A DNA stretch of 64,000 nucleotides from assembly GCA_947449255.1 (NCBI GenBank), contig CANFQX010000006.1, forward strand, positions 1 through 64,000, read 5' to 3'. Numbering within the stretch: the stretch's first letter is position 1; each line of letters opens with the position of its first letter. The stretch is from Pseudobdellovibrionaceae bacterium (GTDB taxonomy: Bacteria > Bdellovibrionota > Bdellovibrionia > Bdellovibrionales > Bdellovibrionaceae). This document shows, one piece after another, positions 1-64,000 of this stretch. The notes below the pieces were generated by a model. That model was given only the letters and a program-made list of their open reading frames with translations, ran no database searches and was not told where the DNA came from. A program made the position numbers and the translations under genes.

Positions 1-1271
1 AAATTCCCAGAGCCATCTGTTTTTAAAACCTGGTCACTCGTTCCATCCGCCGCAGGCAAAGTCCAAACTGTTGAACCCGCCACTGCCGCTGGTTGGAAGC
101 CCGTGTATCCTGAAGTGGATCCTGATAATCGAATCGCACCTTTGACATCTAATTCGGCGCCGGGCGTGGTCGTGCCGATTCCGACATTGCCAGATCCACG
201 ATACACATTCGTTGTGTCCGTAGACCATTTTCCCACATCCGTGCCAAGTTTCACTGCTGTCACTGAGGCATCATTCAAATTGACTGTTGTGACCGCGTTG
301 TTTGCAATTGCTGTGGCAGTGATATTGGTTAAAGCAGATCCATCTACGGGTGGCAGTTTTGCTGATGAATCTAACTTCACAATCTGATTGGCGTTAGTTC
401 CTGAGTTCAAAGTTAAAACAGAAGTGGAGTTTCCCGATGCGACTGCAATATCGCTATTCGCAGAACTCACCGAGTTTAACGAAGAAGTCGATAATTGAAC
501 TACACCCACACCATCAGAATACTTTAAAACTTTATTACCTGAATCATACCAAATCGAACCCGCCTCTGGATTCGTCGGCGGAGTACTTAAAGAAGGCAAA
601 CCCGCACCGCCCCCGGGTGAACTAATCATATTTCCTGACAATATATTTTGCAGATTAAGATAATTTGTTCGACGAAAAAGCCACTCTAAACTGCCTTGAT
701 TTAAGGCCACCTCGTTACTTTCTTTAACTTGCAAGATCTTATTTTTTTCTAACCCCTGAATGCTTTGCGCAACCAGAGCGCTCGGCGCTGAATTCATTGA
801 TATATCTGGTGCCAAGGTGTCCGGAATATTCGTCGAAGATGGTATAACTGTCACGCGAACAAAGCGAACATCACCCCCTGTTGGCGTATACAATCCACCC
901 GCGCACATCGAACTGCCGGCATTGTTTGCAAAGACCCTCGAAGAATTTTGAAAGACATTCGTCATCATCAAATTTGGATCGTTGGCAGTTCGCTTAATTG
1001 AGCCCCGCGCAGAACCAACTTGAATACTAAAAAAACCATTCGCGCCAACACTGACCGTTTGTTTTTCCTCGTATAGTATACAGGTTTTTTGGGGATTTAA
1101 TATTTGCACGACAAAGCGAGTGTTGGGATCATGCAAAGGAGTTGTGGTCCCTTTTTGATAAAGAGTTCCACTTAATGAAAAAGACTGCGAGCTTTCTTCA
1201 GCGGCTAAAGCGCCTTGCTGAAAAAACAACAGACTCATTGAAATGATAAACACCAAAAAACGCTCTGCCAC
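1..1271 (-). CDS. Secreted tail-fibre-like / adhesin-like protein (C-terminus outside window)
   Basis: The frame is open from a GTG at 1271 to the window edge (423 codons, no stop), so the C-terminus is missing. The GTG is chosen because AGGAGG lies 8 bases upstream. Residues 1-24 form a signal peptide ending GALA. A compact beta-rich region follows to about residue 150. From about residue 200 the chain is low-complexity in Ser/Thr/Asn/Gly and contains the phage-fibre-style stretch GNVGIGTTTPGAELDVKG, typical of trimeric stalk or tail-fibre proteins. It starts 24 bp after an FN3 lipoprotein on the same strand, so the two are probably co-transcribed. Inference: surface fibre or adhesin. Prey or host contact is possible in a Bdellovibrio-like organism, but the tip domain is not visible. 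Confidence 0.75.
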   Translation of the reverse strand, partial: MAERFLVFIISMSLLFFQQGALAAEESSQSFSLSGTLYQKGTTTPLHDPNTRFVVQILNPQKTCILYEEKQTVSVGANGFFSIQVGSARGSIKRTANDPNLMMTNVFQNSSRVFANNAGSSMCAGGLYTPTGGDVRFVRVTVIPSSTNIPDTLAPDISMNSAPSALVAQSIQGLEKNKILQVKESNEVALNQGSLEWLFRRTNYLNLQNILSGNMISSPGGGAGLPSLSTPPTNPEAGSIWYDSGNKVLKYSDGVGVVQLSTSSLNSVSSANSDIAVASGNSTSVLTLNSGTNANQIVKLDSSAKLPPVDGSALTNITATAIANNAVTTVNLNDASVTAVKLGTDVGKWSTDTTNVYRGSGNVGIGTTTPGAELDVKGAIRLSGSTSGYTGFQPAAVAGSTVWTLPAADGTSDQVLKTDGSGN

Positions 1272-1294
1272 TTAAAAAGCCTCCTGCTTTAAGT

Positions 1295-2524
1295 TTAAGG
1301 GGTTGAAAAAGTTATCGCAGCCGAATTGCTATCCAAGCCACCTAAGCCCAAGGCTTTAACTTTACATGTGTAACTCGACCCACTTGTTAAATTCGTCAAC
1401 TGATAGGAGCCCAGTGAACTGGATATTTCCGCCGTCGCAGTTGATGGCACAGTTCCTCCAGCTAAATAGCAATAAATTTTTAATGACGTGGCCATCGGGG
1501 CCGCCGGAAAGTTAACTGTCGCGCTCTGCGAATCATTCGCCACTGCAGAAGTGATTCCCGCATAAGTAAATATAGACTTAGTGAATTGATTTCCGTCTGT
1601 GTTTAAATTGCTATCGAAAGCCCGAACAATAAATCCGTAATTTTCACCTGCAAGCAAATTGATTGCAGTATAATTTGAAGTCGCGGCAGGGACGTCAAAA
1701 ACGTCGTCCGTCAATCCATCTGAGCTAATTTGAAAGATTCGATACCCAGAAATTGTTGTTCCAATGGCGGGATTTGCGGGCAACCAATCAATTTGCGCCG
1801 AACTGTCACCGATGTTAGCAGCAGTATTGATTCCAGAGAAACCAAAGGGTGAAGAGCTAACAATATCTTGAGGCGTAAAAGTCGTCGTTAAAGTATTAGA
1901 ATCTTCGCGACCTTGATCAAAGACCGCCTTTACCTGACATCGATAACTGAGCCCAGAGCTGAGCCCTGTTAAACTGTGTCGAACTGAAGTCGGGCTCACT
2001 GATGCAAATAAACTCATATTTGCCGCAGCTGTCGTACAATAAATTTTTAAATTCGTAGCCGAGGAGGTAGCTGGGAATTCTAAGTCAACTGCTGTTGCAC
2101 TAACAACGGTTGCACCACTTATTCCTGCATAGGCTAGACCTTTGACTATGTTTTGATTTGAATCCTGAGTCTCACTTGAACTGACCATTCTGACAACATA
2201 ACGATACAATTGCCCTGACTCTAAACCCGTATGATCAAAAAAACTTTCTGAAGACAATGCACTCCCAAGTAAAGTCAGCGAGTTATCAGAATTCACGGCA
2301 TAAATTTTATATTCTGAAGCGACAGAACCCATCGACAAAGCCCAGTGAATCCTGATTACAGTACCATTGATATTCTCAGCTGAAACCGCGCCGGCAAAGG
2401 AAGGCAAGGGACTTCCATTTAATACACTCTCAGCAGCTGTAAATTCACCCTGCAAGCACCCCAGCAAGGGCAGCATCAAAATGTATAAAAAAGCACTGTT
2501 GATTAGATTTCGAATATTTCTCAT
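1295..2524 (-). CDS. Fibronectin type III repeat lipoprotein
   Basis: This is a 409-residue exported protein. It has a lipoprotein signal (hydrophobic segment, then LLGC with Cys23 as lipidation site) followed by about four FN3-like beta-sandwich units of 85-95 residues. The units alternate A-B-A'-B': the B and B' units share a core (ATNLKIYC / ATSLKIYC, then SYRCQVKA / SYTCKVKA), and the A and A' units share a run ending YAGI(S/T). That looks like duplication of an FN3 pair. It lies directly upstream of the fibre-like gene in one transcript. FN3 domains usually mediate binding or act as spacers; no catalytic motif is seen. Likely an outer-membrane-anchored surface or periplasmic binding protein; the ligand is unknown. 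Confidence 0.75.
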   Translation of the reverse strand: MRNIRNLINSAFLYILMLPLLGCLQGEFTAAESVLNGSPLPSFAGAVSAENINGTVIRIHWALSMGSVASEYKIYAVNSDNSLTLLGSALSSESFFDHTGLESGQLYRYVVRMVSSSETQDSNQNIVKGLAYAGISGATVVSATAVDLEFPATSSATNLKIYCTTAAANMSLFASVSPTSVRHSLTGLSSGLSYRCQVKAVFDQGREDSNTLTTTFTPQDIVSSSPFGFSGINTAANIGDSSAQIDWLPANPAIGTTISGYRIFQISSDGLTDDVFDVPAATSNYTAINLLAGENYGFIVRAFDSNLNTDGNQFTKSIFTYAGITSAVANDSQSATVNFPAAPMATSLKIYCYLAGGTVPSTATAEISSSLGSYQLTNLTSGSSYTCKVKALGLGGLDSNSAAITFSTP

Positions 2525-2605
2525 AACTTAAGTCTTTTTCGGCTGTTTTTGGATTGAACTTAAGCAGATTTCCAAAAACCATTTTGAGACACATGATCGC
2601 TAAGA

Positions 2606-2662
2606 AAAATCTCACAAAACTCTTCTCAGGTTGAGATTTTATAAAACCAGACCTAGGTCTGG
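2606..2662. promoter_or_regulatory. Inverted repeat and 16-bp perfect palindrome upstream of the STAS-like gene
   Basis: In the 208-bp gap between the divergent FN3 lipoprotein and STAS-like genes there is a 9-bp inverted repeat (AAAATCTCA at 2606-2614, TGAGATTTT at 2632-2640). It is followed at once by the perfect palindrome CCAGACCTAGGTCTGG (2647-2662). Neither has a following T-tract in a position to end an upstream gene, so an operator for a dimeric regulator is more likely than a terminator. No protein partner is identified. Confidence 0.35.
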
Positions 2663-2732
2663 AATAGTCATTTATTCAATTGGCAGAACTCACCCTATGA
2701 AACTAGCCTCTAATGTATCGAGGTGAAAATCT

Positions 2733-3215
2733 ATGAATGTCAAAAATCCAAACAGCACACGTTATGAGTTTTTTATAACGGGACCCATTAGCGAAAAAAA
2801 TGACATCTTCGACTATCCAATTAAGAATCTTACTGAAATTATTGTTGATATGGAAAAAATGACTTTCATAAATTCAATAGGTGTTAAGAACTGGATTAAC
2901 TGGTCTTCCAAAATTTCGGTTGCCTGCAAAATGGAATTGGTTAAATGTCCCTTTGTAGTCATCAATCAGGTGAATATCGTTCATGGTTTTTTACCAAAGC
3001 ATGCACGAATTCAATCTTTCTATGCTCCCTACTATTGTGAATGTGGAGCCGAACTGAATCTGCTTTCCCAAAGAGGGAAAGAATATGAGTATTCCCAAAA
3101 TGGTGAGCCAGAGAAAATAAATTTTCCAGAAGAAATTCCATGTAAAAAGTGTTCTGGAAAGCTTACACCTGATTTTTTACCAGAAAAAATTAGCAAATTT
3201 TTAAAATTAAATTAG
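2733..3215 (+). CDS. STAS-like domain protein with C-terminal zinc ribbon
   Basis: 160 residues. The N-terminal half (residues 10-100) has the strand-helix pattern of STAS/anti-sigma-antagonist-like domains, with a MTFINSIGVKNW segment where such domains carry their Ser-containing loop (Ser49 could be the equivalent). The C-terminal part holds CxC near residue 103 and CxxC near residue 138 (PCKKC), a likely zinc ribbon. GAGG stands 9 bases before the ATG. It is transcribed away from the FN3/fibre genes and has no operon partner. Role unknown; a regulatory protein-interaction role is an inference from the fold alone. Confidence 0.6.
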   Translation: MNVKNPNSTRYEFFITGPISEKNDIFDYPIKNLTEIIVDMEKMTFINSIGVKNWINWSSKISVACKMELVKCPFVVINQVNIVHGFLPKHARIQSFYAPYYCECGAELNLLSQRGKEYEYSQNGEPEKINFPEEIPCKKCSGKLTPDFLPEKISKFLKLN

Positions 3216-3267
3216 GCTTAGTGAAAATTGCAGTGAGAGGTAATTCTGAATCTGGCGGGCTTCTAGA

Positions 3268-4647
3268 CTAGCCCAATCCCTCACCAAATTTCTTCTCTAT
3301 CTGGACGCCTAAACTCATCAAAAATTTATGCGGCATTTCTGCGCCAGCAAAGACAAAGACAAAATCATTTGGCAATTCAAGAACCGAGTCCGCTGTTTTC
3401 ACCGTGACCATGTCGGGTTTAATTTCTTGAATCGAGGAATTGTACAAAATAGTAACTAAATTTTTCGAGGCCATATCAGTAATTCGCTTGATGTTGTCCT
3501 CATTACAACGATCAAAAGTCTGACTTCGAACAAGCAGATGAACACGGTTATTCCATCTTTTTTCTCCGAGCATTTGTGCAGCTTCAACCCCTGCATTTCC
3601 TCCACCAACAACAATCACACCCTTATTTTGATACTGCTCTGGATCTATCAAATTGTAAGTTACTTTTGGAGTGTCCTCGCCCGGCACGCCAAGTTTTCTT
3701 GGACTTCCACGAACACCAATTCCTAAAATGACTTTTTTAGCGGTAAATTCGCCGGCATTCGTTTTTACTTTGAAAATTCCATCAACGGCTTCTAGATTTT
3801 CGAAGCGGGTCTGCTCCTTGATCTTCATTCCCGTTTTTGACCTTACCGAATTCCAATAGTCCAAGAGCTCTTCTTTACTAACTTTGTTCGATACAAATTT
3901 TTTAGTTCCTATGAGCGGTAAATCAAAGGGATGACTCATAACTACCTTCTGGCGAGGAAAGTTGTAGACAGTCCCACCAAAACCGCCCTGCTCAATCGTC
4001 AAATAGGACTTCTTTGCAGCAATGGCCGCCAAGCTTGCGGCCAAACCAGCAGGCCCAGCTCCAATGATCAATAGATCACAATCGGTTTTTTTATTGCCCG
4101 CATCGGCAAGATTTTTTAGTGCATCTTCAGCAGCAAGAATTCCTTGCTTAATGGCATTCCGGATCAGCCCCATCCCGCCAAGCTCCCCAGCAATATAAAG
4201 ACCTTTTACATTCGTCTCATAATTTTTTGTCAGCCTTGGAATATCCATCCCTCTGGTTTTTGTTCCAAAAACCAGTTTAATGGCGCCCATGGGACAGGCT
4301 CTTTCACACTCTCCATGGCCCACACATTTAGCAGGACCCACAAGAACGGCTTTGTGATTGATCATCCTTAAAATATCGCCCTCTGGACAAACTGTGGTGC
4401 ACGCGCCACAGCCCACACACATTGATTCTTCGACTTCGGGATGCAAAGTCATAGGTTCATTGGTGCCTGACTTAATTGCTTTATCTAGTAGTTTTTTAGC
4501 ATTTTTATGGTGGGATTCTCTTTTGAAGATTTGCAGAAAGACGAAGCCAAAAGCAAGCAAAAGAGCAATGGCCAAAACATGATCTGACAAAAAATTTAAA
4601 AAACCAAACAGAAATTTTTCTAATAAATGACTTTTTTGATCTTTCAT
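3268..4647 (-). CDS. Membrane-anchored 2x[4Fe-4S] FAD/NAD(P)-binding oxidoreductase
   Basis: 459 residues. One N-terminal membrane segment (about residues 20-42) is followed by a ferredoxin-like module. Its first site is CxxCxxCxxxCP (Cys77, 80, 83, 87). The second is CxxHxxCxxxCP, with His111 in place of the second Cys. Next comes a segment typical of the C-terminal end of flavoprotein reductases (GLYIAGELGGMGLIRNAI, residues 149-166), then the FAD Rossmann motif GAGPAG (196-201) and the nucleotide motif VVGGGNAGVEA near residue 350. The chain ends soon after the FVFVFAGAEMP segment. The order looks circularly permuted relative to thioredoxin reductase-like enzymes. It probably passes electrons between NAD(P)H, flavin and Fe-S centres at the inner membrane. 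It is convergent with the STAS-like gene and divergent from the diheme b gene. Confidence 0.75.
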   Translation of the reverse strand: MKDQKSHLLEKFLFGFLNFLSDHVLAIALLLAFGFVFLQIFKRESHHKNAKKLLDKAIKSGTNEPMTLHPEVEESMCVGCGACTTVCPEGDILRMINHKAVLVGPAKCVGHGECERACPMGAIKLVFGTKTRGMDIPRLTKNYETNVKGLYIAGELGGMGLIRNAIKQGILAAEDALKNLADAGNKKTDCDLLIIGAGPAGLAASLAAIAAKKSYLTIEQGGFGGTVYNFPRQKVVMSHPFDLPLIGTKKFVSNKVSKEELLDYWNSVRSKTGMKIKEQTRFENLEAVDGIFKVKTNAGEFTAKKVILGIGVRGSPRKLGVPGEDTPKVTYNLIDPEQYQNKGVIVVGGGNAGVEAAQMLGEKRWNNRVHLLVRSQTFDRCNEDNIKRITDMASKNLVTILYNSSIQEIKPDMVTVKTADSVLELPNDFVFVFAGAEMPHKFLMSLGVQIEKKFGEGLG

Positions 4648-4907
4648 TTTGCCTCATTTTTTGTTTTTATTAATTATATACCAAATTTTTTTGATGGGAT
4701 GCTCTTAGGAAAATTCCGGACCATCGTCTATTTTCAGTGATAAAAATATTTGTGCGCTTAGATCGGACTCTAAGAAAAAACCTATCCGTACACTAAATAA
4801 TATATACAGGCCCAAAATGGAGTTCCCAGACAATATACCAACTGGTTCTTGCAAATGCCCCAATTAATGCCAACAATAAATTGATCCTATGTGAGGCAAA
4901 AAAAATA

Positions 4908-5753
4908 ATGAAAAAATACATAAGCATTTGGCTTTTCATAACAACCTATTTGATTTTCGAATATTGGGCGCTTTCCAGACACTCTTCTTTAAGTCTGCTG
5001 CTTAGAATGCAAACTGCTGGCTTGATCCATGCTGAAACAAAAATTAGCACTGTCCCTGGCCGAGCCCTTAGCCTTTGGTTGGGCTACTTTGGATTCAGCC
5101 TCATGGTGCTCATGAATTTATATTCTGTACGAAAAAGATTTTCTTTCACTCAAAAATGGGGAAGCCTTACTAGCTGGTTAAATTTTCACATCTTTTGCGG
5201 AATACTTGGACCAACTTTTATTTTGTTTCATTGCAATTTGAAGGCTCGAGGTCTAGTTGGAATTTCTTTTTGGAGTATGGTCGTTTCATTCTCGAGTGGA
5301 ATTATTGGAAGATATTTTTTCACTCAAATCTTGAGGCGAAAAAGTGATTACGAAAAATCGGCGGCACAACAGCTCGTGGCTCTTGAGAAATTTCTAACAT
5401 CGGCACAGGTTGAGCTCACACCAGAATTCAAGACCAGCGCATTGAATGAAAGCTTAGAATTTGTGGGTGGATACCCTGGACAATCTGAGATAAATCCCTT
5501 GACCGCTTTTTTTTCATCTATCGCAGCTGACTCAAAGATGTTATTTGTAGATTTGCCAGTCCCTGTTGGATGGCCCTTAATATCAAAATATAGACTCAAA
5601 AATTATGCAATAAACAAAAGACGATCCCAATTTTTGAGCGCCTATCAAAGGCTGATGGGATATTGGCATGCTTTCCATTTCCCGTTTGCGGTCTTTATGT
5701 ATATTTCAGCGGTTATTCACATCATATCTTCGTTGATCTTTGTGAAATTCTAA
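4908..5753 (+). CDS. Putative diheme b-type cytochrome membrane protein
   Basis: 281 residues with about five membrane segments (near 5-23, 53-72, 92-110, 116-138 and 254-279). Two of them carry His pairs spaced 14 residues apart: His94/His108 and His257/His271. This spacing is that of bis-His diheme cytochrome b helices, in which each pair binds one haem near each membrane face. Between the fourth and fifth segments lies a soluble loop of about 110 residues. The ATG at 4908 is preferred over an in-frame TTG at 4881 because GTGAGG lies just upstream of it. It sits between the Fe-S flavoprotein and the System II genes, consistent with a quinone-reactive subunit. No specific family was recognised; the diheme call is an inference from residue spacing. 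Confidence 0.6.
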   Translation: MKKYISIWLFITTYLIFEYWALSRHSSLSLLLRMQTAGLIHAETKISTVPGRALSLWLGYFGFSLMVLMNLYSVRKRFSFTQKWGSLTSWLNFHIFCGILGPTFILFHCNLKARGLVGISFWSMVVSFSSGIIGRYFFTQILRRKSDYEKSAAQQLVALEKFLTSAQVELTPEFKTSALNESLEFVGGYPGQSEINPLTAFFSSIAADSKMLFVDLPVPVGWPLISKYRLKNYAINKRRSQFLSAYQRLMGYWHAFHFPFAVFMYISAVIHIISSLIFVKF

Positions 5754-5773
5754 CCGCTGATTTTAATCTGATC

Positions 5774-7423
5774 TTAGGACTTCACGAGTTGTTTCTTGTT
5801 TAAATAAAACTTGAACAGTCCTAACGCCAAGATAACTAATTGAACAATAACGAACAACGTGATGGCTGTTGCTCCGCCACTTGAGAAGCCGTAGGAATGC
5901 AATCCTGCAGCTAGAATGAAGTTGACACCATACCAAGCCATAACGACCAAAAGGTACGACACAGGAGCAAAGGCCAACAATTTAAAATCATTCACCCAGC
6001 CGATATATCTGGCATGCAGTAAAACCAAAAATCCCATATCAGCGATCAAGGCCCATGTCTCTTTTGGATCCCAGCCCCAAAAGCGGCCCCAAGAATAATC
6101 GGCCCAAATACCGCCAAGAATGATTCCCACAGTTAGCAAAAAACAACCCAACTGAATCATTCTGTAGGCATAGTGAGAATACTCAGAAAAGAACTTTTGG
6201 TTGTCTTTACTCAACCACAACCGAACAAGGGCTATATTTCCAAGAATCATGGCTACCGTAAATGCCGCATACGAAATCGTGATCGTAGTCACATGAGTTG
6301 ACAACCAAAAATTACTTCTCAAAACGGCTACGATGGGATCCATGTCAGGGCTTAATATCAGGGGAATCTGCTCTGTCAGCAGTAAAATTAAACCTGCCCC
6401 AACCAACATAAAACCGCTCACAAACCAATTTTTATAAAGAGTAAACAACATCAAACTAAAAACTATGACACCGAATGAAACCCAAATCATCGTTCCATAC
6501 ATATTAGTCACTGGTGCAAACTTAGTGATAAAGACCCTCATTGTTAAGCCCGCGATAAGGGGGATGAGGGGCAAAACTTGCAGCAAGTAACCAGCCTTCA
6601 CTGAGATCTTTTTTCGACTCAATTCAAATAGAAATAAGAAACCCGCCAAAATTGAGAGCACATAGCTCCAGAAAAATAGACTCAATTTATTAAAAAGAAT
6701 TTCAGTATCTAGTTTGTCTATATAGTGTCTAAATAGTTCGGGCACTTCTTGTAAACGCGATTGCTTAGTCAATTCTGCAGCCAAAGCTTGAGCTTCAACC
6801 ATCTTTTCTTGTTTCAAGGCCTCAGTATAAGATTTTATCGTCGTCGACAATATTCCGCCAGCGGCACTTTGATGACCACCATTAATAAGGCTAAAATCAA
6901 TAGCTCGACTAAAATGCTCACCAGTCACTATCTGCTGAAAAACGGCCATTTGACTGTAGACTTCTGAAATTTTCTTTTCTTCTTCGTTGAGCTTACCACC
7001 TTCTTCTTGTTTCTTAAAAATGGGCTCAGCCAGGTTTCCTAATGTTGAACTTTCCAAATCTGCCAAAGAAAAATACCTTTTATCTTTGGTGTACCCCAAT
7101 CGTTGCCGAAGATCTGGTGAACGCACTTCAATCATTGCGGCATAGGGCGCATTTGGTGATGAAGCTATTGCCAGATAGGTTTGAACTGGATCGGTTCCCC
7201 ACTTTCGATATTTACCTGTCAAAAATAAAATCGTTTCTCGAGCCAAAGTATCAAAGGGCTTTAGGCGTCCATTTTGGGTCATGGCAACACCATTGATTGG
7301 CTCAACCTGAATTTGCTGAGCCACTTGAATCACCTGCCTGAGTGATTCTTCGGGTGGGAGATTTTGGGAATGAACAGTCCAAGGGATTAAAAGCGAAAGA
7401 GCCAACAACAGATGTTTATACAT
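5774..7423 (-). CDS. ccsA: System II cytochrome c maturation protein CcsA/ResC with N-terminal periplasmic domain
   Basis: 549 residues. A signal peptide (1-19) is followed by an exported domain of about 230 residues containing NGRLKPFDTLARE, as found fused to CcsA in several non-model phyla. About eight membrane helices follow. The haem-handling WWD motif (WADYSWGRFWGWDPKETWA, near residue 450) and flanking histidines (STHVTT, AAGLHSYGF) are present. CcsA forms the haem-export and ligation module with ResB, attaching haem to CxxCH sites outside the inner membrane. It starts 4 bp after the resB stop, so the pair is one operon. The neighbouring 30-haem cytochrome is an obvious client. Confidence 0.9.
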   Translation of the reverse strand: MYKHLLLALSLLIPWTVHSQNLPPEESLRQVIQVAQQIQVEPINGVAMTQNGRLKPFDTLARETILFLTGKYRKWGTDPVQTYLAIASSPNAPYAAMIEVRSPDLRQRLGYTKDKRYFSLADLESSTLGNLAEPIFKKQEEGGKLNEEEKKISEVYSQMAVFQQIVTGEHFSRAIDFSLINGGHQSAAGGILSTTIKSYTEALKQEKMVEAQALAAELTKQSRLQEVPELFRHYIDKLDTEILFNKLSLFFWSYVLSILAGFLFLFELSRKKISVKAGYLLQVLPLIPLIAGLTMRVFITKFAPVTNMYGTMIWVSFGVIVFSLMLFTLYKNWFVSGFMLVGAGLILLLTEQIPLILSPDMDPIVAVLRSNFWLSTHVTTITISYAAFTVAMILGNIALVRLWLSKDNQKFFSEYSHYAYRMIQLGCFLLTVGIILGGIWADYSWGRFWGWDPKETWALIADMGFLVLLHARYIGWVNDFKLLAFAPVSYLLVVMAWYGVNFILAAGLHSYGFSSGGATAITLFVIVQLVILALGLFKFYLNKKQLVKS

Positions 7424-7427
7424 TTTT

Positions 7428-9335
7428 CTATTCCTCTGACTTTTTTGGTATTCGACCAGTATTAAAACGACTTCGCATCAACGTAAAGATGATAAATCCA
7501 AATGCTAAAATAAGACTTCCTAGGTATTTTATGGGTCGACCCGGATCCCTATTCACAGACAAAACTGTCACCGGAGGCTGTCCTGGGTTCATTATATAGC
7601 TCGCCTGATACAAAGTGAATCCTTCAATTTTTAGTGGCTCATTCATTGAAATGAGATGAACGCTTTGATCGGTCTCTAATTTCACTAAACTTTCATAGCT
7701 ATAAGGAGTCTCAGTCCCCGGATAGTCTTTTTTAGAGAATTTTTCTAAGGACAAAGAAAAGGGTAAGGCAAAGGTTTCGTTAGTAAATGCAAAACTAATA
7801 TTTTTCCCTGACACTTGAGCTGATTTAACGTCTCCTTGAGTCAGCCAAAAACCCTTTTCCATTCCCGAAGGTTTTATTAAAACTGCACTCGGGGGCATTT
7901 GCCCACCGGCAACAGGCTTAACAGCTCTGACATCCGTCACAGCTTCTGAACCAAAGCTGATGCTGGCCAGGAAAAGCTGCATTCCCATCCATGGCGTTTG
8001 AAAGGTCTCGCCTTCCTTCATTATTTTTTCTGCCACTTTTTTTCCGGCTTTAAGTAAAATGATTTTCACTTGGTCTGTTGCTTTGCGGTTCACATGGAAT
8101 TCTACAATATTGCCCGACCCCGCATTGGCCGGATTCATTTGCCGCGGAGGTTCCGCCGCACTTTCATGGGGTGCGCTCTCTGGGCTAGCAGAATGACCTT
8201 CCATGCCCTGAACAGCTGTGGTTCCGTCAGCCACAAGCTCCATTAAATAGCCATAAACGCCATCTTTATGTAAAGAAAAGCCAGAGTATTTTGCATAAAT
8301 GACTTCGCGAACATTTTTACCATCTTTTTCAATGGACAACTCTACCGCAGGATTTAAAGGAGAGGCCGGGTCCTCATTCTCAACAATTTTGTTGCTGGCA
8401 ACAATGGCCCGCTGAAAAGCCTTTACAACTTTAAAATGCACACCCTTGTAGGTGGCACCCTGAGGCTGTTTTTTTAAATCAATTCTGCTCACTTCGGATT
8501 TATCTTTGGCATCAATTAATTTCAGATAGAATGAAGCACCCGCCTTGGATTTGCTGACCACTACCTCTTGCTCCTCCACTTTGGAGGGCATTCTTTTGCT
8601 AGGACTTTCAGCCTGAACAACGTCTCCTTCATCAATAACTAATCTCAAAGTTGCGGGTCCCATTTGCATCTGTGGATTGTCAACGGAATGAAGCCATTCT
8701 TTGACATCAAAAAACTGACTTTTCAAACCAAAGCTGACACCAACAGGCCCTGAATTATCACTACTTCCTGAATAGCCTTTTTCAACTGCCGCAAACGGTA
8801 CAAATTTTTCTACTTGGACTATGTGACCGATCTGATCATTTATGAAGCCAAGATCTGAATGATCTTTTTCAAATAAAGTTTTTTCAAAGACAACAGAGTT
8901 AACAGTAGGCGAGTTTTCAAATTGATACCCAACCATAAGTCGAGGCATCATCACCATATTGTTTTTTTGGCCCTCTGGTATTTGCAAAGTTCCATCGATG
9001 CCATAATAGCTTGTGATAAAACTGCCCGCTAAAAGTGTCATAATTCCAATATGCGTAAGTACAAAACCAAGGTGACGTTTCTTCCATGGATACCTAGACA
9101 TCATCGAAGAAAAAATATTAAGCCAAAGCAGTGACAATAAACAGTAAAACCAGGTTGTTCCATACACCGCCATTTTTGCATACTCGGCATTGTGTAAGCT
9201 CTCAAAAATTGTACCCGCAGCGACCGAGATAATAATTCCCAGCATCACCGGTACAGCTAATTGTATAGAAGATATAAATTTGAAAAATTTATTTTGGTTT
9301 AAACGACAAATTAGACTTATAGTAAAATTGTGCAT
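7428..9335 (-). CDS. resB: System II cytochrome c maturation protein ResB/Ccs1
   Basis: 635 residues, longer than many ResB proteins. Three N-terminal membrane helices lie within residues 20-120, with the conserved HLGFVLTHIGI helix. A large periplasmic domain and a final helix near residue 605 (YLGSLILAFGFIIFTL) follow, the classic ResB layout. A Pro/Ala/Glu/Ser-rich insertion (about residues 375-405) interrupts the periplasmic part. ResB keeps apocytochrome available and binds haem with CcsA. GAGGG stands 5 bases before the ATG. It is divergent from the outer-membrane barrel gene across a 94-bp region with repeats. Confidence 0.85.
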   Translation of the reverse strand: MHNFTISLICRLNQNKFFKFISSIQLAVPVMLGIIISVAAGTIFESLHNAEYAKMAVYGTTWFYCLLSLLWLNIFSSMMSRYPWKKRHLGFVLTHIGIMTLLAGSFITSYYGIDGTLQIPEGQKNNMVMMPRLMVGYQFENSPTVNSVVFEKTLFEKDHSDLGFINDQIGHIVQVEKFVPFAAVEKGYSGSSDNSGPVGVSFGLKSQFFDVKEWLHSVDNPQMQMGPATLRLVIDEGDVVQAESPSKRMPSKVEEQEVVVSKSKAGASFYLKLIDAKDKSEVSRIDLKKQPQGATYKGVHFKVVKAFQRAIVASNKIVENEDPASPLNPAVELSIEKDGKNVREVIYAKYSGFSLHKDGVYGYLMELVADGTTAVQGMEGHSASPESAPHESAAEPPRQMNPANAGSGNIVEFHVNRKATDQVKIILLKAGKKVAEKIMKEGETFQTPWMGMQLFLASISFGSEAVTDVRAVKPVAGGQMPPSAVLIKPSGMEKGFWLTQGDVKSAQVSGKNISFAFTNETFALPFSLSLEKFSKKDYPGTETPYSYESLVKLETDQSVHLISMNEPLKIEGFTLYQASYIMNPGQPPVTVLSVNRDPGRPIKYLGSLILAFGFIIFTLMRSRFNTGRIPKKSEE

Positions 9336-9340
9336 GAATA

Positions 9341-9429
9341 CCCTCGATAAGTATTATCCTACGAGGACATTCTGTTATTTAGCAACTAAGATTAGCAACA
9401 CATAGCATATTCATCTTTGAGGTATTTAG
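9341..9429. promoter_or_regulatory. Divergent promoter/operator region between resB and the barrel-cytochrome operon
   Basis: The short gap holds a direct repeat TTAGCAAC (9379-9386 and 9392-9399, 13 bp start to start) and a small dyad GATAA-GTA-TTATC (9346-9358). On the plus strand TTGTGC, 18 bp and TATTAT form a fair -35/-10 pair. On the minus strand TTGCTA, 18 bp and TAGGAT is a weaker candidate. The arrangement suggests coordinated control of cytochrome maturation and the multihaem cytochrome by one regulator, which is not identified. Confidence 0.35.
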
Positions 9430-10758
9430 TTGAAACCTTTTGCACGTTTGCTCACGTTTCTTTGTTTAATCCCCTGCATTTCTTGGGGCACAAAGTACAA
9501 TGGTCGATTCACCCTTGGAGGATATACTTCCTTGGAGCGGTTTGATTCGGTGACAACAGGCTCTGACAAAAATGACTTTCAAACAGTCTCCTCAAGATTT
9601 TTTATCAAAGGCGAAGACATCAGCAACACCTCCTGGGATGCGGCACTAGACCTGCGAGATAAGCATGATTTTTTTGATAAATTAAACAAAGAAAATCTGA
9701 GCCTCACAGATCGAAATGAATTTCAACTGCGCCAGTTAAGCACTCAAAACTCCAGAGCGAATCAACTTATAACAACTCAATTTGGACGATTTCCGGTTAA
9801 AGAGGTCAGCTCGACTTTTGTCGATGGTGTTCAAGTCGAAGAGCATTGGAGTAAAAGCTGGACCTCATCTCTTTTCGGAGGACTTAATCCTCACAAGGAT
9901 GGACAAAGCTATCTTGAATTTGATTCTAAATCAAATGTCAGTGGACTCACTTTGACCTACAACCAACGTTCTTTGGACTGGAATAGAAACTTCTATGTAA
10001 CACATGCACTCACTTCATTATCTTATGACGGACATGTTGATCGTAATTTTCTATTTCAAAACTTGATTTATCAATGGCAGGAACAAAGCCGCGTTATGAC
10101 TTTGCTATATTATGATTTTGTTCCTCGACCCTATCTCCAGAACGGGTTCCTCAGTTGGCAGCAACAATGGACAGAAACAATAGCCAGCGAACTCAATCAC
10201 ACAACCATAGATGTTATTGAATATTCACGGAGGCAAAGTGTTTTAGAACAGCTGCCCTCAAGCCCCTTCCAAGAAAGCGAAGTTAAATTTATCTATAAGT
10301 TAAATAAACTTCAGGATCGATATTACTTACGCTTTAGCTCCGGAGAAAGAGCCGTGGACGGATTGAAATCCCAGAGCTCCGAATTGGGCTTTATCAGATC
10401 ACAAATTTTTGGTCCGAAATGGGATCTCTACACAGTCTTAGAGTCTAAAAAAAACTTCACTAGTCAAGATGGATACTTTCGGCTTGGTCTTGGATACTTT
10501 AGCCGTAAATGGGAGCTGAATCTAGACACCTCCTATGGGGTGCAGAATAATGATAATGGCACCACGAATCACCCAACATTGATTGATGCAACTTTGGCAT
10601 ATTACCTTTCAAGGAATACCTATGTTGCCTTTTCTGGACAGACCGCTTCAAATGAAGATGTAAAAATAATGAGTGGTTTCTTCAGATTAAGTTATCGCTT
10701 TGGCAACGAGGAGATTCCAGCTGTCCGAGATGGAGCTCCACCTAGAGGTCCCCTATGA
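9430..10758 (+). CDS. Outer-membrane beta-barrel protein paired with multihaem cytochrome
   Basis: 442 residues starting at TTG, with GAGG 8 bases upstream; no ATG competes near it. The signal peptide is residues 1-20. The rest is a series of short amphipathic strands rich in Tyr, Trp, Phe and Gly with polar loops (for example YYLRFSSGE, FFRLSYRFG), as expected for a barrel of roughly 16 strands. The stop overlaps the start of the 30-haem cytochrome (ATGA), so translation is coupled. By analogy with porin-cytochrome conduits of metal reducers, the barrel may seat the cytochrome in the outer membrane. No sequence similarity to MtrB or OmbB was recognised by eye, so that role is inference. Confidence 0.6.
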   Translation: MKPFARLLTFLCLIPCISWGTKYNGRFTLGGYTSLERFDSVTTGSDKNDFQTVSSRFFIKGEDISNTSWDAALDLRDKHDFFDKLNKENLSLTDRNEFQLRQLSTQNSRANQLITTQFGRFPVKEVSSTFVDGVQVEEHWSKSWTSSLFGGLNPHKDGQSYLEFDSKSNVSGLTLTYNQRSLDWNRNFYVTHALTSLSYDGHVDRNFLFQNLIYQWQEQSRVMTLLYYDFVPRPYLQNGFLSWQQQWTETIASELNHTTIDVIEYSRRQSVLEQLPSSPFQESEVKFIYKLNKLQDRYYLRFSSGERAVDGLKSQSSELGFIRSQIFGPKWDLYTVLESKKNFTSQDGYFRLGLGYFSRKWELNLDTSYGVQNNDNGTTNHPTLIDATLAYYLSRNTYVAFSGQTASNEDVKIMSGFFRLSYRFGNEEIPAVRDGAPPRGPL

Positions 10759-13298
10759 TAAAGTTATGGCTTACATTTATGATCCTGATTATTTCCATAA
10801 CTACCCTAGGTCAGTCGGAGGGAATATTAAATAAACTGCTTGCCCCTGGACCACTGATGAAGGGACATGCCGAATTTGAAAAAAAAGACTGCTTAAAGTG
10901 TCACGAGGCTGGAAAAGGCGTTTCTAACACTCAATGCTTAGATTGCCATAAGCCCATCAAAAAATTTGTCGACGCAAAAAAAAGCTTCCATGGACTAACA
11001 CAACAAACATGCACTGAATGTCACTCTGACCACAAAGGGAGGGACTATGACTCTCTCGCTGTTGATGAAAAGACTTTTAATCACGGCCAAAAGACTGGGT
11101 ATACACTTGAAGGAAAACATTCTGAGCTCAAATGTGCCGAATGTCATAAAACAAAATACACCGAAAAATCAATCCGAGCGGGTAAAACAAGATACTTTGG
11201 AGCCCAAGCTTCTTGCGTAAGCTGCCATAAAAAAGATGATAAACATCAATTTAAGGGTGAGTGGGCCAAAAAAGATTGCAACTCTTGTCATTCCCTTAAG
11301 TCCTGGAAAACAGAAATTAAGTTCGATCACTTTAAAGACACCGGTTACAAATTAGAAGGCAAGCATGCCGAAATGAAATGTGCCGACTGTCATGGTCCAA
11401 ATAAAACAACCAAAAAAATCACTTATAAATGGACTCGCTTGAAGCAACAGCAGTGTCTCACTTGCCATGCTGACCTACATAAAAACAACCTCTCTAAAAA
11501 ATTTCAAAATGGCCAATGCCTAAAATGTCATTCTCAAACTGAATGGAAAATCCCAAAATTCAATCATCAAGTCACTGGCTACCCACTGCGAGGAAAGCAT
11601 TTCGAAATCAACTGTATCGAATGTCACGACCAGAAGAGCCTTTTTGGTAAAAAAGCAGCCAAATCAGGGACTGATAAAAAAAGTGAAGTGAAAAAAGAAA
11701 TTAAGCTAGAGAATAAAATTGATGCAAAACACTTTAACTTCACTGGACTTAAGCCAGCCTGTTTAAGCTGCCATACTGACTATCACAAATTTGGCAAGAT
11801 CAAGACCGAACACTTCCAAGATCCCAATAAGTGCCAAAACTGCCACACAGAGACCAGCTGGAAAAAAGTAACTGCTTTTGATCACAATAAGCAGACTCAT
11901 TTTGTCATTGATGGGAAACATCAAGAGATCAACTGCCTTGGCTGTCACGTTGAGAATATTGTCACCAAAAAACCACTGCCCATTGGGATCTACAAATGGT
12001 CACAGCTGAAAGCAAAAAACTGTGAAACTTGCCATCAAAGTCCTCATTTAAAATCCTTCAGCTCCGCACTTTTGAAAAAGCAGTGCACGGAATGTCACAT
12101 TACTAGCAGCTGGTACGATATGAAATCAGGGACCAGTTTTGACCATAGCAAGACTCGATTACCTCTCTCTGGAGCCCACACACAAACAAAATGTGCTGAC
12201 TGTCATGGCAAAAGTGGTAAGCAAGTCTTTAAGTTTAAATCCGTAGATCTAAAATTCTGCATTGATTGTCATCAAAATATTCATACAAACCAATTTTCTA
12301 AATCCCTCAATATTCAAAATTGTTCTCAATGCCATCGCACTGAAAACTTTAAGGATAGATTGAACTTTGATCATTCTACGACCCGGTATCCATTGGATGA
12401 ATCACACAACAAAATCAAATGCGAAGAATGCCACAAACCCAGCGGCCAAGAGATCTTCCTTTTGAAGCCAAATATTCATAGATTAAACAAAGCCAGTCTG
12501 CCTGATAAATTTGCATTTAAATTAACTCAATTTAAAATGCCCAAAGTAGAGAAGACAGAATGCTTAGCCTGCCATACAGATTATCATAACGGCCAATTGG
12601 GCAGCCAGTGTCTCAATTGCCACTCGATAACAGAATGGAAAGAGACCAAGTTTGAGCACAACAAGCAAAGTCGATTTCAAATTCTTGGAAAACATGAAAA
12701 TGTGAAGTGCAGCGAGTGCCACAAGCCACTTTCAAATCAGTTTGTGTCTTACAAGAATAAGCAAAGAAATGTGACCCTTTTCAAACCCCTTGCAGCTCAA
12801 TGCAACACTTGTCACAAAGATGTTCACAGTGGCTCCTTCGGTAAAAAATGTGAAGAATGTCATACTGAAAAAGGATGGAAAATCACCAAGGACTTCCATA
12901 AGAATTTCACTTTAACTGGTGTCCATTATTCATTGGCCTGCAATGAATGTCATCGGGGCGAGCGAAAACTATCCGGCATGAGCAATCAGTGTCTTACATG
13001 CCATGCAAAAGATGATGTCCACAGTGGCACTTTGCCACAATGCCAGGAATGTCACCGCCAACAGTTTTGGGAAGTCGCGGGGTTCAAACATTCCCTCACC
13101 CAGTTCCCACTGCGAGGTGCTCATCGTACACTAGACTGTATGGAGTGCCATAAAACTGGAACCTACAAAGGACTTAGTTCACAATGTGCGAGCTGCCATC
13201 TGCAAGCTGCAATTTCCACTATAAAATTCAACCATGTGGCGGAGCCAAACTTTATGAGCCGCTGTACAGAATGTCATAAGAATCACTTCAAGTGGTGA
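10755..13298 (+). CDS. 30-haem c-type cytochrome (cytochrome c3/c7-like repeats)
   Basis: 847 residues with a signal peptide (1-19). Thirty canonical CxxCH motifs are counted, spread from residue 46 to near the C-terminus. Many occur in a repeat of the form F.H..(T)GY.L.GKH....C..CH followed by a second CxxCH 25-60 residues on; the extra His residues are candidate distal ligands. A Lys/Glu-rich linker (about residues 300-325) and another near 580-600 separate haem blocks. Translation is coupled to the barrel gene by a 4-bp overlap. Likely periplasmic or surface-exposed long-range electron carrier, matured by the ResB/CcsA pair encoded nearby. Its gene ends directly against the convergent tlpA-like gene, with no spacer. 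Terminal acceptor or donor is unknown. Confidence 0.88.
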   Translation: MIKLWLTFMILIISITTLGQSEGILNKLLAPGPLMKGHAEFEKKDCLKCHEAGKGVSNTQCLDCHKPIKKFVDAKKSFHGLTQQTCTECHSDHKGRDYDSLAVDEKTFNHGQKTGYTLEGKHSELKCAECHKTKYTEKSIRAGKTRYFGAQASCVSCHKKDDKHQFKGEWAKKDCNSCHSLKSWKTEIKFDHFKDTGYKLEGKHAEMKCADCHGPNKTTKKITYKWTRLKQQQCLTCHADLHKNNLSKKFQNGQCLKCHSQTEWKIPKFNHQVTGYPLRGKHFEINCIECHDQKSLFGKKAAKSGTDKKSEVKKEIKLENKIDAKHFNFTGLKPACLSCHTDYHKFGKIKTEHFQDPNKCQNCHTETSWKKVTAFDHNKQTHFVIDGKHQEINCLGCHVENIVTKKPLPIGIYKWSQLKAKNCETCHQSPHLKSFSSALLKKQCTECHITSSWYDMKSGTSFDHSKTRLPLSGAHTQTKCADCHGKSGKQVFKFKSVDLKFCIDCHQNIHTNQFSKSLNIQNCSQCHRTENFKDRLNFDHSTTRYPLDESHNKIKCEECHKPSGQEIFLLKPNIHRLNKASLPDKFAFKLTQFKMPKVEKTECLACHTDYHNGQLGSQCLNCHSITEWKETKFEHNKQSRFQILGKHENVKCSECHKPLSNQFVSYKNKQRNVTLFKPLAAQCNTCHKDVHSGSFGKKCEECHTEKGWKITKDFHKNFTLTGVHYSLACNECHRGERKLSGMSNQCLTCHAKDDVHSGTLPQCQECHRQQFWEVAGFKHSLTQFPLRGAHRTLDCMECHKTGTYKGLSSQCASCHLQAAISTIKFNHVAEPNFMSRCTECHKNHFKW

Positions 13299-13814
13299 TT
13301 AATTATTGATCAATTTTGAAAAGAAGCTTTCAACTTGGGGGTTTTCGAATGAAATCGAGCCCTCAAATTTTTGAATCAGCTTGAAATCTCTTCCATAGAC
13401 ATAAGTTTCAGGTAACTTATAAATATTGTACTTTTGAGACCACCTACGACTTTGGTCATGAATAAGAAATACGTTGGCGTTTTTTGCCGCAGGAAAAAGT
13501 TTTAAGAATTTTTGCATTTCTTTGGCGCTCTCGTCTTCAGAGACTGAAATAAGAACAACCCCTTTGGGAAATTTTTTGACCAGTTTTAAAAGCGAAGGTG
13601 TTTCCTGCATACACGCCGGACACCAGGAGGCCCAAAAATTCAAAATGATGATTTTGCCCTGCAAACTGCTTTCCGGAATTTTATCTCCATTAAATGTCAC
13701 AGACTCAGCAACCTGCATTTTCAGTTGATTATCGGCATTCGACTGATCATTCTTTTTTGTGCATGATAGGGATAAAAACAAGAAGCATAGCAAGAGCATA
13801 TTTTTTAAAATCAC
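13299..13814 (-). CDS. TlpA/ResA-like thiol-disulfide oxidoreductase lipoprotein
   Basis: 171 residues from a GTG with AAAGGG 6 bases upstream; an ATG at 13859 in the same frame lacks a ribosome site. The short signal ends LSLSC with Cys18 as lipid site. The thioredoxin fold follows, with active site WCPAC (Cys65/Cys68) and downstream cis-Pro region (KLPETYVYG). Members reduce the CxxCH cysteines of apocytochromes before haem attachment, which fits the adjacent 30-haem cytochrome and ResB/CcsA genes. It is convergent with the cytochrome gene, stop to stop. Confidence 0.8.
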   Translation of the reverse strand: MILKNMLLLCFLFLSLSCTKKNDQSNADNQLKMQVAESVTFNGDKIPESSLQGKIIILNFWASWCPACMQETPSLLKLVKKFPKGVVLISVSEDESAKEMQKFLKLFPAAKNANVFLIHDQSRRWSQKYNIYKLPETYVYGRDFKLIQKFEGSISFENPQVESFFSKLINN

Positions 13815-13921
13815 TTTTTTCCCTTTTGACAGTTTTTTAAATGCTTCACCTAAAGACATTAAAGCATTGCAACTCTCAAATCCATTCTGATTTTAAAAAT
13901 ATATTGATTTGGCTTTCTGAC

Positions 13922-14299
13922 TTATTTGATTCCAGCCGGACAAAAGCCTGGTCGTGGACCTATTGATGGAAATTGCCTGCAAGTATCAGGTCTCTGCTCA
14001 TAAACCGTGCAAAGTCGCGTCGTTGAATTTAAAAATCGACAGTCCTGATTTTCTTTTTGAGCTAATATAAAAAACTCTGTCCCTTTTTGATAGGACTGAA
14101 TGAATCCTTCCTTAAATAGCCGCTTCGCAAGTTTACTGATCGACCCCACGGCCTCAGCTTCAGTCGCAAGCCCCAAACTAAGCAAATCTGAGATTTTAAT
14201 TTCAACGGGCATTGTACAGCAGCCACCCCAGCAGCCATTGCATAATGTATTTTGGTATTCTTTCCAAGTTGAGGGACGATATATATCAATTTTTTGCAT
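13922..14299 (-). CDS. YkgJ-like cysteine-cluster protein
   Basis: 125 residues with the Cys pattern of the YkgJ/Fe-S (zinc) cluster family: CNGCWGGCC near residues 19-27, then C near 87, C near 97, and RPDTCRQFP near 103 with a final FCPAG. Such small proteins bind a metal or Fe-S cluster; their function is largely unknown. The gene lies 14 bp after the polysaccharide deacetylase on the same strand and could be the last gene of that operon. A second family member occurs at 26612-27067. Confidence 0.7.
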   Translation of the reverse strand: MQKIDIYRPSTWKEYQNTLCNGCWGGCCTMPVEIKISDLLSLGLATEAEAVGSISKLAKRLFKEGFIQSYQKGTEFFILAQKENQDCRFLNSTTRLCTVYEQRPDTCRQFPSIGPRPGFCPAGIK

Positions 14300-14313
14300 T
14301 TAAAAACTCAATA

Positions 14314-15453
14314 TTAAGGTAGCTTCTTTCGAATCAGTTTACTGTTGTACTTCAATTTCGGATCAGAAGACTGAAGCAATACCACGCTATACCCTCTGGT
14401 ATAAAGCTCTCGTAAGAATTCCGGCAGAATTTCTGCGGTTCGGCGCTGAATATCATGAAAAAGAACAATTCCTAAGCCGCGAGCCTCAATCTGCGCTAAA
14501 GTATTATGTATAAGATGACTGTTGCTTTGTGCTCGCCAGTCCTGACTGTCTATATTCCAATAAAACTCACCCGTTGACGACATTTTTAGATAATTTCTGA
14601 GGTTTGGCGCTGAAGCTCCATAGGGAAACCGAAAAATTGGATCGACCCATCCAAGAACATCATAAACAGCCTGATGACCTCCGCGAATTTCAGCAACGGC
14701 CGCATCAAAAGTGTACTGATGTCCCCCATTTGCCCTTCCACACTCCTTGAGATTTCCAATGCAGGAGTGGGTGATGCTATGAGATCCAACCATGTGCCCA
14801 TCCGCAGCCACCAATTTGGTGATCTCAGAATTCAAGCGTACAGCTTTTCCTAGCTCAAAAAAGTGGGCTTTAGCATTCACTTCCTTTAAAGAACGTAAGA
14901 TTGAGCGAGTGTAGGAGTCACTCGGACCATCATCAAAAGTTAAAACAATCTCTTTTTTTGCAACGTCCCCAGAATAAGCAAGATACCCCTTAGAGTAATC
15001 TCTAAGCTGGACGTTATCTTGGAACTTAAAATTATTTGATGATCGTTGAGATCTGAGTGCATTCACTTGCACGCTCAAATTACTTCGCTCAGCCGCAAAA
15101 TATTCGTCTAATCTTTGTAATAAAGCGTCTTTACAGCCCGCAATAAAAAACTGATTTGATTCCCTGCGAATTTCTTCTTCGAAAATGGACAAGGATTGGC
15201 CACTCAATCCTATCAGCTTTTCACAAACCTCTGACATCAGCTTCTCTTTTTCACTCTCTGATTCCGCAGCTTGGTTGCGCCATTCGCCAAAGATCACTTC
15301 CGGATGCCCGGAGGAGGAGTCCCATTCTACGATTGTCTTGGCTGATTGATTATCTTCGATTGATTGATTGATTTTATTTTCAACTTTTCCACCGCAACCA
15401 ATCAAAAAACATAAACCTGACAAATAAATTCCGAGTCCTGCACGCTTCTTCAT
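14314..15453 (-). CDS. Polysaccharide deacetylase lipoprotein (NodB homology)
   Basis: 379 residues. Lipoprotein signal with LIGC (Cys20), then a helical, charged region to about residue 150, then a NodB domain. The catalytic set is intact: TFDDGP (Asp174/Asp175), SHSITH (His225/His229), RFPYGAS, and LFHDI near the end. These enzymes remove N-acetyl groups from chitin-like glycans, peptidoglycan or exopolysaccharide using a divalent metal. It is downstream of Wzz-like, O-antigen ligase-like and SLBB genes, so a surface polysaccharide is the likely substrate, although peptidoglycan is also possible in a predatory lineage. Four GATT units at 15358-15373 lie in the linker after the lipid site. 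Confidence 0.8.
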   Translation of the reverse strand: MKKRAGLGIYLSGLCFLIGCGGKVENKINQSIEDNQSAKTIVEWDSSSGHPEVIFGEWRNQAAESESEKEKLMSEVCEKLIGLSGQSLSIFEEEIRRESNQFFIAGCKDALLQRLDEYFAAERSNLSVQVNALRSQRSSNNFKFQDNVQLRDYSKGYLAYSGDVAKKEIVLTFDDGPSDSYTRSILRSLKEVNAKAHFFELGKAVRLNSEITKLVAADGHMVGSHSITHSCIGNLKECGRANGGHQYTFDAAVAEIRGGHQAVYDVLGWVDPIFRFPYGASAPNLRNYLKMSSTGEFYWNIDSQDWRAQSNSHLIHNTLAQIEARGLGIVLFHDIQRRTAEILPEFLRELYTRGYSVVLLQSSDPKLKYNSKLIRKKLP

Positions 15454-15490
15454 ATTTCTTCCTCAAATCGTTCTCTAATTTTAAATTAAT

Positions 15491-16858
15491 CTACAAAACT
15501 GATATTTCTGGCTGCTTTTCTTGTGAACTTTCACTGTCCATAAAACTCAGATCAGCACTATTAAATGGTTTAACCCCAGCCTTAAAACAGTTAGAAAAGC
15601 CAATATTCTTCTCTTTCGAATGAACATCGTGAAAATAAGTTGGATTCCACAAAAATTTAAAATACACGACAAAACATCCCAAAACTTGACTCAATAAAAT
15701 AGAAATCATGGCCAAGGAGGAAAGACTTAACAGTGGCAAGGTGTTCTCGATTCGAGCTCTTTCCAGCACCTCAAATCGAGTATCAATTGAGAATTTTGCA
15801 GCTTCCAGCTTTTCAAGAGCAGTACTGAGCTCTCTATATCTCAGATATTCAATTTCAGATTTCTTTTTCAACGTCTCGGAGATTTCCGATTGATGGGGAA
15901 CCTGCTTTAAATCTGTCTTCAAACGACTCACAGTAAGCAAAACTTCGCCAAGCTTACCCTCCAAGATTTCATTTTCTGAATTTATTGAAGATATTCTTCC
16001 AGCAATTCCATAGAGTGCACTTTCATTCAATCCCGTTCGCTGCTGCTCTAAGCGATTAATAAGATTTTTATTCTCAGCAATTTTCATTTTAATTTCATTT
16101 GTACGTACGAATAACTCAGCAACGTAATCGGCAATTTTGTCTTTGGATGCAAATGGGATTAAATTATCTTTCAAACTTTGGTTTCCGACAATCTGTGCGC
16201 CCAGATTTTTAAGATTTAAATCCGCGTGCTCTTTTTGCTCGGCAATAAAGACTTCAATTTTTGAGATCTCTTGGAGCTCCCGCTTCATTAATTCACTGAT
16301 GGCAAGTTCACTCATCGTATTTGCAATAAACAAGGAGATTCCTCTATTGGGCGAGGACACTGCGATTTTTATTTGGAAATCAGATTCTAAAGTGACTTTA
16401 ATCCAATGGTCCAATTTTTGTAACAGTTCAATTTTCTTTTCTTCGCCGCTAAAATTGTTTAGATAATGATCTCTAAAATTTTCGAAACCTTGTCTTTCAT
16501 CAAAACTAATCTTTGAACTATTTCCACGTCGAGAAATTTCCAGCAATAAAGCCTCAAAAAATTCTCTGTTTTTCAAGAACTCGATTTGCCTTGAAAGCAG
16601 GCTAGATCCCTTTTTAGCCTCTTGAACAGATTTTGAAAGTCCAAAAAATTGACTAGAAAAAGCTTGCAATGAAGAGTTTTGGGAATCATTAAAAACGACG
16701 ATTGCATTGGCAACATAGGGCATTCGGAGCATAAAAAGCAAAATACTTCCGCTAAAAAATAGAGCTGCAAAGGATAAAAAAAAGCGCCAGTGGGCTAAAC
16801 AAACTGCAAAAATGTCTTTGACTGATAAATCCGCATCCGCTGTTTGGTTCTCTTTCAT
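15491..16858 (-). CDS. Wzz/GumC-like polysaccharide chain-length determinant
   Basis: 455 residues. The ATG at 16858 is preferred over the in-frame GTG at 16873 because GGAGGGGAGG lies between them. The layout is typical: membrane helix near residues 27-47, a long periplasmic coiled-coil region (about 150-370), and a second helix near 385-405, then a short cytoplasmic tail. No Walker motifs follow, so the tyrosine-kinase domain of fused versions is absent. It would set polymer length and bridge to the export machinery. It is in one transcript with the SLBB and O-antigen ligase-like genes. Confidence 0.75.
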   Translation of the reverse strand: MKENQTADADLSVKDIFAVCLAHWRFFLSFAALFFSGSILLFMLRMPYVANAIVVFNDSQNSSLQAFSSQFFGLSKSVQEAKKGSSLLSRQIEFLKNREFFEALLLEISRRGNSSKISFDERQGFENFRDHYLNNFSGEEKKIELLQKLDHWIKVTLESDFQIKIAVSSPNRGISLFIANTMSELAISELMKRELQEISKIEVFIAEQKEHADLNLKNLGAQIVGNQSLKDNLIPFASKDKIADYVAELFVRTNEIKMKIAENKNLINRLEQQRTGLNESALYGIAGRISSINSENEILEGKLGEVLLTVSRLKTDLKQVPHQSEISETLKKKSEIEYLRYRELSTALEKLEAAKFSIDTRFEVLERARIENTLPLLSLSSLAMISILLSQVLGCFVVYFKFLWNPTYFHDVHSKEKNIGFSNCFKAGVKPFNSADLSFMDSESSQEKQPEISVL

Positions 16859-16981
16859 TAGCCTCCCCTCCACGGACCCAAAAAATGGGGACGTGAATAT
16901 AGTTCAGCATTTCTTGTGCCACTTTTTTTAAGATTTTGCCTGTGTTTTATCAGCAATGAAAATTACGAGCGGGAAAATAAT

Positions 16982-18265
16982 TCAAGCCAGAACATTTTTT
17001 GTCGCCAAAACTGCTAACATTCCGAACATTAGCCAGTATATTCGATCGGCCATACCGCCGATGGAAAGATGAACATGATAAATCATTAATATTGGCAGGT
17101 GAGTCAAAATATATACAGCAATTTGTTTTTGTGGAAACGGAACCTCAGCAAGAACCTTAAGCCCCCCCACCAAACAGACAAGAACTGCCATCAGTGACCA
17201 CAAAACCAACGGCCAACCCCCAGTCACCCCAGCTGAGATAAAAACGTTGTGAGGGTCCTTCATCGCATTATAATTGCTGACATCAACATCATGCCCTGAA
17301 GTGAATTTCGATAAGAGACCATGCCCAAGCCAAGGCTGCTCTTTAAAAGTTTCATATCCCCGCAAAACCTCATCCCACCGTGATCCCACACCATCCTGTG
17401 CTTGACGTGCGCCCAAGGCGGCCTTTCCCGTAGCAACCGCCTCTGCATATTCATAAGTATCTAAACCAAAAAAAACGGTAAAGCTTAAAATGAAGCTAAG
17501 CACCGACATTTTGAAAACCAGTCCCAGATGAGTTTTGACACTGTGAAAGATCAAGATCAGAGCCGCTGCACACATTGCAGCCAATACTGATGACCTTGTC
17601 CCAGTCATCACGATAGCGAGGAAGCTAAATGCGACAAGAACAAAGGACCAAATATTATGTTTCATTTTCTTTAAAAAAAGAAATTCATCTAGATTCAAAA
17701 TAAAGGCCACAGTAGCACAGGTCACCATATGGGGGATATGTTTAAAAATACCGATAAAACGGCCGCCCTTAAAAAGGACTGAGCCTGCTATTGGTAGCAG
17801 AAGAATCGAAATAAAAACTAAACTTGAGGACCATTTTTTGACGTAACTTACTATCCGATCAACACTCCACAAACTGGGAATAGCAACCCCATAGACCAAC
17901 ACCATAAATACTGACATCAAAAGTGATCCTATTTGCAAGAGTGGTGAGTCTTCAATGTTAACATAGATAATTTGAAAAATGGTTTGCATGCAGAGAATTG
18001 CAATCAAAAAGAAAACGATCCAAAAATAGAGACCATTCATCTTAAAATATCGGGGTCCCTTGATCCACAACAGCTGCAGGGGTAAACCGAAAATCAATAC
18101 TCCTGCCATATTCAAATAGGGATGCAACCCATGTTGAAATATTAAAAAAGAAAACTCACTGGGCACCACAAAAAATACTGCAAATGATATTTTTGAAATA
18201 AAAATCAACGACAACAATGCCTTAATTAAAAAGCTTTGACGAAGTTCAGACATCTCTTTTTTCAT
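16982..18265 (-). CDS. O-antigen ligase / Wzy-like polymerase family membrane protein
   Basis: 427 residues with about ten to eleven membrane helices and the periplasmic loop motifs of the WaaL/Wzy family: GGRFIGIFKHIPH near residue 165, GTRSSVLAAM near 215, WLGHGL near 310 and DPHNVFI near 330. The start overlaps the SLBB gene stop (ATGA). With Wzz-like and SLBB neighbours, polymerisation of a surface polysaccharide is the more likely job than transfer to lipid A, but the two are not separable by sequence reading. Confidence 0.75.
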   Translation of the reverse strand: MKKEMSELRQSFLIKALLSLIFISKISFAVFFVVPSEFSFLIFQHGLHPYLNMAGVLIFGLPLQLLWIKGPRYFKMNGLYFWIVFFLIAILCMQTIFQIIYVNIEDSPLLQIGSLLMSVFMVLVYGVAIPSLWSVDRIVSYVKKWSSSLVFISILLLPIAGSVLFKGGRFIGIFKHIPHMVTCATVAFILNLDEFLFLKKMKHNIWSFVLVAFSFLAIVMTGTRSSVLAAMCAAALILIFHSVKTHLGLVFKMSVLSFILSFTVFFGLDTYEYAEAVATGKAALGARQAQDGVGSRWDEVLRGYETFKEQPWLGHGLLSKFTSGHDVDVSNYNAMKDPHNVFISAGVTGGWPLVLWSLMAVLVCLVGGLKVLAEVPFPQKQIAVYILTHLPILMIYHVHLSIGGMADRIYWLMFGMLAVLATKNVLA

Positions 18266-18816
18266 TTTCTTTCCGAATATTTCTGAATCAGAACCGCCGA
18301 GAGCAAAGTGCCCATGATGACAGAAATTACGGTAAAATTTCGTGAAGTTTCTGTACTAAGCCATGTGGACTTTTGAGGAACATACACAAAATCATCTTGC
18401 GCAAGTTTAAGTTCATCGGCTCCACCAAACTTAATCAATTTTTCTGCATTCACTTCAAAAGCGCCTTGATGTTCATTCACGGCACCAGATTTTATGTTAG
18501 ACCAAGAGTGTGGTGTTTGCTTGCGAATGAGGAGCTCTGAAACATCCCCATTATTTAATGAACCACCAGCCAAAGTGAGTAGCTTCAACAAGTCCGTATT
18601 TGATGGGACATAATAGACCCCTGGCTTATTGACTGCGCCCAACAGTTGAACACTGATCAGTGACTCTTGCGCTGTGGACCTGAAAATATATTCGGATGCT
18701 TGCTGAGGCGGTCGGACATCATTCAATAAATTAATCTGCTGCCCGTTACAAATACTTAATCCGTTAATTACCAAAACCCCGGAAATAAAAAAATGTGCGA
18801 TTTTTTTAGACCTCAC
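18262..18816 (-). CDS. Single SLBB-domain polysaccharide export protein, membrane anchored
   Basis: 184 residues starting at GTG, with AGGAGG 7 bases upstream. Signal peptide 1-25, then an SLBB domain (VQLLGAVNKPGVYYV, then DLLKLLTLAGG) and a C-terminal membrane helix near 160-178. The polysaccharide-export (Wza) domain that normally precedes SLBB is missing and the protein is half the size of Wza, so it is not a complete outer-membrane channel. First gene of the operon SLBB - ligase-like - Wzz-like - deacetylase. A TTGACA box about 65 bases upstream may be its promoter. Confidence 0.7.
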   Translation of the reverse strand: MRSKKIAHFFISGVLVINGLSICNGQQINLLNDVRPPQQASEYIFRSTAQESLISVQLLGAVNKPGVYYVPSNTDLLKLLTLAGGSLNNGDVSELLIRKQTPHSWSNIKSGAVNEHQGAFEVNAEKLIKFGGADELKLAQDDFVYVPQKSTWLSTETSRNFTVISVIMGTLLSAVLIQKYSERK

Positions 18817-18899
18817 GTGAAAACCTCCTGGTGTACCACTGGACCTACATCGGGAACCCAGATACCTGTCAATAAATTTCGATGACTTGACTTCGGTCT

Positions 18900-19958
18900 A
18901 TGATTAACAATTATGAAATGATAACAACTTCATCTTCTGAACACGAAAAAATTTTTGATGATATTTGCAACAAAATGAACGACCTGAGCACTCCTTCGCA
19001 TGAAGAGGAAACCCAGGCCACTCAACCAAAGTATGAACAAATGCAGGTCCAGATGAGAAAGTTTCACACCGAGCTTAAAGACTCTCAAGATGAGCTTCGG
19101 GAAAAAATTAAAACCCTTGGAAATGTTTCTTACGGTTCTGAAACAATCCACGTTCAGACGCAACAGCTTGCAGACCAATTAGGGGCAGAACGTGTCAACA
19201 ATGCAAAAATGAGTGCTGATCTAGCCAAGTCTTTAGAGCTGAGTCTACAACTTCAGCTTGAAATTCAAAGCATTAAATCCAGATCTCTTCAGATTCAAAG
19301 CGAAGACAAAAAATACAGCCAGTCTCTATTAGAAAAAAACAATACTCTGCAAAGAGACCTTGAACTGTCCAATGCCTTGAAAGATGAAACGGCTCTTGAA
19401 CTGCTAAAAGCCAAAAACGCCTATATTGGGGAGCATGCGCTTTGGAATGAACGCCAAGGGCATTTTGAAAACCAAATTAAGACTTTAAAAAATAACCAAA
19501 TGGAATGCGAACAACACATTCAGACCTTGGATGAATTAATTATTCAAAAAGACGAAAAGATTGCTCTCTTGCACCAAGAGATCGAAAATATTTCGAAATC
19601 ATTCAGTGAAGTTGAGCTCTCAGCACAACAACAAAATGAAGTTTTAAAGAATCTTATGGATGTGGCGGAAACTAAAATTATCGAAGTCAAAGTAGCTTTG
19701 GATAAAAAAACACTTGAGTCACAAGATTACTACAGTCACCTTCAACAAGCGCTCAATCAAGCTGGCATCTTAAGACAAGAAAATACGGCACTGAAAGAGT
19801 ATGTGACAAAATTGAATTATTTTTATCAGCAGTCTCAATTGGCGCAAAATCAAATGGCAGCATCGCAATCAAGCCCGGTTGTCCAAAATCAATCCCCTAG
19901 TGCAGAACTGGCAAACATTCCTTCAGCTCCGACCTGCCTTAACTCCAAAAGAAAATAA
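18900..19958 (+). CDS. Coiled-coil protein of unknown function
   Basis: 352 residues, no signal peptide or membrane segment. Residues 40-310 are almost continuous heptad-like sequence rich in Gln, Glu, Lys and Leu, ending in a Ser/Pro/Gln-rich tail. This is a cytoplasmic rod or scaffold by appearance. It is divergent from the polysaccharide operon and ends at a strong terminator. No convincing ribosome site precedes the ATG at 18900; an in-frame ATG at 18918 is an alternative. No family was recognised. Confidence 0.65.
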   Translation: MINNYEMITTSSSEHEKIFDDICNKMNDLSTPSHEEETQATQPKYEQMQVQMRKFHTELKDSQDELREKIKTLGNVSYGSETIHVQTQQLADQLGAERVNNAKMSADLAKSLELSLQLQLEIQSIKSRSLQIQSEDKKYSQSLLEKNNTLQRDLELSNALKDETALELLKAKNAYIGEHALWNERQGHFENQIKTLKNNQMECEQHIQTLDELIIQKDEKIALLHQEIENISKSFSEVELSAQQQNEVLKNLMDVAETKIIEVKVALDKKTLESQDYYSHLQQALNQAGILRQENTALKEYVTKLNYFYQQSQLAQNQMAASQSSPVVQNQSPSAELANIPSAPTCLNSKRK

Positions 19959-19965
19959 AGAATAT

Positions 19966-20003
19966 TTATGACTCACAAGCCGCGAAAGGCTTGTGAGTCA
20001 TAA
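19966..20003. terminator. Bidirectional terminator between convergent genes
   Basis: A perfect 16-bp stem (19966-19981 with 19988-20003) around the loop GCGAAA, with AT-rich flanks. It sits between the coiled-coil gene (plus) and gltA (minus), so it can stop transcription from both sides. Confidence 0.8.
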
Positions 20004-20012
20004 ATTAATAGC

Positions 20013-21152
20013 TTATCTGAGATTTGTTGGAACCCACTTCAGACCTTCTTTACCAGCCCATTTTCCACGAGGTCTGTAAATTCGGTTGTTAGCGTATTGT
20101 TCAAAGGCATGAGCACACCAACCTGAGATCCTAGAGGCTGCAAAAATTGGTGTGAATAAATCTGTAGGTATTCCCATTGAGAAATAAACAGTCGCAGAAT
20201 AAAAATCTACGTTTGGCATTAAGCCTTTTTCTTTGTTCATCGTATCATCAATCAAAGTCGACATTTCATACATGTGGTGCATTCCAGCATCTTTAGTCAA
20301 TTTGTCTGACATTCCACGAAGTATGCGCGCGCGAGGATCACCATTTTTGTATACTCGGTGTCCAATTCCCATGACTTTTTCTTTAGCTTCTAAAGCATCT
20401 TTTACAAATTGCTGAGCTTTATCCATGGTGCCAATTTTTTGTAACATCAAAATCACTTGTTCATTCGCGCCGCCATGCAATGGTCCTTTAAGAGCACCAA
20501 TGGCCGAAACGATTGCAGAGTGAAGGTCAGACAATGACGAAGCTGTGACTCGAGTCGCAAAAGCTGAACAATTCAACTCATGGTCAGCATGAAGAATCAG
20601 GCAAGTGTCCATAACCTTAACGTGTTCTGCATTAGGCTCTTTGCCACCACCCAGCATATACATCATATTCCAAGCTATTGATTTATCCGCTTTTGGAGCT
20701 ACTGGCTCTTTCCCTTTGCGAATAGCATCGAATGCACAAAGCAAAGTCCCCATTTTTGCAGTCAAACGAACTGATTTACGAAGGTTGGCTTCAACACTGT
20801 TATCATTAGCATCTGCATCCCAGTGAGCCATCAATGAAACAGCCGTACGCAACCAGCCCATCGGGTGGACGTTGGTTGGGATCGCCTTTAATACTTTAAT
20901 ATAATCTGGGCTCAATGCCATTTCACCATGCAGTGTTTTTGAAAAGTCTTGAAGTTCAGTTGCAGACGGCAATTTGTCATTCCAAAGAAGGTAAGTCACT
21001 TCTTCAAAGCTTGAATTGGCAGCTAAATCATCTATGGTGTATCCGCGGAAGTTAAGAAAATCGCCGACAATAAAAGAGACCTTTGTGGTGCATGCCACGA
21101 TCCCCTCAAGTCCTTTATCAAGCGCCCCTTCAAATATATTTACCTCAGCCAT
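20013..21152 (-). CDS. gltA: Citrate synthase
   Basis: 379 residues, the length of the short citrate/2-methylcitrate synthase group. Recognised motifs: GPLHGGANEQV (catalytic His region), GIGHRVYKNGDPRARIL (second catalytic His and oxaloacetate-binding Arg), NVDFYSATVYF (catalytic Asp) and a C-terminal RPRGKW. It condenses acetyl-CoA and oxaloacetate to open the TCA cycle. AAGGAATCTCAA leads into the ATG. Transcribed alone and closed by the bidirectional terminator. A methylcitrate role cannot be excluded from sequence, but no prp genes are nearby. Confidence 0.93.
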   Translation of the reverse strand: MAEVNIFEGALDKGLEGIVACTTKVSFIVGDFLNFRGYTIDDLAANSSFEEVTYLLWNDKLPSATELQDFSKTLHGEMALSPDYIKVLKAIPTNVHPMGWLRTAVSLMAHWDADANDNSVEANLRKSVRLTAKMGTLLCAFDAIRKGKEPVAPKADKSIAWNMMYMLGGGKEPNAEHVKVMDTCLILHADHELNCSAFATRVTASSLSDLHSAIVSAIGALKGPLHGGANEQVILMLQKIGTMDKAQQFVKDALEAKEKVMGIGHRVYKNGDPRARILRGMSDKLTKDAGMHHMYEMSTLIDDTMNKEKGLMPNVDFYSATVYFSMGIPTDLFTPIFAASRISGWCAHAFEQYANNRIYRPRGKWAGKEGLKWVPTNLR

Positions 21153-21310
21153 TTGAGATTCCTTTCTGAGTTCCTTCTAAGTTGTTGCAATGCTGTATAT
21201 ATAAATTCACTTTTCATTTTAATATTCAATTTTTTCAACTAAGTCTTAATAAAGCTCTGCCTAAATGTCACTCCACAAAATTTTTGAATAAGTCTGCATC
21301 CGCATTGCAC

Positions 21311-22213
21311 CTATTCTCTTTTTGCGAGCTTTATCACTCGATCTTTAACCTCAGTCACAATCAAAGTCTGGTCACGCCGCGGCTCCTCTGAACCTGAATA
21401 CTTCTGATTTGCGTACAGGATATCATTACGCAATTCATGAACAGATTGTTTGGACGCTGCAGAAATGACTTCCCTTAGTCTCTGCTTTCCCCACATGACC
21501 CCTGCGGCATTTTGTGAGGTTCTTAAGCCCTCTGTTGCAATCACTAATCGATCTCTGGGATTCAGTTGAACTTTGACGCCTTGAAGTTCCTGAAAATCAA
21601 AATCTTTGCATAAACTCTGAGCTGTAGGAGGAAGCTCTTGCAATTTCTCGTAGCCATAAATCTGTAAAAAACAGTCGATAACGCCCACCGAACAATATTC
21701 AATTTCATAAGTCCGTCGATCAACAACCCCATAAAAAATATTTGCCGTGTCTTGATTGTCGATCTGAGGAACCACTTCTTTAACGATCAGCTCGACAACT
21801 TTGGCAACAGCCAAGCCCCTTCTGGCTTCAATCTGCGAGGACATTTTTATGATGACCGATAACAACAAAGAAGAGAGCGAATAACCGCTAGCGCTAGATA
21901 TAAGGATCCCAAACTTAAGACGATCTTCATGTTCAAAAATATCAAAATAGTCGCCACCCGATCGAGTGCCGGCCAAAAACTTAGTGCTAAACTCAAACCC
22001 CTGAACATGCGGCAATTCTGTTGGCGCAAGAAATTTTTGCAGAACTTGAGCCAACTTAAGCTCTTGCCCAACTTGTCCAATCAATTTTTCCAAAGAAGAA
22101 TTCGCTTTAGCCAAATCTAAGCGATAGCGATGCAGTTCAGCATCCTTCACGGCCAATTCATGTTCCAAATCGGAAATTTGATTTTTAAGAGCTTTGTGAT
22201 CACTGTCTGTCAT
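21311..22213 (-). CDS. SpoIIE/RsbU-like PP2C phosphatase homologue with degenerate active site
   Basis: 300 residues from the ATG at 22213 (AGGA just upstream; a TTG at 22228 is in frame). An N-terminal coiled coil (residues 8-55) precedes a SpoIIE-type PP2C domain. GGDYFD (86-91) matches the first metal motif. The DVSGHG motif reads SSASGY (106-111), losing the Asp. The usual AGHNP is replaced by SVGVID, and the TDG motif reads TEG (227-229). Enzymes of this family dephosphorylate anti-sigma antagonists; this one may be inactive and act by binding. Last gene of the operon that begins with polyprenyl diphosphate synthase. Confidence 0.65.
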   Translation of the reverse strand: MTDSDHKALKNQISDLEHELAVKDAELHRYRLDLAKANSSLEKLIGQVGQELKLAQVLQKFLAPTELPHVQGFEFSTKFLAGTRSGGDYFDIFEHEDRLKFGILISSASGYSLSSLLLSVIIKMSSQIEARRGLAVAKVVELIVKEVVPQIDNQDTANIFYGVVDRRTYEIEYCSVGVIDCFLQIYGYEKLQELPPTAQSLCKDFDFQELQGVKVQLNPRDRLVIATEGLRTSQNAAGVMWGKQRLREVISAASKQSVHELRNDILYANQKYSGSEEPRRDQTLIVTEVKDRVIKLAKRE

Positions 22214-22304
22214 GCCACATCCTGCCAATATGAGTGCGCCCTTATTTTAAATTTAATTTCTTTAAGAGTCGTGAATATACCGACAAGACCTCTTTAGTTT
22301 CGAC

Positions 22305-23264
22305 TTATGTCTTAAGACGAAGGCCCTTAAATTTTATAAAAAAATGTCCCCAGCTCATCAGAAGCAAAAATCTGAACAACCAAAGGATCAAAAACATAAA
22401 CATCAGTTTGAGACTTAAATCAAGCGAAGCAGATATTTCACCCGAACTTCCTAGATAATAAAAAGACTTCATCTCTCCAGAAACTAGAAGACCCAAAAGT
22501 GTGCCAATTACGTACACGAGTGCAAATTGAGAGTATAAAGTAATATCCCGTCTATCATTTGTATTTCGTGTCTTGAACAAAAACAGCAATAGAGAACCTA
22601 TCTGCTCTCCCGCAATCAAGCCGAGGGCTCCATTCATTGACAAAATATGCACCGGCAACAAACTAAAAGCTAAAATTAAGAAAAAAAATTCTATTTGAAT
22701 AAATACACTAGCAACTGCTGAAACGAACAACAGGGCCAGAACCGACAACAATCTTCCGTCTGCTAAGAAAAAAACTATTTCACTTTCATTGAAGCTGCCA
22801 ACTAAGATGCTGGCATTTTTCAACATCAAGTTCCCACCCACCAAAAAAGCCCCAACAGCAAAAAGCAAGATAAAGTATTTTTTAAAAAATGAGTTTCTAA
22901 AAAAACTAATGAAGGCCAGGGAACAGAATCCTAAAATATAAAGCCCATTGAAACTCAACAGAAAGATTCCCATTAAAGCAGCCCACCAAGTGCCTAATGA
23001 ACTGAGACACATGCGCAAAACTTTCAACCTGTATTCGCCTTCGTCCAATCCAGGTTTTTCAGCAGCCCTGTTCAATGACATCATCGGTGATATTTCAAAA
23101 ATCACCTGCTTTACCAAAGAAATAAAAGACCTGACAAAAGTACCGTTCAGAGTCCTTGGCCCTGAATCAGAAATAGTTCCTGAAAACAATTCTGCTGCAA
23201 TTTTTTGAACAAAAAAGAAACTTCCCAAGACAACAACAAAACTACCCAACCACATAAGAATCAT
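22305..23264 (-). CDS. Polytopic membrane protein of unknown function
   Basis: 319 residues with about eight hydrophobic helices and few charges outside residues 25-80. The arrangement and a segment NGALGLIAGEQIGS are faintly like Na/Pi-cotransporter (NptA-type) proteins, but the hallmark duplicated QSSSA motifs are not seen, so no function is assigned. Its start overlaps the rsmJ end by 23 bp, with AAAGG upstream of the ATG. Co-transcribed with rsmJ and the phosphatase-like gene. Confidence 0.6.
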   Translation of the reverse strand: MILMWLGSFVVVLGSFFFVQKIAAELFSGTISDSGPRTLNGTFVRSFISLVKQVIFEISPMMSLNRAAEKPGLDEGEYRLKVLRMCLSSLGTWWAALMGIFLLSFNGLYILGFCSLAFISFFRNSFFKKYFILLFAVGAFLVGGNLMLKNASILVGSFNESEIVFFLADGRLLSVLALLFVSAVASVFIQIEFFFLILAFSLLPVHILSMNGALGLIAGEQIGSLLLFLFKTRNTNDRRDITLYSQFALVYVIGTLLGLLVSGEMKSFYYLGSSGEISASLDLSLKLMFMFLILWLFRFLLLMSWGHFFIKFKGLRLKT

Positions 23265-24042
23265 AGCGAACTACCTTTCCTTCGAAAGAGTGAATAACTC
23301 CTGGAAGCAGAGGCTCTGCCTTCATAGGTCTTTTCACGACCACTCTTCGCACTGGCCACTTCAATGCAGCCTTTAAAACTTCCGCGGCATCATCATCGCT
23401 TCCGACAAGATCACGAAAAACCATCATTTCTTGCTTGGGCAGTGCTGATTTTTTTTTATGAGGATACATAGGATCAAAATAGATTGAATCAAATTCGAGA
23501 GTGGTTTGATTTTCTTGCAAGAAGCTCAAGGAATCCGAAAAAAATAGTTTGTAGGATTTTAGATATTCTTTTTGAGTTTTCTGAAAAGCTTCTGACAATA
23601 AAGCAAATAAGACCGGTGATCTTTCCACTCCCATAACCTGAAACCCAAGTTGCATCAGAAAAACGCTGTCTATTCCCATCCCCACAGAGAGGTCTAAAAT
23701 TTTTCGACATCCTTTGCTTGCACCTAGAGCTTTAGCAATCAACTCTTTTTTTCCATGATGTCCACGGCGCTGATAGTCCAAATGGTTTTTATCAAAATCA
23801 ATTTCCAAAAGTCGATTTTCTAAATCCCGAACAAAGACCTGATTTTCCTGAATATAAATTCTGAAAAAAAATTCTTTGGTCATTTCAAAATCTGAGGACT
23901 GTGATGAGGACACTAGGAACATTGGACACTTCAAGAATTCAGACCAATAAGTGGCCTTTTCAGAAGAAGCAGCATCAAAGAAGATGCCTATTTTTTTATT
24001 TTTCAAATCTGCTATTGTTAAGTCGCTAGATACCAAAGACAT
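23242..24042 (-). CDS. rsmJ: 16S rRNA (guanine-1516-N2)-methyltransferase RsmJ
   Basis: 266 residues. Features of RsmJ: DYQRRGHHGKKELIAKALG lead-in, SAM-binding ILDLSVGMGIDSVFLMQLG, VERSPVLFALL, the catalytic-type stretch YFDPMYPHKKKSALPKQEM, and RRVVVKRP near the end. It methylates G1516 of 16S rRNA in the small subunit. The start overlaps the UbiA-like gene by 25 bp. Placement among membrane and lipid genes is probably just operon packing. Confidence 0.85.
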   Translation of the reverse strand: MSLVSSDLTIADLKNKKIGIFFDAASSEKATYWSEFLKCPMFLVSSSQSSDFEMTKEFFFRIYIQENQVFVRDLENRLLEIDFDKNHLDYQRRGHHGKKELIAKALGASKGCRKILDLSVGMGIDSVFLMQLGFQVMGVERSPVLFALLSEAFQKTQKEYLKSYKLFFSDSLSFLQENQTTLEFDSIYFDPMYPHKKKSALPKQEMMVFRDLVGSDDDAAEVLKAALKWPVRRVVVKRPMKAEPLLPGVIHSFEGKVVRYDSYVVG

Positions 24043-25085
24043 TCAAACACCCAAAGAGAAACTGTCACTAAGAATAATGAAAAGCCATATCTAAACACAT
24101 GACGAAGTTCACTCCCCACAGGACTTGAAATTGTTTTTAACTTACTGATAAAGCTTGCTGAAACCATCATCACAGTCACTGAAAGATAAAATCCCCAATA
24201 AATGCCAGCATAGGCATAGTGGTAAAATAGATTCACTAAGACGAATGAAAGCCACCAAAAAGCTAGTAAGCGACGCGATTTATCAAACCCCAACCAGTTG
24301 ATGGTGTTTTGAAATCCAGCCTGACTGCTGATCAAAATATTGGTGAAGTTTCTAAGGTGAAGTACAAATAAAACTCCCCATCCCCAAACACAGCCCAAAT
24401 AGAAGCTCTCCCAATCAAATCGAGCTCCCATGGACAACTGATACCCAACAGTCAAAAGTGGCCCTAACAAAAGAAAGAGCGCCACTTCGCCACCAATTCT
24501 ATATTTAAAAGAATTTTGTTTTTTAAACTGAGCCCATAAGCCAATCGCCATCGCGACAAAAATCAAAATAGTGACTTCGGGATAGCTAAAAATAACTGGC
24601 ACCGCACAAAGCATTGCTAAAAGTAAAAACCAGACTGAATAATTCTTAACTTGAATAGCGGTTAACCAGCCGTTTTGAATAGCCCGACTGCCAGCATAAG
24701 AAAAAATTCTATCAATTCCTTTTATATGATCCATAAAATCATTGCGTAAATTCATCGCAATGAATGAAAAAATCAAACCCAAGCTTGCAAAAATAGTTGT
24801 CGAAGTATCCCGCAGCGAATTGTCCACCAAGTTTTTTGTGAGAACTAAAAACATCGGCACGAGGAGCAACAAGAAACCTCGCACTTTCAAGGATTTCAAA
24901 GCAATATACCAAGCCGAAGGACGCTTTAGGTTGCTCAAACTGACAATTTTAAAAGTTACCATCTCAGACGCAGAATTTACATTTAAAGACTCAACAGGCA
25001 AGGCTCGCTTGTCATCTGCGAAAGTTCCCAGCAAGTAGGATTCAAATTCAGGTGAATTTTTAGAGAGGGTGACGAACTGATTCAC
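24018..25085 (-). CDS. UbiA-superfamily prenyltransferase-like protein with altered second motif
   Basis: 355 residues from a GTG at 25085 that overlaps the previous stop as GTGA and has AAGGA 7 bases upstream; a TTG at 25103 is the alternative. About 70 soluble residues precede eight to nine membrane helices. The first Asp motif is MenA-like (NLRNDFMDHIKGID, NDxxD retained). The second, which in MenA reads LRDxxxD, here reads LRNFTNI, so both Asp residues are lost. It follows a polyprenyl diphosphate synthase gene, which suggests prenyl chemistry, yet a complete MenA is encoded at 35948-36886. It may have a different acceptor or be a non-catalytic paralogue. Confidence 0.6.
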   Translation of the reverse strand: MNQFVTLSKNSPEFESYLLGTFADDKRALPVESLNVNSASEMVTFKIVSLSNLKRPSAWYIALKSLKVRGFLLLLVPMFLVLTKNLVDNSLRDTSTTIFASLGLIFSFIAMNLRNDFMDHIKGIDRIFSYAGSRAIQNGWLTAIQVKNYSVWFLLLAMLCAVPVIFSYPEVTILIFVAMAIGLWAQFKKQNSFKYRIGGEVALFLLLGPLLTVGYQLSMGARFDWESFYLGCVWGWGVLFVLHLRNFTNILISSQAGFQNTINWLGFDKSRRLLAFWWLSFVLVNLFYHYAYAGIYWGFYLSVTVMMVSASFISKLKTISSPVGSELRHVFRYGFSLFLVTVSLWVFECLWYLAT

Positions 25086-26044
25086 GAAGGCTTCCTTCTC
25101 CAATACAGTATCTCAGTCAAAGGACGAAGCTGTTCAATCAGTTTTTCTTCTCCAGGCAAAAGGTGCTTTCGCAATCTTTCAAGATGATGATCATACATCT
25201 GGATGAGTCCTTTGTTTTTTTCATCAAAGGCTAAGACCAACTCATCAAATTTGTTTTTTCCACCTAGGGCCTGATAAAACTCATTCAGGTCATGACTCTT
25301 AACGATGGCGTCCATCTCTTGGTGACTACGTTCACAATATCGACTGGCAAAAGCTCCGAAGGAATTCAGATATCCAGACTTCAAATCACCCAGAATAGCT
25401 TTGCCTTCTTCATTGCGAATATCAAAGTCCAGTAAATCATCACTGCGTTGAAATAAGAGGCCAAGTAAGGTGCCCATTTCTTCTAATATTTGATGCAGCT
25501 CTAGATCATATCTCTCTTTAGCGATAAAGGGTGCCCGAATGCACCACTTAAATAAACTTGCGGTCTTTAAGTTGTGAATTCGATCTAGCTGTTCCAAATT
25601 CACAAAATAATCACCCACAACGGAATCTTGCAACCACTCACCCTCAAGAAGGTCTGAGATCACTTCAGCCGTGTACTGAACCAACTTAATATTCCCATGG
25701 CCAGAAAGGTTAACCATGACTCGCGCTAATAAATAATCACCAGCAAGAACTGCGTATTCCGGCCTGTATTTTAACCAAGCTGCTGTTTTTCCACGTCGCA
25801 GCTCGGAGCGATCAATCAAATCATCATGCAATAGAGAGGCATTGTGAATAAACTCAATAGTTTGTGCCAGCAGATGCTCTGAATCCCCATTCAAGGACAA
25901 GTGGGACGACATCATACGAATCAGCTTTGCACGGAAGCCCTTACCTCCAGCAAACAGATCATCATAAAGCTTATTTAGTTTTGGCAAATAAGCAGGAAAA
26001 TCTTTCGAATCATAGACTTTCAAATCAATGACATTTTGCGCCAA
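25082..26044 (-). CDS. Long-chain polyprenyl diphosphate synthase
   Basis: 320 residues from TTG at 26044, 6 bases after AAGGAG; a GTG at 26047 is possible. The first Asp-rich motif is HDDLID with RRGKTAAW, and the second is QRSDDLLDF: the DDxxD pair of trans-prenyl chain elongases. It condenses isopentenyl diphosphate with allylic primers to make the side chain of menaquinone. First gene of an operon with the UbiA-like protein, rsmJ and two others; divergent from the hotdog thioesterase. Chain length (C35-C45) cannot be told from reading. Confidence 0.82.
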   Translation of the reverse strand: MAQNVIDLKVYDSKDFPAYLPKLNKLYDDLFAGGKGFRAKLIRMMSSHLSLNGDSEHLLAQTIEFIHNASLLHDDLIDRSELRRGKTAAWLKYRPEYAVLAGDYLLARVMVNLSGHGNIKLVQYTAEVISDLLEGEWLQDSVVGDYFVNLEQLDRIHNLKTASLFKWCIRAPFIAKERYDLELHQILEEMGTLLGLLFQRSDDLLDFDIRNEEGKAILGDLKSGYLNSFGAFASRYCERSHQEMDAIVKSHDLNEFYQALGGKNKFDELVLAFDEKNKGLIQMYDHHLERLRKHLLPGEEKLIEQLRPLTEILYWRRKPS

Positions 26045-26124
26045 CACAGACTCCTTATTATTGCCCAAAATGGCGAGATATCCCCTTGCTGTCAAGGGGC
26101 TAGAGGATTTAATGTTGCTGTTAT
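26045..26124. promoter_or_regulatory. Divergent promoter region, polyprenyl synthase / hotdog thioesterase
   Basis: On the minus strand a perfect TTGACA (26095-26090) lies about 45 bases before the chosen start, with a poor -10 (CATTTT) 17 bp on. This makes the TTG at 26095 more likely part of a promoter than a start codon. Spacing to the plus-strand gene is too short to assign its promoter. Confidence 0.3.
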
Positions 26125-26571
26125 ATGAATAAAGATAAAAATACCCTCTTTAAAACCACAAGGACCCTCACTTTTAGGGATATGGACCCCGCTAAAATAA
26201 TGTTTTTCGGTCACATATTCGACTTCACGCACGATGCCTATGAGCAATTTGTAATGGCCTCCGGTTTTTCCTGGAAGGAATACTTCGAAAGTGCGGACTT
26301 TGCAGTCCCCATTCGCTTTTCTGAATCTGATTTTCGTTCTCCTTTGCTCGCAGGTGAAACTTATGAGATTTCTGTCAGTGTGTGCAGTTTTGGTCACACA
26401 TCATTTAAAATGAAGTATATATTTTCAAAGGGAATCACTGTTTATGCCGTCGTCCACCTGGTTCACACGATTATTGATCTAAAAACAAAGCAAAAAGCTC
26501 CCATTCCTGATATCATTCGCCAACGCTTTGAAAAATATCTCGAACAAAAAGATTCAAATAGCCTTCCCTAG
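26125..26571 (+). CDS. Hotdog-fold acyl-CoA thioesterase, possibly DHNA-CoA hydrolase
   Basis: 148 residues of 4HBT type: FRDMDPAKIMFFGHIFDFTHDAYEQF carries the catalytic Asp and the GH..Y pattern, followed by the central helix and five-stranded sheet pattern. Such enzymes hydrolyse aromatic or short acyl-CoA. The divergent polyprenyl synthase and the men genes 8 kb away make 1,4-dihydroxy-2-naphthoyl-CoA a sensible substrate (MenI role), but this is inference. No clear ribosome site precedes the ATG. Confidence 0.7.
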   Translation: MNKDKNTLFKTTRTLTFRDMDPAKIMFFGHIFDFTHDAYEQFVMASGFSWKEYFESADFAVPIRFSESDFRSPLLAGETYEISVSVCSFGHTSFKMKYIFSKGITVYAVVHLVHTIIDLKTKQKAPIPDIIRQRFEKYLEQKDSNSLP

Positions 26572-26611
26572 GTATTTTTATTAAGAACATTCCTTCAAGG
26601 AGTCCCAGCTC

Positions 26612-27067
26612 ATGGACGATTTTAAATTTACCGGTAAAGAATGGTGGCGCCAGGGTGTTCAATTTGAATGCACGGGCTCCGGAAAATGCTGCACCTCCCA
26701 TGGCGAGTTTGGCTTCGTCTATCTCAATTTGCAGGACCGTCAGAGATTTGCTAAGCACCTTAAAATCAGAACCTCAGAATTTACTAAAAAATATTGTGAA
26801 AAAACTGGCGGCATTTGGCATCTCAAAGAAGATCCAAAAAACCCTGATTGCCTATTTTTAAAAGGCAAAGGCTGCAGTGTTTACGAAGCTCGGCCTACCC
26901 AATGCCGAACATGGCCTTTTTGGCCTGAAGTGATGAACGCAAAAACTTGGGCAAAAGATGTTAAAGCATTTTGTCCAGGAGTGGGCCGAGGCCCAATTAT
27001 TCCGGCTGACAAAATCGAGGCCCAAATCAAAGAGCAACTGGAGAGCGAAAGTGGCTGGGGAACTTAA
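26612..27067 (+). CDS. YkgJ-like cysteine-cluster protein
   Basis: 151 residues. The family Cys pattern is clear: FECTGSGKCC near residue 18, then C at about 58, CLFLKGKGCSVYEARPTQCRTWPFWP near 80-105, and a final FCPG. It probably binds a zinc or Fe-S cluster. AAGGAG is placed 10 bases before the ATG. It overlaps the following cupin gene by 17 bp, implying coupled translation. Confidence 0.75.
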   Translation: MDDFKFTGKEWWRQGVQFECTGSGKCCTSHGEFGFVYLNLQDRQRFAKHLKIRTSEFTKKYCEKTGGIWHLKEDPKNPDCLFLKGKGCSVYEARPTQCRTWPFWPEVMNAKTWAKDVKAFCPGVGRGPIIPADKIEAQIKEQLESESGWGT

Positions 27068-27449
27068 AACTCATCCTGAATCAAATACTATTCCTGTTGA
27101 ACCTTATGATGTTTTTAAAGTCATGCAGCTGACTAGAGGCACTGCTCTTGAAAATCATGTTGCGGCTGATTGGGTATCAATTTCCGCTCATCAAAAATCA
27201 AATGTTCATCGTCATAACTTTTCAGAAACAGTGCTCTTTATTGTTTCTGGAACTGCACTTGCCCGAGTTGGTGAGAAAACATTCCAAGTCAATGAGGGTG
27301 ATCAGATCATTATTCGACCGACTGAATATCATGGATTCACAACCTCAGAACAAGCCTTGGTCTTTATTTCGATTCAGTCGCCCCCTATATTGAACAAGAC
27401 AACTGGCGTCTTGGATCTTGAGCCTTTACAAACTGGTCCCTTAAATTGA
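27051..27449 (+). CDS. Cupin-domain protein
   Basis: 132 residues from a GTG at 27051 with GGAG 7 bases upstream. The single cupin barrel shows motif 1 (SNVHRHNFSETVLFIVSG, with three His/Glu metal ligands) and motif 2 (GDQIIIRPTEYHGF, with the fourth His). The metal site looks complete. Small cupins of this kind may be sugar-binding, dioxygenase-like or simply regulatory; no substrate is suggested by context. Overlap with the YkgJ-like gene implies a two-gene unit. Confidence 0.75.
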   Translation: MAGELKTHPESNTIPVEPYDVFKVMQLTRGTALENHVAADWVSISAHQKSNVHRHNFSETVLFIVSGTALARVGEKTFQVNEGDQIIIRPTEYHGFTTSEQALVFISIQSPPILNKTTGVLDLEPLQTGPLN

Positions 27450-27513
27450 TGATGCCATCTTTTTAAACCTACTGCCCTCGGGTATGACCAAGTCTGGCCA
27501 TCCTGTGCAGCCT

Positions 27514-27572
27514 TTCTCAAGCGCATCTTGAGCTTGAGAACTAAGTACTAAGCCTCTAGGTACGGCGTACCT
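27514..27572. terminator. Two hairpins between convergent cupin and ACP genes
   Basis: A 9-bp perfect stem (27514-27522 with 27532-27540, 9-base loop) and a 6-bp stem AGGTAC-GGC-GTACCT (27558-27572) that abuts the ACP stop codon. Neither has a good T-tract, so intrinsic termination is plausible but not certain. Confidence 0.35.
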
Positions 27573-27815
27573 TTAGCCCTCAAGAAAATGGATAAGGTCA
27601 GCTAGGCAATTGAGCTCTTTCAAAGTTCTTTCTGAAATTTTTGTTCCCGTAGAATTTTCAATCAATACTAGTAATTTATAAAAATCGAAGGAATCGATAT
27701 CCACTTGAGTCCGTAATGGCTTGTTGAGGTCAATTTCTGAAAAAGTGATTTCAGGGGCTACGCTGTGAAAGGCCTCAGAAATAGCCTTTTCAATTTCTGG
27801 TTCCGTCATTTTCAT
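27573..27815 (-). CDS. Acyl carrier protein-like
   Basis: 80 residues from the ATG at 27815, 5 bases after GGAG; longer in-frame starts would run into the E2 gene. The helical ACP pattern centres on VDIDSFDFYKLL, where the Ser of DSF is the expected phosphopantetheine site (most ACPs read DSL). It is the last gene after acyl-CoA synthetase, E1 alpha, E1 beta and E2, 22 bp downstream of E2. It could receive an acyl group made by this operon, or carry one as a dedicated starter. The partner enzyme is unknown. Confidence 0.65.
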   Translation of the reverse strand: MKMTEPEIEKAISEAFHSVAPEITFSEIDLNKPLRTQVDIDSFDFYKLLVLIENSTGTKISERTLKELNCLADLIHFLEG

Positions 27816-27837
27816 ATTCACTCCGACCATTATAGAT

Positions 27838-28851
27838 TTATTTTTGAACAGCTGGTGACAACACTTTGGGGTCCCCCAAAACGTCTGCCAATTTCTGCAG
27901 GAATTTCGAACCAGACAGTCCATCACTCACTCTGTGATCAGCGCTTAAAGTCACATCGACGATATAACCGGGGCGCACTGTTGAGCCATCAACCACGGGC
28001 TCTTTGTGAATTTGTCCAAAACCGATCAGCGCAACCTGCGGTGGGAAAATGACCCCAATCACCTCATGGCTGCCGAGGTCGCCAATATTTGTGATAGTCA
28101 CTGTACCCTCGGAAATTTCAGCCAATTTAAGCTTAGTATCGCGCGTTCTTTGAATAAGCCCCTTTAAATCCGAATTGATTTCAAAGATATTTTTAGTTTG
28201 AACTTTAATCAAAGCAGGAGCAATCACCCCTCCGGACTTTAGCGCAATAGCCATTCCAATATTGATGTCTGAACTGGTTGAAAACTTTCCATCAACATAA
28301 AATCCATTCATCAGGGGAAAAAATTTTAAGGCTTCTGCAACTGCAGCGACCAATAAGGTTGGCATCAACAAGCGATCTTCTGAGGATCTGGATTTGTTCA
28401 TTTCATCTAGAAAATTAATTAAAGGATCCACGCCGACTCTTATTTTCAAATAATAGTGAGGAATTTCTTTCTTTGAACGAGACATGGCTTTAGCGACGGC
28501 CTCACGAATATCAACAAAGTTGGCTTCAACTTCTGTAGGCTCCTTTTCTGGGGCAGCCTTTGGCAGCTGAGCCAGTGGCACTTGGGGAGCACCGATATCT
28601 GCAGCTGCAGCCGCATCCAATTCCATTTTCGCCAACACTGCGCCCACTGGATAGAACTCATCAGGCTTTGCAATCAGTTCTGTGATTCTGCCAGCACGAA
28701 AACTATCCATCTCAACAGCTGCTTTTTGTGTTTCAATGATGGCGATCTCCTGATCTTTATCAATGTGATCACCCACATTGATCTTCCATTCGACCAAACG
28801 ACCTTTATCCATATCGGCGCCCAAAGATGGCATTGTGACTTCATAAATCAT
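27838..28851 (-). CDS. Short 2-oxoacid dehydrogenase E2 acyltransferase
   Basis: 337 residues, about 70-100 shorter than usual. An N-terminal lipoyl domain (ETQKAAVE, lipoyl Lys43) is followed by a short Ala/Pro linker, then the acyltransferase core with [13 protein letters not shown] near the end (catalytic His, normally DHRVIDG). The peripheral-subunit-binding domain between lipoyl and core domains, which docks E1/E3, is not recognisable. It forms the core of a complex transferring an acyl group from E1 to CoA. Start overlaps the E1 beta stop (ATGA). No E3 gene is in the window. Confidence 0.8.
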
Positions 28852-29819
28852 TTTAAAATTCCTTTCACCATAATCTCGATGTCTGCAACTTGCGGAATAG
28901 CTGCAAGCTCCAGATGTTTTGCGTAGGGAATGGGAACCTCCTTGCGACAGAGGCGTTGAACTGGCCCGTCAAGATCATCAAATGCGGACTCCATAATTCT
29001 TGCAGAAATTTCTGCCGAGATGCTCCCCGACCTCCAGCCCTCATCCACGATAAGGGCTCGATGGGTTTTTTTAACTGATTTTAAAATAGTAGCTTCATCC
29101 AGGGGACGGAGGCTGCGCAAATCAATCACTTCAATTTCATAACCTGCCTTTGCAAGATTATTTGCGGCGGTCAACGCTTTGCAGAGCATCCCCCCATAGG
29201 TGATCAAGGAAAGTTTAGTCCCCGTTCGCCGAACAAGGGCTTTATAAGGAGTGTAGTCCGATTTTTTTTGTTCACACTCATCTTCTTGATTTAAAAGCAT
29301 GGCGTGCTCAAAGATAATAACCGGGTTGTTGTCCAGCAAGGCTTCACCAAGCATATGCCTTGCATCTGTGATTGTTGCTGGAACCAAAATCTTAAGCCCA
29401 GGAATATGGGCAAACCAACCTTCAAATGAATTGGAATGCTGGGCCGCAAGTTGCCTTCCTCCGCCAGTGGTCGTTCGGATCACAAGTGGAATAGAAAATT
29501 GTCCCCCCGACATGTGTCGAATCATTGCCGCACAATTCACAATTTGGTCTAGAGCAAGCAAACTGAAATTCACCGTCATGATTTCAACAATAGGTCGAAG
29601 GCCCCCAAGGGCCGCACCTATACCTAGTCCAACAAAACCTAACTCTGATAAAGGAGTGTCTCGAATTCTTTCAGGCCCGAATTCAGTCAAAAAGTTTTTA
29701 CTGACGGCGTAGCTCCCACCGTAGGCTCCGACGTCTTCTCCCATTAAAAAAGTGCGAGGATCTAATATTAAGGCTTCATGGAGTGCTTGGCGCAGGGCCT
29801 CTCTGTAGCTTATTTTCAT
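28848..29819 (-). CDS. 2-oxoacid dehydrogenase E1 beta subunit
   Basis: 323 residues from the ATG at 29819 (AAGGA upstream), which overlaps the E1 alpha end by 44 bp in another frame. Transketolase-type features: [56 protein letters not shown] and the C-terminal DLRSLRPLD with the following hydrophobic strand. With the alpha subunit it decarboxylates a 2-oxo acid (pyruvate, acetoin-type or branched-chain) using thiamine diphosphate. Substrate specificity cannot be set by eye. Confidence 0.85.
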
Positions 29820-30768
29820 AGTACACGTCCTTTTCAAGATCTTGAATGGGCTCATATTCGCTAGCCTCCGCGAATTTAACGGCCTCGCTAAATTCAATTT
29901 CAATTTCCTGCTGAATATTTTTGAGCATGTTGAGATCTAAAATCTTTTTATCAAAAAGTTCTTTCTTAAAATTTTCAATCGGACAGCGCACTTTCCACTC
30001 ACTGATCTCTTGTTTGGATCTGTACAAATCAGGATCAAACATTGAATGAGGTCGAAATCGATAAGTCTTAAATTCTACAAAGAAGGGACCCTTTTCTGCT
30101 TTTATGAATGCGAATAGTTCCTTGGATTTATTATAAACCTCTTGAACATTCATTCCATCAACTGTGATGCCAGGAATATTATAACTGGCTGCTTTTTTTA
30201 CCAGATTTGTTTCTGATTGATATCGATTCAGAGCTGTTCCCATAGCGTAGAGGTTGTTTTCACAACAAAAAAGAATGGGCAATTTCCAGAGCGCAGCCAA
30301 ATTCATTGTCTCGTGAAACTCCCCCTCGGCCATGGCCCCATCTCCAAAAAAACAAATTGAAATGCGATCTTCTTTTAATATCTTAGCAGCTAAAGCCAAC
30401 CCCGCAGCATGAGGAAGACCGCTAGCAACAATGGCATTCCCACCAAAAAAGCGCTGCTCTGCCGAATATAAATGCATGGAACCGCCACGTCCCCGAGAGC
30501 AGCCATCTTTCTTACCAAACATTTCTGCCATGATCGCTTTGGCCGTGATTCCCTTTAATAAGGCATGGCCATGCTCTCGGTAAGTGGCAACAACATTGTC
30601 TTGTTGCCGTGCATGCTCGAGGACTCCACAAGCCACCGCTTCTTGGCCGATATAGAGATGAAGAAAGCCGCGAATTTTTTCTTGTGTATAAAGTTCTGCA
30701 CAAAGCTCTTCCATATGACGTAGTCGGAGCATATTTTTAAGTAAGCGCAGTAGTGTTTCTGGATTCAT
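29776..30768 (-). CDS. 2-oxoacid dehydrogenase E1 alpha subunit
   Basis: 330 residues. The thiamine diphosphate site [20 protein letters not shown]...CENN is complete. GRGGSMHLY and the phosphorylation-loop region [16 protein letters not shown] are as in PdhA/AcoA proteins. Start overlaps the upstream acyl-CoA synthetase stop (ATGA). It acts as a heterotetramer with the next gene product. Similar length and motifs to pyruvate and acetoin dehydrogenase alpha subunits. Confidence 0.87.
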
Positions 30769-32471
30769 ATTGGCAGCTCCAGAGTTGAAATATCACCTTC
30801 GGGAAGGCCCATCTCTCTGGACTTCAAAAGACGACGCAGAATCTTGCCACTTTTTGTTTTTGGCAGCGTATCTATATAGGAAATCTCTTTGGGTGCAACG
30901 ACTGCACCTAAACGCTTTCGAGCAAAACCAAGAATATCGAGCATTAAGGTTTCACTCCAAATGAAATCTTTTTTCAAAGAGACAAATGCTTTCACAATCT
31001 CACCCACAGTGGCATCTGGTTTTCCAATGACGGCAGCTTCAAGGACTGCCGGATGCTCCATCAATACACTTTCCACTTCAAAAGGCCCAATCAGATGACC
31101 TGAAGACTTAATTAAATCATCGGTTCGACCGACAAACCAATAATAACCCTCCGAATCCATCGTTGCTATGTCGCCTGATAAATAGAAATCATCAACAAAG
31201 CACTTGCGATACCTCTCTTCTTCCCCCAGATATCCGCGAAACATGGCTGGCCATCCGACCCGAATGGCGATCTCCCCCTTTGAACCTGGGCAAGATAATT
31301 TTTCAATACCCCCCTCTTTATTTCTTTGCACAAGTGCCACTTCAATTCCAGGCAGGGGCTTGCCCATCGACCCCGCTTTGATCTCCATATCAATGTAATT
31401 TGAAATAATAATTCCGCCTGTTTCGGTTTGCCACCAATTGTCGTGAATCAATATTTTTAGTTTCTCTTTAAATTTGATAACGACTTCAGGATTCAATGGC
31501 TCTCCCACTGAGGCTGCATAGCGAATCTTTGAGAGATCAAAATTCGATCCTAAATCAAAGCCAGAGCGCATGAGCATACGCAGAGCAGTGGGAGCTGTGT
31601 ACCAATTGGTGACTTGAAATTCATCCAGGATCAAATACCAACGTTCAGCTTGAAACTCAGCCTCATCCACTAACATCGTCAACCCATTGACTAAGGGGGA
31701 AACAATTCCATAGGAGGTTCCAGTCACCCAACCCGGATCTGCAGTACACCAAAAAGTATCTTCAGTTCTTAAATTCAATGCCATTTGCCCAGAGTGTTTA
31801 TGATAAACTACGGCCGAGTGTGCATGCAGGGCACCTTTAGGTTTTCCCGTGGTGCCACTGGTAAAATGGAGTAAAGCTATATCCTCTGGATTTGTCTTTT
31901 CAATAAGGTAATCCGAACTAAAGCTATCAATAAATTTTTTAAAATCTAGGAAATCTGGAATCTTTACCTTGGAAGCATCTATATCATTCACCAATATTAT
32001 ATATTTTAGATCAGGCAACTGAGACCGAATAGGAGCAATTTTTTTTGCATAATAGGATGCCATCGTCACCAGAACTTTAGCTCGTCCAAACAATGCCCTT
32101 GTTTTTACCGGTTCAGCACCGAAGGCTGAAAAAAGTGGGCAAAACACAGCACCAATTCTTAAGGTCCCAAGGGCTACAACATACAGCTCATGCACGCGAG
32201 GTAACAAAGCAAAAACCTTGTCTCCTTTACCAACACCAAGACTTTGTAAGCCTCTGGCAAACTGACAAGTTTGATGGGTCAAATCTTTATATGTGAGATC
32301 AAGTATTGCATTTTTATCTGCTGGCCAGTTTTTTGAAATAAATCGAATGGCGACTTTATTTTCGATGGCGGTCCCTAAATGCTTATCGAGGGCCTCGTAA
32401 CAGATATTAAGAAAGCCACCGGCACCAGTTAAACACTCAGCTACCTTTTCTTTCCATTGAAATTCAGCCAT
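30765..32471 (-). CDS. Acetyl-CoA synthetase-like AMP-forming acyl-CoA ligase
   Basis: 568 residues, close to Bacillus-type AcsA (about 570). AMP-binding motifs: LHFTSGTTGKPKG (P-loop), WWQTETGG, YLSGDIATMD with GRTDDLIKSSG, and the acetylatable PKTKSGKILRR near the end. It activates acetate or a related short acid as acyl-AMP then acyl-CoA in the cytoplasm. First gene of the operon with E1 alpha, E1 beta, short E2 and ACP. That company suggests a common acyl-CoA product rather than simple acetate scavenging. Confidence 0.82.
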   Translation of the reverse strand: MAEFQWKEKVAECLTGAGGFLNICYEALDKHLGTAIENKVAIRFISKNWPADKNAILDLTYKDLTHQTCQFARGLQSLGVGKGDKVFALLPRVHELYVVALGTLRIGAVFCPLFSAFGAEPVKTRALFGRAKVLVTMASYYAKKIAPIRSQLPDLKYIILVNDIDASKVKIPDFLDFKKFIDSFSSDYLIEKTNPEDIALLHFTSGTTGKPKGALHAHSAVVYHKHSGQMALNLRTEDTFWCTADPGWVTGTSYGIVSPLVNGLTMLVDEAEFQAERWYLILDEFQVTNWYTAPTALRMLMRSGFDLGSNFDLSKIRYAASVGEPLNPEVVIKFKEKLKILIHDNWWQTETGGIIISNYIDMEIKAGSMGKPLPGIEVALVQRNKEGGIEKLSCPGSKGEIAIRVGWPAMFRGYLGEEERYRKCFVDDFYLSGDIATMDSEGYYWFVGRTDDLIKSSGHLIGPFEVESVLMEHPAVLEAAVIGKPDATVGEIVKAFVSLKKDFIWSETLMLDILGFARKRLGAVVAPKEISYIDTLPKTKSGKILRRLLKSREMGLPEGDISTLELPI

Positions 32472-32682
32472 CTGGAATCACCTCTGAAACGAGGCTAGCA
32501 GTTTAAATCTAGACGACAAAGCCCCCAATGCGGAGGCTTGTTAGAGAACATTGGTTATAAGCAAATTTTGTCAGTTGCCTATAAAAGCAAAAATTACAGA
32601 ATTAGAATTAAAGTCTTAGACTCATAGTTGATTTTATTTTTTTGGACTATCGAGCATTGCTTTGACTTTTAAACCAACCTAC

Positions 32683-33057
32683 ATGAATTTAATATTAATG
32701 AGACTTACGGCAAAAAAGCTTCCAAAGGTTGAAATAGATAAAATTATAAATTCTAAAATGAATTGGATTATGTCCTTTAGCAAACCACTAAAAGTTATTC
32801 TTTTTGGTTCCGCAAGTACTGGTGAAATGACAGAATACTCAGATATAGATATTATACTGATCTTCCCTAACGACTCCGATGTAAAAAAAATAGGACTTGA
32901 GCTTGAAAAGAATCGGCCCAAGGATGATTGGCCACATGATTTGATTTTTCAAACTCAGGAGAGTTTTGAATATAGCATTTCAAAGGGTGGCGGCGCTTGC
33001 TGGCTTGCCTCCCAAGAAGGAATTCTGCTCTTTGAAAGGAAATTAAATGAGCCCTAA
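32683..33057 (+). CDS. MNT-type nucleotidyltransferase, HEPN partner
   Basis: About 124 residues. The minimal nucleotidyltransferase signature is present: VILFGSASTGEMTEYSDIDIIL (GSxxxG...DxD). The start is uncertain: TTG at 32662, ATG at 32683 and ATG at 32698 are in frame and none has a clear ribosome site. It overlaps the HEPN gene by 11 bp. MNT proteins in such pairs act as antitoxins, in known cases by adding AMP to the HEPN toxin. The antitoxin role here is family inference. Confidence 0.75.
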   Translation: MNLILMRLTAKKLPKVEIDKIINSKMNWIMSFSKPLKVILFGSASTGEMTEYSDIDIILIFPNDSDVKKIGLELEKNRPKDDWPHDLIFQTQESFEYSISKGGGACWLASQEGILLFERKLNEP

Positions 33058-33454
33058 AAAACAAGAACGCTTATTTGCCGTTGAATACTCTAAAGAGCTT
33101 CTAAAAATAGCGGAAGGGGATCTCTTCACTGCAATTGCTATTCAAAACAATGCAAAAGCACGACTTGAAAATGCTTTTTATATGGTACAACAATGCATTG
33201 AAAAAGCGTTGAAGGCCGTTCTTGTCAGTAAAAAAGTGCCCGTTCCACTGGTTCATGACTTGGGTGTTTTATTGGCAAAACTACCGAATGAACTAAATCC
33301 TCCATTCGGCTATGAGCTTTCCGATTTAAATCAATACGCCTCAATTCGCCGATATGAAATTGGTCAATTTACATTAGACAACGAAGAGTTAAAGCTTGTT
33401 ATTGAAAAAGGACAAGAAATTCTTGATTGGTGCAAAGCCAATTCAACTTTTTAA
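33047..33454 (+). CDS. HEPN-domain protein, probable toxin partner of MNT
   Basis: 135 residues of the HEPN (PF05168-like) helical fold: ENAFYMVQQCIEKALKAVLV, VPLVHDLGVLL, and LNQYASIRRYEIG. The R-x4-6-H ribonuclease motif of HepT toxins is not evident, though an RRYE segment is at the place of the conserved Arg. AGGA is located 7 bases before the ATG, which lies within the end of the MNT gene. The pair resembles a type VII toxin-antitoxin or an MNT/HEPN regulatory pair. Activity is uncertain. Confidence 0.72.
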   Translation: MSPKKQERLFAVEYSKELLKIAEGDLFTAIAIQNNAKARLENAFYMVQQCIEKALKAVLVSKKVPVPLVHDLGVLLAKLPNELNPPFGYELSDLNQYASIRRYEIGQFTLDNEELKLVIEKGQEILDWCKANSTF

Positions 33455-33754
33455 AAACTTCAAAAGCGCTTCACAATCAGCCTCTGGATGCAAAGTGAAA
33501 CTCTCGGTCACACCATCGACTGAAGCATAAGTGACAGCCTGCAGTCCATCCACGCAAATATCTAAACAGCTCGAAGTGACCACTCTCACTTTAGAGGAGT
33601 CCCCAGATTCTTTAAGACTCTTTTTAAGAAAGTTTTTTAAATTTTCACCGGCTTGCCCCTCTTCATGCAACGAGGATGCGGGAATAGCTTTTGCGCACTT
33701 TGTGCAGACAAGCAAGATTCCTTGGGACCAGGCTGTTTCTTCTTTTTTTATCAT
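33443..33754 (-). CDS. Thioredoxin-like [2Fe-2S] ferredoxin
   Basis: 103 residues from the ATG at 33754, which overlaps the menE stop (ATGA) and has AGGAG 6 bases upstream. Four Cys in the pattern CTKC near residue 18 and SSCLDIC near residue 62 match the thioredoxin-like 2Fe-2S family. It is the last gene of the menA-menC-menE operon. The last 12 bp overlap the convergent HEPN gene. Its redox partner is unknown. Confidence 0.65.
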   Translation of the reverse strand: MIKKEETAWSQGILLVCTKCAKAIPASSLHEEGQAGENLKNFLKKSLKESGDSSKVRVVTSSCLDICVDGLQAVTYASVDGVTESFTLHPEADCEALLKFLKS

Positions 33755-34974
33755 AGTTTTCTCCTGATTAGATTCCATTGTATTTTGCCTAATTCAGTTC
33801 TTGGAATTTCATCTACGAAATGAATCTTTCTTATTTTTTCATAGGGCAGCACAAACTCACTGTATTTATCTGCAACGCTTTCAGCAATATCCTGTTTTAA
33901 GGTCGATACTAAATGAATTTCAGCACCCAATCTTTCAGAGGGCATATCGATCAAACACAATTGCAGCGGCCATTTTTCTTTGACCTCTTGTCCGGCCACT
34001 TCAAGAATTGCCCTTGATAAATGCGAACGCAAACTGGCTAAATTGCAACCCTCTCCACCTATCTTAATATACTCACTGTCTCGGCCAACAATCATAATGC
34101 TTCGCTGAATCGGATTAAATTCCCCGTGATCCTCAGTGGTAAACCATCCCTCATTTTTGGGATCCCAATGATGAAGGTCTGTTGCACTTCTTTGCGCATA
34201 GCAGGTTAACAAAGATGTGGCCTTGATTTTTAACAAACCCGTTTCTGATGTTTTTACATCCGAGTGAGGTAATAAAAAAAGATCCGGCAATTCAAGCATT
34301 TTGGTTGCAATCAAAGATTCTAAAGAAGCGGTTGCGATTTGCGAACAAGTCTCAGTCATTCCATAACTTGGCAATACGGGCCAACCAAGGGCCCTCGCTT
34401 GGCGATAAAGACTTTCATCCATTGCACCGCCACCGACAATCATCACTCTTAAACTGCTTGGCGCACTTAGTTTTAGTGCGACCAGATCATAAACTTGTGT
34501 GGGCACAAGAGCTGACAGCGTCACTTTGTGATTGATGAGAGTCTGATAAAAATGTGTTGGATTCCACTTGCCGTTTTTGAGGGCGTGCACCACTTTCGAG
34601 TGACTTAAGTAAGCACGAATTTCAATACCCAAACCACCCACATGAAAATGCGGCAGAACCTGGGCCCAAATATCCATTTCAGAAATTTTAAAAAATTCAT
34701 TCACAGCCTGGGCTGATGCCATCAAAGCTGACTTAGAAAGTGCAACAAGCTTGGTTGATTTTATAGATTCAGCAGTTGAGCCCGAAGTTGCAATCCAAAC
34801 ATGGCCTTTGAGATTTCTAATTTTAGAAACAGACTCTGCTAAATCAATGAGGCTTTGATGATCATCTTGGTTTAATCTTGGATTTAGAAAAACCAGATTT
34901 TCAGTTTCAAATTCCGCAGAAAATATTTTATTTATTTCAGAGTTTTTATCTATGGGCTCTTGATTTGAAGCCAT
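33751..34974 (-). CDS. menE: o-Succinylbenzoate-CoA ligase
   Basis: 407 residues of the AMP-forming ligase family: ATSGSTAES (P-loop variant), YGMTETCS, TEDHGEF with GRDSEYIKIGGE, and LGKIQW near the end with the C-terminal Lys. It makes o-succinylbenzoyl-CoA in menaquinone synthesis. Assignment to MenE rather than another ligase rests on the adjacent menC and menA. Overlaps menC by 25 bp, with GGAGA before the ATG. Confidence 0.82.
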   Translation of the reverse strand: MASNQEPIDKNSEINKIFSAEFETENLVFLNPRLNQDDHQSLIDLAESVSKIRNLKGHVWIATSGSTAESIKSTKLVALSKSALMASAQAVNEFFKISEMDIWAQVLPHFHVGGLGIEIRAYLSHSKVVHALKNGKWNPTHFYQTLINHKVTLSALVPTQVYDLVALKLSAPSSLRVMIVGGGAMDESLYRQARALGWPVLPSYGMTETCSQIATASLESLIATKMLELPDLFLLPHSDVKTSETGLLKIKATSLLTCYAQRSATDLHHWDPKNEGWFTTEDHGEFNPIQRSIMIVGRDSEYIKIGGEGCNLASLRSHLSRAILEVAGQEVKEKWPLQLCLIDMPSERLGAEIHLVSTLKQDIAESVADKYSEFVLPYEKIRKIHFVDEIPRTELGKIQWNLIRRKL

Positions 34975-35951
34975 GGCAAAGTCTCCAATAATTGATCAAA
35001 TCCAATCCCTAACCCTGCGGCTGGAAAAAGCTCTGAATTTCGTACAGTCAGTTGTTCCGAAAATAAATCAGCTTTATAAAGATGTTGAGTCAAAAAACCA
35101 CCGTCCAAAATCATGTCCCTATATTGTTTCCTAAGCTCCATAGCTACAGACAACGCATGGGCAGTGCCCACAGGATGATCCATATAGTTGGTGACCGCGA
35201 CCTTTAAGTTCCATCGTGACGCTATCTCCATTGTATTTTGAATATTCAATTTTGCTGGTTTCAGAATAAGAACATCGCAAGGGGCTTTTGTCAGATCGGC
35301 CCAAGGAACTTTGTCGTACTCATTATCTAAGGCAATTTTAGCAAATTTTCTGGCTTCCTGCCAATCCTTGAGATCAAAAGGAAAGGGGTCTTCAATATAC
35401 TCAATTTGATCCAAAATGAGAGGTTCTAATTGATTTAGATAATTTAGGAATAAGGGCAAAGTGGACGATGCATTAAAATCTAATCGCAGCCGAAGTCCAG
35501 CGCTGGCCGCTTCATTCATTGCAGCGATCTCTGATTTGAAATTTCGACCGACTTTTAACTTGAGGGTTTTAAAACCAGCCTGCTTTAAGTCGCCTAATGT
35601 GGCCAATTCAAAATTGTCAGCATCGCTCACTAAATAATTACTTCGGATCTGCACTGGATGCTGAAAAAGGCTTCTTTTTTGCGACCGGGCAAGGGCATCT
35701 CTATGAGCCAACCAAATAGTCTGTTCGAAATGAGGATTTTTTATCCCCAACTCAATATTTTTTATTTGATCCTGTATAGTGGCGTCGCCGAACTGGGACC
35801 AAGAATGAAAATCCGCATAGCCTGTTAAGTTTGCATTCTCAGAATTCCACGAGATTTTAAATAGCGCACCCGAATTCCCCTCCCCTTTGCTGTTCGCATT
35901 GAGGGATCCAAGCGGGGTCAAAGAATAAGGAAAATAACTGAATGAAATCAA
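34950..35951 (-). CDS. menC: o-Succinylbenzoate synthase
   Basis: 333 residues of the enolase superfamily: KTLKLKVGR (KxK catalytic pair), LRLDFNASS, YIEDPFP and ALDNEYD (the three metal-binding acids), then LILKPAKLN (second catalytic Lys). It dehydrates SHCHC to o-succinylbenzoate. Start overlaps the menA stop (ATGA). With menE next, the pathway assignment is strong. Confidence 0.87.
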   Translation of the reverse strand: MISFSYFPYSLTPLGSLNANSKGEGNSGALFKISWNSENANLTGYADFHSWSQFGDATIQDQIKNIELGIKNPHFEQTIWLAHRDALARSQKRSLFQHPVQIRSNYLVSDADNFELATLGDLKQAGFKTLKLKVGRNFKSEIAAMNEAASAGLRLRLDFNASSTLPLFLNYLNQLEPLILDQIEYIEDPFPFDLKDWQEARKFAKIALDNEYDKVPWADLTKAPCDVLILKPAKLNIQNTMEIASRWNLKVAVTNYMDHPVGTAHALSVAMELRKQYRDMILDGGFLTQHLYKADLFSEQLTVRNSELFPAAGLGIGFDQLLETLPWLQIKSP

Positions 35952-36886
35952 ATGACAAAACCCAGCGCCAGCAATAAGCCAAAGATCAAATGTAAGCCTG
36001 CCGCCTGACCTAAATATTGATTATAAATTGGACCAGGCTCATTGTTGAAAATATTTTTTGTTAATTTCACAGCCAGTGGCAGAGCCCCAAGTGAAATCAC
36101 CGCGACAATCTTATACCCTTCAAACCACCAATATAGATTTAATAAAAAGGGAATAAAACTAAGCAAAGCAATTTCCCATTTTGCAAAGGCCACTCCAAAT
36201 CTAACAGCCAGTGTCTTTTTATTCACCAAGGCATCACCTTCTCGGTCACGCAGATTATTCACCGCCAATAAAGTTGTGGCATGAAATCCAATTTGAAGTC
36301 CCAAGACAAAAGACTCTATCATCCACTCGTGGGTGTTTAGATAAACAATTCCCATCACAGCTAGAATTCCAAAAAATAGAATCACAAAAATATCCGCAAT
36401 TCCTAGATAGGCCAAAGGAAATGGGCCAGCTGTATAGCAATAGGCCAAAAGAACTGAGGCTAAACCAATTCCAAGGATCACTGGGCCTCCCTTGATGACA
36501 AGGGGTATGCCACAAAGAACTGCTAAAATTAAAAAAGCGGCTGCTAAGGACATCACTTGCCGCGAAGTCAAAATTCCAGCCTGTGTGATTCTCTGCGGTC
36601 CAATGCGCTTTTCGGTGTCAGCACCTTTTTTAAAATCAACGGCATCGTTCACTAGATTGGTTCCAATCTGAATGCAAAATGAGGCGGCTAAAGCATAAAA
36701 CAAGACGGCCCCATCCCAGCTGAGACCGATCCCTTTGATAAGTGCTGTTCCCGCCAAGCAAGGAACAAGAGCCGCCGTCAGTGTTTTGGGTCGAAAGGCC
36801 ATCAGAATGCTTTTAATTTGAATCATGGGCGCAGCATACACTGTTTTTCCCGTGACCTGAAGCATTTCTGAGGGCAAAAAATGCAT
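35948..36886 (-). CDS. menA: 1,4-Dihydroxy-2-naphthoate polyprenyltransferase
   Basis: 312 residues with eight to nine membrane helices. Both Asp motifs are intact: NLVNDAVDFKKGAD and NNLRDREGDALVNKKTLAVRFG, the MenA form of the UbiA superfamily. It attaches the polyprenyl chain to DHNA in the inner membrane. First gene of menA-menC-menE-ferredoxin. The start is uncertain: the ATG at 36886 lacks a ribosome site and one at 36826 is also in frame. Divergent from rmuC across about 30 bp. Confidence 0.88.
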   Translation of the reverse strand: MHFLPSEMLQVTGKTVYAAPMIQIKSILMAFRPKTLTAALVPCLAGTALIKGIGLSWDGAVLFYALAASFCIQIGTNLVNDAVDFKKGADTEKRIGPQRITQAGILTSRQVMSLAAAFLILAVLCGIPLVIKGGPVILGIGLASVLLAYCYTAGPFPLAYLGIADIFVILFFGILAVMGIVYLNTHEWMIESFVLGLQIGFHATTLLAVNNLRDREGDALVNKKTLAVRFGVAFAKWEIALLSFIPFLLNLYWWFEGYKIVAVISLGALPLAVKLTKNIFNNEPGPIYNQYLGQAAGLHLIFGLLLALGFVI

Positions 36887-36915
36887 ACTCAGTCAATTTG
36901 GAGGGTATTTTAATC

Positions 36916-38166
36916 ATGAACAGCCTCGGCACTTTAAATAATCTAAATCTTCTGGCATCACTTTTGTTTTTTATGCTCGGAGCTATTATTGCCGGATTGC
37001 TTGTTCATTTCCGAGCAAAAGCGACCCACCTGACAGAAAAAATGCAACTTCAGACGGAAGCTCAAGCTTTGCTCATTAAATATGAAGTGCTCACTCAAAA
37101 CCTCAATGACCAAAAAAAATCTATCATAGAGGCGCAAAAACACCAGGATCAGTTGACCGAACAAATGCAAACTAAGTTTGAAGTGGTCGCACAGAAAATT
37201 TTTGAAGATAAGTCTGCTAAATTTACGGATCAAAATCACAAAAATATTGCTTCGGTCTTAGAACCCCTTAAAGAGCGCATTAGAGATTTTGAAAAGCGGG
37301 TCGAGGAAACTTACTCCACCGAGCGGTCCGAGCGAGGCATGCTTCGCGGCGAGCTTGTTAAAATGATGGAGCTTAATAAAGTGATGTCCCTTGATGCACA
37401 AAATCTAACTAAGGCCCTCAAAGGGGAATCTAAAACCCAGGGAAATTGGGGTGAACTGATACTTGAAAATATTCTTGAGCGGTCGGGACTTCGCAAAGGC
37501 GAAGAATTTACGATTCAAGGAATTGACATGGATTTACGAGGCGACGAAGGTCAAATCCTTCGCCCTGATGTCATCATCAATTTGCCAGACAACAAGCATA
37601 TTATTGTGGATTCAAAAATGACTCTGGTTGCTTATGAACAGTATTCTTCCTCAGAAAATAATGAAGATAATGAGCGCTTTGGAAAGCTCCACGTCGAGTC
37701 ACTTAAAAAGCATATTGATGGCCTCTCAGAAAAAAAATATCATGCAGCCGAAAAGCTGATCTCACCAGACTTTGTCATTCTTTTTATGCCCCTTGAGCCC
37801 GCCTTTGCCCTGGCCTTTAAATTGAAGCCAGATCTCTTCCAATATGCGTGGGAAAAAAATGTCGCCATCGTAAGTCCAACGACCTTACTGGCAACTCTCA
37901 GGACGGTTGCTGCTCTCTGGAAGCAAGATCGCCAAGAAAAAAATGCTCTTGAAATTGCAAAACGCGGCGGCCTACTTTATGAAAAGTTCGCCGGCTTACT
38001 CAAAGATTTGCAAAACTTAGGAGAAAAGCTTAGTTCTGCACAGAAAGCCCATGAGGACATTATCAAAAAGGTTGCAGATGGCCGAGGTAATTTGATTGAT
38101 CAGGTTGAGGATCTAAAACGCCTAGGAGCGAAAACTGACAAGTCTCTGCCGCAAATTTCTAGTTAA
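36916..38166 (+). CDS. rmuC: RmuC-family DNA recombination protein
   Basis: 416 residues from the ATG at 36916, preceded by GGAGGG; a TTG at 36898 is in frame. One N-terminal membrane helix (about 10-30), a coiled coil to residue 150, and the RmuC nuclease-like core: NWGELILENILERSGL, RPDVIINLPDNKHIIVDSK, LFMPLEPAFALAF and SPTTLLATLRTVAALW. RmuC limits inversions and recombination at short repeats; the core resembles restriction-endonuclease folds. Transcribed alone and convergent with the exported unknown gene. Confidence 0.88.
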   Translation: MNSLGTLNNLNLLASLLFFMLGAIIAGLLVHFRAKATHLTEKMQLQTEAQALLIKYEVLTQNLNDQKKSIIEAQKHQDQLTEQMQTKFEVVAQKIFEDKSAKFTDQNHKNIASVLEPLKERIRDFEKRVEETYSTERSERGMLRGELVKMMELNKVMSLDAQNLTKALKGESKTQGNWGELILENILERSGLRKGEEFTIQGIDMDLRGDEGQILRPDVIINLPDNKHIIVDSKMTLVAYEQYSSSENNEDNERFGKLHVESLKKHIDGLSEKKYHAAEKLISPDFVILFMPLEPAFALAFKLKPDLFQYAWEKNVAIVSPTTLLATLRTVAALWKQDRQEKNALEIAKRGGLLYEKFAGLLKDLQNLGEKLSSAQKAHEDIIKKVADGRGNLIDQVEDLKRLGAKTDKSLPQISS

Positions 38167-38183
38167 TTGTACTAAGCTGAGAC

Positions 38184-39128
38184 CTAAAGAGCGACATGGA
38201 CTGAATCTAAACTAGGCAATCCTGAAAGTTTAACTTTTCCTAATTTAATCGCATCTTGAATATGCCTTGATGAGACGTTAAAGTCCTCAAGTTCATCTGG
38301 ATCTGCACAAAGACCTTCCATCACCATCAAGTTGCTACGCAGCTCAACCACAGCGTCGGTTCGCAGGTCACTGACCGCAGCATTGCCGTGTGCAATGACA
38401 TAGCTATCTTTGCCATGGAGTGTGATCTTCTCAAGTTTGCCTTCAAGATCTTTCTTTCCACCAATCTCGCTGTAAAAAGTCTGATTTTCTCCACCCTGCA
38501 TCTCCACAACAAGGCGATCTTTTCCTTTTGTTTGAATCAATTTGTTTGCTGTGCACTCAAGCCTGAGAGGCTCAGTTCCGTTCCTGAACCATTTGTATCC
38601 AAAATAACTTGATATGACGAATCCAGCCTCACCTAAGGCTGATGTAATTCCAATAGCTGAAAAAAGCATCAGCCCACGAGAGCCATAAAGTTTTATTCGA
38701 TGATTTTTAAAATTAGGCGAAAGATCTAGTTCCTTAAAGTGACCCCAGACCTTTTGAATTTTTTTAAAATTTGAACTGACCGACTTTTCTGGATTATAGA
38801 CAAAGGGAATTTTTTTATAGTTAAACTCGCTAGAACTTGCGCCAATAGTGATTGGAACGGCCAGACCATCCATGCGAATTTTACGCCCATCGAATTCCAT
38901 ACTGATAAATGGACGACTTAAATCAAATTTATTTTTTGCAAAGATTCTTCGAGATTCAATTTCAAACTGACTGTCACCCGTTGCAGCTGTAACTAAGCTA
39001 AAAATAGCATCTACTGAATTCACCTGATCAAAGACTGGCAATGGAAAATGAGACAAAGCCATTGCAAATGGGGACATTATCCCGAAGCTGACCATAAAAA
39101 ATAGAATTCGAAACAGACCTCTTCTAAT
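38184..39128 (-). CDS. Exported protein of unknown function, possible ATT start
   Basis: No family recognised. From the ATG at 39095 the protein is 303 residues but begins inside a hydrophobic stretch without positive charge. Reading upstream in frame there is no stop until 39158-39156 and no ATG, GTG or TTG. An ATT at 39128 has GAGGA 8 bases upstream and would give MRRGLFRILFFMVSFGIMSP, a model signal peptide with cleavage near AMALS. I therefore favour an ATT start (314 residues). The mature part is mixed alpha/beta, with a hydrophobic stretch near residues 155-175 (LMLFSAIGITSALG) and few Cys. Periplasmic or membrane-associated is likely. It follows the flagellar cluster but nothing ties it to motility. 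Confidence 0.55.
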   Translation of the reverse strand: MRRGLFRILFFMVSFGIMSPFAMALSHFPLPVFDQVNSVDAIFSLVTAATGDSQFEIESRRIFAKNKFDLSRPFISMEFDGRKIRMDGLAVPITIGASSSEFNYKKIPFVYNPEKSVSSNFKKIQKVWGHFKELDLSPNFKNHRIKLYGSRGLMLFSAIGITSALGEAGFVISSYFGYKWFRNGTEPLRLECTANKLIQTKGKDRLVVEMQGGENQTFYSEIGGKKDLEGKLEKITLHGKDSYVIAHGNAAVSDLRTDAVVELRSNLMVMEGLCADPDELEDFNVSSRHIQDAIKLGKVKLSGLPSLDSVHVAL

Positions 39129-39181
39129 AAAAATTTTCCTCGCACAGCGGAACAGCTAGCAAATGCTTGAGAGTCTCTGAA

Positions 39182-39712
39182 TTAGAGTTCAGCGTCTTTC
39201 ATAACAATATGAAGCTTAGTTGCCACGTCAATACCGGTGGATTGATTCTTTATCGCTACAGATGGATTCTGAACAACCCGCTGCTGAAGCTTTGTAAAAA
39301 TAGGCTCACGTATTGCTAAATTATTGTCCTGCAATACACACTGTCTAGCCAACCTTGCTGTGATATTCACAACGATAGGTGCCTTCAGGTTTGCAGTCAT
39401 AAGGGTAGGATCATCAGGAATAGTGACGATTGAAAAATAGCGAGCTTTTTCTTTATTTGTCATTTGAAGTGCTTCAAGATCACTTTTAGTCAAAGTAGCC
39501 TTATATTGCGCAGAAAAGAGCTCAGGCTCCAAAACAGGAAAAGCCACTTGCGGAGCTTCACAGCTTTGAAACCAAGCGAAAATCTCATCGTTTGGATCAT
39601 CAAGAAGAACAAATTTTCGCAAATCCGCAAAACCTAACAGGCCTTCTGGAAAAGTCAGAACATCTTCTTGCTTCAGCTCAACTTGGCCGAATCTCGACGT
39701 CGAAATTATCAT
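39182..39712 (-). CDS. fliW: Flagellar assembly factor FliW
   Basis: 176 residues from the ATG at 39712, preceded by GGGGGA; an upstream in-frame ATG at 39754 has no such site. FliW features: TSRFGQVELKQEDVLTFPEGLLGF, WFQSCEAPQVAFPVLEP, and LKAPIVVNITARLARQCVL. FliW binds CsrA and flagellin, coupling flagellin level to translational control. The last gene of the flagellar cluster, 190 bp after csrA, as in many Bdellovibrio, Bacillus and Campylobacter relatives. Confidence 0.92.
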   Translation of the reverse strand: MIISTSRFGQVELKQEDVLTFPEGLLGFADLRKFVLLDDPNDEIFAWFQSCEAPQVAFPVLEPELFSAQYKATLTKSDLEALQMTNKEKARYFSIVTIPDDPTLMTANLKAPIVVNITARLARQCVLQDNNLAIREPIFTKLQQRVVQNPSVAIKNQSTGIDVATKLHIVMKDAEL

Positions 39713-39899
39713 TCGTCCCCCTGTAAAACAAAATACTCTGCGGCTTTCATTCACCCCAGCTTGTCATCACTCTTATAGTTTAGACTAAGTTAGAGACAAA
39801 ATAGGCGTACTGTTTTATAAATCTGGACCTAAATCCAGGGAGACTCAATAAATTTAATAAATTGACGGAGCGCTTCTACTTAAGAATAGACTTTTAAAT

Positions 39900-40127
39900 C
39901 TATGGCTTCAAAAGCCTTGCAACACTCCTCGATTTATCTGCGGAGACATCTGCTGACTGCAAGTTTTGATCTTGAATAGCAACATAGACTTCTTCACGAT
40001 GAATTTTTGTGTCTTTAGGGGCTTCAATCCCTAGACGGACTTGCTTGCCCTTGATTTGTACTACTCTAATTTTGATGTGGTCATCGATAGCGATGCTTTC
40101 ACCCAACTTCCGTGTGAGAACTAGCAT
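39900..40127 (-). CDS. csrA: Carbon storage/translational regulator CsrA
   Basis: 75 residues. The family sequence is unmistakable: MLVLTRKLGESIAIDDHIKI, VRLGIEAPKDTKIHREEVY (RNA-binding Leu/Arg residues). The C-terminus carries about 20 extra Ser/Asp/Arg-rich residues. A dimer that binds GGA sites in mRNA leaders; here next to fliW and flgL, so flagellin or hook-junction control is expected. AAAGGAG precedes the ATG. Confidence 0.95.
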   Translation of the reverse strand: MLVLTRKLGESIAIDDHIKIRVVQIKGKQVRLGIEAPKDTKIHREEVYVAIQDQNLQSADVSADKSRSVARLLKP

Positions 40128-40187
40128 GACAACTCCTTTTGCTGCAGTCGTTATCGGTATAATTTGGCGGAACTGTAGGTATTATTT

Positions 40188-41270
40188 TTATTTAAGAAAG
40201 TCAAGGAGGCTTGACTGAACAAGTTTACCAGATGTTTCTAGAGTCGCTTTTAACGCACTATCTGCTTTATTTATATCAGACATTACCTGAAAGACATCCG
40301 CATCTTCCAATAAAGATGCCGTCGTCTTATTATCAACAACTGCCTTCTGAAGTGATTCGATATTATTATTGATCACCATCACCCTTGCTCCTACTTCGGA
40401 ACGAGCAAAAATGACTTGTGAAATTGCCTGATCAAGAGTGTCTAAAGCCTCTTGAACTCCTTCTTTCTCATTTGAACGCAGTGATATTTCTAGACCCTTG
40501 AGCACAGAAAAAACATTCACACCTTTAGAGCCTGTGACAGGATCATTCTTTTCTGATCTGCCGCGTCTAGAGTCAGAAGCTGGACCACGAGTCGGCAGAT
40601 AATTGGACTCGATCTCAATATTTTTTTCCTGACGCTGCACTTCTTGGCTTTGAAAGTCCTTGAGCTCGTCAACATCCTTCGGCGTTTCATTGTTAGGGCG
40701 AACAATTCCATCACCACCTAGACCTCGACCCAAAAAAACCTTACTGCCAGGAATATTCATGGCAACAAAAGCATCTTTTTGGATTTGAACCTTCATGTCT
40801 CCATCATCACCAAAATATTGGCCACTGATTGCAAATGGCTTTGTTTCGGTTTTAAAGCCACCAAATATATAACGCTCGCCTAGCTTTCGATTTCCAATCT
40901 GAACGGATTGATTATAAATCTGTTCGATTTCCGAAGCTGTAACCATACGACTTTCAGCATTACCGCTCGCATCACTAGCCAAATTGATCGCAAGCTCTTT
41001 GGCTCTAACTAACAGTTCAGAAAGCTCCGAAAGCGATTGATCTGACACTTCTAAAAAAGCTTTTCCATTATTAATATTTTTAAGAAATTGTCTATTGCTG
41101 TTCTCTTCTGTTCTTGCTGCTAGGACTCGTGCTGCAGAAAGTGGATCATCTGACGGCTTATTGATTCGTTTCTGAGTTGCAGCTTGATTTTGCAATTCAG
41201 CCATATCATTCCGAGTTTTACTCAGATTCTGATTTACCTGACTGAAAGCCATTTTATCTGCAATTCTCAT
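40188..41270 (-). CDS. flgL: Flagellar hook-associated protein FlgL (HAP3)
   Basis: 360 residues. Flagellin-like N-terminal coil (MRIADKMAFSQVNQNLSKTR, NKPSDDPLSAARVLAAR) and C-terminal coil (VGARVMVINNNIESLQ, DVFQVMSDINKADSAL) bracket a variable middle of about 150 residues. It forms the second ring of the hook-filament junction. Follows flgK at 55 bp. The N-terminal PSDDP motif is the flagellin-family hallmark. Confidence 0.92.
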   Translation of the reverse strand: MRIADKMAFSQVNQNLSKTRNDMAELQNQAATQKRINKPSDDPLSAARVLAARTEENSNRQFLKNINNGKAFLEVSDQSLSELSELLVRAKELAINLASDASGNAESRMVTASEIEQIYNQSVQIGNRKLGERYIFGGFKTETKPFAISGQYFGDDGDMKVQIQKDAFVAMNIPGSKVFLGRGLGGDGIVRPNNETPKDVDELKDFQSQEVQRQEKNIEIESNYLPTRGPASDSRRGRSEKNDPVTGSKGVNVFSVLKGLEISLRSNEKEGVQEALDTLDQAISQVIFARSEVGARVMVINNNIESLQKAVVDNKTTASLLEDADVFQVMSDINKADSALKATLETSGKLVQSSLLDFLK

Positions 41271-41325
41271 CTTCGTCGGATTCCTTCTCTTAAACTAGTT
41301 TAGAATTCTATTTTAATTCGTTAAT

Positions 41326-42732
41326 CTACATTCGTTTCAAGTTGAGCGCTGTTTCAAGCATCTCATCCGCAATTTTAATGAGTCTTGCTGAAGCATCATA
41401 GAGTTTTTGAAACTCCATCATCTTCGTAGCCTCTTCGTCCAAACTCACACCACTTAAACTTTCGCGAATATTCGCAAGTTGGTTGATTACATTTTTTTGC
41501 GATTCCTGTGCCTTAACAGATCTTTGCACAATGGCACCCAGCTGCCCCACTTCAGTGTTATAGTAATCATCCATAGTTGCTGAGTTATCATTCATCACTT
41601 GCTTGTATTGCAGCGAGGAAATGACATTCGCAACCGTATTATCACCTGGGGCATCAGCCTTAGATGCCGCCGCTATTCTTGTTACATCATTAAAGACTGT
41701 TTTATTGATACTGATATGAGCTGCCGCATTTTGCTTGCTATCTAGCATTTCAAAAAACAAAGTTCCTGGGTCTCCATTTTTATCAAAACCCTCAATGTGG
41801 GCTCGATTCACTTCTGTGGCCATAGTGAAGGCAAGTTCATCAACGTGTTTCAATAAATCTTCAACAACGTGATCTCGCACCTCTAAAGCGCCCCCAATTC
41901 GACCGCCTGTAATCTGCTCAGTCACATCTGCAGGTGTCGATGATCCCATAAAATAAACTTCCAGCCGGTCTTTTGTGTCAGATGTTTGAGCACTTAATTC
42001 ATTGCTCGTAGTCCCTGAAACCAACAATGCTGTGGAGCCAGCAGTGACATTCACGATCCCATCTTTACTTTCGCCCCAGCTGATGTTGATTTTTTCACCA
42101 AGCTTCTTAAGCATTAGATCACGGCGATCTCGCTCGTCATTGGCTGGTGCACCCTGAAGCTCAACAATGTGTATTTTCTCGTTAAGAGAAGCAATTTCTT
42201 TACTGAATTGATTGATCTCAGAGACTGTCGTCCTTATCTGACCATCTATGTCTTCCTGAACGCCATGCAATTGATCAGAAACTCGTCCAAAGTCTTTAAC
42301 CATACCTACAGCGGCTTCTCGAACCAGTGTTCTTGAGGCAAGACTCTCTGGATTATTAGAGAGCTCTCGAAAAGAATTAAAAAAATCAGTCACGTATTGA
42401 TTCAATCCCTTATTTGTCTGCTCATTATAAATTTGTTCTACGCGGCCCATGGAATCTGCTCGGGCATCTTCATAGCCCATACTCATACCTTCGCGCTGAA
42501 TCTGTTTTTCAAGCCAAGGGTTGTTAACCCTTGTGACAACACCAGCCCTAGCTCCCATGCCGATTTGCAGCTTACCTTCGCTCACTGGAGTGTTAGTCAA
42601 TATTTCGACTCTCTGTCGAGAAAAGCCCTCAGTGGATTTATTTGCGATATTGTGCCCAACAGTCTGCAATGACGTCTGGGCATTGGCCAGAGATCTTTTT
42701 CCGGTATCCATCATTGCAGATATCTTAGACAT
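41326..42732 (-). CDS. flgK: Flagellar hook-associated protein FlgK (HAP1)
   Basis: 468 residues. N-terminal motif SLANAQTSLQTVGHNIANKSTEGFSRQR and C-terminal VSLDEEATKMMEFQKLYDASARLIKIADEML are conserved in FlgK. The internal region is on the short side for the family. It joins hook to filament. AAGGAG precedes the ATG by 5 bases. It follows flgN, its probable chaperone. Confidence 0.94.
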   Translation of the reverse strand: MSKISAMMDTGKRSLANAQTSLQTVGHNIANKSTEGFSRQRVEILTNTPVSEGKLQIGMGARAGVVTRVNNPWLEKQIQREGMSMGYEDARADSMGRVEQIYNEQTNKGLNQYVTDFFNSFRELSNNPESLASRTLVREAAVGMVKDFGRVSDQLHGVQEDIDGQIRTTVSEINQFSKEIASLNEKIHIVELQGAPANDERDRRDLMLKKLGEKINISWGESKDGIVNVTAGSTALLVSGTTSNELSAQTSDTKDRLEVYFMGSSTPADVTEQITGGRIGGALEVRDHVVEDLLKHVDELAFTMATEVNRAHIEGFDKNGDPGTLFFEMLDSKQNAAAHISINKTVFNDVTRIAAASKADAPGDNTVANVISSLQYKQVMNDNSATMDDYYNTEVGQLGAIVQRSVKAQESQKNVINQLANIRESLSGVSLDEEATKMMEFQKLYDASARLIKIADEMLETALNLKRM

Positions 42733-42793
42733 CCTGACTCCTTAACTGACTTTAAAAAACAGAGTGACTATGAACACAAAATCTAAATTATTT

Positions 42794-43369
42794 TCAAGCC
42801 TCTTTACTTACAAAATTTCCTGCAACCTGATTACCCTGTTTGTATTGTCCCTTGCGCTCGTAAGTCTTTTTTCCAGTTAGAGTTTCCCTGATATTATCAA
42901 GGGCTCCATTTAGAGACTTCAAAGCAGACTTGGTAAAGCTTTCATTTTCACGATTAATTTCAGTGATTCGTTTGATCAACATATCGAGTGCGGCATGCTG
43001 AACTCGCAAGCGATCTGCACCTGGGAAACTACCTAGCTTTTGCGCAATTTCCAGCAAACGAGGACTCTCAACATCTGCTCCAACAACAGAAGCCAGATCC
43101 ATTGCATACCTTGATCGCAAAGAATCTTGAGCTCTGAGTTTAAAAAGAATTTCTTCTTTATGAATATTATTTTGCTCGAGAGCTTCTCTGTCCGCCGAAA
43201 CGAGTATTTCTTTTTCTTTGCGAACTGTCTCCAATAACGTGCGGTAAATTTTTGTGAGATCTTCCAAATTGGTTTCAAGCTTTTGATAAGCACGCTCAAC
43301 AACTGAATTGGCACCTGAATTTAAGTCTGAATTGATGTCTAATTTAACTTCGGTCTTGATAGCATCCAT
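42794..43369 (-). CDS. flgN: FlgN-like flagellar export chaperone
   Basis: 191 residues from the ATG at 43369 (AAGGA 8 bases upstream; ATG at 43375 is too close to it). Wholly helical, with the family pattern of two long helices (about residues 20-150) ending with a charged, disordered tail. Weak sequence identity, but the position between flgM and flgK is the usual one for FlgN, which delivers FlgK and FlgL to the export gate. Confidence 0.75.
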   Translation of the reverse strand: MDAIKTEVKLDINSDLNSGANSVVERAYQKLETNLEDLTKIYRTLLETVRKEKEILVSADREALEQNNIHKEEILFKLRAQDSLRSRYAMDLASVVGADVESPRLLEIAQKLGSFPGADRLRVQHAALDMLIKRITEINRENESFTKSALKSLNGALDNIRETLTGKKTYERKGQYKQGNQVAGNFVSKEA

Positions 43370-43442
43370 CTTCATCGTCCTTGTGAAGTAAGGTTACTGA
43401 CAGAGCAGACTAAATCCATTTAGCTGCCACTTAATTGTGATA

Positions 43443-43772
43443 TTAAAAATCAAGATGATCATCGACCATTCTGTCGGCAATGGCTTCTGCATCTATTTTA
43501 TAAGTTCCCTTCTCGATCATATCTCTGAACTTAGCAACCTTAGCCTCGTCAATATCTGGGGCTGCCATTGCGATTTCTTTAATGCGTTTTGCATCTTGCG
43601 CCTTGGCAGATAACTCAACCTTTGTTGAATCCCCAAGTGACGACGACAGCAGCGCCTCAGTTTTTGATGAGCCGATATCACCCGCTTTTTTTCCAGCCTT
43701 GTCCGCTTTATCCGCTTTGCCAGAATCTGTGAGATTTAGATTTTGACCAACTTTATTATGCGTGATTTTCAT
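43443..43772 (-). CDS. flgM: Anti-sigma-28 factor FlgM
   Basis: 109 residues. N-terminal half is disordered and Lys/Ala/Asp/Ser-rich. The C-terminal sigma-28 binding region reads VELSAKAQDAKRIKEIAMAAPDIDEAKVAKFRDMIEKGTYKIDAEAIADRMVDDHL split across residues 50-107, the standard FlgM ending. It holds FliA inactive until exported through the completed hook. GGAGG precedes the ATG by 6 bases. Confidence 0.92.
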   Translation of the reverse strand: MKITHNKVGQNLNLTDSGKADKADKAGKKAGDIGSSKTEALLSSSLGDSTKVELSAKAQDAKRIKEIAMAAPDIDEAKVAKFRDMIEKGTYKIDAEAIADRMVDDHLDF

Positions 43773-43877
43773 CGATAGCCTCCGTAATTTCGAGCGTATA
43801 TTCGCGCCTGTCTTCGACTGTCAGCAAACACTCTCTTCATTCTTTCCATCATACCACAATGAGACAAATCTACCAAC

Positions 43878-45011
43878 TCATTCTGAGACATGTTGAGACT
43901 GGGGTGAATTTGCTGGATCTACCACCCAGTACAGTGATTTTGAATCAGCACTAAAAACGCCAAGAGTCTCGCCAGCTTGGACCGCTGCACCTGTCGAAAT
44001 ATCAGACAGTTCACCCTTAAATACCAATTCGCTTTTTAGACCATTGTCGTGTTGGATCTGAACCAATGACTGATGATCAGCAAGGGTTTTTTTTCCTATC
44101 AAGACACCGTCCCATGGAGTTTTTACGGGTTGCGAAGCTGTTAACAAATTTGGGTCTTGATTCCCCAGAACACTTGGGTGCTCCCACAACCGGCTATCAA
44201 TACGGTAAGCTAAGGAATTTTTTCGACCAGGATGCCTAAAAGGATGAGCGGTAAAATTGCTTTTTTCATCAAGAGGGAGTGGCCCCTGCGGCTTTAAAAT
44301 CTCTTTCTTAATTCCCAATTGGACGCCGAATTTATCAATCAACTGTTCGTAAATTAGTTTCGACAATCCTATGCCACCCTTTTCGCTCCACTTATCAACG
44401 TACTGATCATCCAACTGTTCACGAAATATTTTTTCAGCTTGGTTTTGCTGTATAAAACCACTTTCGTGGACTGTCGAGCGCATCGCTTTCATCATCTCTC
44501 GCAAAAAATGTTTTTCATACATCTCCGAGACGTCATGTAGTTTCTCATCGGGATTTTTTTGAGCAGCCCCCTTCATAAATCGCGAAGGCATAGCTTTAAA
44601 TTTATTTTGAATCTGTGCCTGTGCAGACTTGAGCTTTGCAGGGCTAAGAATGGATGCCGGTATTTGCGGCCCCTCAGTGATTGAAGGCAGGTATTCTGCT
44701 CTGGCACTGAAACCGGCGCTAACCATAAAGAATTGAACCAGAACAATTAGAAAGAAAAAAAGGGGGAGATGAATCGGAGAATCATGTGCATCCTGCACTC
44801 GACTCTTTAGAGTGTAGCTTCGGCTCAATATTGTCACTCCGTGACTTTGCTGACCTTTTGCTTCTGTTTCCTGCGAGAAACTTTTTACTCTTGACCTTCC
44901 ATGGTTCGCGATCTCTTCCTCACCCTCCCCGTGCAACAAACACATCCATGTGTCTGATGCATATATTTTTATACTATTGGATGCTGCATCATTATGAAAC
45001 AAATATTTCAT
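43878..45011 (-). CDS. flgJ: FlgJ-type rod-binding protein with degenerate LytM-like C-terminus
   Basis: 377 residues. The ATG overlaps the flgI stop (ATGA). Residues 1-80 are a charged tail before a membrane/signal segment (82-104), unusual for FlgJ, so a later start is possible, though no better ribosome site is seen. The rod-binding domain is clear (YEKHFLREMMKAMRSTV, then WSEKGGIGLSKLIYEQL, residues 165-224). The C-terminus (about 285-370) has the strand pattern of LytM/M23 barrels (LVQIQHDNG, then VQAGETLGVFSADS) but lacks the YxHL and HLHxE metal motifs. FlgJ caps the growing rod; the hydrolase part found in enterobacteria is replaced. Confidence 0.75.
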   Translation of the reverse strand: MKYLFHNDAASNSIKIYASDTWMCLLHGEGEEEIANHGRSRVKSFSQETEAKGQQSHGVTILSRSYTLKSRVQDAHDSPIHLPLFFFLIVLVQFFMVSAGFSARAEYLPSITEGPQIPASILSPAKLKSAQAQIQNKFKAMPSRFMKGAAQKNPDEKLHDVSEMYEKHFLREMMKAMRSTVHESGFIQQNQAEKIFREQLDDQYVDKWSEKGGIGLSKLIYEQLIDKFGVQLGIKKEILKPQGPLPLDEKSNFTAHPFRHPGRKNSLAYRIDSRLWEHPSVLGNQDPNLLTASQPVKTPWDGVLIGKKTLADHQSLVQIQHDNGLKSELVFKGELSDISTGAAVQAGETLGVFSADSKSLYWVVDPANSPQSQHVSE

Positions 45012-46015
45012 AAAACTTCAAATTCCCCGTGCAAAGCTCCAGCTGCCTTGATGGACTGAAGTATAGTTATCAGGTCCTTAGGCGAGACTCCGAGCTTATT
45101 TAAGGCCTGGACTAGATCTCCAACACTCACTCCGCTATCAAGAACGGCGACTTTTTCATCACTGCCTTTTTTCCCATCGCCTACTTTTATTGAAAGTGAA
45201 CCATGAGAAATTGCTACTTTTGATATTCTTACTTTATCGCCAATGACAATAGTTCCTGTTTTTTCATTGATAACAACACGTGCTTTCATGTCAGGATTAA
45301 CATCGATAGACTCAATAGTTGCGAGCAACTCAACGCCGCGATTTTCATAGGCAACTGGTGTGATGATATCTATAGTGCCAGCATCTTTGGCTGAGGCGAA
45401 GTGCCCTCCGAGCTCTTTATTGATCGTTAAAATTGAACGTGCCGCCGTCGTAAAATCAGGATTGATGAGCGTTAGTCGATACATTTTCCGAGATGCAAAA
45501 TCGGCTGTCATATCACGCTCAATGATTGCTCCATTGGGTATTCTTCCTACAGTCAAATGCTGATCCTTCCCGTCACCACCAATAATTATACTTCCCTGGG
45601 CAACAGCATAGACTTGGTCATTAGCAGCTCGAAGGGGGGCTTGTAGCAAGGTTCCACCTTGCAGAGATGACGCCTCTCCGATCGCACTCACTGTGATATC
45701 GATTGGATTTCCTGATTTTCCAAAAGCTGGCATCGTAGCTGTTAAAATAACTGCAGCAGCGTTCTTGCTCGCAAAATCCGGCGAATCAAGTTTCATGCCC
45801 AATTTATCAAACATTCGGACTACGCTTTTACTCATAAATTCATTTTTACCATCACCAGTCCCTTTTAATCCGACCACAATCCCATAGCCGATCAACTGAT
45901 TTTCGCGAACACCCCGAATACTTGCGATATCCTTCAATCGTGCTGCCTGCAGTGGTGCTGCAAAAAAAGAAAAGATGCTAATCATAAAAACGGACGTCCT
46001 AAAAATTTTAATCAT
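45008..46015 (-). CDS. flgI: Flagellar P-ring protein FlgI
   Basis: 335 residues from the ATG at 46015, which overlaps the flgH end by 8 bp and has AGGA upstream; earlier in-frame ATGs lack a site. Signal peptide 1-23 (APLQA). Family motifs: ARLKDIASIRGVRENQLIGYG, VVGLKGTGD, NAAAVILTATMPAF, TVSAIGEASSLQGGTLL and VRVVINEKTGTIVIG-like strand near the centre. It forms the peptidoglycan bushing around the rod. Confidence 0.95.
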   Translation of the reverse strand: MIKIFRTSVFMISIFSFFAAPLQAARLKDIASIRGVRENQLIGYGIVVGLKGTGDGKNEFMSKSVVRMFDKLGMKLDSPDFASKNAAAVILTATMPAFGKSGNPIDITVSAIGEASSLQGGTLLQAPLRAANDQVYAVAQGSIIIGGDGKDQHLTVGRIPNGAIIERDMTADFASRKMYRLTLINPDFTTAARSILTINKELGGHFASAKDAGTIDIITPVAYENRGVELLATIESIDVNPDMKARVVINEKTGTIVIGDKVRISKVAISHGSLSIKVGDGKKGSDEKVAVLDSGVSVGDLVQALNKLGVSPKDLITILQSIKAAGALHGEFEVL

Positions 46016-46781
46016 TGCTTCTATTCCTTCTAATACTGACGACATCATATTGTGGATCGAGAATTTTTTGAGAAGTGATTCCCTCATCATTAAAATCTTC
46101 AGGTCGAACCATTCCTGTCAGAATCACCTTATATTCACGCTTACCAATCATGAAGGGCTGCTGCCCTTTGATTCGATAATTCCCATCTGGCATTCTCTCA
46201 ACAATGCGAGATGGAACGCCTTGCACATCGGCTAGCCCACCTTTTTCATCCTCTTTTTTTTCATCTTTAGCAGGCTGAGGTGCTGTCGCCGCAGGGGTAC
46301 GGCCGGCCTCTGCCTCTGAAGCTGCGACCGTGTTTGCGGCCTGAGGAGTTGGATTATTTTCCTCATCAAGCTGCTTCAATAGTTTTTTAATTACAGAAAC
46401 CTTTGTCTCAAGCTGCTTCATTGCGGGCCCTTCAAGCTTTACATTCAACTGATCGCCATCTCTGCGCATTTTATTCTGGGCGAATAAATAAGCACTTTGT
46501 CCTTCCATCACCCAAGCAGATCCCGCGTTACTGCCAAGATCGGATTCATCTTCCATTTTGCTCTTGGTCATTCTTTTATACTGTCTGTCCGTGGGCACGC
46601 TCATGTTCTGAGCTTCAGAGTAGCGAGGGGCTGAGTTTATTTTTTCCAACGAAGGGTTTTCTTTTTTATCCAGGGACGAGATAAAGTCCTCCATCGAGGC
46701 ACATCCACTGGCCAGCATAGCAAAAAAAGTCAGAAAAAAGGAGATACTATTTTTTTTTGTATTTAACTTATCTTTTTTCAT
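46008..46781 (-). CDS. flgH: Flagellar L-ring lipoprotein FlgH (divergent)
   Basis: 257 residues. Lipoprotein signal with ASGC (Cys27) and the FlgH central/C-terminal motifs in divergent form: SAYLFAQNKMRRDGDQLNVKLEG, IVERMPDGNYRIKGQQPF, and ILTGMVRPEDF ... SQKILDPQYDVV. A low-complexity Ala/Pro/Glu/Lys insertion (about 135-175) interrupts the domain. It forms the outer-membrane ring. Start overlaps flgA (ATGA). Confidence 0.87.
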   Translation of the reverse strand: MKKDKLNTKKNSISFFLTFFAMLASGCASMEDFISSLDKKENPSLEKINSAPRYSEAQNMSVPTDRQYKRMTKSKMEDESDLGSNAGSAWVMEGQSAYLFAQNKMRRDGDQLNVKLEGPAMKQLETKVSVIKKLLKQLDEENNPTPQAANTVAASEAEAGRTPAATAPQPAKDEKKEDEKGGLADVQGVPSRIVERMPDGNYRIKGQQPFMIGKREYKVILTGMVRPEDFNDEGITSQKILDPQYDVVSIRRNRSND

Positions 46782-47725
46782 TGCAACTTCACCACACCTT
46801 TTTCAACAATCTGGGCCGAAAAATATTTATTGTTTTCAACGCTTTTTACTTTAACAATGTCACCGATAAAGCCGTTCTCTTGGATCTCAACATTCACAGA
46901 TATTTCAAAACTTTCATCACCAAGTAAACCTTTGGCCGTTTGACCTTTTTGAGCAGCGGGTTCTTTCCGACAGTCTGTGGATCCAACGATTGACCCTACG
47001 GATAAAGTCCGAACAGCAATTTGACCGACTAAGTCCTCCGCTCGGAGGATATTGTCTTTAGAAAAAGTAATATCATTTAACGACATCACCAAATCATCGC
47101 GGGAAAATCGCTCTCCTTGTTGGATAAGTCTTGTTGTTGTTGGGGTTAATTTTGAAATGCGGATCTGACCCGAAATCCATTTTTTTGGTCTATTTTCTAA
47201 ATCGCGAAGAGGCAACAACAGACCACCTTTTGCAGTCATCTGTTCAAATTCTGGCTCCCACTCACGACTTCCTGGCTCCGGTATAGTTTGAATACTCAGT
47301 CTGTATTCGCAGTCTATGCAGCGAATACTTAAGAAATTTTTAATTTTTCTGTCTATCTCTTCTTTAGAAATCAATGCCTGTGAAAAACCAATATCAATCC
47401 TTGTCGGTATTTTAAAGGTTGGATTGGCATGGCGTAATAACTCGCTGGGCTCAAGATTAGCTTTAATTGTCTTTAAAATTTCTAGTGACTCTAAATGTTG
47501 GCTGAGGAGAAGCCCCCGGCTGTCTTCGCGCAAAACCAAATTATTTAACAAGGTAAGCAGCTCTGAGTTTGCACCTCTAATTATGGCAATATCACCAAGT
47601 CGCAATTTTGGACGTTGAGATATTTCCACCTTGTTTGGAATTGTGATCTCTGGTCGAGCCACAGCAGGGGCGTTCGTCCACATTATAATTTGAATACAAA
47701 ACAGAAAAGCGAAGGCAAATTTCAT
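46778..47725 (-). CDS. flgA: Flagellar P-ring assembly chaperone FlgA
   Basis: 315 residues. Signal peptide 1-23, an N-terminal domain with three Cys (CIDCEYRL near residue 138), and the SAF/FlgA C-terminal domain: IQQGERFSRDDLVMSLNDI, ILRAEDLVGQIAVRTLSVGSIV, and IQENGFIGDIVKVKSVENNKYFSAQIV. It helps polymerise FlgI in the periplasm. Located 18 bp after flgG. Confidence 0.9.
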   Translation of the reverse strand: MKFAFAFLFCIQIIMWTNAPAVARPEITIPNKVEISQRPKLRLGDIAIIRGANSELLTLLNNLVLREDSRGLLLSQHLESLEILKTIKANLEPSELLRHANPTFKIPTRIDIGFSQALISKEEIDRKIKNFLSIRCIDCEYRLSIQTIPEPGSREWEPEFEQMTAKGGLLLPLRDLENRPKKWISGQIRISKLTPTTTRLIQQGERFSRDDLVMSLNDITFSKDNILRAEDLVGQIAVRTLSVGSIVGSTDCRKEPAAQKGQTAKGLLGDESFEISVNVEIQENGFIGDIVKVKSVENNKYFSAQIVEKGVVKLQ

Positions 47726-47743
47726 TATGGTCTCACCGGGCCT

Positions 47744-48529
47744 TTATCTCATGTTATTTATTGACTGCAACATTTGGTCAGAGGCTTGAATGACCTTAGA
47801 ATTTGTTTCATAAGCTCTTTGCGCGGTGATCATGTTGACCATTTCATCAACGATATTTACATTGCTCGCCTCTAATTGGCCCTGCGATAAATAACCCGTG
47901 CCATTTAATCCCGGGCGAGAACCTATGGCCTGCCCACTGGCTGGACTTTGCATAAATAGATTTTTTCCCATGGCTTTTAAACCAGCTGGATTTACAAAAT
48001 TGACGATATCTATCTGTCCAATAGTTTTGGGTGGATCATTCAAACCAGTGATCGTTCGAACTTCGCCAGTAGGTGCGACCTCTATCCCTGAAACATTGGC
48101 TGGCACAGTGATTTCAGGCTGCAAAATATTTCCATTTTTATCAATGATTCGTCCCCCTGGATCTTTTTTAAAAGATCCATCCCGAGTGTATGCAATTTGT
48201 CCATCCGGGGAAAGAACCTGAAAAAAACCAGATCCTTCAATTTGGAGGTCTAGAGGATTCTTGGTCACTTGTGTGCTTCCTCCAACAAAGTCCTTTTGAA
48301 TAGCGGCAGTGCGAACACCAAGTCCAGTCTGAACTCCATTTGGCGAATAGGCGTTTAGACCACTTGCAGCACCTGGCTCTTTTTGTGTCTGATACATCAG
48401 GTCTTCGAACTCAGCTCGGGATTTTTTGAAACCTGTTGTGGACACATTGGCAATATTATTGGCAATAACATCCATATTTGTCTGTTGTGCTGCCATGCCC
48501 GTAGCTGCCGTATTTAAACTTTTAAGCAT
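47744..48529 (-). CDS. flgG: Distal rod protein FlgG
   Basis: 261 residues, the typical FlgG length. Starts MLKSLNTAATGMAAQQTNMD with VIANNIANVSTTGFKKSR and ends NVNIVDEMVNMITAQRAYETNSKVIQASDQML; the LDLQIEGSGFFQV and TRDGSF motifs lie between. Forms the distal rod. AAAGGA precedes the ATG. Confidence 0.96.
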   Translation of the reverse strand: MLKSLNTAATGMAAQQTNMDVIANNIANVSTTGFKKSRAEFEDLMYQTQKEPGAASGLNAYSPNGVQTGLGVRTAAIQKDFVGGSTQVTKNPLDLQIEGSGFFQVLSPDGQIAYTRDGSFKKDPGGRIIDKNGNILQPEITVPANVSGIEVAPTGEVRTITGLNDPPKTIGQIDIVNFVNPAGLKAMGKNLFMQSPASGQAIGSRPGLNGTGYLSQGQLEASNVNIVDEMVNMITAQRAYETNSKVIQASDQMLQSINNMR

Positions 48530-48612
48530 TCACGAATCCTTTCGTTTGCTTGGAAAAAAATCTCAAATAAATATTCCTAATTTTCAAAGCCTAAATTAGG
48601 ACTTTTTAGATA

Positions 48613-49443
48613 TTAGGGAGTCGTCTTTCCGACTACATTGACCATTTTCTCTGACATTTGATCATAGGCACTGATTGCCTTTTGCGTGCTCTCAAAAATT
48701 CGGTTGGTGGAAATCATATCTGTCATCTCTTGAACTATATTTACATTTGAAGTTTCAAGAAATCCCTGCTTCAAACTGGGATTGTTCGTGACTGACATTT
48801 CTGGTTTCATATTCTTTTTAAATCCATAGAGTGAACTGCCTTGCTTCTGTAAACAGTCTGGATTTTCAACTTGCACTAGGGAAAGCTTTCCAACGACCTC
48901 GGTGCCCTGATAAATGTCACCGTTGTCTGTGATTTGAATTGGTGCTGAGCTGTCAAATCGAAAAACACGGGCAGAAACATCACCCGCTCCTGTGCTGATC
49001 GCATCATTGGCCTTTAAGACGGGGTGTCCTTCTTTGGTAACCAGTTGGCCATTTCCATCGAGTGTGAAATTTCCAGACCTTGTCAGTTTTACTCCTCCAG
49101 GAGTTGCAACTTCAAAAAATCCTTTACCATCAATAGCGACATCCAAAGGATTACCAGTTGGTTTTAAACCACCTTGTGAAAAATCAGTAAAAGTTCCCTT
49201 GGTATCCACAAAACTTTTGTCCGCGCCTTGCATATTGTAGAAGCTCTCAATTGAGGCGACGTCACGTGGTACTTGCATAGTTGCCGGAGGTTTTTCATTC
49301 GCGGTTAAATACTCTTGGAATATTTGCTGGTCACGCTTAAATGCTGGCGTGTTCACATTCGCCAAATTATTGGCAATCGTATCCAGCTTTGTACTTTGTG
49401 CTATGGCTCCGCTTAATGCTGTATAGACGCCCTTGACTCCCAT
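48613..49443 (-). CDS. flgF: Proximal rod protein FlgF
   Basis: 276 residues from the ATG at 49443 (AGAGGTGAGATCA upstream; longer in-frame starts have none). Shares the rod/hook N-terminus (GVYTALSGAIAQSTKLDTIA, NLANVNTPAFKRD) and C-terminus (ETSNVNIVQEMTDMISTNRIFE) but is distinct from FlgG, with a longer ATMQVP segment. FlgF is the usual name for this partner of FlgG. First gene of the flg operon. Confidence 0.9.
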   Translation of the reverse strand: MGVKGVYTALSGAIAQSTKLDTIANNLANVNTPAFKRDQQIFQEYLTANEKPPATMQVPRDVASIESFYNMQGADKSFVDTKGTFTDFSQGGLKPTGNPLDVAIDGKGFFEVATPGGVKLTRSGNFTLDGNGQLVTKEGHPVLKANDAISTGAGDVSARVFRFDSSAPIQITDNGDIYQGTEVVGKLSLVQVENPDCLQKQGSSLYGFKKNMKPEMSVTNNPSLKQGFLETSNVNIVQEMTDMISTNRIFESTQKAISAYDQMSEKMVNVVGKTTP

Positions 49444-49783
49444 TGATCTCACCTCTAAATGCTTTTCAGCAAGGCCTGTGCCAAAAATTTCCTCGACCAA
49501 ACAAGGTCTAGGAAGGAAGCTCCCTCCAAGACCTTTTGCCAGTAAGATAATTCTCGACTCAAGTTTTTTTCGATTTGGCTGCATTTTTCGCATTTATGGG
49601 CTTTTAAAAAAATTCTGATCTTTTTCACTGCTGACAGAGAATTGGCAGTTCTGCAATTATGGCGTCAAAGATTTGCCTGATTTTTTCGCCTAGCGCAAGG
49701 CACTCAATGACTTTCGTCGATGCCAAAATTTGGGTTGCAGTTCTTTGTCGACACTGTTCAATTTTCGGCTTCATAATAGTAAT
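49444..49783. other. 340-bp intergenic region between flgF and the mltD-like gene; hairpin in the flgF leader
   Basis: No gene is supported here. The main structure is an imperfect hairpin at 49505-49533: arms GGTCT/AGACC extended by GGA/TCC and GGA/TCC blocks with two mismatches, loop of three. It lies 62 bases upstream of the flgF start and might be a leader element. No sigma-54 (GG-N10-GC) or clear sigma-28 box was found by eye on either strand. The rest is AT-rich with several T- and A-runs. Confidence 0.45.
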
Positions 49784-50848
49784 ATGAGAATGTCATTAGT
49801 CCACATTAGAGAAAGAAATCAATTCCCAGCTAAATTTGCTGGAGGTATTTCAGCGACATTCATTTTTTTTCTAAGTAGTTTTCTATTAATGATTTTGTTT
49901 TTTGGATCTTTATCAACTTATGCTGAAACACATTCTGATCTAAAACTTGCTGCCACCTTGCAAGAAAAGAAAGATGGCCAACTGCAAAGCCTTAAAGAAA
50001 AACTCAAAGGACTCTCAGCCCGCGCATCGCAAAATCAACCTGACAGTCTAATTTTTGATTTACCCGTCACCTACAATAAAAAAGTGAGTCGATGGATTTC
50101 CTATTATCAAACCTCTGGCAGCAAATGGTTTCGCAGTTGGCTGCAGCGCTCACACAAGTTTTTGCCTTTCATCCAGAAGGAACTGAAGAACTCTGGCTTA
50201 CCTTCTGACCTTGCCTACATGGTGATGATTGAAAGTGGATTTTCCCCCAACGCCACCAGCAATGCAGATGCCGCAGGCCCCTGGCAATTCATTAAACCCA
50301 CAGGTACACGCTATGGCTTGGAAAACAATTGGTGGCTTGATGAACGGCGTGATTTAAAAAAAAGCACCGGTGCTGCCATCCGGTATCTGAAAGATCTCTA
50401 TGATGAATTTGGCTCGTGGTACTTAGTCGCTGCTAGCTATAACATGGGCGAAAATGGATTGCGTCGGCAAATTAAAAAATATGGCACCAAAGATTATTGG
50501 ACACTCATCAAACTTTCAGCACTGCCGACTGAAACTCAAGAGTACGTTCCTAAAATCTTAGCTGCAATGCTGATTTCCAAAGCACCTAATCTCTATGGTT
50601 TCAGAGATATTTTTAAAATGGACCCCCTTGAATATGACGTCATCCAAGTCAATGGGGGTACCGATTTGGATCAGCTCGCAGATTACATAGGTGTCACCAG
50701 AAAATCATTAAAAGATTTGAATGCAGAACTCTTTTTGGGATACATTCCGAGAGAGATCGGAAAGCATTATATCAGGGTACCAAAGGGCTCTTCACGTTTG
50801 GTTACTGATTATACATACAAAAAAAATCAGAGGGCTAGCATTCAATGA
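49784..50848 (+). CDS. Membrane-bound lytic murein transglycosylase, MltD-like
   Basis: 354 residues from the ATG at 49784; the start is uncertain (in-frame ATG at 49790 and TTG at 49730, no clear ribosome site). A hydrophobic anchor (residues 22-48) is followed by a Slt-type domain: AYMVMIESGFSPNATS (catalytic Glu), GPWQFIKPTGTRYGL, AAIRYLKDLYDEFGSWYLVAASYNMG. The C-terminus (about 295-345) may be one LysM-like motif. It cleaves peptidoglycan glycan strands to anhydro ends. Its stop overlaps lysC (ATGA). Placed opposite the flg operon, it could open the wall for the flagellar rod. Confidence 0.82.
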   Translation: MRMSLVHIRERNQFPAKFAGGISATFIFFLSSFLLMILFFGSLSTYAETHSDLKLAATLQEKKDGQLQSLKEKLKGLSARASQNQPDSLIFDLPVTYNKKVSRWISYYQTSGSKWFRSWLQRSHKFLPFIQKELKNSGLPSDLAYMVMIESGFSPNATSNADAAGPWQFIKPTGTRYGLENNWWLDERRDLKKSTGAAIRYLKDLYDEFGSWYLVAASYNMGENGLRRQIKKYGTKDYWTLIKLSALPTETQEYVPKILAAMLISKAPNLYGFRDIFKMDPLEYDVIQVNGGTDLDQLADYIGVTRKSLKDLNAELFLGYIPREIGKHYIRVPKGSSRLVTDYTYKKNQRASIQ

Positions 50849-52050
50849 ATACCCCCAAAAAATCAAAACCACTTATTGTCCAAAAGTATGGTGGGTCAAC
50901 ACTAGCCGATCCTGAAAAGATCAAGTGCGTCTCTGCTCGCATTGCCGAACAAGCCAAGATCAATTCGATCATCGTTGTCGTCAGTGCGATGGGAAAAACC
51001 ACGAACTCATTGATCGAATTGGCTGGTCAAGTTTCTAGTCATCCAGAACAAAGAGAACTGGATATGCTGTTAACAGTTGGTGAACGGATCAGCATGTCTT
51101 TGGTGAGCATGGCCCTGAATGACCTTGGGTGCCCCGCTATCAGCTTCACTGGCAGTCAGGCTGGAATCTTCACTGATGATTCACACGTGAATGCCTTTAT
51201 CAATGATGTGAAAGGCTTCCGTGTTGATGAAAATCTTAAAAAAGACAAAGTAGTTATACTAGCTGGCTTTCAAGGTGTTTCCCCACTAACCAAGGAAATC
51301 ACAACTTTGGGTCGCGGTGGTTCTGACACCTCCGCCGTTGCCATGGCTGCCGCATTCAATGCAGAAAGATGTGAAATCTTAAAAGATGTTCCAGCAATTT
51401 TCACAGCGGATCCAAACATAGTGCCCACAGCAAAGCCAATTCATCAATTGAATTATGATCAGCTTATGGATATGACTTTTTGGGGTGCTAAGGTCCTGCA
51501 CTATCGCTCTGTGGAACTCGCAAAAATTCGCGACGTCACATTGTATGTTGGACCTGCTTCAAATAAAAATTCCGATGGCACTATCGTTAAAAAAGGATTG
51601 AATATGTTTGAGACCTGCCGAGCCCTTTCTTTAAATTCACATGAAACTGTCTTAGAGATAACCATTCCTGAAAATGATTTTAGCAAGGCACTTAAAGAAA
51701 TCCACAAACTCTTTTCACAAAAACAAATCACCTTCCCGCAACTTTTAAGTTGCGAGACTTTTTTGGAAAAAACAGTCTTGTATCTCACTGGTCCTCAAGA
51801 AATAATGTCAGCGATCAAAAAAGAATTAAAAAGCAATAATGAAATCACGATGAATTCAACAGACTTTTCCACAGTGACATTGACCTGCACTGGAGCCACA
51901 GCATCATTAATTCCCCAGTTGGTTTTTGATAAATTGTCAGAAGTTAAAATTAAAACGCAAAAGATGATTATGAGCGCCATGAGCATCACTGTGCTGATTG
52001 ATTCCTCTGAGCGCCACAAAACAATTGAAGCCTTACACACCTTAATTTAA
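50845..52050 (+). CDS. lysC: Aspartate kinase
   Basis: 401 residues. Kinase domain with KYGGSTLADPEKI, VVVSAMGKTT, GRGGSDTSAVAMAAAF and DVPAIFTADPNIVP, followed by two ACT regulatory domains (about 265-400). First step of Lys/Thr/Met/diaminopimelate synthesis; by translation coupling with a murein enzyme it may feed cell-wall precursor supply. Feedback by Lys or Thr is expected from the ACT pair but cannot be chosen by eye. Confidence 0.92.
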   Translation: MNTPKKSKPLIVQKYGGSTLADPEKIKCVSARIAEQAKINSIIVVVSAMGKTTNSLIELAGQVSSHPEQRELDMLLTVGERISMSLVSMALNDLGCPAISFTGSQAGIFTDDSHVNAFINDVKGFRVDENLKKDKVVILAGFQGVSPLTKEITTLGRGGSDTSAVAMAAAFNAERCEILKDVPAIFTADPNIVPTAKPIHQLNYDQLMDMTFWGAKVLHYRSVELAKIRDVTLYVGPASNKNSDGTIVKKGLNMFETCRALSLNSHETVLEITIPENDFSKALKEIHKLFSQKQITFPQLLSCETFLEKTVLYLTGPQEIMSAIKKELKSNNEITMNSTDFSTVTLTCTGATASLIPQLVFDKLSEVKIKTQKMIMSAMSITVLIDSSERHKTIEALHTLI

Positions 52051-52054
52051 AAAA

Positions 52055-53542
52055 CTAAGGCATCAGAGTTGGACTTACAACATTGTAACGGTTTTGAATT
52101 TTTCGCCAAATATCGGTGTTGGGTCCAGTGATACCATCCAATCCTCCACCGCCACTAGCTCCAGCAAGTCCTCTACTTCGTGGGTCAAAGGCGCCGCCCG
52201 GAAGGAACTGCCGAAGATTAGGGTCACCATTTGGCATTTTTCCATTTCCGGAATCATAGCCACCGTAAGCGCCACCTCCAGCACCGCCGCTCCCCCCGCC
52301 GAAACTTCCACCTCCGCCGCCAGAATAAAATCCAGCATTGACTTTCGTTGGGTCCGTCTCTTTTTCGCCGCCTCCGTGTCCACCACCAGCTGCGGCCGCA
52401 GACTTGGCATCCTCACCGCCCAGCATAGCACCTTTGCCTTGCCTTCCATCGATGGCTGGATCATTTGATCCTGAGCTTACTTTCCCAGGAACAATATCTG
52501 GCAGACCATTCAAATCACCACCACTAAATGCATCAGATCCTATTTTGCCTTTATCTTTATAGGGATCGCTGGGGCCTCCACCTGGTGGTAAAATACTTCC
52601 GGCATTATTCCCGCTCATACAAATCGGATTATTAGGATTTCTACTGCAAACACAGACCTTATCGCTAGCAAGCTCCGGCCGACTGCAGTCGATATTCCCT
52701 AAATTCGAACAGCCAGGCATTGTTGGGTTGGTTTTACAGATCTCAGGAATTAAAACACCTGTGCCGTTGACTGAATTGGAGCACTTATTTGCCTGTCCCA
52801 ATGTTGTCATGAGATTTTGCATGCCCACTTTGGCTTGATCAGACTTTGCAGTTAAAGCTCGGCAGGCTCTTTTTGAATTGTTCATAGAAACTAATACAGG
52901 ATCGCCGTTAGCAATGGAGGCATCAATTCCTAAAAAACATCCATTTTTAGCCATATAGTAATTCACGGCCGCATCACATGCTGTCCAGCAGTTCTCGATC
53001 GAATTCTGACAATTCATCTGATAGGCTGACATCGCTGCATTCGCTGCCGCTGAGATCATTCCCATCGTGGAACAAGCACCCTTTACGCTGCTGCTGAGTT
53101 GCTGCCCTAATCCGCCGATAGCTTGTTGGGCTGAATTCATTCCACTGTCTTTTGTATCATCACAGGAATTTTGAGCTTCCTGCGCACCAACATTACAGGC
53201 GCTTTTTAATTGTTCCATTTTAGAAATACAAATCTGTGGATCGGGTTCATCTGCTTTTTGGGACGTCATATTTTTTGAGACACACGACTGATAACAAGCT
53301 ATAGGCTTTGCATCGGAGCTGCAGTTCAATTTGCAAAACTTATCTTTATCACCTTGAGATTGAGGGGTATAAAAATTAAAGTCCCCCTCGAGAGCATCAG
53401 TGTTAGTCAAAGGTGCATTTGCAGCTGGAGCTTTGTCCTTTGTTTTTTTTGCTAGAGCTGGAGCATTAAACAAAAAAACAAATGAAATAAAAACCAAAAA
53501 AATAGCACAAAAATTAATCTTAAATCTTAGAATATTCCCCAT
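52055..53542 (-). CDS. Secreted Cys-rich, Gly-rich protein of unknown function
   Basis: 495 residues. Signal peptide ends near residue 31 (NAPALA). Residues 60-310 contain more than 20 Cys in helical stretches (CKLNCSS, CYQSC, CNVGAQEAQNSC, CQNSIENCWTACDAAV, CVCSRNPNNPIC), so extensive disulfide bonding is expected. Residues 315-465 are Gly/Ser/Asp-rich and disordered. The last 20 residues (DIWRKIQNRYNVVSPTLMP) are a charged, amphipathic tail. No family recognised. Follows the CheA-like gene by 136 bp. Confidence 0.6.
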   Translation of the reverse strand: MGNILRFKINFCAIFLVFISFVFLFNAPALAKKTKDKAPAANAPLTNTDALEGDFNFYTPQSQGDKDKFCKLNCSSDAKPIACYQSCVSKNMTSQKADEPDPQICISKMEQLKSACNVGAQEAQNSCDDTKDSGMNSAQQAIGGLGQQLSSSVKGACSTMGMISAAANAAMSAYQMNCQNSIENCWTACDAAVNYYMAKNGCFLGIDASIANGDPVLVSMNNSKRACRALTAKSDQAKVGMQNLMTTLGQANKCSNSVNGTGVLIPEICKTNPTMPGCSNLGNIDCSRPELASDKVCVCSRNPNNPICMSGNNAGSILPPGGGPSDPYKDKGKIGSDAFSGGDLNGLPDIVPGKVSSGSNDPAIDGRQGKGAMLGGEDAKSAAAAGGGHGGGEKETDPTKVNAGFYSGGGGGSFGGGSGGAGGGAYGGYDSGNGKMPNGDPNLRQFLPGGAFDPRSRGLAGASGGGGLDGITGPNTDIWRKIQNRYNVVSPTLMP

Positions 53543-53678
53543 AATCTACATTATCGGTCACTCGACGAAGATCATAAAGCTTAAAGAACATTCATTAAAA
53601 CGAATGCTCTCTAATACAAAATTAGCGGCAAATGGACAAAATAACCCCAAAATAAAAATAGAACCCGTCTCAATTTGA

Positions 53679-55427
53679 TCAATTCGATCGAGCAGAAAGC
53701 AACTGAATCTCACCGTCCAGGGGGTATAACAATTTAAAGGTGGTTCCCATTCCAGAGACGCTTTCAACTTCAACCCGGCCACCAATTTTTTCGACATTTT
53801 CTCGGGCAGCATCTAAACCAACTCCACGCCCTGATGTTTCTGTAACATGATCTTTAGTCGTAAAACCTGGACTAAAAAGGATATTCATCAGTTGGTCGTC
53901 AGTCACTTTCTCCGCATCGACGTTTTTTAAAAAACGCAGGGCAATTGCCTTTTCCTTGATTTTAATAAAATCAACACCAGCACCATCATCGATAATTTCA
54001 ATTTTTAGAAATTTATCTGTAGGCAGTATATTGACACTAATTTTCCCAGCAGCTTTTTTGCCAACCTGCAAGCGATCCTCTGCTTGCTCGATTCCATGAT
54101 CAACTGAATTTCTTAGAATATGAACCATTGAGTCCTTAATTAAACCCAATATTCCTTCAGAAATTACAAAATGCGAACCTTGAATATCAAAATCTATTTC
54201 TTTTTCACAATCAATGCCGCTGGCCCTAATAGTGGATTCGGCGAATTTCTTTAAGTGGCTAAAGGATGAATCATCTAAAAGCTCCGAGAATCGTTCAGCC
54301 AAATCTTGAAAAACTTCTGGAGTGAAGCTTGTCTTGTTAGATGTGATAATTTTTCTAATAGATCCAATTTGTGTTTTTGATTTTGTTGATAAATTTATAG
54401 ACTCTTTGTCTGATTGATAAATCTTCTTGGCGAGTGTTTTGTATTCTTCAAGTTGGCTAATTAGAACTGGCATCCAGTTCTTTTCAAACAAGGGAAGTTC
54501 TGAGTTGATATCTTGAATCTCACAGAACTGCGACTCCACTTTGTGAGTCACAGTCGACATCTGATGCATATTGAATGACCTTCCGTTCCCTTTGATCGTG
54601 TGAAGATTTCTAAAAATCAAATTAACATCATCTTTTGACCAAGACGACTTACTTAAAGTCATTTTTATTTCTGCCATCAACTCATCTGATTTTGCAAAGA
54701 GTTCAACAACATCATCTTCAGAACAAGAGATAAGTTCTTGCATCATTTGCAGATTACGATCACCCTTAGTTTTTTCGAATTTTACTTTTTCAGCCATGGA
54801 TTCAAACTCGGTGATATCTTCAATGACATATATCAAAGCTTCAAGCTTTCCCTCGTCACTCCACATAGGATTTGTATCCACCTTCAAAACTTTTTCTTGG
54901 CCAGAAATATTTGTTACTATACGTGCTGGAAAATAACCGCTCATCAATTCCCATTGAATTTCATCTTCACCAAAAATAGTCATAAACGCAGTTTTTAGGG
55001 TTGAAAACCTTGGTGTGTCTTTAGGGATTGTTTTATATAGAATATTGAAAATATTTTTACCAACAATGGATTCACCAAAAATTGTTTCTGAAAATTTAGA
55101 CACGGGCCCTTTTATAGTCCCATCTTCATCTACTGTGAATGCTGATTGTTTTAAATTATTTAAAAAATTTGCTACTTTTCTAAAGTGCGCCCGCAATGCC
55201 ATATTTTCAGTTTGCATTTCATGGGTCAAATTAGCAAATTGATCATAGGTCTGCTCTATCGTGTCTAGAAACTTTGGAAAATTGTTAAATATTTTTAAAC
55301 TTTTATCAATAAGCGATGGCGTCAGATGATTGTTTTTTAATTCATACTCCAGCTGTGGCAAATCAATTTCGATATCGCTGTAGACTAATTGTTCTTCAAT
55401 CTGCTTTTGCAATTTTTTGCTTCTCAT
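53679..55427 (-). CDS. CheA-like histidine kinase: PAS, Hpt, HATPase, no CheW domain
   Basis: 582 residues, soluble. Order: helical N-terminus (1-85); PAS-like domain (about 88-210, ending VIEDITEFE); Hpt domain with HTIKGNGR (phosphorylatable His276, about 225-315); a linker/dimer region; and a CheA-type ATPase (about 400-575) with HILRNSVDHGIE (N box), IIDDGAGVD (G1) and GRGVGLDAARENVEKIGG (G2). The chain ends right after the ATPase, so the CheW-binding P5 domain is absent and P1 is not N-terminal. Probably phosphorylates a separate response regulator rather than joining a chemoreceptor array. No regulator is adjacent. Confidence 0.82.
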   Translation of the reverse strand: MRSKKLQKQIEEQLVYSDIEIDLPQLEYELKNNHLTPSLIDKSLKIFNNFPKFLDTIEQTYDQFANLTHEMQTENMALRAHFRKVANFLNNLKQSAFTVDEDGTIKGPVSKFSETIFGESIVGKNIFNILYKTIPKDTPRFSTLKTAFMTIFGEDEIQWELMSGYFPARIVTNISGQEKVLKVDTNPMWSDEGKLEALIYVIEDITEFESMAEKVKFEKTKGDRNLQMMQELISCSEDDVVELFAKSDELMAEIKMTLSKSSWSKDDVNLIFRNLHTIKGNGRSFNMHQMSTVTHKVESQFCEIQDINSELPLFEKNWMPVLISQLEEYKTLAKKIYQSDKESINLSTKSKTQIGSIRKIITSNKTSFTPEVFQDLAERFSELLDDSSFSHLKKFAESTIRASGIDCEKEIDFDIQGSHFVISEGILGLIKDSMVHILRNSVDHGIEQAEDRLQVGKKAAGKISVNILPTDKFLKIEIIDDGAGVDFIKIKEKAIALRFLKNVDAEKVTDDQLMNILFSPGFTTKDHVTETSGRGVGLDAARENVEKIGGRVEVESVSGMGTTFKLLYPLDGEIQLLSARSN

Positions 55428-55580
55428 ATTGCTCCCAAAACTAACAGTGCGAACTGTCTAATTCATGATATCGAAATGTTGAAATTAAATTCTGTTTTAT
55501 TATATATAAATATTTTTAAGCGTGTGGACTTATTTCAGACAAGACCAGAGCACTCAGCACTTTAGTCTGGATTTTGAGCA

Positions 55581-55617
55581 AAAAAAAAGCCACCATTTTG
55601 CTATTGGTGGCTTTTTT
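55581..55617. terminator. Bidirectional intrinsic terminator after recA
   Basis: An A-tract and GCCACCA, 9-base loop, TGGTGGC and a T-run (stem 55588-55595 with 55605-55612). It has T-runs after the stem on both strands. It lies downstream of recA on the minus strand and upstream of the CheA-like gene. Confidence 0.88.
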
Positions 55618-55658
55618 ATATTTTTATTTAAGTAAAAATATTTTTTGATAATTGATAA

Positions 55659-56783
55659 TTAATGTTTAGCTTTTTTACCTTTTTTAGGTGTCTCAACTTC
55701 TTCTGGCATTTCATCCTCTAAATGTTCTGCATTTTCAGGATTATTCGCATCCAAAAGCAGTTTTCCAATTCCATTTGCCGCTAAAATTTTAGTCCGAAGT
55801 TCAGTCATATATTCTGGATGTTCTTTGAGGAAATTCTTTGCTTGATCGCGACCTTGGCCCATACGCTCTCCATTGATAGAGAACCATGCACCAGATTTCT
55901 CAACCATGCTCGCCGCAACTGCCAAATCAAGAATATCACCTTCCTCAGAGATCCCCTCGCCGTACATCAAGTCAAACTCAACTTTTGTAAAAGGAGGTGC
56001 CATTTTATTTTTTACAACCTTAACCGAAGTTCGATTGCCAGTTATGTCCTCACCATTTTTAATAGCTCCCACTCGGCGAACATCTAAACGAACTGATGAA
56101 TAAAACTTTAAAGCATTACCACCAGTTGTAGTTTCAGGGTTTCCAAACATAACTCCAATTTTCATACGAATTTGGTTGATGAAGATCACCAAAGTGTTTG
56201 AACGATTGATCGCTGCGGTCAATTTTCGTAGAGCTTGTGACATCAATCGAGCTTGAAGACCCATATGAGAATCCCCCATGTCTCCTTCGATCTCAGCACG
56301 AGGAACCAGTGCTGCAACAGAATCCACAACCAGCACGTCAATGGCTCCAGAGCGAACTAGTGTTTCAGTGATCTCTAGGGCCTGCTCACCTGTGTCTGGC
56401 TGAGAGATCAAAAGATCTTCCGTATTCACGCCCAGTTTACGAGCGTAATTAATGTCTAGAGCATGTTCAGCATCAACGAAGGCAACAACGCCACCTTTTT
56501 TTTGTGCCTGAGCGATGACAGACAAGCAAAGAGTGGTTTTCCCTGAAGACTCTGGTCCATAGATTTCAACAATACGACCCTTTGGAAGACCGCCGATGCC
56601 CAGAGCGATATCAAGGCTCAATGAACCCGTGCTGATGGCCTCCACATCTTTAACAAGACTTTCATTTGCGCCCAGACGCATAATAGAGCCTTTTCCGAAT
56701 TGCTTTTCAATAGCTGAAACCGCCAATTCCAGGGCCTTGTTTTTCTCAATCATTGCTTTGCTATCTACAGTTGGATTTGCCAT
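55659..56783 (-). CDS. recA: Recombinase RecA
   Basis: 374 residues from the ATG at 56783, with GAGAGGA upstream; a further in-frame start at 56813 has none. Walker [10 protein letters not shown] (76-84), [44 protein letters not shown] (L2 loop) are canonical. The C-terminus is acidic, then ends in Lys. It drives strand exchange and SOS induction. No LexA box was evident by eye in the 150-bp leader. recX is not adjacent but lies 1.7 kb away on the other strand. Confidence 0.97.
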
Positions 56784-56936
56784 CTGTGATTCCTCTCTTG
56801 TGACTAAAGCCACAATGCATTTTGCGGCACATGCCGCAACACACTTATTTGTTAATTAAATTCATTTTCTATTTCAAATATATACAGCAGTTCGTCCTAC
56901 AGCTTCGAGCGACCATCATTGTCCCCCTCATCCGCA

Positions 56937-57428
56937 TCACTTCAATTTATCGAGAACTTCACACAGCCATCTCACAGAATAGTCTACGGTTTCTTGCTGA
57001 ATGGCTTTGCGATTTCCCGAAAATATTACTTTTCGAGATTCTTCAAAACTTGGGCCAGCAATAGCAATACATACAGTGCCTACAGGCTTCGTGGCTGTTC
57101 CACCACTCGGACCTGCAATACCTGTCAATGCAACAGACCAATCAGATTTTAGCTGTCGACGTGCTCCGCACGCCATTTGACGAGCGACTGACTCGCTCAC
57201 CGCACCCTCTTGCATGAGAGTGTCTCGACGGACCCCCAGAAGATCCACCTTCGCCTCGTTAGAGTAAGAAACCACAGAGCCTAAAAAAATGTCGGACACG
57301 CCTGCTTGCTCTGTTAAAAAAGCCGAAAGTGCACCTCCAGTACAACTCTCAGCAAAACTCAATGTGAGTTTTCGGCTGCGAAGGGATCGAATTAATTCTT
57401 GGAGCTGCTCTTCCCTTGTGTTCATCAA
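56937..57428 (-). CDS. pncC: Nicotinamide-nucleotide amidohydrolase (CinA C-terminal domain)
   Basis: 163 residues. Motifs: SFAESCTGGALSAFLTEQAGVSDIFLGSVVSYSNEAKV and SVALTGIAGPSGGTATKPVGTVCIA of the CinA C-terminal family, without the N-terminal MoaB-like domain. It deamidates NMN to nicotinate mononucleotide for NAD recycling. Start overlaps the pgpA stop (ATGA); recA follows 154 bp later, the common cinA-recA order. Confidence 0.9.
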   Translation of the reverse strand: MMNTREEQLQELIRSLRSRKLTLSFAESCTGGALSAFLTEQAGVSDIFLGSVVSYSNEAKVDLLGVRRDTLMQEGAVSESVARQMACGARRQLKSDWSVALTGIAGPSGGTATKPVGTVCIAIAGPSFEESRKVIFSGNRKAIQQETVDYSVRWLCEVLDKLK

Positions 57429-57919
57429 TTCACTAACACTTGGGACCCCAACCAGTTGGTATGGGAATAGAGTAACTGCATGACAAGACTAGCAACTACA
57501 CCGGCTGCTATGTCATCCATCATGACACCAAGACCTCCTTGGATCTTCCTATCTAAATATCCTATGAACAAAGGCTTGGTAATGTCTAGTAATCTGAACA
57601 GAACAAATCCGATTAGAATAGCCTGCCACGTCATTGGCAGCCAAACCATTGTAATCAGGAAGCCAACGACCTCATCAATCACTATTTCTTGTCGATCATG
57701 ACCACCCATGTCTTGCTCATAAACCTCAGCAGCTATGATTCCCACGGGAACTAAAAGAAAAGTAAATATCATATAAACTAGAGGACCTGCCCAATTAAGC
57801 AGCATAAAAAGAGGGATCGTCGCAAGAGTTGCAACAGTTCCAGGTGCTTTAGGACTAAGCCCAACACCGAAAAAGATAGCCAATTTTTTAAGAAAGTTTC
57901 TTATGAGAGAGCGCTTCAT
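57425..57919 (-). CDS. pgpA: Phosphatidylglycerophosphatase A
   Basis: 164 residues, four membrane segments. Motifs GLSPKAPGTVATLATIPLF, DRQEIVIDEVVGF, and FRLLDITKPLFIGYLDRKIQGGLGVMMDDIAAG are those of PgpA. It dephosphorylates phosphatidylglycerol phosphate at the inner membrane. First gene of pgpA-pncC on the minus strand. Confidence 0.92.
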   Translation of the reverse strand: MKRSLIRNFLKKLAIFFGVGLSPKAPGTVATLATIPLFMLLNWAGPLVYMIFTFLLVPVGIIAAEVYEQDMGGHDRQEIVIDEVVGFLITMVWLPMTWQAILIGFVLFRLLDITKPLFIGYLDRKIQGGLGVMMDDIAAGVVASLVMQLLYSHTNWLGSQVLVN

Positions 57920-58007
57920 ACCTAAGGGGTACGCTCTAGATATTTAGAGTGCAATGCGGAATGAATAGCGTCAAATATTCGACCCGCAAGGCCTAATGTT
58001 GATGCTA

Positions 58008-58358
58008 TTATTCAGCAGCGCGAGGATCAATATAGGGGATTTCTACGATAGCACGAATGCCTCGGCGAGCCATCATTGCTGAAATGACTGCTCGAATACC
58101 ACTAATATTCTTTCCTTTGCTGCCAATCAACTGCCCAAGATTTTTAGGGTGACAATTGACTTTGTAGACTGTGGTGCGATCCCCAGCCGTATAACTCACT
58201 GAGACATCATCCGGTCTATCCACAACCTCACAGACCATTTCACAAAGAAAGGCACGACCTCGCTCACGAGATTTTTCGATCTCTTTCTCGTCGATACTTT
58301 CATGTGCCCCTGAAGAATGATTTTCACGACTTACTTTTGCTTCATTTCCGCTTGTCAT
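58008..58358 (-). CDS. khpA: KH-domain RNA-binding protein KhpA
   Basis: 116 residues. A charged N-terminal extension of about 40 residues precedes a small KH domain with GSKGKNISGIRAVISAMM (GxxG loop GSKG). GAGAGGTTGGAACT leads into the ATG. KhpA usually works with KhpB on small RNAs and cell division. The N-terminal extension is longer than in firmicutes. Confidence 0.82.
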   Translation of the reverse strand: MTSGNEAKVSRENHSSGAHESIDEKEIEKSRERGRAFLCEMVCEVVDRPDDVSVSYTAGDRTTVYKVNCHPKNLGQLIGSKGKNISGIRAVISAMMARRGIRAIVEIPYIDPRAAE

Positions 58359-58527
58359 AGTTCCAACCTCTCAAATGTCCAATATATAAGTCTCATCGGC
58401 ATTCTGCTTTAAAACTTTAGACAATCCTAAACATAAACTTTATATGTCCGAAAGGAAGTCATACCAGCACCTCAAACACTCAAAAATGAATGACTCCCAG
58501 ACCTTGAGCGAGTAAATTGCCAAAGTC

Positions 58528-59016
58528 ATGCCTAACAGAAAAAACGCCCCCTCCTTTAAACCTTACATAAAGCCCAGCACCAAAGTGGCTGCTAAGCGCA
58601 AGACTATGGATTTGATTGCACGCAGAGATCATTCAGAAAAGGAACTTCGCAAGAAACTTCACCTTAAATTTGGACATGAAGAAGATGGCCTTAGCGCTAT
58701 AGAAGAGGCCATTACCTTTGCAAAGGACAACAATTGGCTTGGCGATCCATTAAAACTTGCCTACCGCCTGGGCGAGATGCTTCATCGACGCAACAAAGGT
58801 ATTTACTTTATAAACAACTACCTTAAAGAAAAAGGCTTGCCTGCAATTGAAATAGACCGCGCGTTGGAGCTTGAAAAGGCTCTGGCAATTGTCAAAAATA
58901 GATATGATGAAAATTTTAAATTTTCTCGCGAAGAAAAAGCACGCGTTGGCCGCGCTCTCACTTCGCGTGGATTTGATCCTGAAACCGTAAGAAAGGTTCT
59001 TTATGAAAAGCTATGA
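58528..59016 (+). CDS. recX: RecA regulator RecX
   Basis: 162 residues with three-helix repeats of RecX: MDLIARRDHSEKELRKKL, FAKDNNWLGDPLKLAYRLGEML, KGIYFINNYLKEKGLPAIEI, VGRALTSRGFDPETVRKVL. A basic N-terminal tail of about 30 residues precedes the first repeat. It inhibits RecA filaments. It overlaps alaS by 14 bp. The recX-alaS order is normal, but separation from recA is not. Confidence 0.88.
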   Translation: MPNRKNAPSFKPYIKPSTKVAAKRKTMDLIARRDHSEKELRKKLHLKFGHEEDGLSAIEEAITFAKDNNWLGDPLKLAYRLGEMLHRRNKGIYFINNYLKEKGLPAIEIDRALELEKALAIVKNRYDENFKFSREEKARVGRALTSRGFDPETVRKVLYEKL

Positions 59017-61729
59017 GATTAGAAGTGCTTTTGTCGAATATTTTAAGCGCAATGGCCACACCTATGTGGATTCATCCTCTTTAATTCCAGAGAATGACCC
59101 CACTCTGCTTTTTGCAAACGCCGGAATGAACCAATTTAAAAATACTTTTCTGGGACTTGAAAAACGCGATTATGTGCGCGCAGTTTCTTCACAAAAATGC
59201 GTTCGCGCTGGCGGCAAACACAATGACCTTGAAAATGTAGGGTTTACGGCGCGACATCACACCTTTTTTGAAATGCTTGGTAATTTTTCGTTTGGTGACT
59301 ACTTTAAAAAAGAAGCCATTCATTTCGCATGGCAGTTTTTAACCGTCGAGTTGGGAATTCCAAAAGAGAAGCTTTATGTCACCGTATTTAGAACGGACGA
59401 TGAAGCTGCTGAAATATGGCACAAACAAGAAGGCTTGCCACTAGATCGCATCTTTCGTTTTGATGAAAAAGATAATTTTTGGAAGATGGGCGATACGGGC
59501 CCGTGCGGTCCATGCACAGAAATATTCTATGACCATGGCCCTGATGCTGGAACAATATCAGACCCTTATCAGGGAATCGCTTCGGGCGAGGATCGATTTG
59601 TAGAAATTTGGAATTTAGTATTCATGCAGTATTTTGAAAACCCGCCGGGAACTCTCACTCCACTGCCAAAGCCTTCTGTTGATACCGGGTCAGGATTCGA
59701 ACGTCTTGTTGCCGTCATGCAAGGAAAAAGCAATAATTACGACACTGACTTATTTCAACCCATGATAAATTTGGCATGTAAAATAGGTGGGGTTAAATAC
59801 GTCAATGATAAAAAAGTTTTAGCCACTGATAAAAATGCCCTTGAGACAACAGCTGCACTTCGCGTATTAGCTGACCACTGCAGATCTGCAGCATTTCTGA
59901 TTGCTGATGGCGCCCTCCCAGCCAATGAAGGCCGAGGATACGTCCTTCGCCGAATTATGAGAAGAGCTATTCGATATGGTCGAAAGCTTTCTGCTGATAA
60001 ATCTTTCCTTCCAGGGATGACAGAAGCACTCATTGAAACAATGGGACAATTTTATCCTGATTTAGTCAGTCGCCGCGATTACATCTTAAATACAATTCGT
60101 GATGAAGAAGATCGCTTTTCAACCACACTAGACAACGGCACTGAGATCTTGATGGTCGAACTCAAAAAAGCAAAGGCCAATGGCCTCAAGGAACTTTCTG
60201 GTGAAGTTGTTTTCAAAATGTATGACACCTATGGCTTCCCTGCTGATTTAACTCGAGTGATTGCCAACGAGAATGGCATCGAGGTGGATGAAACTTCTTT
60301 TGAAAAAGAAATGGAAACCAATCGTGCAAAATCAAAAGCGTCTTGGAAGGGTCGAGCCCTCGGTGCTGATGAACAACACATGATTAAATTTGCCAAAGAT
60401 TTTTCATCCGCTTCGGGCACTGTGATGTTTTTAGGTTACGAAGGTTTGAATGTGAGCGCTCAAGTGAAAGCCCTTTCAAACGGACATTCAGTGGTTAATG
60501 AACTTAAAGTGGGCCAAAGCGGACTCATGATTTTAGATAAAACATCTTTTTATGGTGAAGGCGGCGGACAAGCTGGCGACGTTGGATACATCACTCACGA
60601 AGAGATCCGAGCTCGTGTTATCAATACAACAAAAATTGATGATATTATTTTGCATCATGTGGAAGTCGAACATGGCTCCTTCAAACTAGGAACACAAGTC
60701 ACAACATCTGTTGACTCCGTGGAACGCCGAAATATTGCCAGCAATCACTCGGCAACACATCTACTTCATGCAGCTCTTCGAAAAGTTCTAGGAACCCATG
60801 TGACTCAAGCAGGATCTTTGGTTGACTCACAAAAAACGCGTTTTGATTTTACTCATAACAAACCACTCAGCTCAGACGAAATTAAAAAAATTGAAGATCT
60901 CGTCAATGAACAAATTGCATCCGGCTTAGATGTTACGACAGAAGTTATGTCGCACCAAAAAGCCATTGAAAAAGGAGCTATGGCTCTCTTTGGCGAAAAA
61001 TATGCCAATGATGTTCGAGTTCTAGCCATGGGAGACTTCTCTTGCGAACTTTGCGGAGGAACACATGTTAAAAACACCTCAGCCATTCGTCTTTTCAAAG
61101 TATCCTCTGAAAGCGGTGTGAGCTCAGGCGTAAGGAGAGTTGAAGCCATGACAGGTGATCATGCAGTAAAATTCGCCATGAGCAGCATTGAACATTTAGA
61201 TGAGGCCCTCTCTGCAGCAGGACTGCAAAAATCAGTGCATTACTTAAAACATCTTGAGATCACCGGTGAAAAAGCAACTCTAGCTCACAGAATTGAAACC
61301 ATAAAAGAACAAGTTAAAAACTTAGAAAAAGAAATTAAGAAACTTCAAGGCGGTCAAATAAACTTGGACGATCTGACATCAAAATCTTTTCCTTTCAACT
61401 CTAAATCAGGCATCGCTGCAAAACTGATCTTAGCCGACTTGGCCGTCGAGGACAGAGACGTTCTGGCTCAAGTAACAGATGATATTAAAAACAAAATTCA
61501 CACTGGAATAGTCGTTGTTGTCGGACATGGAGAGAATTCAAGTCCAATCATCGTGAGCGTCACAAAAGACATCTCGAATGACCATAAAGCTGGCGATATT
61601 CTAAAAGAGGTTGCCGCAATGATGGGAGGCAAAGGTGGAGGCAGACCTGACTTTGCCCAGGGCGCTGCTCCTGACCGCACCAAAATCAATGAGGCCTTTA
61701 TTAGGGTAAGATCTTTCTTGGGAATCTAA
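59003..61729 (+). CDS. alaS: Alanyl-tRNA synthetase
   Basis: 908 residues. Class II core with RHHTFFEMLGNFSFGDYF, FRFDEKDNFWKMGDTGPCGPC, VDTGSGFERL; editing domain with SNHSATHLLHAALR (HxxxH) and CGGTH (zinc set); C-terminal C-Ala domain with GGKGGGRPDFAQG. Charges tRNA-Ala and edits Ser/Gly. GAAAGG is 6 bases upstream of the ATG. Ends with a strong terminator. Confidence 0.97.
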   Translation: MKSYEIRSAFVEYFKRNGHTYVDSSSLIPENDPTLLFANAGMNQFKNTFLGLEKRDYVRAVSSQKCVRAGGKHNDLENVGFTARHHTFFEMLGNFSFGDYFKKEAIHFAWQFLTVELGIPKEKLYVTVFRTDDEAAEIWHKQEGLPLDRIFRFDEKDNFWKMGDTGPCGPCTEIFYDHGPDAGTISDPYQGIASGEDRFVEIWNLVFMQYFENPPGTLTPLPKPSVDTGSGFERLVAVMQGKSNNYDTDLFQPMINLACKIGGVKYVNDKKVLATDKNALETTAALRVLADHCRSAAFLIADGALPANEGRGYVLRRIMRRAIRYGRKLSADKSFLPGMTEALIETMGQFYPDLVSRRDYILNTIRDEEDRFSTTLDNGTEILMVELKKAKANGLKELSGEVVFKMYDTYGFPADLTRVIANENGIEVDETSFEKEMETNRAKSKASWKGRALGADEQHMIKFAKDFSSASGTVMFLGYEGLNVSAQVKALSNGHSVVNELKVGQSGLMILDKTSFYGEGGGQAGDVGYITHEEIRARVINTTKIDDIILHHVEVEHGSFKLGTQVTTSVDSVERRNIASNHSATHLLHAALRKVLGTHVTQAGSLVDSQKTRFDFTHNKPLSSDEIKKIEDLVNEQIASGLDVTTEVMSHQKAIEKGAMALFGEKYANDVRVLAMGDFSCELCGGTHVKNTSAIRLFKVSSESGVSSGVRRVEAMTGDHAVKFAMSSIEHLDEALSAAGLQKSVHYLKHLEITGEKATLAHRIETIKEQVKNLEKEIKKLQGGQINLDDLTSKSFPFNSKSGIAAKLILADLAVEDRDVLAQVTDDIKNKIHTGIVVVVGHGENSSPIIVSVTKDISNDHKAGDILKEVAAMMGGKGGGRPDFAQGAAPDRTKINEAFIRVRSFLGI

Positions 61730-61756
61730 AAAGAGAAGTCTACCAAAACAAAAAAT

Positions 61757-61792
61757 AAACAAAGCTCTTCATTATTGAAGAGCTTTGTTTTT
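61757..61792. terminator. Bidirectional terminator after alaS
   Basis: A 15-bp perfect stem (61757-61771 with 61776-61790) with loop TTAT, and a T-run on the plus strand. It separates alaS from the convergent lipoprotein gene. Confidence 0.9.
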
Positions 61793-61812
61793 ATTAACTG
61801 AATAAAAATTTC

Positions 61813-62325
61813 TCAATGACATTTATATGCGATTGCTGAAAGCAAACTTTGAAACTCGCTGGCTTTGCTTCCACAGAAATCTTTATATCCATGTCCACAA
61901 CCATCAAAGGCCTCTCCCAAATTTACTTTACTTTCGTTTAATACAAGCGTCGCGTAAGGCGATTGATACTCTTGCGTGCAAATTTCTTGGCCTGCATTTG
62001 CATACCGACCACTTTCGGCAGCATTGCAAAGGGAATAAGAATCTGAAAATACTTTTAAATCCTCAAAATCACTCACAGTCATACAATTCAACTCTGTTGA
62101 GCTATTTTGCCCAGATATTCGAACGACAGTGGATGTTATCAAGTCAATGGAAAGAATCCCCATATTTGATGGAATCTCTAGGGCAATAAAGGGCTGAGTT
62201 TGCGTAGTAGTAGCTTTCATATTTGCATCAGCACTTGTCGCCTGTGGGCTCAAGTTGCTCTGACTGCAGTTTTGAAAACCAACCACTAGTCCTGCTATAA
62301 TTATAAAGACCCATTTCCTAGACAT
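61813..62325 (-). CDS. Hypothetical lipoprotein
   Basis: 170 residues. Signal ends VGFQNC (Cys20), a lipobox variant with Asn at -1 instead of Gly/Ala. The mature part has a beta-rich centre and several Cys (LNC, LCNAAES, EICTQEY, FDGCGHGYKDFCGS, YKCH), so disulfides are likely. No family recognised. Transcribed alone, between terminators. Confidence 0.55.
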   Translation of the reverse strand: MSRKWVFIIIAGLVVGFQNCSQSNLSPQATSADANMKATTTQTQPFIALEIPSNMGILSIDLITSTVVRISGQNSSTELNCMTVSDFEDLKVFSDSYSLCNAAESGRYANAGQEICTQEYQSPYATLVLNESKVNLGEAFDGCGHGYKDFCGSKASEFQSLLSAIAYKCH

Positions 62326-62511
62326 AAAGTTCCCCCAAATCCAGAATAACTCAATACATAAGGAAATTCAGAATTTCGTCTTGTTTGTCTCAATTTAAGA
62401 CATGAAGTCAGGAAATTGTTCCAAAATGAAACGATCCAAAAACACTCTTAGGAAATGAAATTTCAAAATATGAATAAATAGATGGTGTATTGATGGAGTT
62501 TAAAAAAAGGC
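62326..62511. other. Gap between lipoprotein and rpsI terminator, no gene seen
   Basis: An AT-rich non-coding stretch of about 190 bp. It would hold the promoter of the lipoprotein gene on the minus strand, but no -10/-35 pair stands out. Confidence 0.5.
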
Positions 62512-62546
62512 AAAAAAAAAGGGAGCCAAATAGCTCCCTTTTTTTT
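62512..62546. terminator. Terminator after rpsI
   Basis: Stem GGGAGC/GCTCCC (62521-62526 with 62533-62538) with six-base loop, flanked by nine A and eight T, so it serves the rplM-rpsI operon on the minus strand and can act on both. Confidence 0.9.
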
Positions 62547-62615
62547 GCAATATAGAAAACATTTTTCCATACAGGTAAAGCTGAAGTAAATCCAACTTTG
62601 CCTGAAATATGAAAA

Positions 62616-63014
62616 TTAGCGTTTTGAGTATTGGAATCTGCGACGTGCTCCTGCTCGACCGTATTTTTTACGCTCGACCATACGTGGATCACGAGTGATA
62701 AATCCTGCTTTCTTAAGAGTTCCTTTGAACTCTGCATTGAAAGCGATCAAAGCGCGAGTGATACCCAAACGGATTGCACCGGCTTGACCAGACTCACCGC
62801 CACCTGCAACAGTGATTTTCGCATCAAACTTACCGATTTGGTTTAACAAATCAAGAGGTTGAACGATCACCATGCGAGACTGCATGCGAGTCAAGTAATC
62901 TTCAGCTTTTTTGCCGTTGATTGTGATAGTACCTTTACCAGGTTTCAAGAAAACACGTGCTGATGACGTTTTTCTTCTTCCAGTAGCATAAAAGAATTTT
63001 TCAGTTGCTGCCAT
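62616..63014 (-). CDS. rpsI: 30S ribosomal protein S9
   Basis: 132 residues: [61 protein letters not shown] and the basic C-terminal RRRFQYSKR that reaches the ribosomal P site. Follows rplM by 16 bp, the universal rplM-rpsI pair. GGAGAGG before the ATG. Confidence 0.98.
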
Positions 63015-63029
63015 AGTCTACCTCTCCAA

Positions 63030-63470
63030 TTACTTTTTAGTTGGGAGCGTGAATAGTTCAGGCTTTTGAGCAGCATGAGGATGCTCAGCACCAGGATATG
63101 TCTTCATTTTCATAATGACATGACGAGAAAGCTTATTTGTTGGAAGCATTCCACGCACAGCTTCGTGAATGATGAAAGTTGAATCTTTCTCTTTCGCTTG
63201 TGCTGCTGTCATTTCTTTCATTGAACCAAAGAAACGAGAATGACGATAATACTTTTTGTCTTCCCACTTAGTTCCTGAAAGTTCCATCTTATCCGTATTG
63301 ATAAGGATGACAAAATCACCAGTATCAACATGAGGAGTATAGATAGCTTTGTTTTTTCCACGTAGGATAGTTGCTACTTGAGTAGCTATCCGACCAACCT
63401 TTTGGTTAGCGGCATCAACGATCCACCATTTTCTTTCAACTTCTTCTGCTTTTGCATTGAAAGTTTGCAT
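63030..63470 (-). CDS. rplM: 50S ribosomal protein L13
   Basis: 146 residues: KWWIVDAANQKVGRIATQVA, YTPHVDTGDFVILINTDKM, YYRHSRFFGS, and AVRGMLPTNKLSRHVIMKMK. First gene of rplM-rpsI, with GGAG before the ATG; a leader of about 110 bp separates it from truA. Confidence 0.98.
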   Translation of the reverse strand: MQTFNAKAEEVERKWWIVDAANQKVGRIATQVATILRGKNKAIYTPHVDTGDFVILINTDKMELSGTKWEDKKYYRHSRFFGSMKEMTAAQAKEKDSTFIIHEAVRGMLPTNKLSRHVIMKMKTYPGAEHPHAAQKPELFTLPTKK

Positions 63471-63583
63471 TTGTAGAGTCTCCAGTTTGATTTTGAACGC
63501 ATGGTTTTACCGTCCGTGCATTCGGCAAAAAATATGTTTGAGTTTACAACGGGCTCTTACACTGTTTTGCGGGAATGGATGTT

Positions 63584-64000
63584 TTAAAGTTCTAGGCACC
63601 TATTGTCAAGGTCCTCAGGATAATAAACCTTCATCAAATATAAACCCTGAGCTGGGGCCGGTGGCCCGGCCTTCATTCTGTCTTGCGCTAAGATGATTTT
63701 TTTCATCTCATCTGGAGCTTGATTCTTTCTCTCAAGCAGCAGAGAAGTTCCCACAATATTGCGAACCATCTGCTTCAAAAAACCACTCCCGGTCACCGTA
63801 AACTGCAAAACACCCGGGCGGCGCCAACACCACTGAGCCTGATAGATCTCTCGAAGGGTATCTTTGACCTGAGTTCCAACCGACTGAAAACTCTTAAAGT
63901 CTTGATTTCCCAATAGAAATCTTGAACTAGCCTGCAGATGTTCTAGATCAATAGGCAGCCTCGCCCAATCGGCATAACGATTTAGATGGGCACTGGGTCT
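63584..64000 (-). CDS. truA: tRNA pseudouridine synthase A, C-terminal part
   Basis: The last 138 residues of TruA are in the window; the N-terminus with the catalytic Asp is outside. The reading is continuous from 64000: RPSAHLNRYADWARLPIDLE, then FLLGNQDFKSFQSVG, TVTGSGFLKQMVRNIVGTSL and PPAPAQGLYLMKVYYP. TruA modifies U38-U40 in tRNA anticodon arms. It lies upstream of rplM on the same strand, a common order. Confidence 0.93.
   Translation of the reverse strand, partial: RPSAHLNRYADWARLPIDLEHLQASSRFLLGNQDFKSFQSVGTQVKDTLREIYQAQWCWRRPGVLQFTVTGSGFLKQMVRNIVGTSLLLERKNQAPDEMKKIILAQDRMKAGPPAPAQGLYLMKVYYPEDLDNRCLEL

Follow-up and report, generated by a model that had tools for sequence, protein, structure and literature searches.

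Do the redox genes gathered at this locus form a single path for electrons across the cell envelope, and if so, is that path of a new kind? The window analysed here, 64,000 nucleotides of a Pseudobdellovibrionaceae genome, carries six redox and maturation genes together with a TlpA gene at 3268-13859, all of them open frames (Table 1). The first-pass annotation had read them as a candidate new electron-transfer conduit.

Table 1. Genes of the locus, with positions in the window and the basis of each assignment
Product	Position	Strand	Basis
FeSFAD, Fe-S/FAD flavoprotein with membrane anchor	3268-4647	-	Pfam Fer4 + Pyr_redox_3
Diheme-b inner-membrane protein (PCC3/PCC4 IMP family)	4881-5753	+	two WX3HX13H and SGIIG motifs
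CcsA/CcsB-type haem lyase subunit, System II	5774-7423	-	Cytochrom_C_asm 4.9e-24; TIGR03144 CcsB 5.2e-39
ResB/Ccs1-type subunit, System II	7428-9335	-	PF05140 ResB 2e-19
Outer-membrane beta-barrel, 442 aa, signal peptide	9430-10758	+	AlphaFold2 model, 22 strands
30-haem periplasmic c-type cytochrome, 847 aa	10755-13298	+	30 CXXCH; Cytochrome_C7/c3 matches
TlpA/ResA-like thiol-disulfide oxidoreductase	13299-13859	-	AhpC-TSA/Redoxin; ResA PRK03147 2.4e-18

The gene set is not a chance association, because it is conserved across dozens of genomes. Among 369 genomes of the phylum, the barrel was found in 29 and the flavoprotein and the diheme-b protein in 27 each, with all three together in 26 (hypergeometric P about 1e-35 to 1e-39, treating genomes as independent and ignoring kinship). 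In the neighbourhood survey that the first-pass annotation had proposed, every barrel found pairs with a cytochrome where the contig allows; the two genes adjoin in every untruncated locus, mostly with the 4-bp overlap that also joins barrel stop and cytochrome start in the window. The local maturation genes were likewise recovered by Pfam and NCBIfam matches, including a ResA-type thioredoxin. System II is represented by ResB, over the PF05140 cut-off, and by CcsA, which matches Cytochrom_C_asm and, below the equivalog cut-off, TIGR03144. TlpA recurs beside the cluster in relatives, and a second ResB/CcsA pair is present in the genome, at C10.

An exact count confirmed the 30 CXXCH motifs reported for the cytochrome, as well as its coupling to the barrel. 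The protein has a signal peptide, 35 further His and no other Cys, and all of its CXXCH motifs are aligned and conserved in 7 homologues. It is built of about ten triheme modules; its relatives carry 21-36 haems, nearly always in multiples of three. Among known enzyme families in NCBIfam, NrfH, HmcA and others match pieces only, far below cut-off, and so does the decahaem MtrA/DmsE family TIGR03508 (89 bits against a cut-off of 192). The refuting case named beforehand, that relatives of the cytochrome are known soluble nitrite/sulfur enzymes, came out negative, with no curated soluble family over its cut-off.

Structure prediction of the barrel, also proposed beforehand, gave an AlphaFold2 model of 22 beta strands (pLDDT 85.4), that is, an outer-membrane porin such as PCC3 clusters contain. 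Fold searches with this model matched porins, ushers and TonB-type barrels in the PDB, and when PDB sequences were searched with the barrel profile, nothing matched. MtrB is not among the fold-search matches listed, which is uninformative on the relation to MtrB. Profile comparison supports homology to a Bacteroidota barrel that stands beside multihaem cytochromes (hhalign probability 98-99%, controls 0.1-0.3%). Homology to three porin barrels of Pseudomonadota PCC3-type loci is only suggestive (probability 45%, E 2e-4; reversed control 0.3%). It is very improbable that the barrel is just an ordinary, co-transcribed porin and that the cytochrome stores electrons in the periplasm or acts as a soluble reductase: the generic character of the PDB matches and the poor AlphaFold2 model of the cytochrome (pLDDT 49.3, not used) would suit such a view, but barrel-cytochrome adjacency is strict across the phylum and the Bacteroidota homologue keeps the same company. 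A porin-cytochrome conduit with maturation genes of its own thus has good support: the genes nearly always occur together, those of barrel and cytochrome overlap, and the barrel is modelled with 22 strands.

To which class does this conduit belong? According to He et al. 2017 (PMC5566968), the inner-membrane protein (IMP) of PCC3 has about 300 aa, an SGXXG motif and two WX3HX13H motifs, which the PCC4 IMP has as well, and five transmembrane helices with the motifs on TM3, TM4 and TM5. The 290-aa protein of the window carries W99-X3-H103-X13-H117, S139GIIG and W262-X3-H266-X13-H280, and the four His, W262 and SGxxGR do not vary among 38 homologues that come from several phyla. In this protein a hydropathy scan, the sole topology method applied, placed two segments over threshold. 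The frame starts with TTG at 4881, and homologues begin nearer to the ATG at 4908. Neither this protein nor the barrel matches a Pfam or NCBIfam family over its cut-off.

A profile of the diheme-b family retrieves Pseudomonadota PCC3-type loci. Besides an IMP (149-163 bits), these encode a cytochrome with 21-24 haems that belongs to the family of the 30-haem protein (336-442 bits), and another multihaem cytochrome; 3 of 5 loci also have a homologue of the flavoprotein (457-497 bits). Long cytochromes of Gallionellaceae PCC3 have 21, 24 or 27 haems (PMC10734462). Because the IMP motifs are exact and homologues of IMP, cytochrome and flavoprotein stand together in the Pseudomonadota loci, the cluster appears, as judged from sequence, to be a compact PCC3-type variant rather than a new kind of conduit. 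The first-pass claim of a new conduit thus stands as regards the conduit and its dedicated maturation; its newness holds only in part, with the IMP and the families of long and surface cytochromes assigned to PCC3 by signature and by homology to the Pseudomonadota loci.

The shared features are the porin, the long periplasmic multihaem cytochrome, the extracellular cytochrome family and the IMP. Several features differ. Firstly, the porin has 442 aa and 22 strands, whereas the porin-like proteins of the Pseudomonadota loci have at least 720 aa and He et al. 2017 give up to 42 predicted TM regions. Secondly, ResB, CcsA and TlpA lie inside the cluster. Thirdly, the window cluster contains no extracellular multihaem cytochrome. 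A second multihaem cytochrome had been overlooked at first pass: in most relatives one with a lipoprotein-like N terminus lies beside the cluster, and in the genome studied here the putative partner, with 17 haems and a similar N terminus, is encoded unlinked to it, at C9:69990-72431.

Comparison extends to other known conduits. PCC4 of He et al. 2017 resembles the locus in its IMP motifs, porin, periplasmic multihaem cytochromes and nearby Fe-S and redox genes, but its cytochromes have 4, 5 and 10 haems and none is extracellular; in the loci that we ourselves assign to PCC4, the Pyr_redox protein is unpermuted and carries cNMP-binding domains. MtrCAB, MtoAB and PioAB are alike in working, with a cytochrome in a porin and a lipoprotein cytochrome at the surface. 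They differ in having 10 haems instead of 30, and CymA/quinol instead of diheme-b and flavoprotein input. Membership in the MtrAB type was considered since MtrAB is reported in other Bdellovibrionota (PMC13200544), and was rejected on sequence: the barrel has no Pfam match to MtrB and an hhalign probability of 1% with a Bdellovibrionota MtrB, which upholds the lack of MtrB similarity first noted by eye, and PF11854 (MtrB_PioB) has no match in the whole genome. The Geobacter OmbB-OmaB-OmcB and Ext conduits are functionally analogous (a porin and two multihaem cytochromes); haem numbers and inner-membrane partners differ.

What, then, would feed electrons into the wire? FeSFAD has a TM helix at its N terminus and two Fe-S motifs, and its FAD/NAD(P) domain is TrxR/YpdA-like but circularly permuted. 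The Fe-S motifs read CxxCxxCxxxCP and CxxHxxCxxxCP, which makes 7 Cys and one His instead of the 8 Cys claimed earlier; these residues, including the His in place of Cys, are invariant among homologues. FeSFAD has its FAD/NAD(P) domain family in common with YpdA and TrxR-type ferredoxin:NADP+ reductases, but it lacks the TrxR CxxC, is fused to the Fe-S motifs and TM anchor, and deviates from the order FAD-NAD(P)-FAD with a C-terminal TNVPGLYIAGE segment. In FeSFAD this segment has shifted towards the N terminus and stands ahead of the GxGPxG motif, and alignment to TrxR/YpdA structures fits only as a permuted homologue. FeSFAD is conserved in Bdellovibrionota, Bacteroidota, Nitrospinota, Ignavibacteria and the Pseudomonadota PCC3-type loci. 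On the grounds of fold family and gene context, which also back the NAD(P)H link suggested at first pass, we propose that it is the conserved NAD(P)H electron-input enzyme of the conduit. Further, distant IMP relatives have as neighbours a cytochrome with 7 or 10 haems and proteins of either NAD(P)H-FAD-2Fe2S or Pyr_redox-Fer4 type, which supports an order of flavoprotein, b haem and c haem. Ferric reductases and NADPH oxidases (FRD, PF01794) have a comparable design: two HX13H helices hold their two b haems, which receive electrons from an NAD(P)H-FAD module. Here, by comparison, a separate, permuted TrxR-like Fe-S flavoprotein would donate the electrons and a c-type wire would take them up; in the Pfam search, PF01794 gave no match to the diheme-b protein.

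We consider it probable that the locus encodes a compact PCC3-type conduit leading from NAD(P)H to the cell exterior. FeSFAD, facing the cytoplasm, would take electrons from NAD(P)H and pass them through FAD to its two Fe-S clusters, and the diheme-b protein would relay them across the inner membrane via its two b haems. The 30-haem cytochrome would accept them, span the periplasm and thread the 22-strand porin. At the surface, the putative 17-haem lipoprotein cytochrome might hand them to an external acceptor, e.g. Fe(III), humics or flavins. Maturation of the haem proteins would take place locally through ResB, CcsA and TlpA, the last of which would keep CXXCH cysteines reduced for haem attachment.

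Two other readings keep the conduit and change its source or direction. It is rather unlikely that the diheme-b protein is a quinol oxidase which feeds the wire from menaquinol, with the flavoprotein only adding or recycling electrons, a view close to the joint NAD(P)H and menaquinone link of the first-pass annotation. Quinones are frequent redox partners of diheme proteins of the cytochrome b type, and He et al. 2017 (PMC5566968) hypothesised a quinone link for the PCC3 IMP; against this, the HX13H pairs fit the ferric-reductase/NOX type as well, and distant IMP relatives neighbour NAD(P)H flavoproteins. Inward flow seems unlikely; in this case the cell surface would oxidise Fe(II), or some other donor from outside, and the electrons would pass to the quinone pool or respiratory chain. 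PCC3 was first described in Fe(II) oxidisers, with flow modelled towards the quinone pool (PMC5566968). The genome also encodes two oxidases of the haem-copper type and probably an Alternative Complex III, and one carrier group is recorded from Lake Pavin sediment, which points the same way. However, the conserved flavoprotein belongs to an NAD(P)H-reductase family, transfer from Fe(II) to NAD(P)+ via b haems would have to overcome both an unfavourable redox potential difference and the membrane potential, and Bdellovibrio-type predators are heterotrophs.

Besides Bdellovibrionota, the system occurs in Bacteroidota, Nitrospinota and Ignavibacteria, and the isolate Emticicia oligotrophica DSM 17448 (Bacteroidota) carries it whole on plasmid pEMTOL02. 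In the FeSFAD tree the window sequence groups with Bdellovibrionaceae/Bdellovibrionales MAGs; because its nested position is weakly supported, inheritance with many losses is as possible as horizontal gain. We found no description of the system in these four phyla in the cited literature, nor of the permuted input enzyme with His for Cys or the triplet haem numbers. The PCC3 papers (He et al. 2017; the Gallionellaceae paper) yielded no mention of an input flavoprotein, a literature search returned no porin/multihaem cytochromes for Saprospiraceae or Emticicia, and among the papers returned for extracellular electron transfer in Bdellovibrio was PMC11495043, where the window system is not described.

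So far, PCC3 has been known as a set of clustered cytochromes that lacks an identified electron source and includes an inner-membrane protein of unexplained role; even in iron oxidisers, its function has yet to be put to the test (PMC12442390). Conserved FeSFAD supplies a concrete, testable candidate donor, and E. oligotrophica is a named carrier in which the whole system could be tested. It may also be asked for what reason a Bdellovibrio that has aerobic oxidases should maintain a wire to the outer surface that none of 23 congeners carries. We tentatively suggest, as a possibility short of a firm expectation, that PCC3-type conduits in general are driven not by quinol but by a dedicated, circularly permuted NAD(P)H-FAD-FeS enzyme that has an invariant His at one of its clusters. 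They would then represent a split NOX/ferric-reductase module whose wire, built in triheme steps, may export cytosolic reducing power even in a Bdellovibrio of predatory lineage.

To judge from sequence, the redox cluster encodes a predicted electron conduit that is conserved and is a variant of the known PCC3-type porin-cytochrome system. The first-pass annotation had proposed a candidate new conduit; the gene set is indeed real and conserved, but it does not represent a new kind. The content of the cluster was borne out by gene calls and family searches. So were the 30 CXXCH motifs and signal peptide of the cytochrome (35 other His, no other Cys) and the 4-bp overlap of its gene with that of the barrel.

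The link to PCC3 comes from the diheme-b protein. Its motifs (W99-X3-H103-X13-H117, S139GIIG143, W262-X3-H266-X13-H280) exactly match those reported for the inner-membrane proteins (IMPs) of PCC3 and PCC4 (He et al., PMC5566968), and 38 homologues show no change in the four His, W262 or SGxxGR. An IMP profile gave five strong matches in 398 Pseudomonadota genomes. In all five loci there is a 21-24-haem cytochrome that belongs to the same family as that of the window (336-442 bits), along with additional multihaem cytochromes; large porin-like proteins are present in three of the five, and so is a homologue (457-497 bits, 41-44% identity) of FeSFAD, the membrane-anchored Fe-S/FAD protein of the window. 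Signature and layout point to PCC3-type loci. Some distant IMP relatives neighbor a 7-haem cytochrome as well as NAD(P)H-FAD-2Fe2S proteins. Others from Pseudomonadota (L199-L204), perhaps PCC4, neighbor a 10-haem cytochrome and a Pyr_redox + cNMP-binding + Fer4 protein (content checked by Pfam for two proteins). This adjacency supports the idea that a flavoprotein would feed electrons to IMP-type proteins. On Glaciecola plasmid pGLAAG01, one distant relative has an NAD(P)H-FAD-2Fe2S protein on one side and a 7-haem cytochrome on the other, with NiFe hydrogenase genes immediately downstream of the trio.

FeSFAD consists, in this order, of a TM helix, basic residues, two Fe-S motifs and a domain of the TrxR/YpdA type. 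Within that domain, the C-terminal FAD segment (TNVxGLYIAGE) is placed ahead of the GxGPxG Rossmann motif; the TrxR CxxC is absent. In HMMER searches its pieces match solved TrxR/YpdA chains in permuted order. By strict regular expressions, 34 of 52 homologues have this order and none is a counter-example; the other 18 lack a match to one or both motifs. His replaces the second Cys of the second Fe-S motif in 52/52 homologues, a sample partly biased toward His, which is included in one of the two scan patterns; the neighbors in alignment A1, like the Pseudomonadota sequences, were obtained via the diheme-b protein. At the same position of the first motif, 40/52 have Cys and 12/52 Ser. The main texts of the PCC3 papers (PMC5566968, PMC10734462, PMC12442390) make no mention of a FeSFAD-type enzyme.

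Profile searches across 369 phylum genomes (diheme-b cut-off E < 1e-35) matched barrel in 29, FeSFAD in 27 and diheme-b in 27, and 26 genomes have all three. Genomes with an incomplete trio are G029 (fragment), G313 and G170, where contig ends truncate both barrel and diheme-b. The cytochrome directly follows the barrel in all phylum loci with a long enough contig, and the overlap is 4 bp in most; start-codon choice by the mechanical ORF caller probably accounts for the few larger ones. FeSFAD of G144 and the cytochrome of G351 (L155/L041) are split over two frames, which may be frameshift, sequencing error or decay.

Among 31 untruncated homologues of the cytochrome, 30 have haem numbers divisible by three (21, 24, 27, 30, 33, 36); the sole exception (20 haems) is part of a cytochrome whose gene spans two frames. 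Periplasmic PCC3 cytochromes of Gallionellaceae have 21, 24 or 27 haems (PMC10734462). Bacteroidota homologues frequently have 20 or 23, and the rule is therefore not universal. Each three-haem step would extend a periplasm-spanning wire.

The barrel is predicted to have 22 strands. From simple geometry (formula alone, with assumed shear numbers) the backbone radius comes to ~20 A, versus 23.5 A for 26 strands; room for a haem wire is plausible in this model. The ~540-aa protein following the cytochromes in Bacteroidota and Melioribacteraceae loci is a barrel homologue (hhalign probability 98-99%; shuffled and reversed controls 0.1-0.3%). Homology to the porins of the Pseudomonadota PCC3-type loci is only suggestive (hhalign probability 45%). 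MtrB_PioB homologues exist in some Bdellovibrionota (L223-L231), several adjoining 10-haem cytochromes; G327, G328, G336 and G337 harbor both MtrB and a barrel of the window type.

Most relatives have a second multihaem cytochrome, from a separate family (about 4 to 42 haems), that adjoins FeSFAD or diheme-b or lies close by; those read at full length with a complete N terminus have a lipoprotein-like start. None is present in the window. A 17-haem homologue on contig 9, unlinked to the cluster, is the likely surface partner. The window also encodes a putative lipoprotein whose N-terminal motif, FQNC, is identical to the lipobox-like motif of several surface cytochromes in the group.

Features and their coordinates (window positions unless a contig or locus is named)
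Feature	Position	Strand	Remark
Redox cluster	3268-13859
Region with CxxCxxCC gene	13860-19958		adjoins cluster
Syntenic genes	13922-19958		right of cluster
Putative lipoprotein	61813-62325		FQNC
17-haem homologue of second cytochrome	G000 C9:69990-72431 (= L037 8990-11431)	-	lipoprotein-like N terminus (FQNC)
ResB/CcsA pair and ACIII-like genes	L036 (G000 C10) 1274-12061		5-haem, 1056 aa, 453 aa, 174 aa, 1-haem, 399 aa
Locus of distant IMP relative, pGLAAG01	L166 6971-10457
Split FeSFAD, G144	L162 3640-4981

The genome (3.2 Mb, 34 contigs, 99.97% complete; window at the start of contig 6) was compared within a genus set of 24, itself and 23 congeners; going by the family names of relatives, the genus is probably Bdellovibrio. 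Barrel, FeSFAD and diheme-b have no profile match in any of the 23. Genes right of the cluster are syntenic with the six congeners compared (49-75% identity), and synteny stops at the cluster's right edge; the contig starts just left of the cluster, so the edge is visible on the right only. The adjoining CxxCxxCC gene is kept in 23/24 genomes, the source genome included. Another ResB/CcsA pair on contig 10 adjoins genes that, by size and haem pattern, look like Alternative Complex III; the pair of the window is therefore a second set.

Beyond the phylum, a FeSFAD pattern scan over 84,980 species with annotation of gene neighborhoods, a partial census by exact short peptide patterns, found FeSFAD together with multihaem cytochromes and a homologue of diheme-b in MAGs of Saprospiraceae, Flavobacteriales, Melioribacteraceae and Nitrospinaceae. 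In the isolate Emticicia oligotrophica DSM 17448, plasmid pEMTOL02 bears the same set as the Bacteroidota loci.

We propose that electrons from NAD(P)H would pass through FAD to the Fe-S centers of FeSFAD, then to the two b haems of the diheme-b protein, and along the 30-haem wire to the porin, from which a surface lipoprotein cytochrome would hand them to an external acceptor. What is new is a testable idea of the electron source for a PCC3-type conduit.
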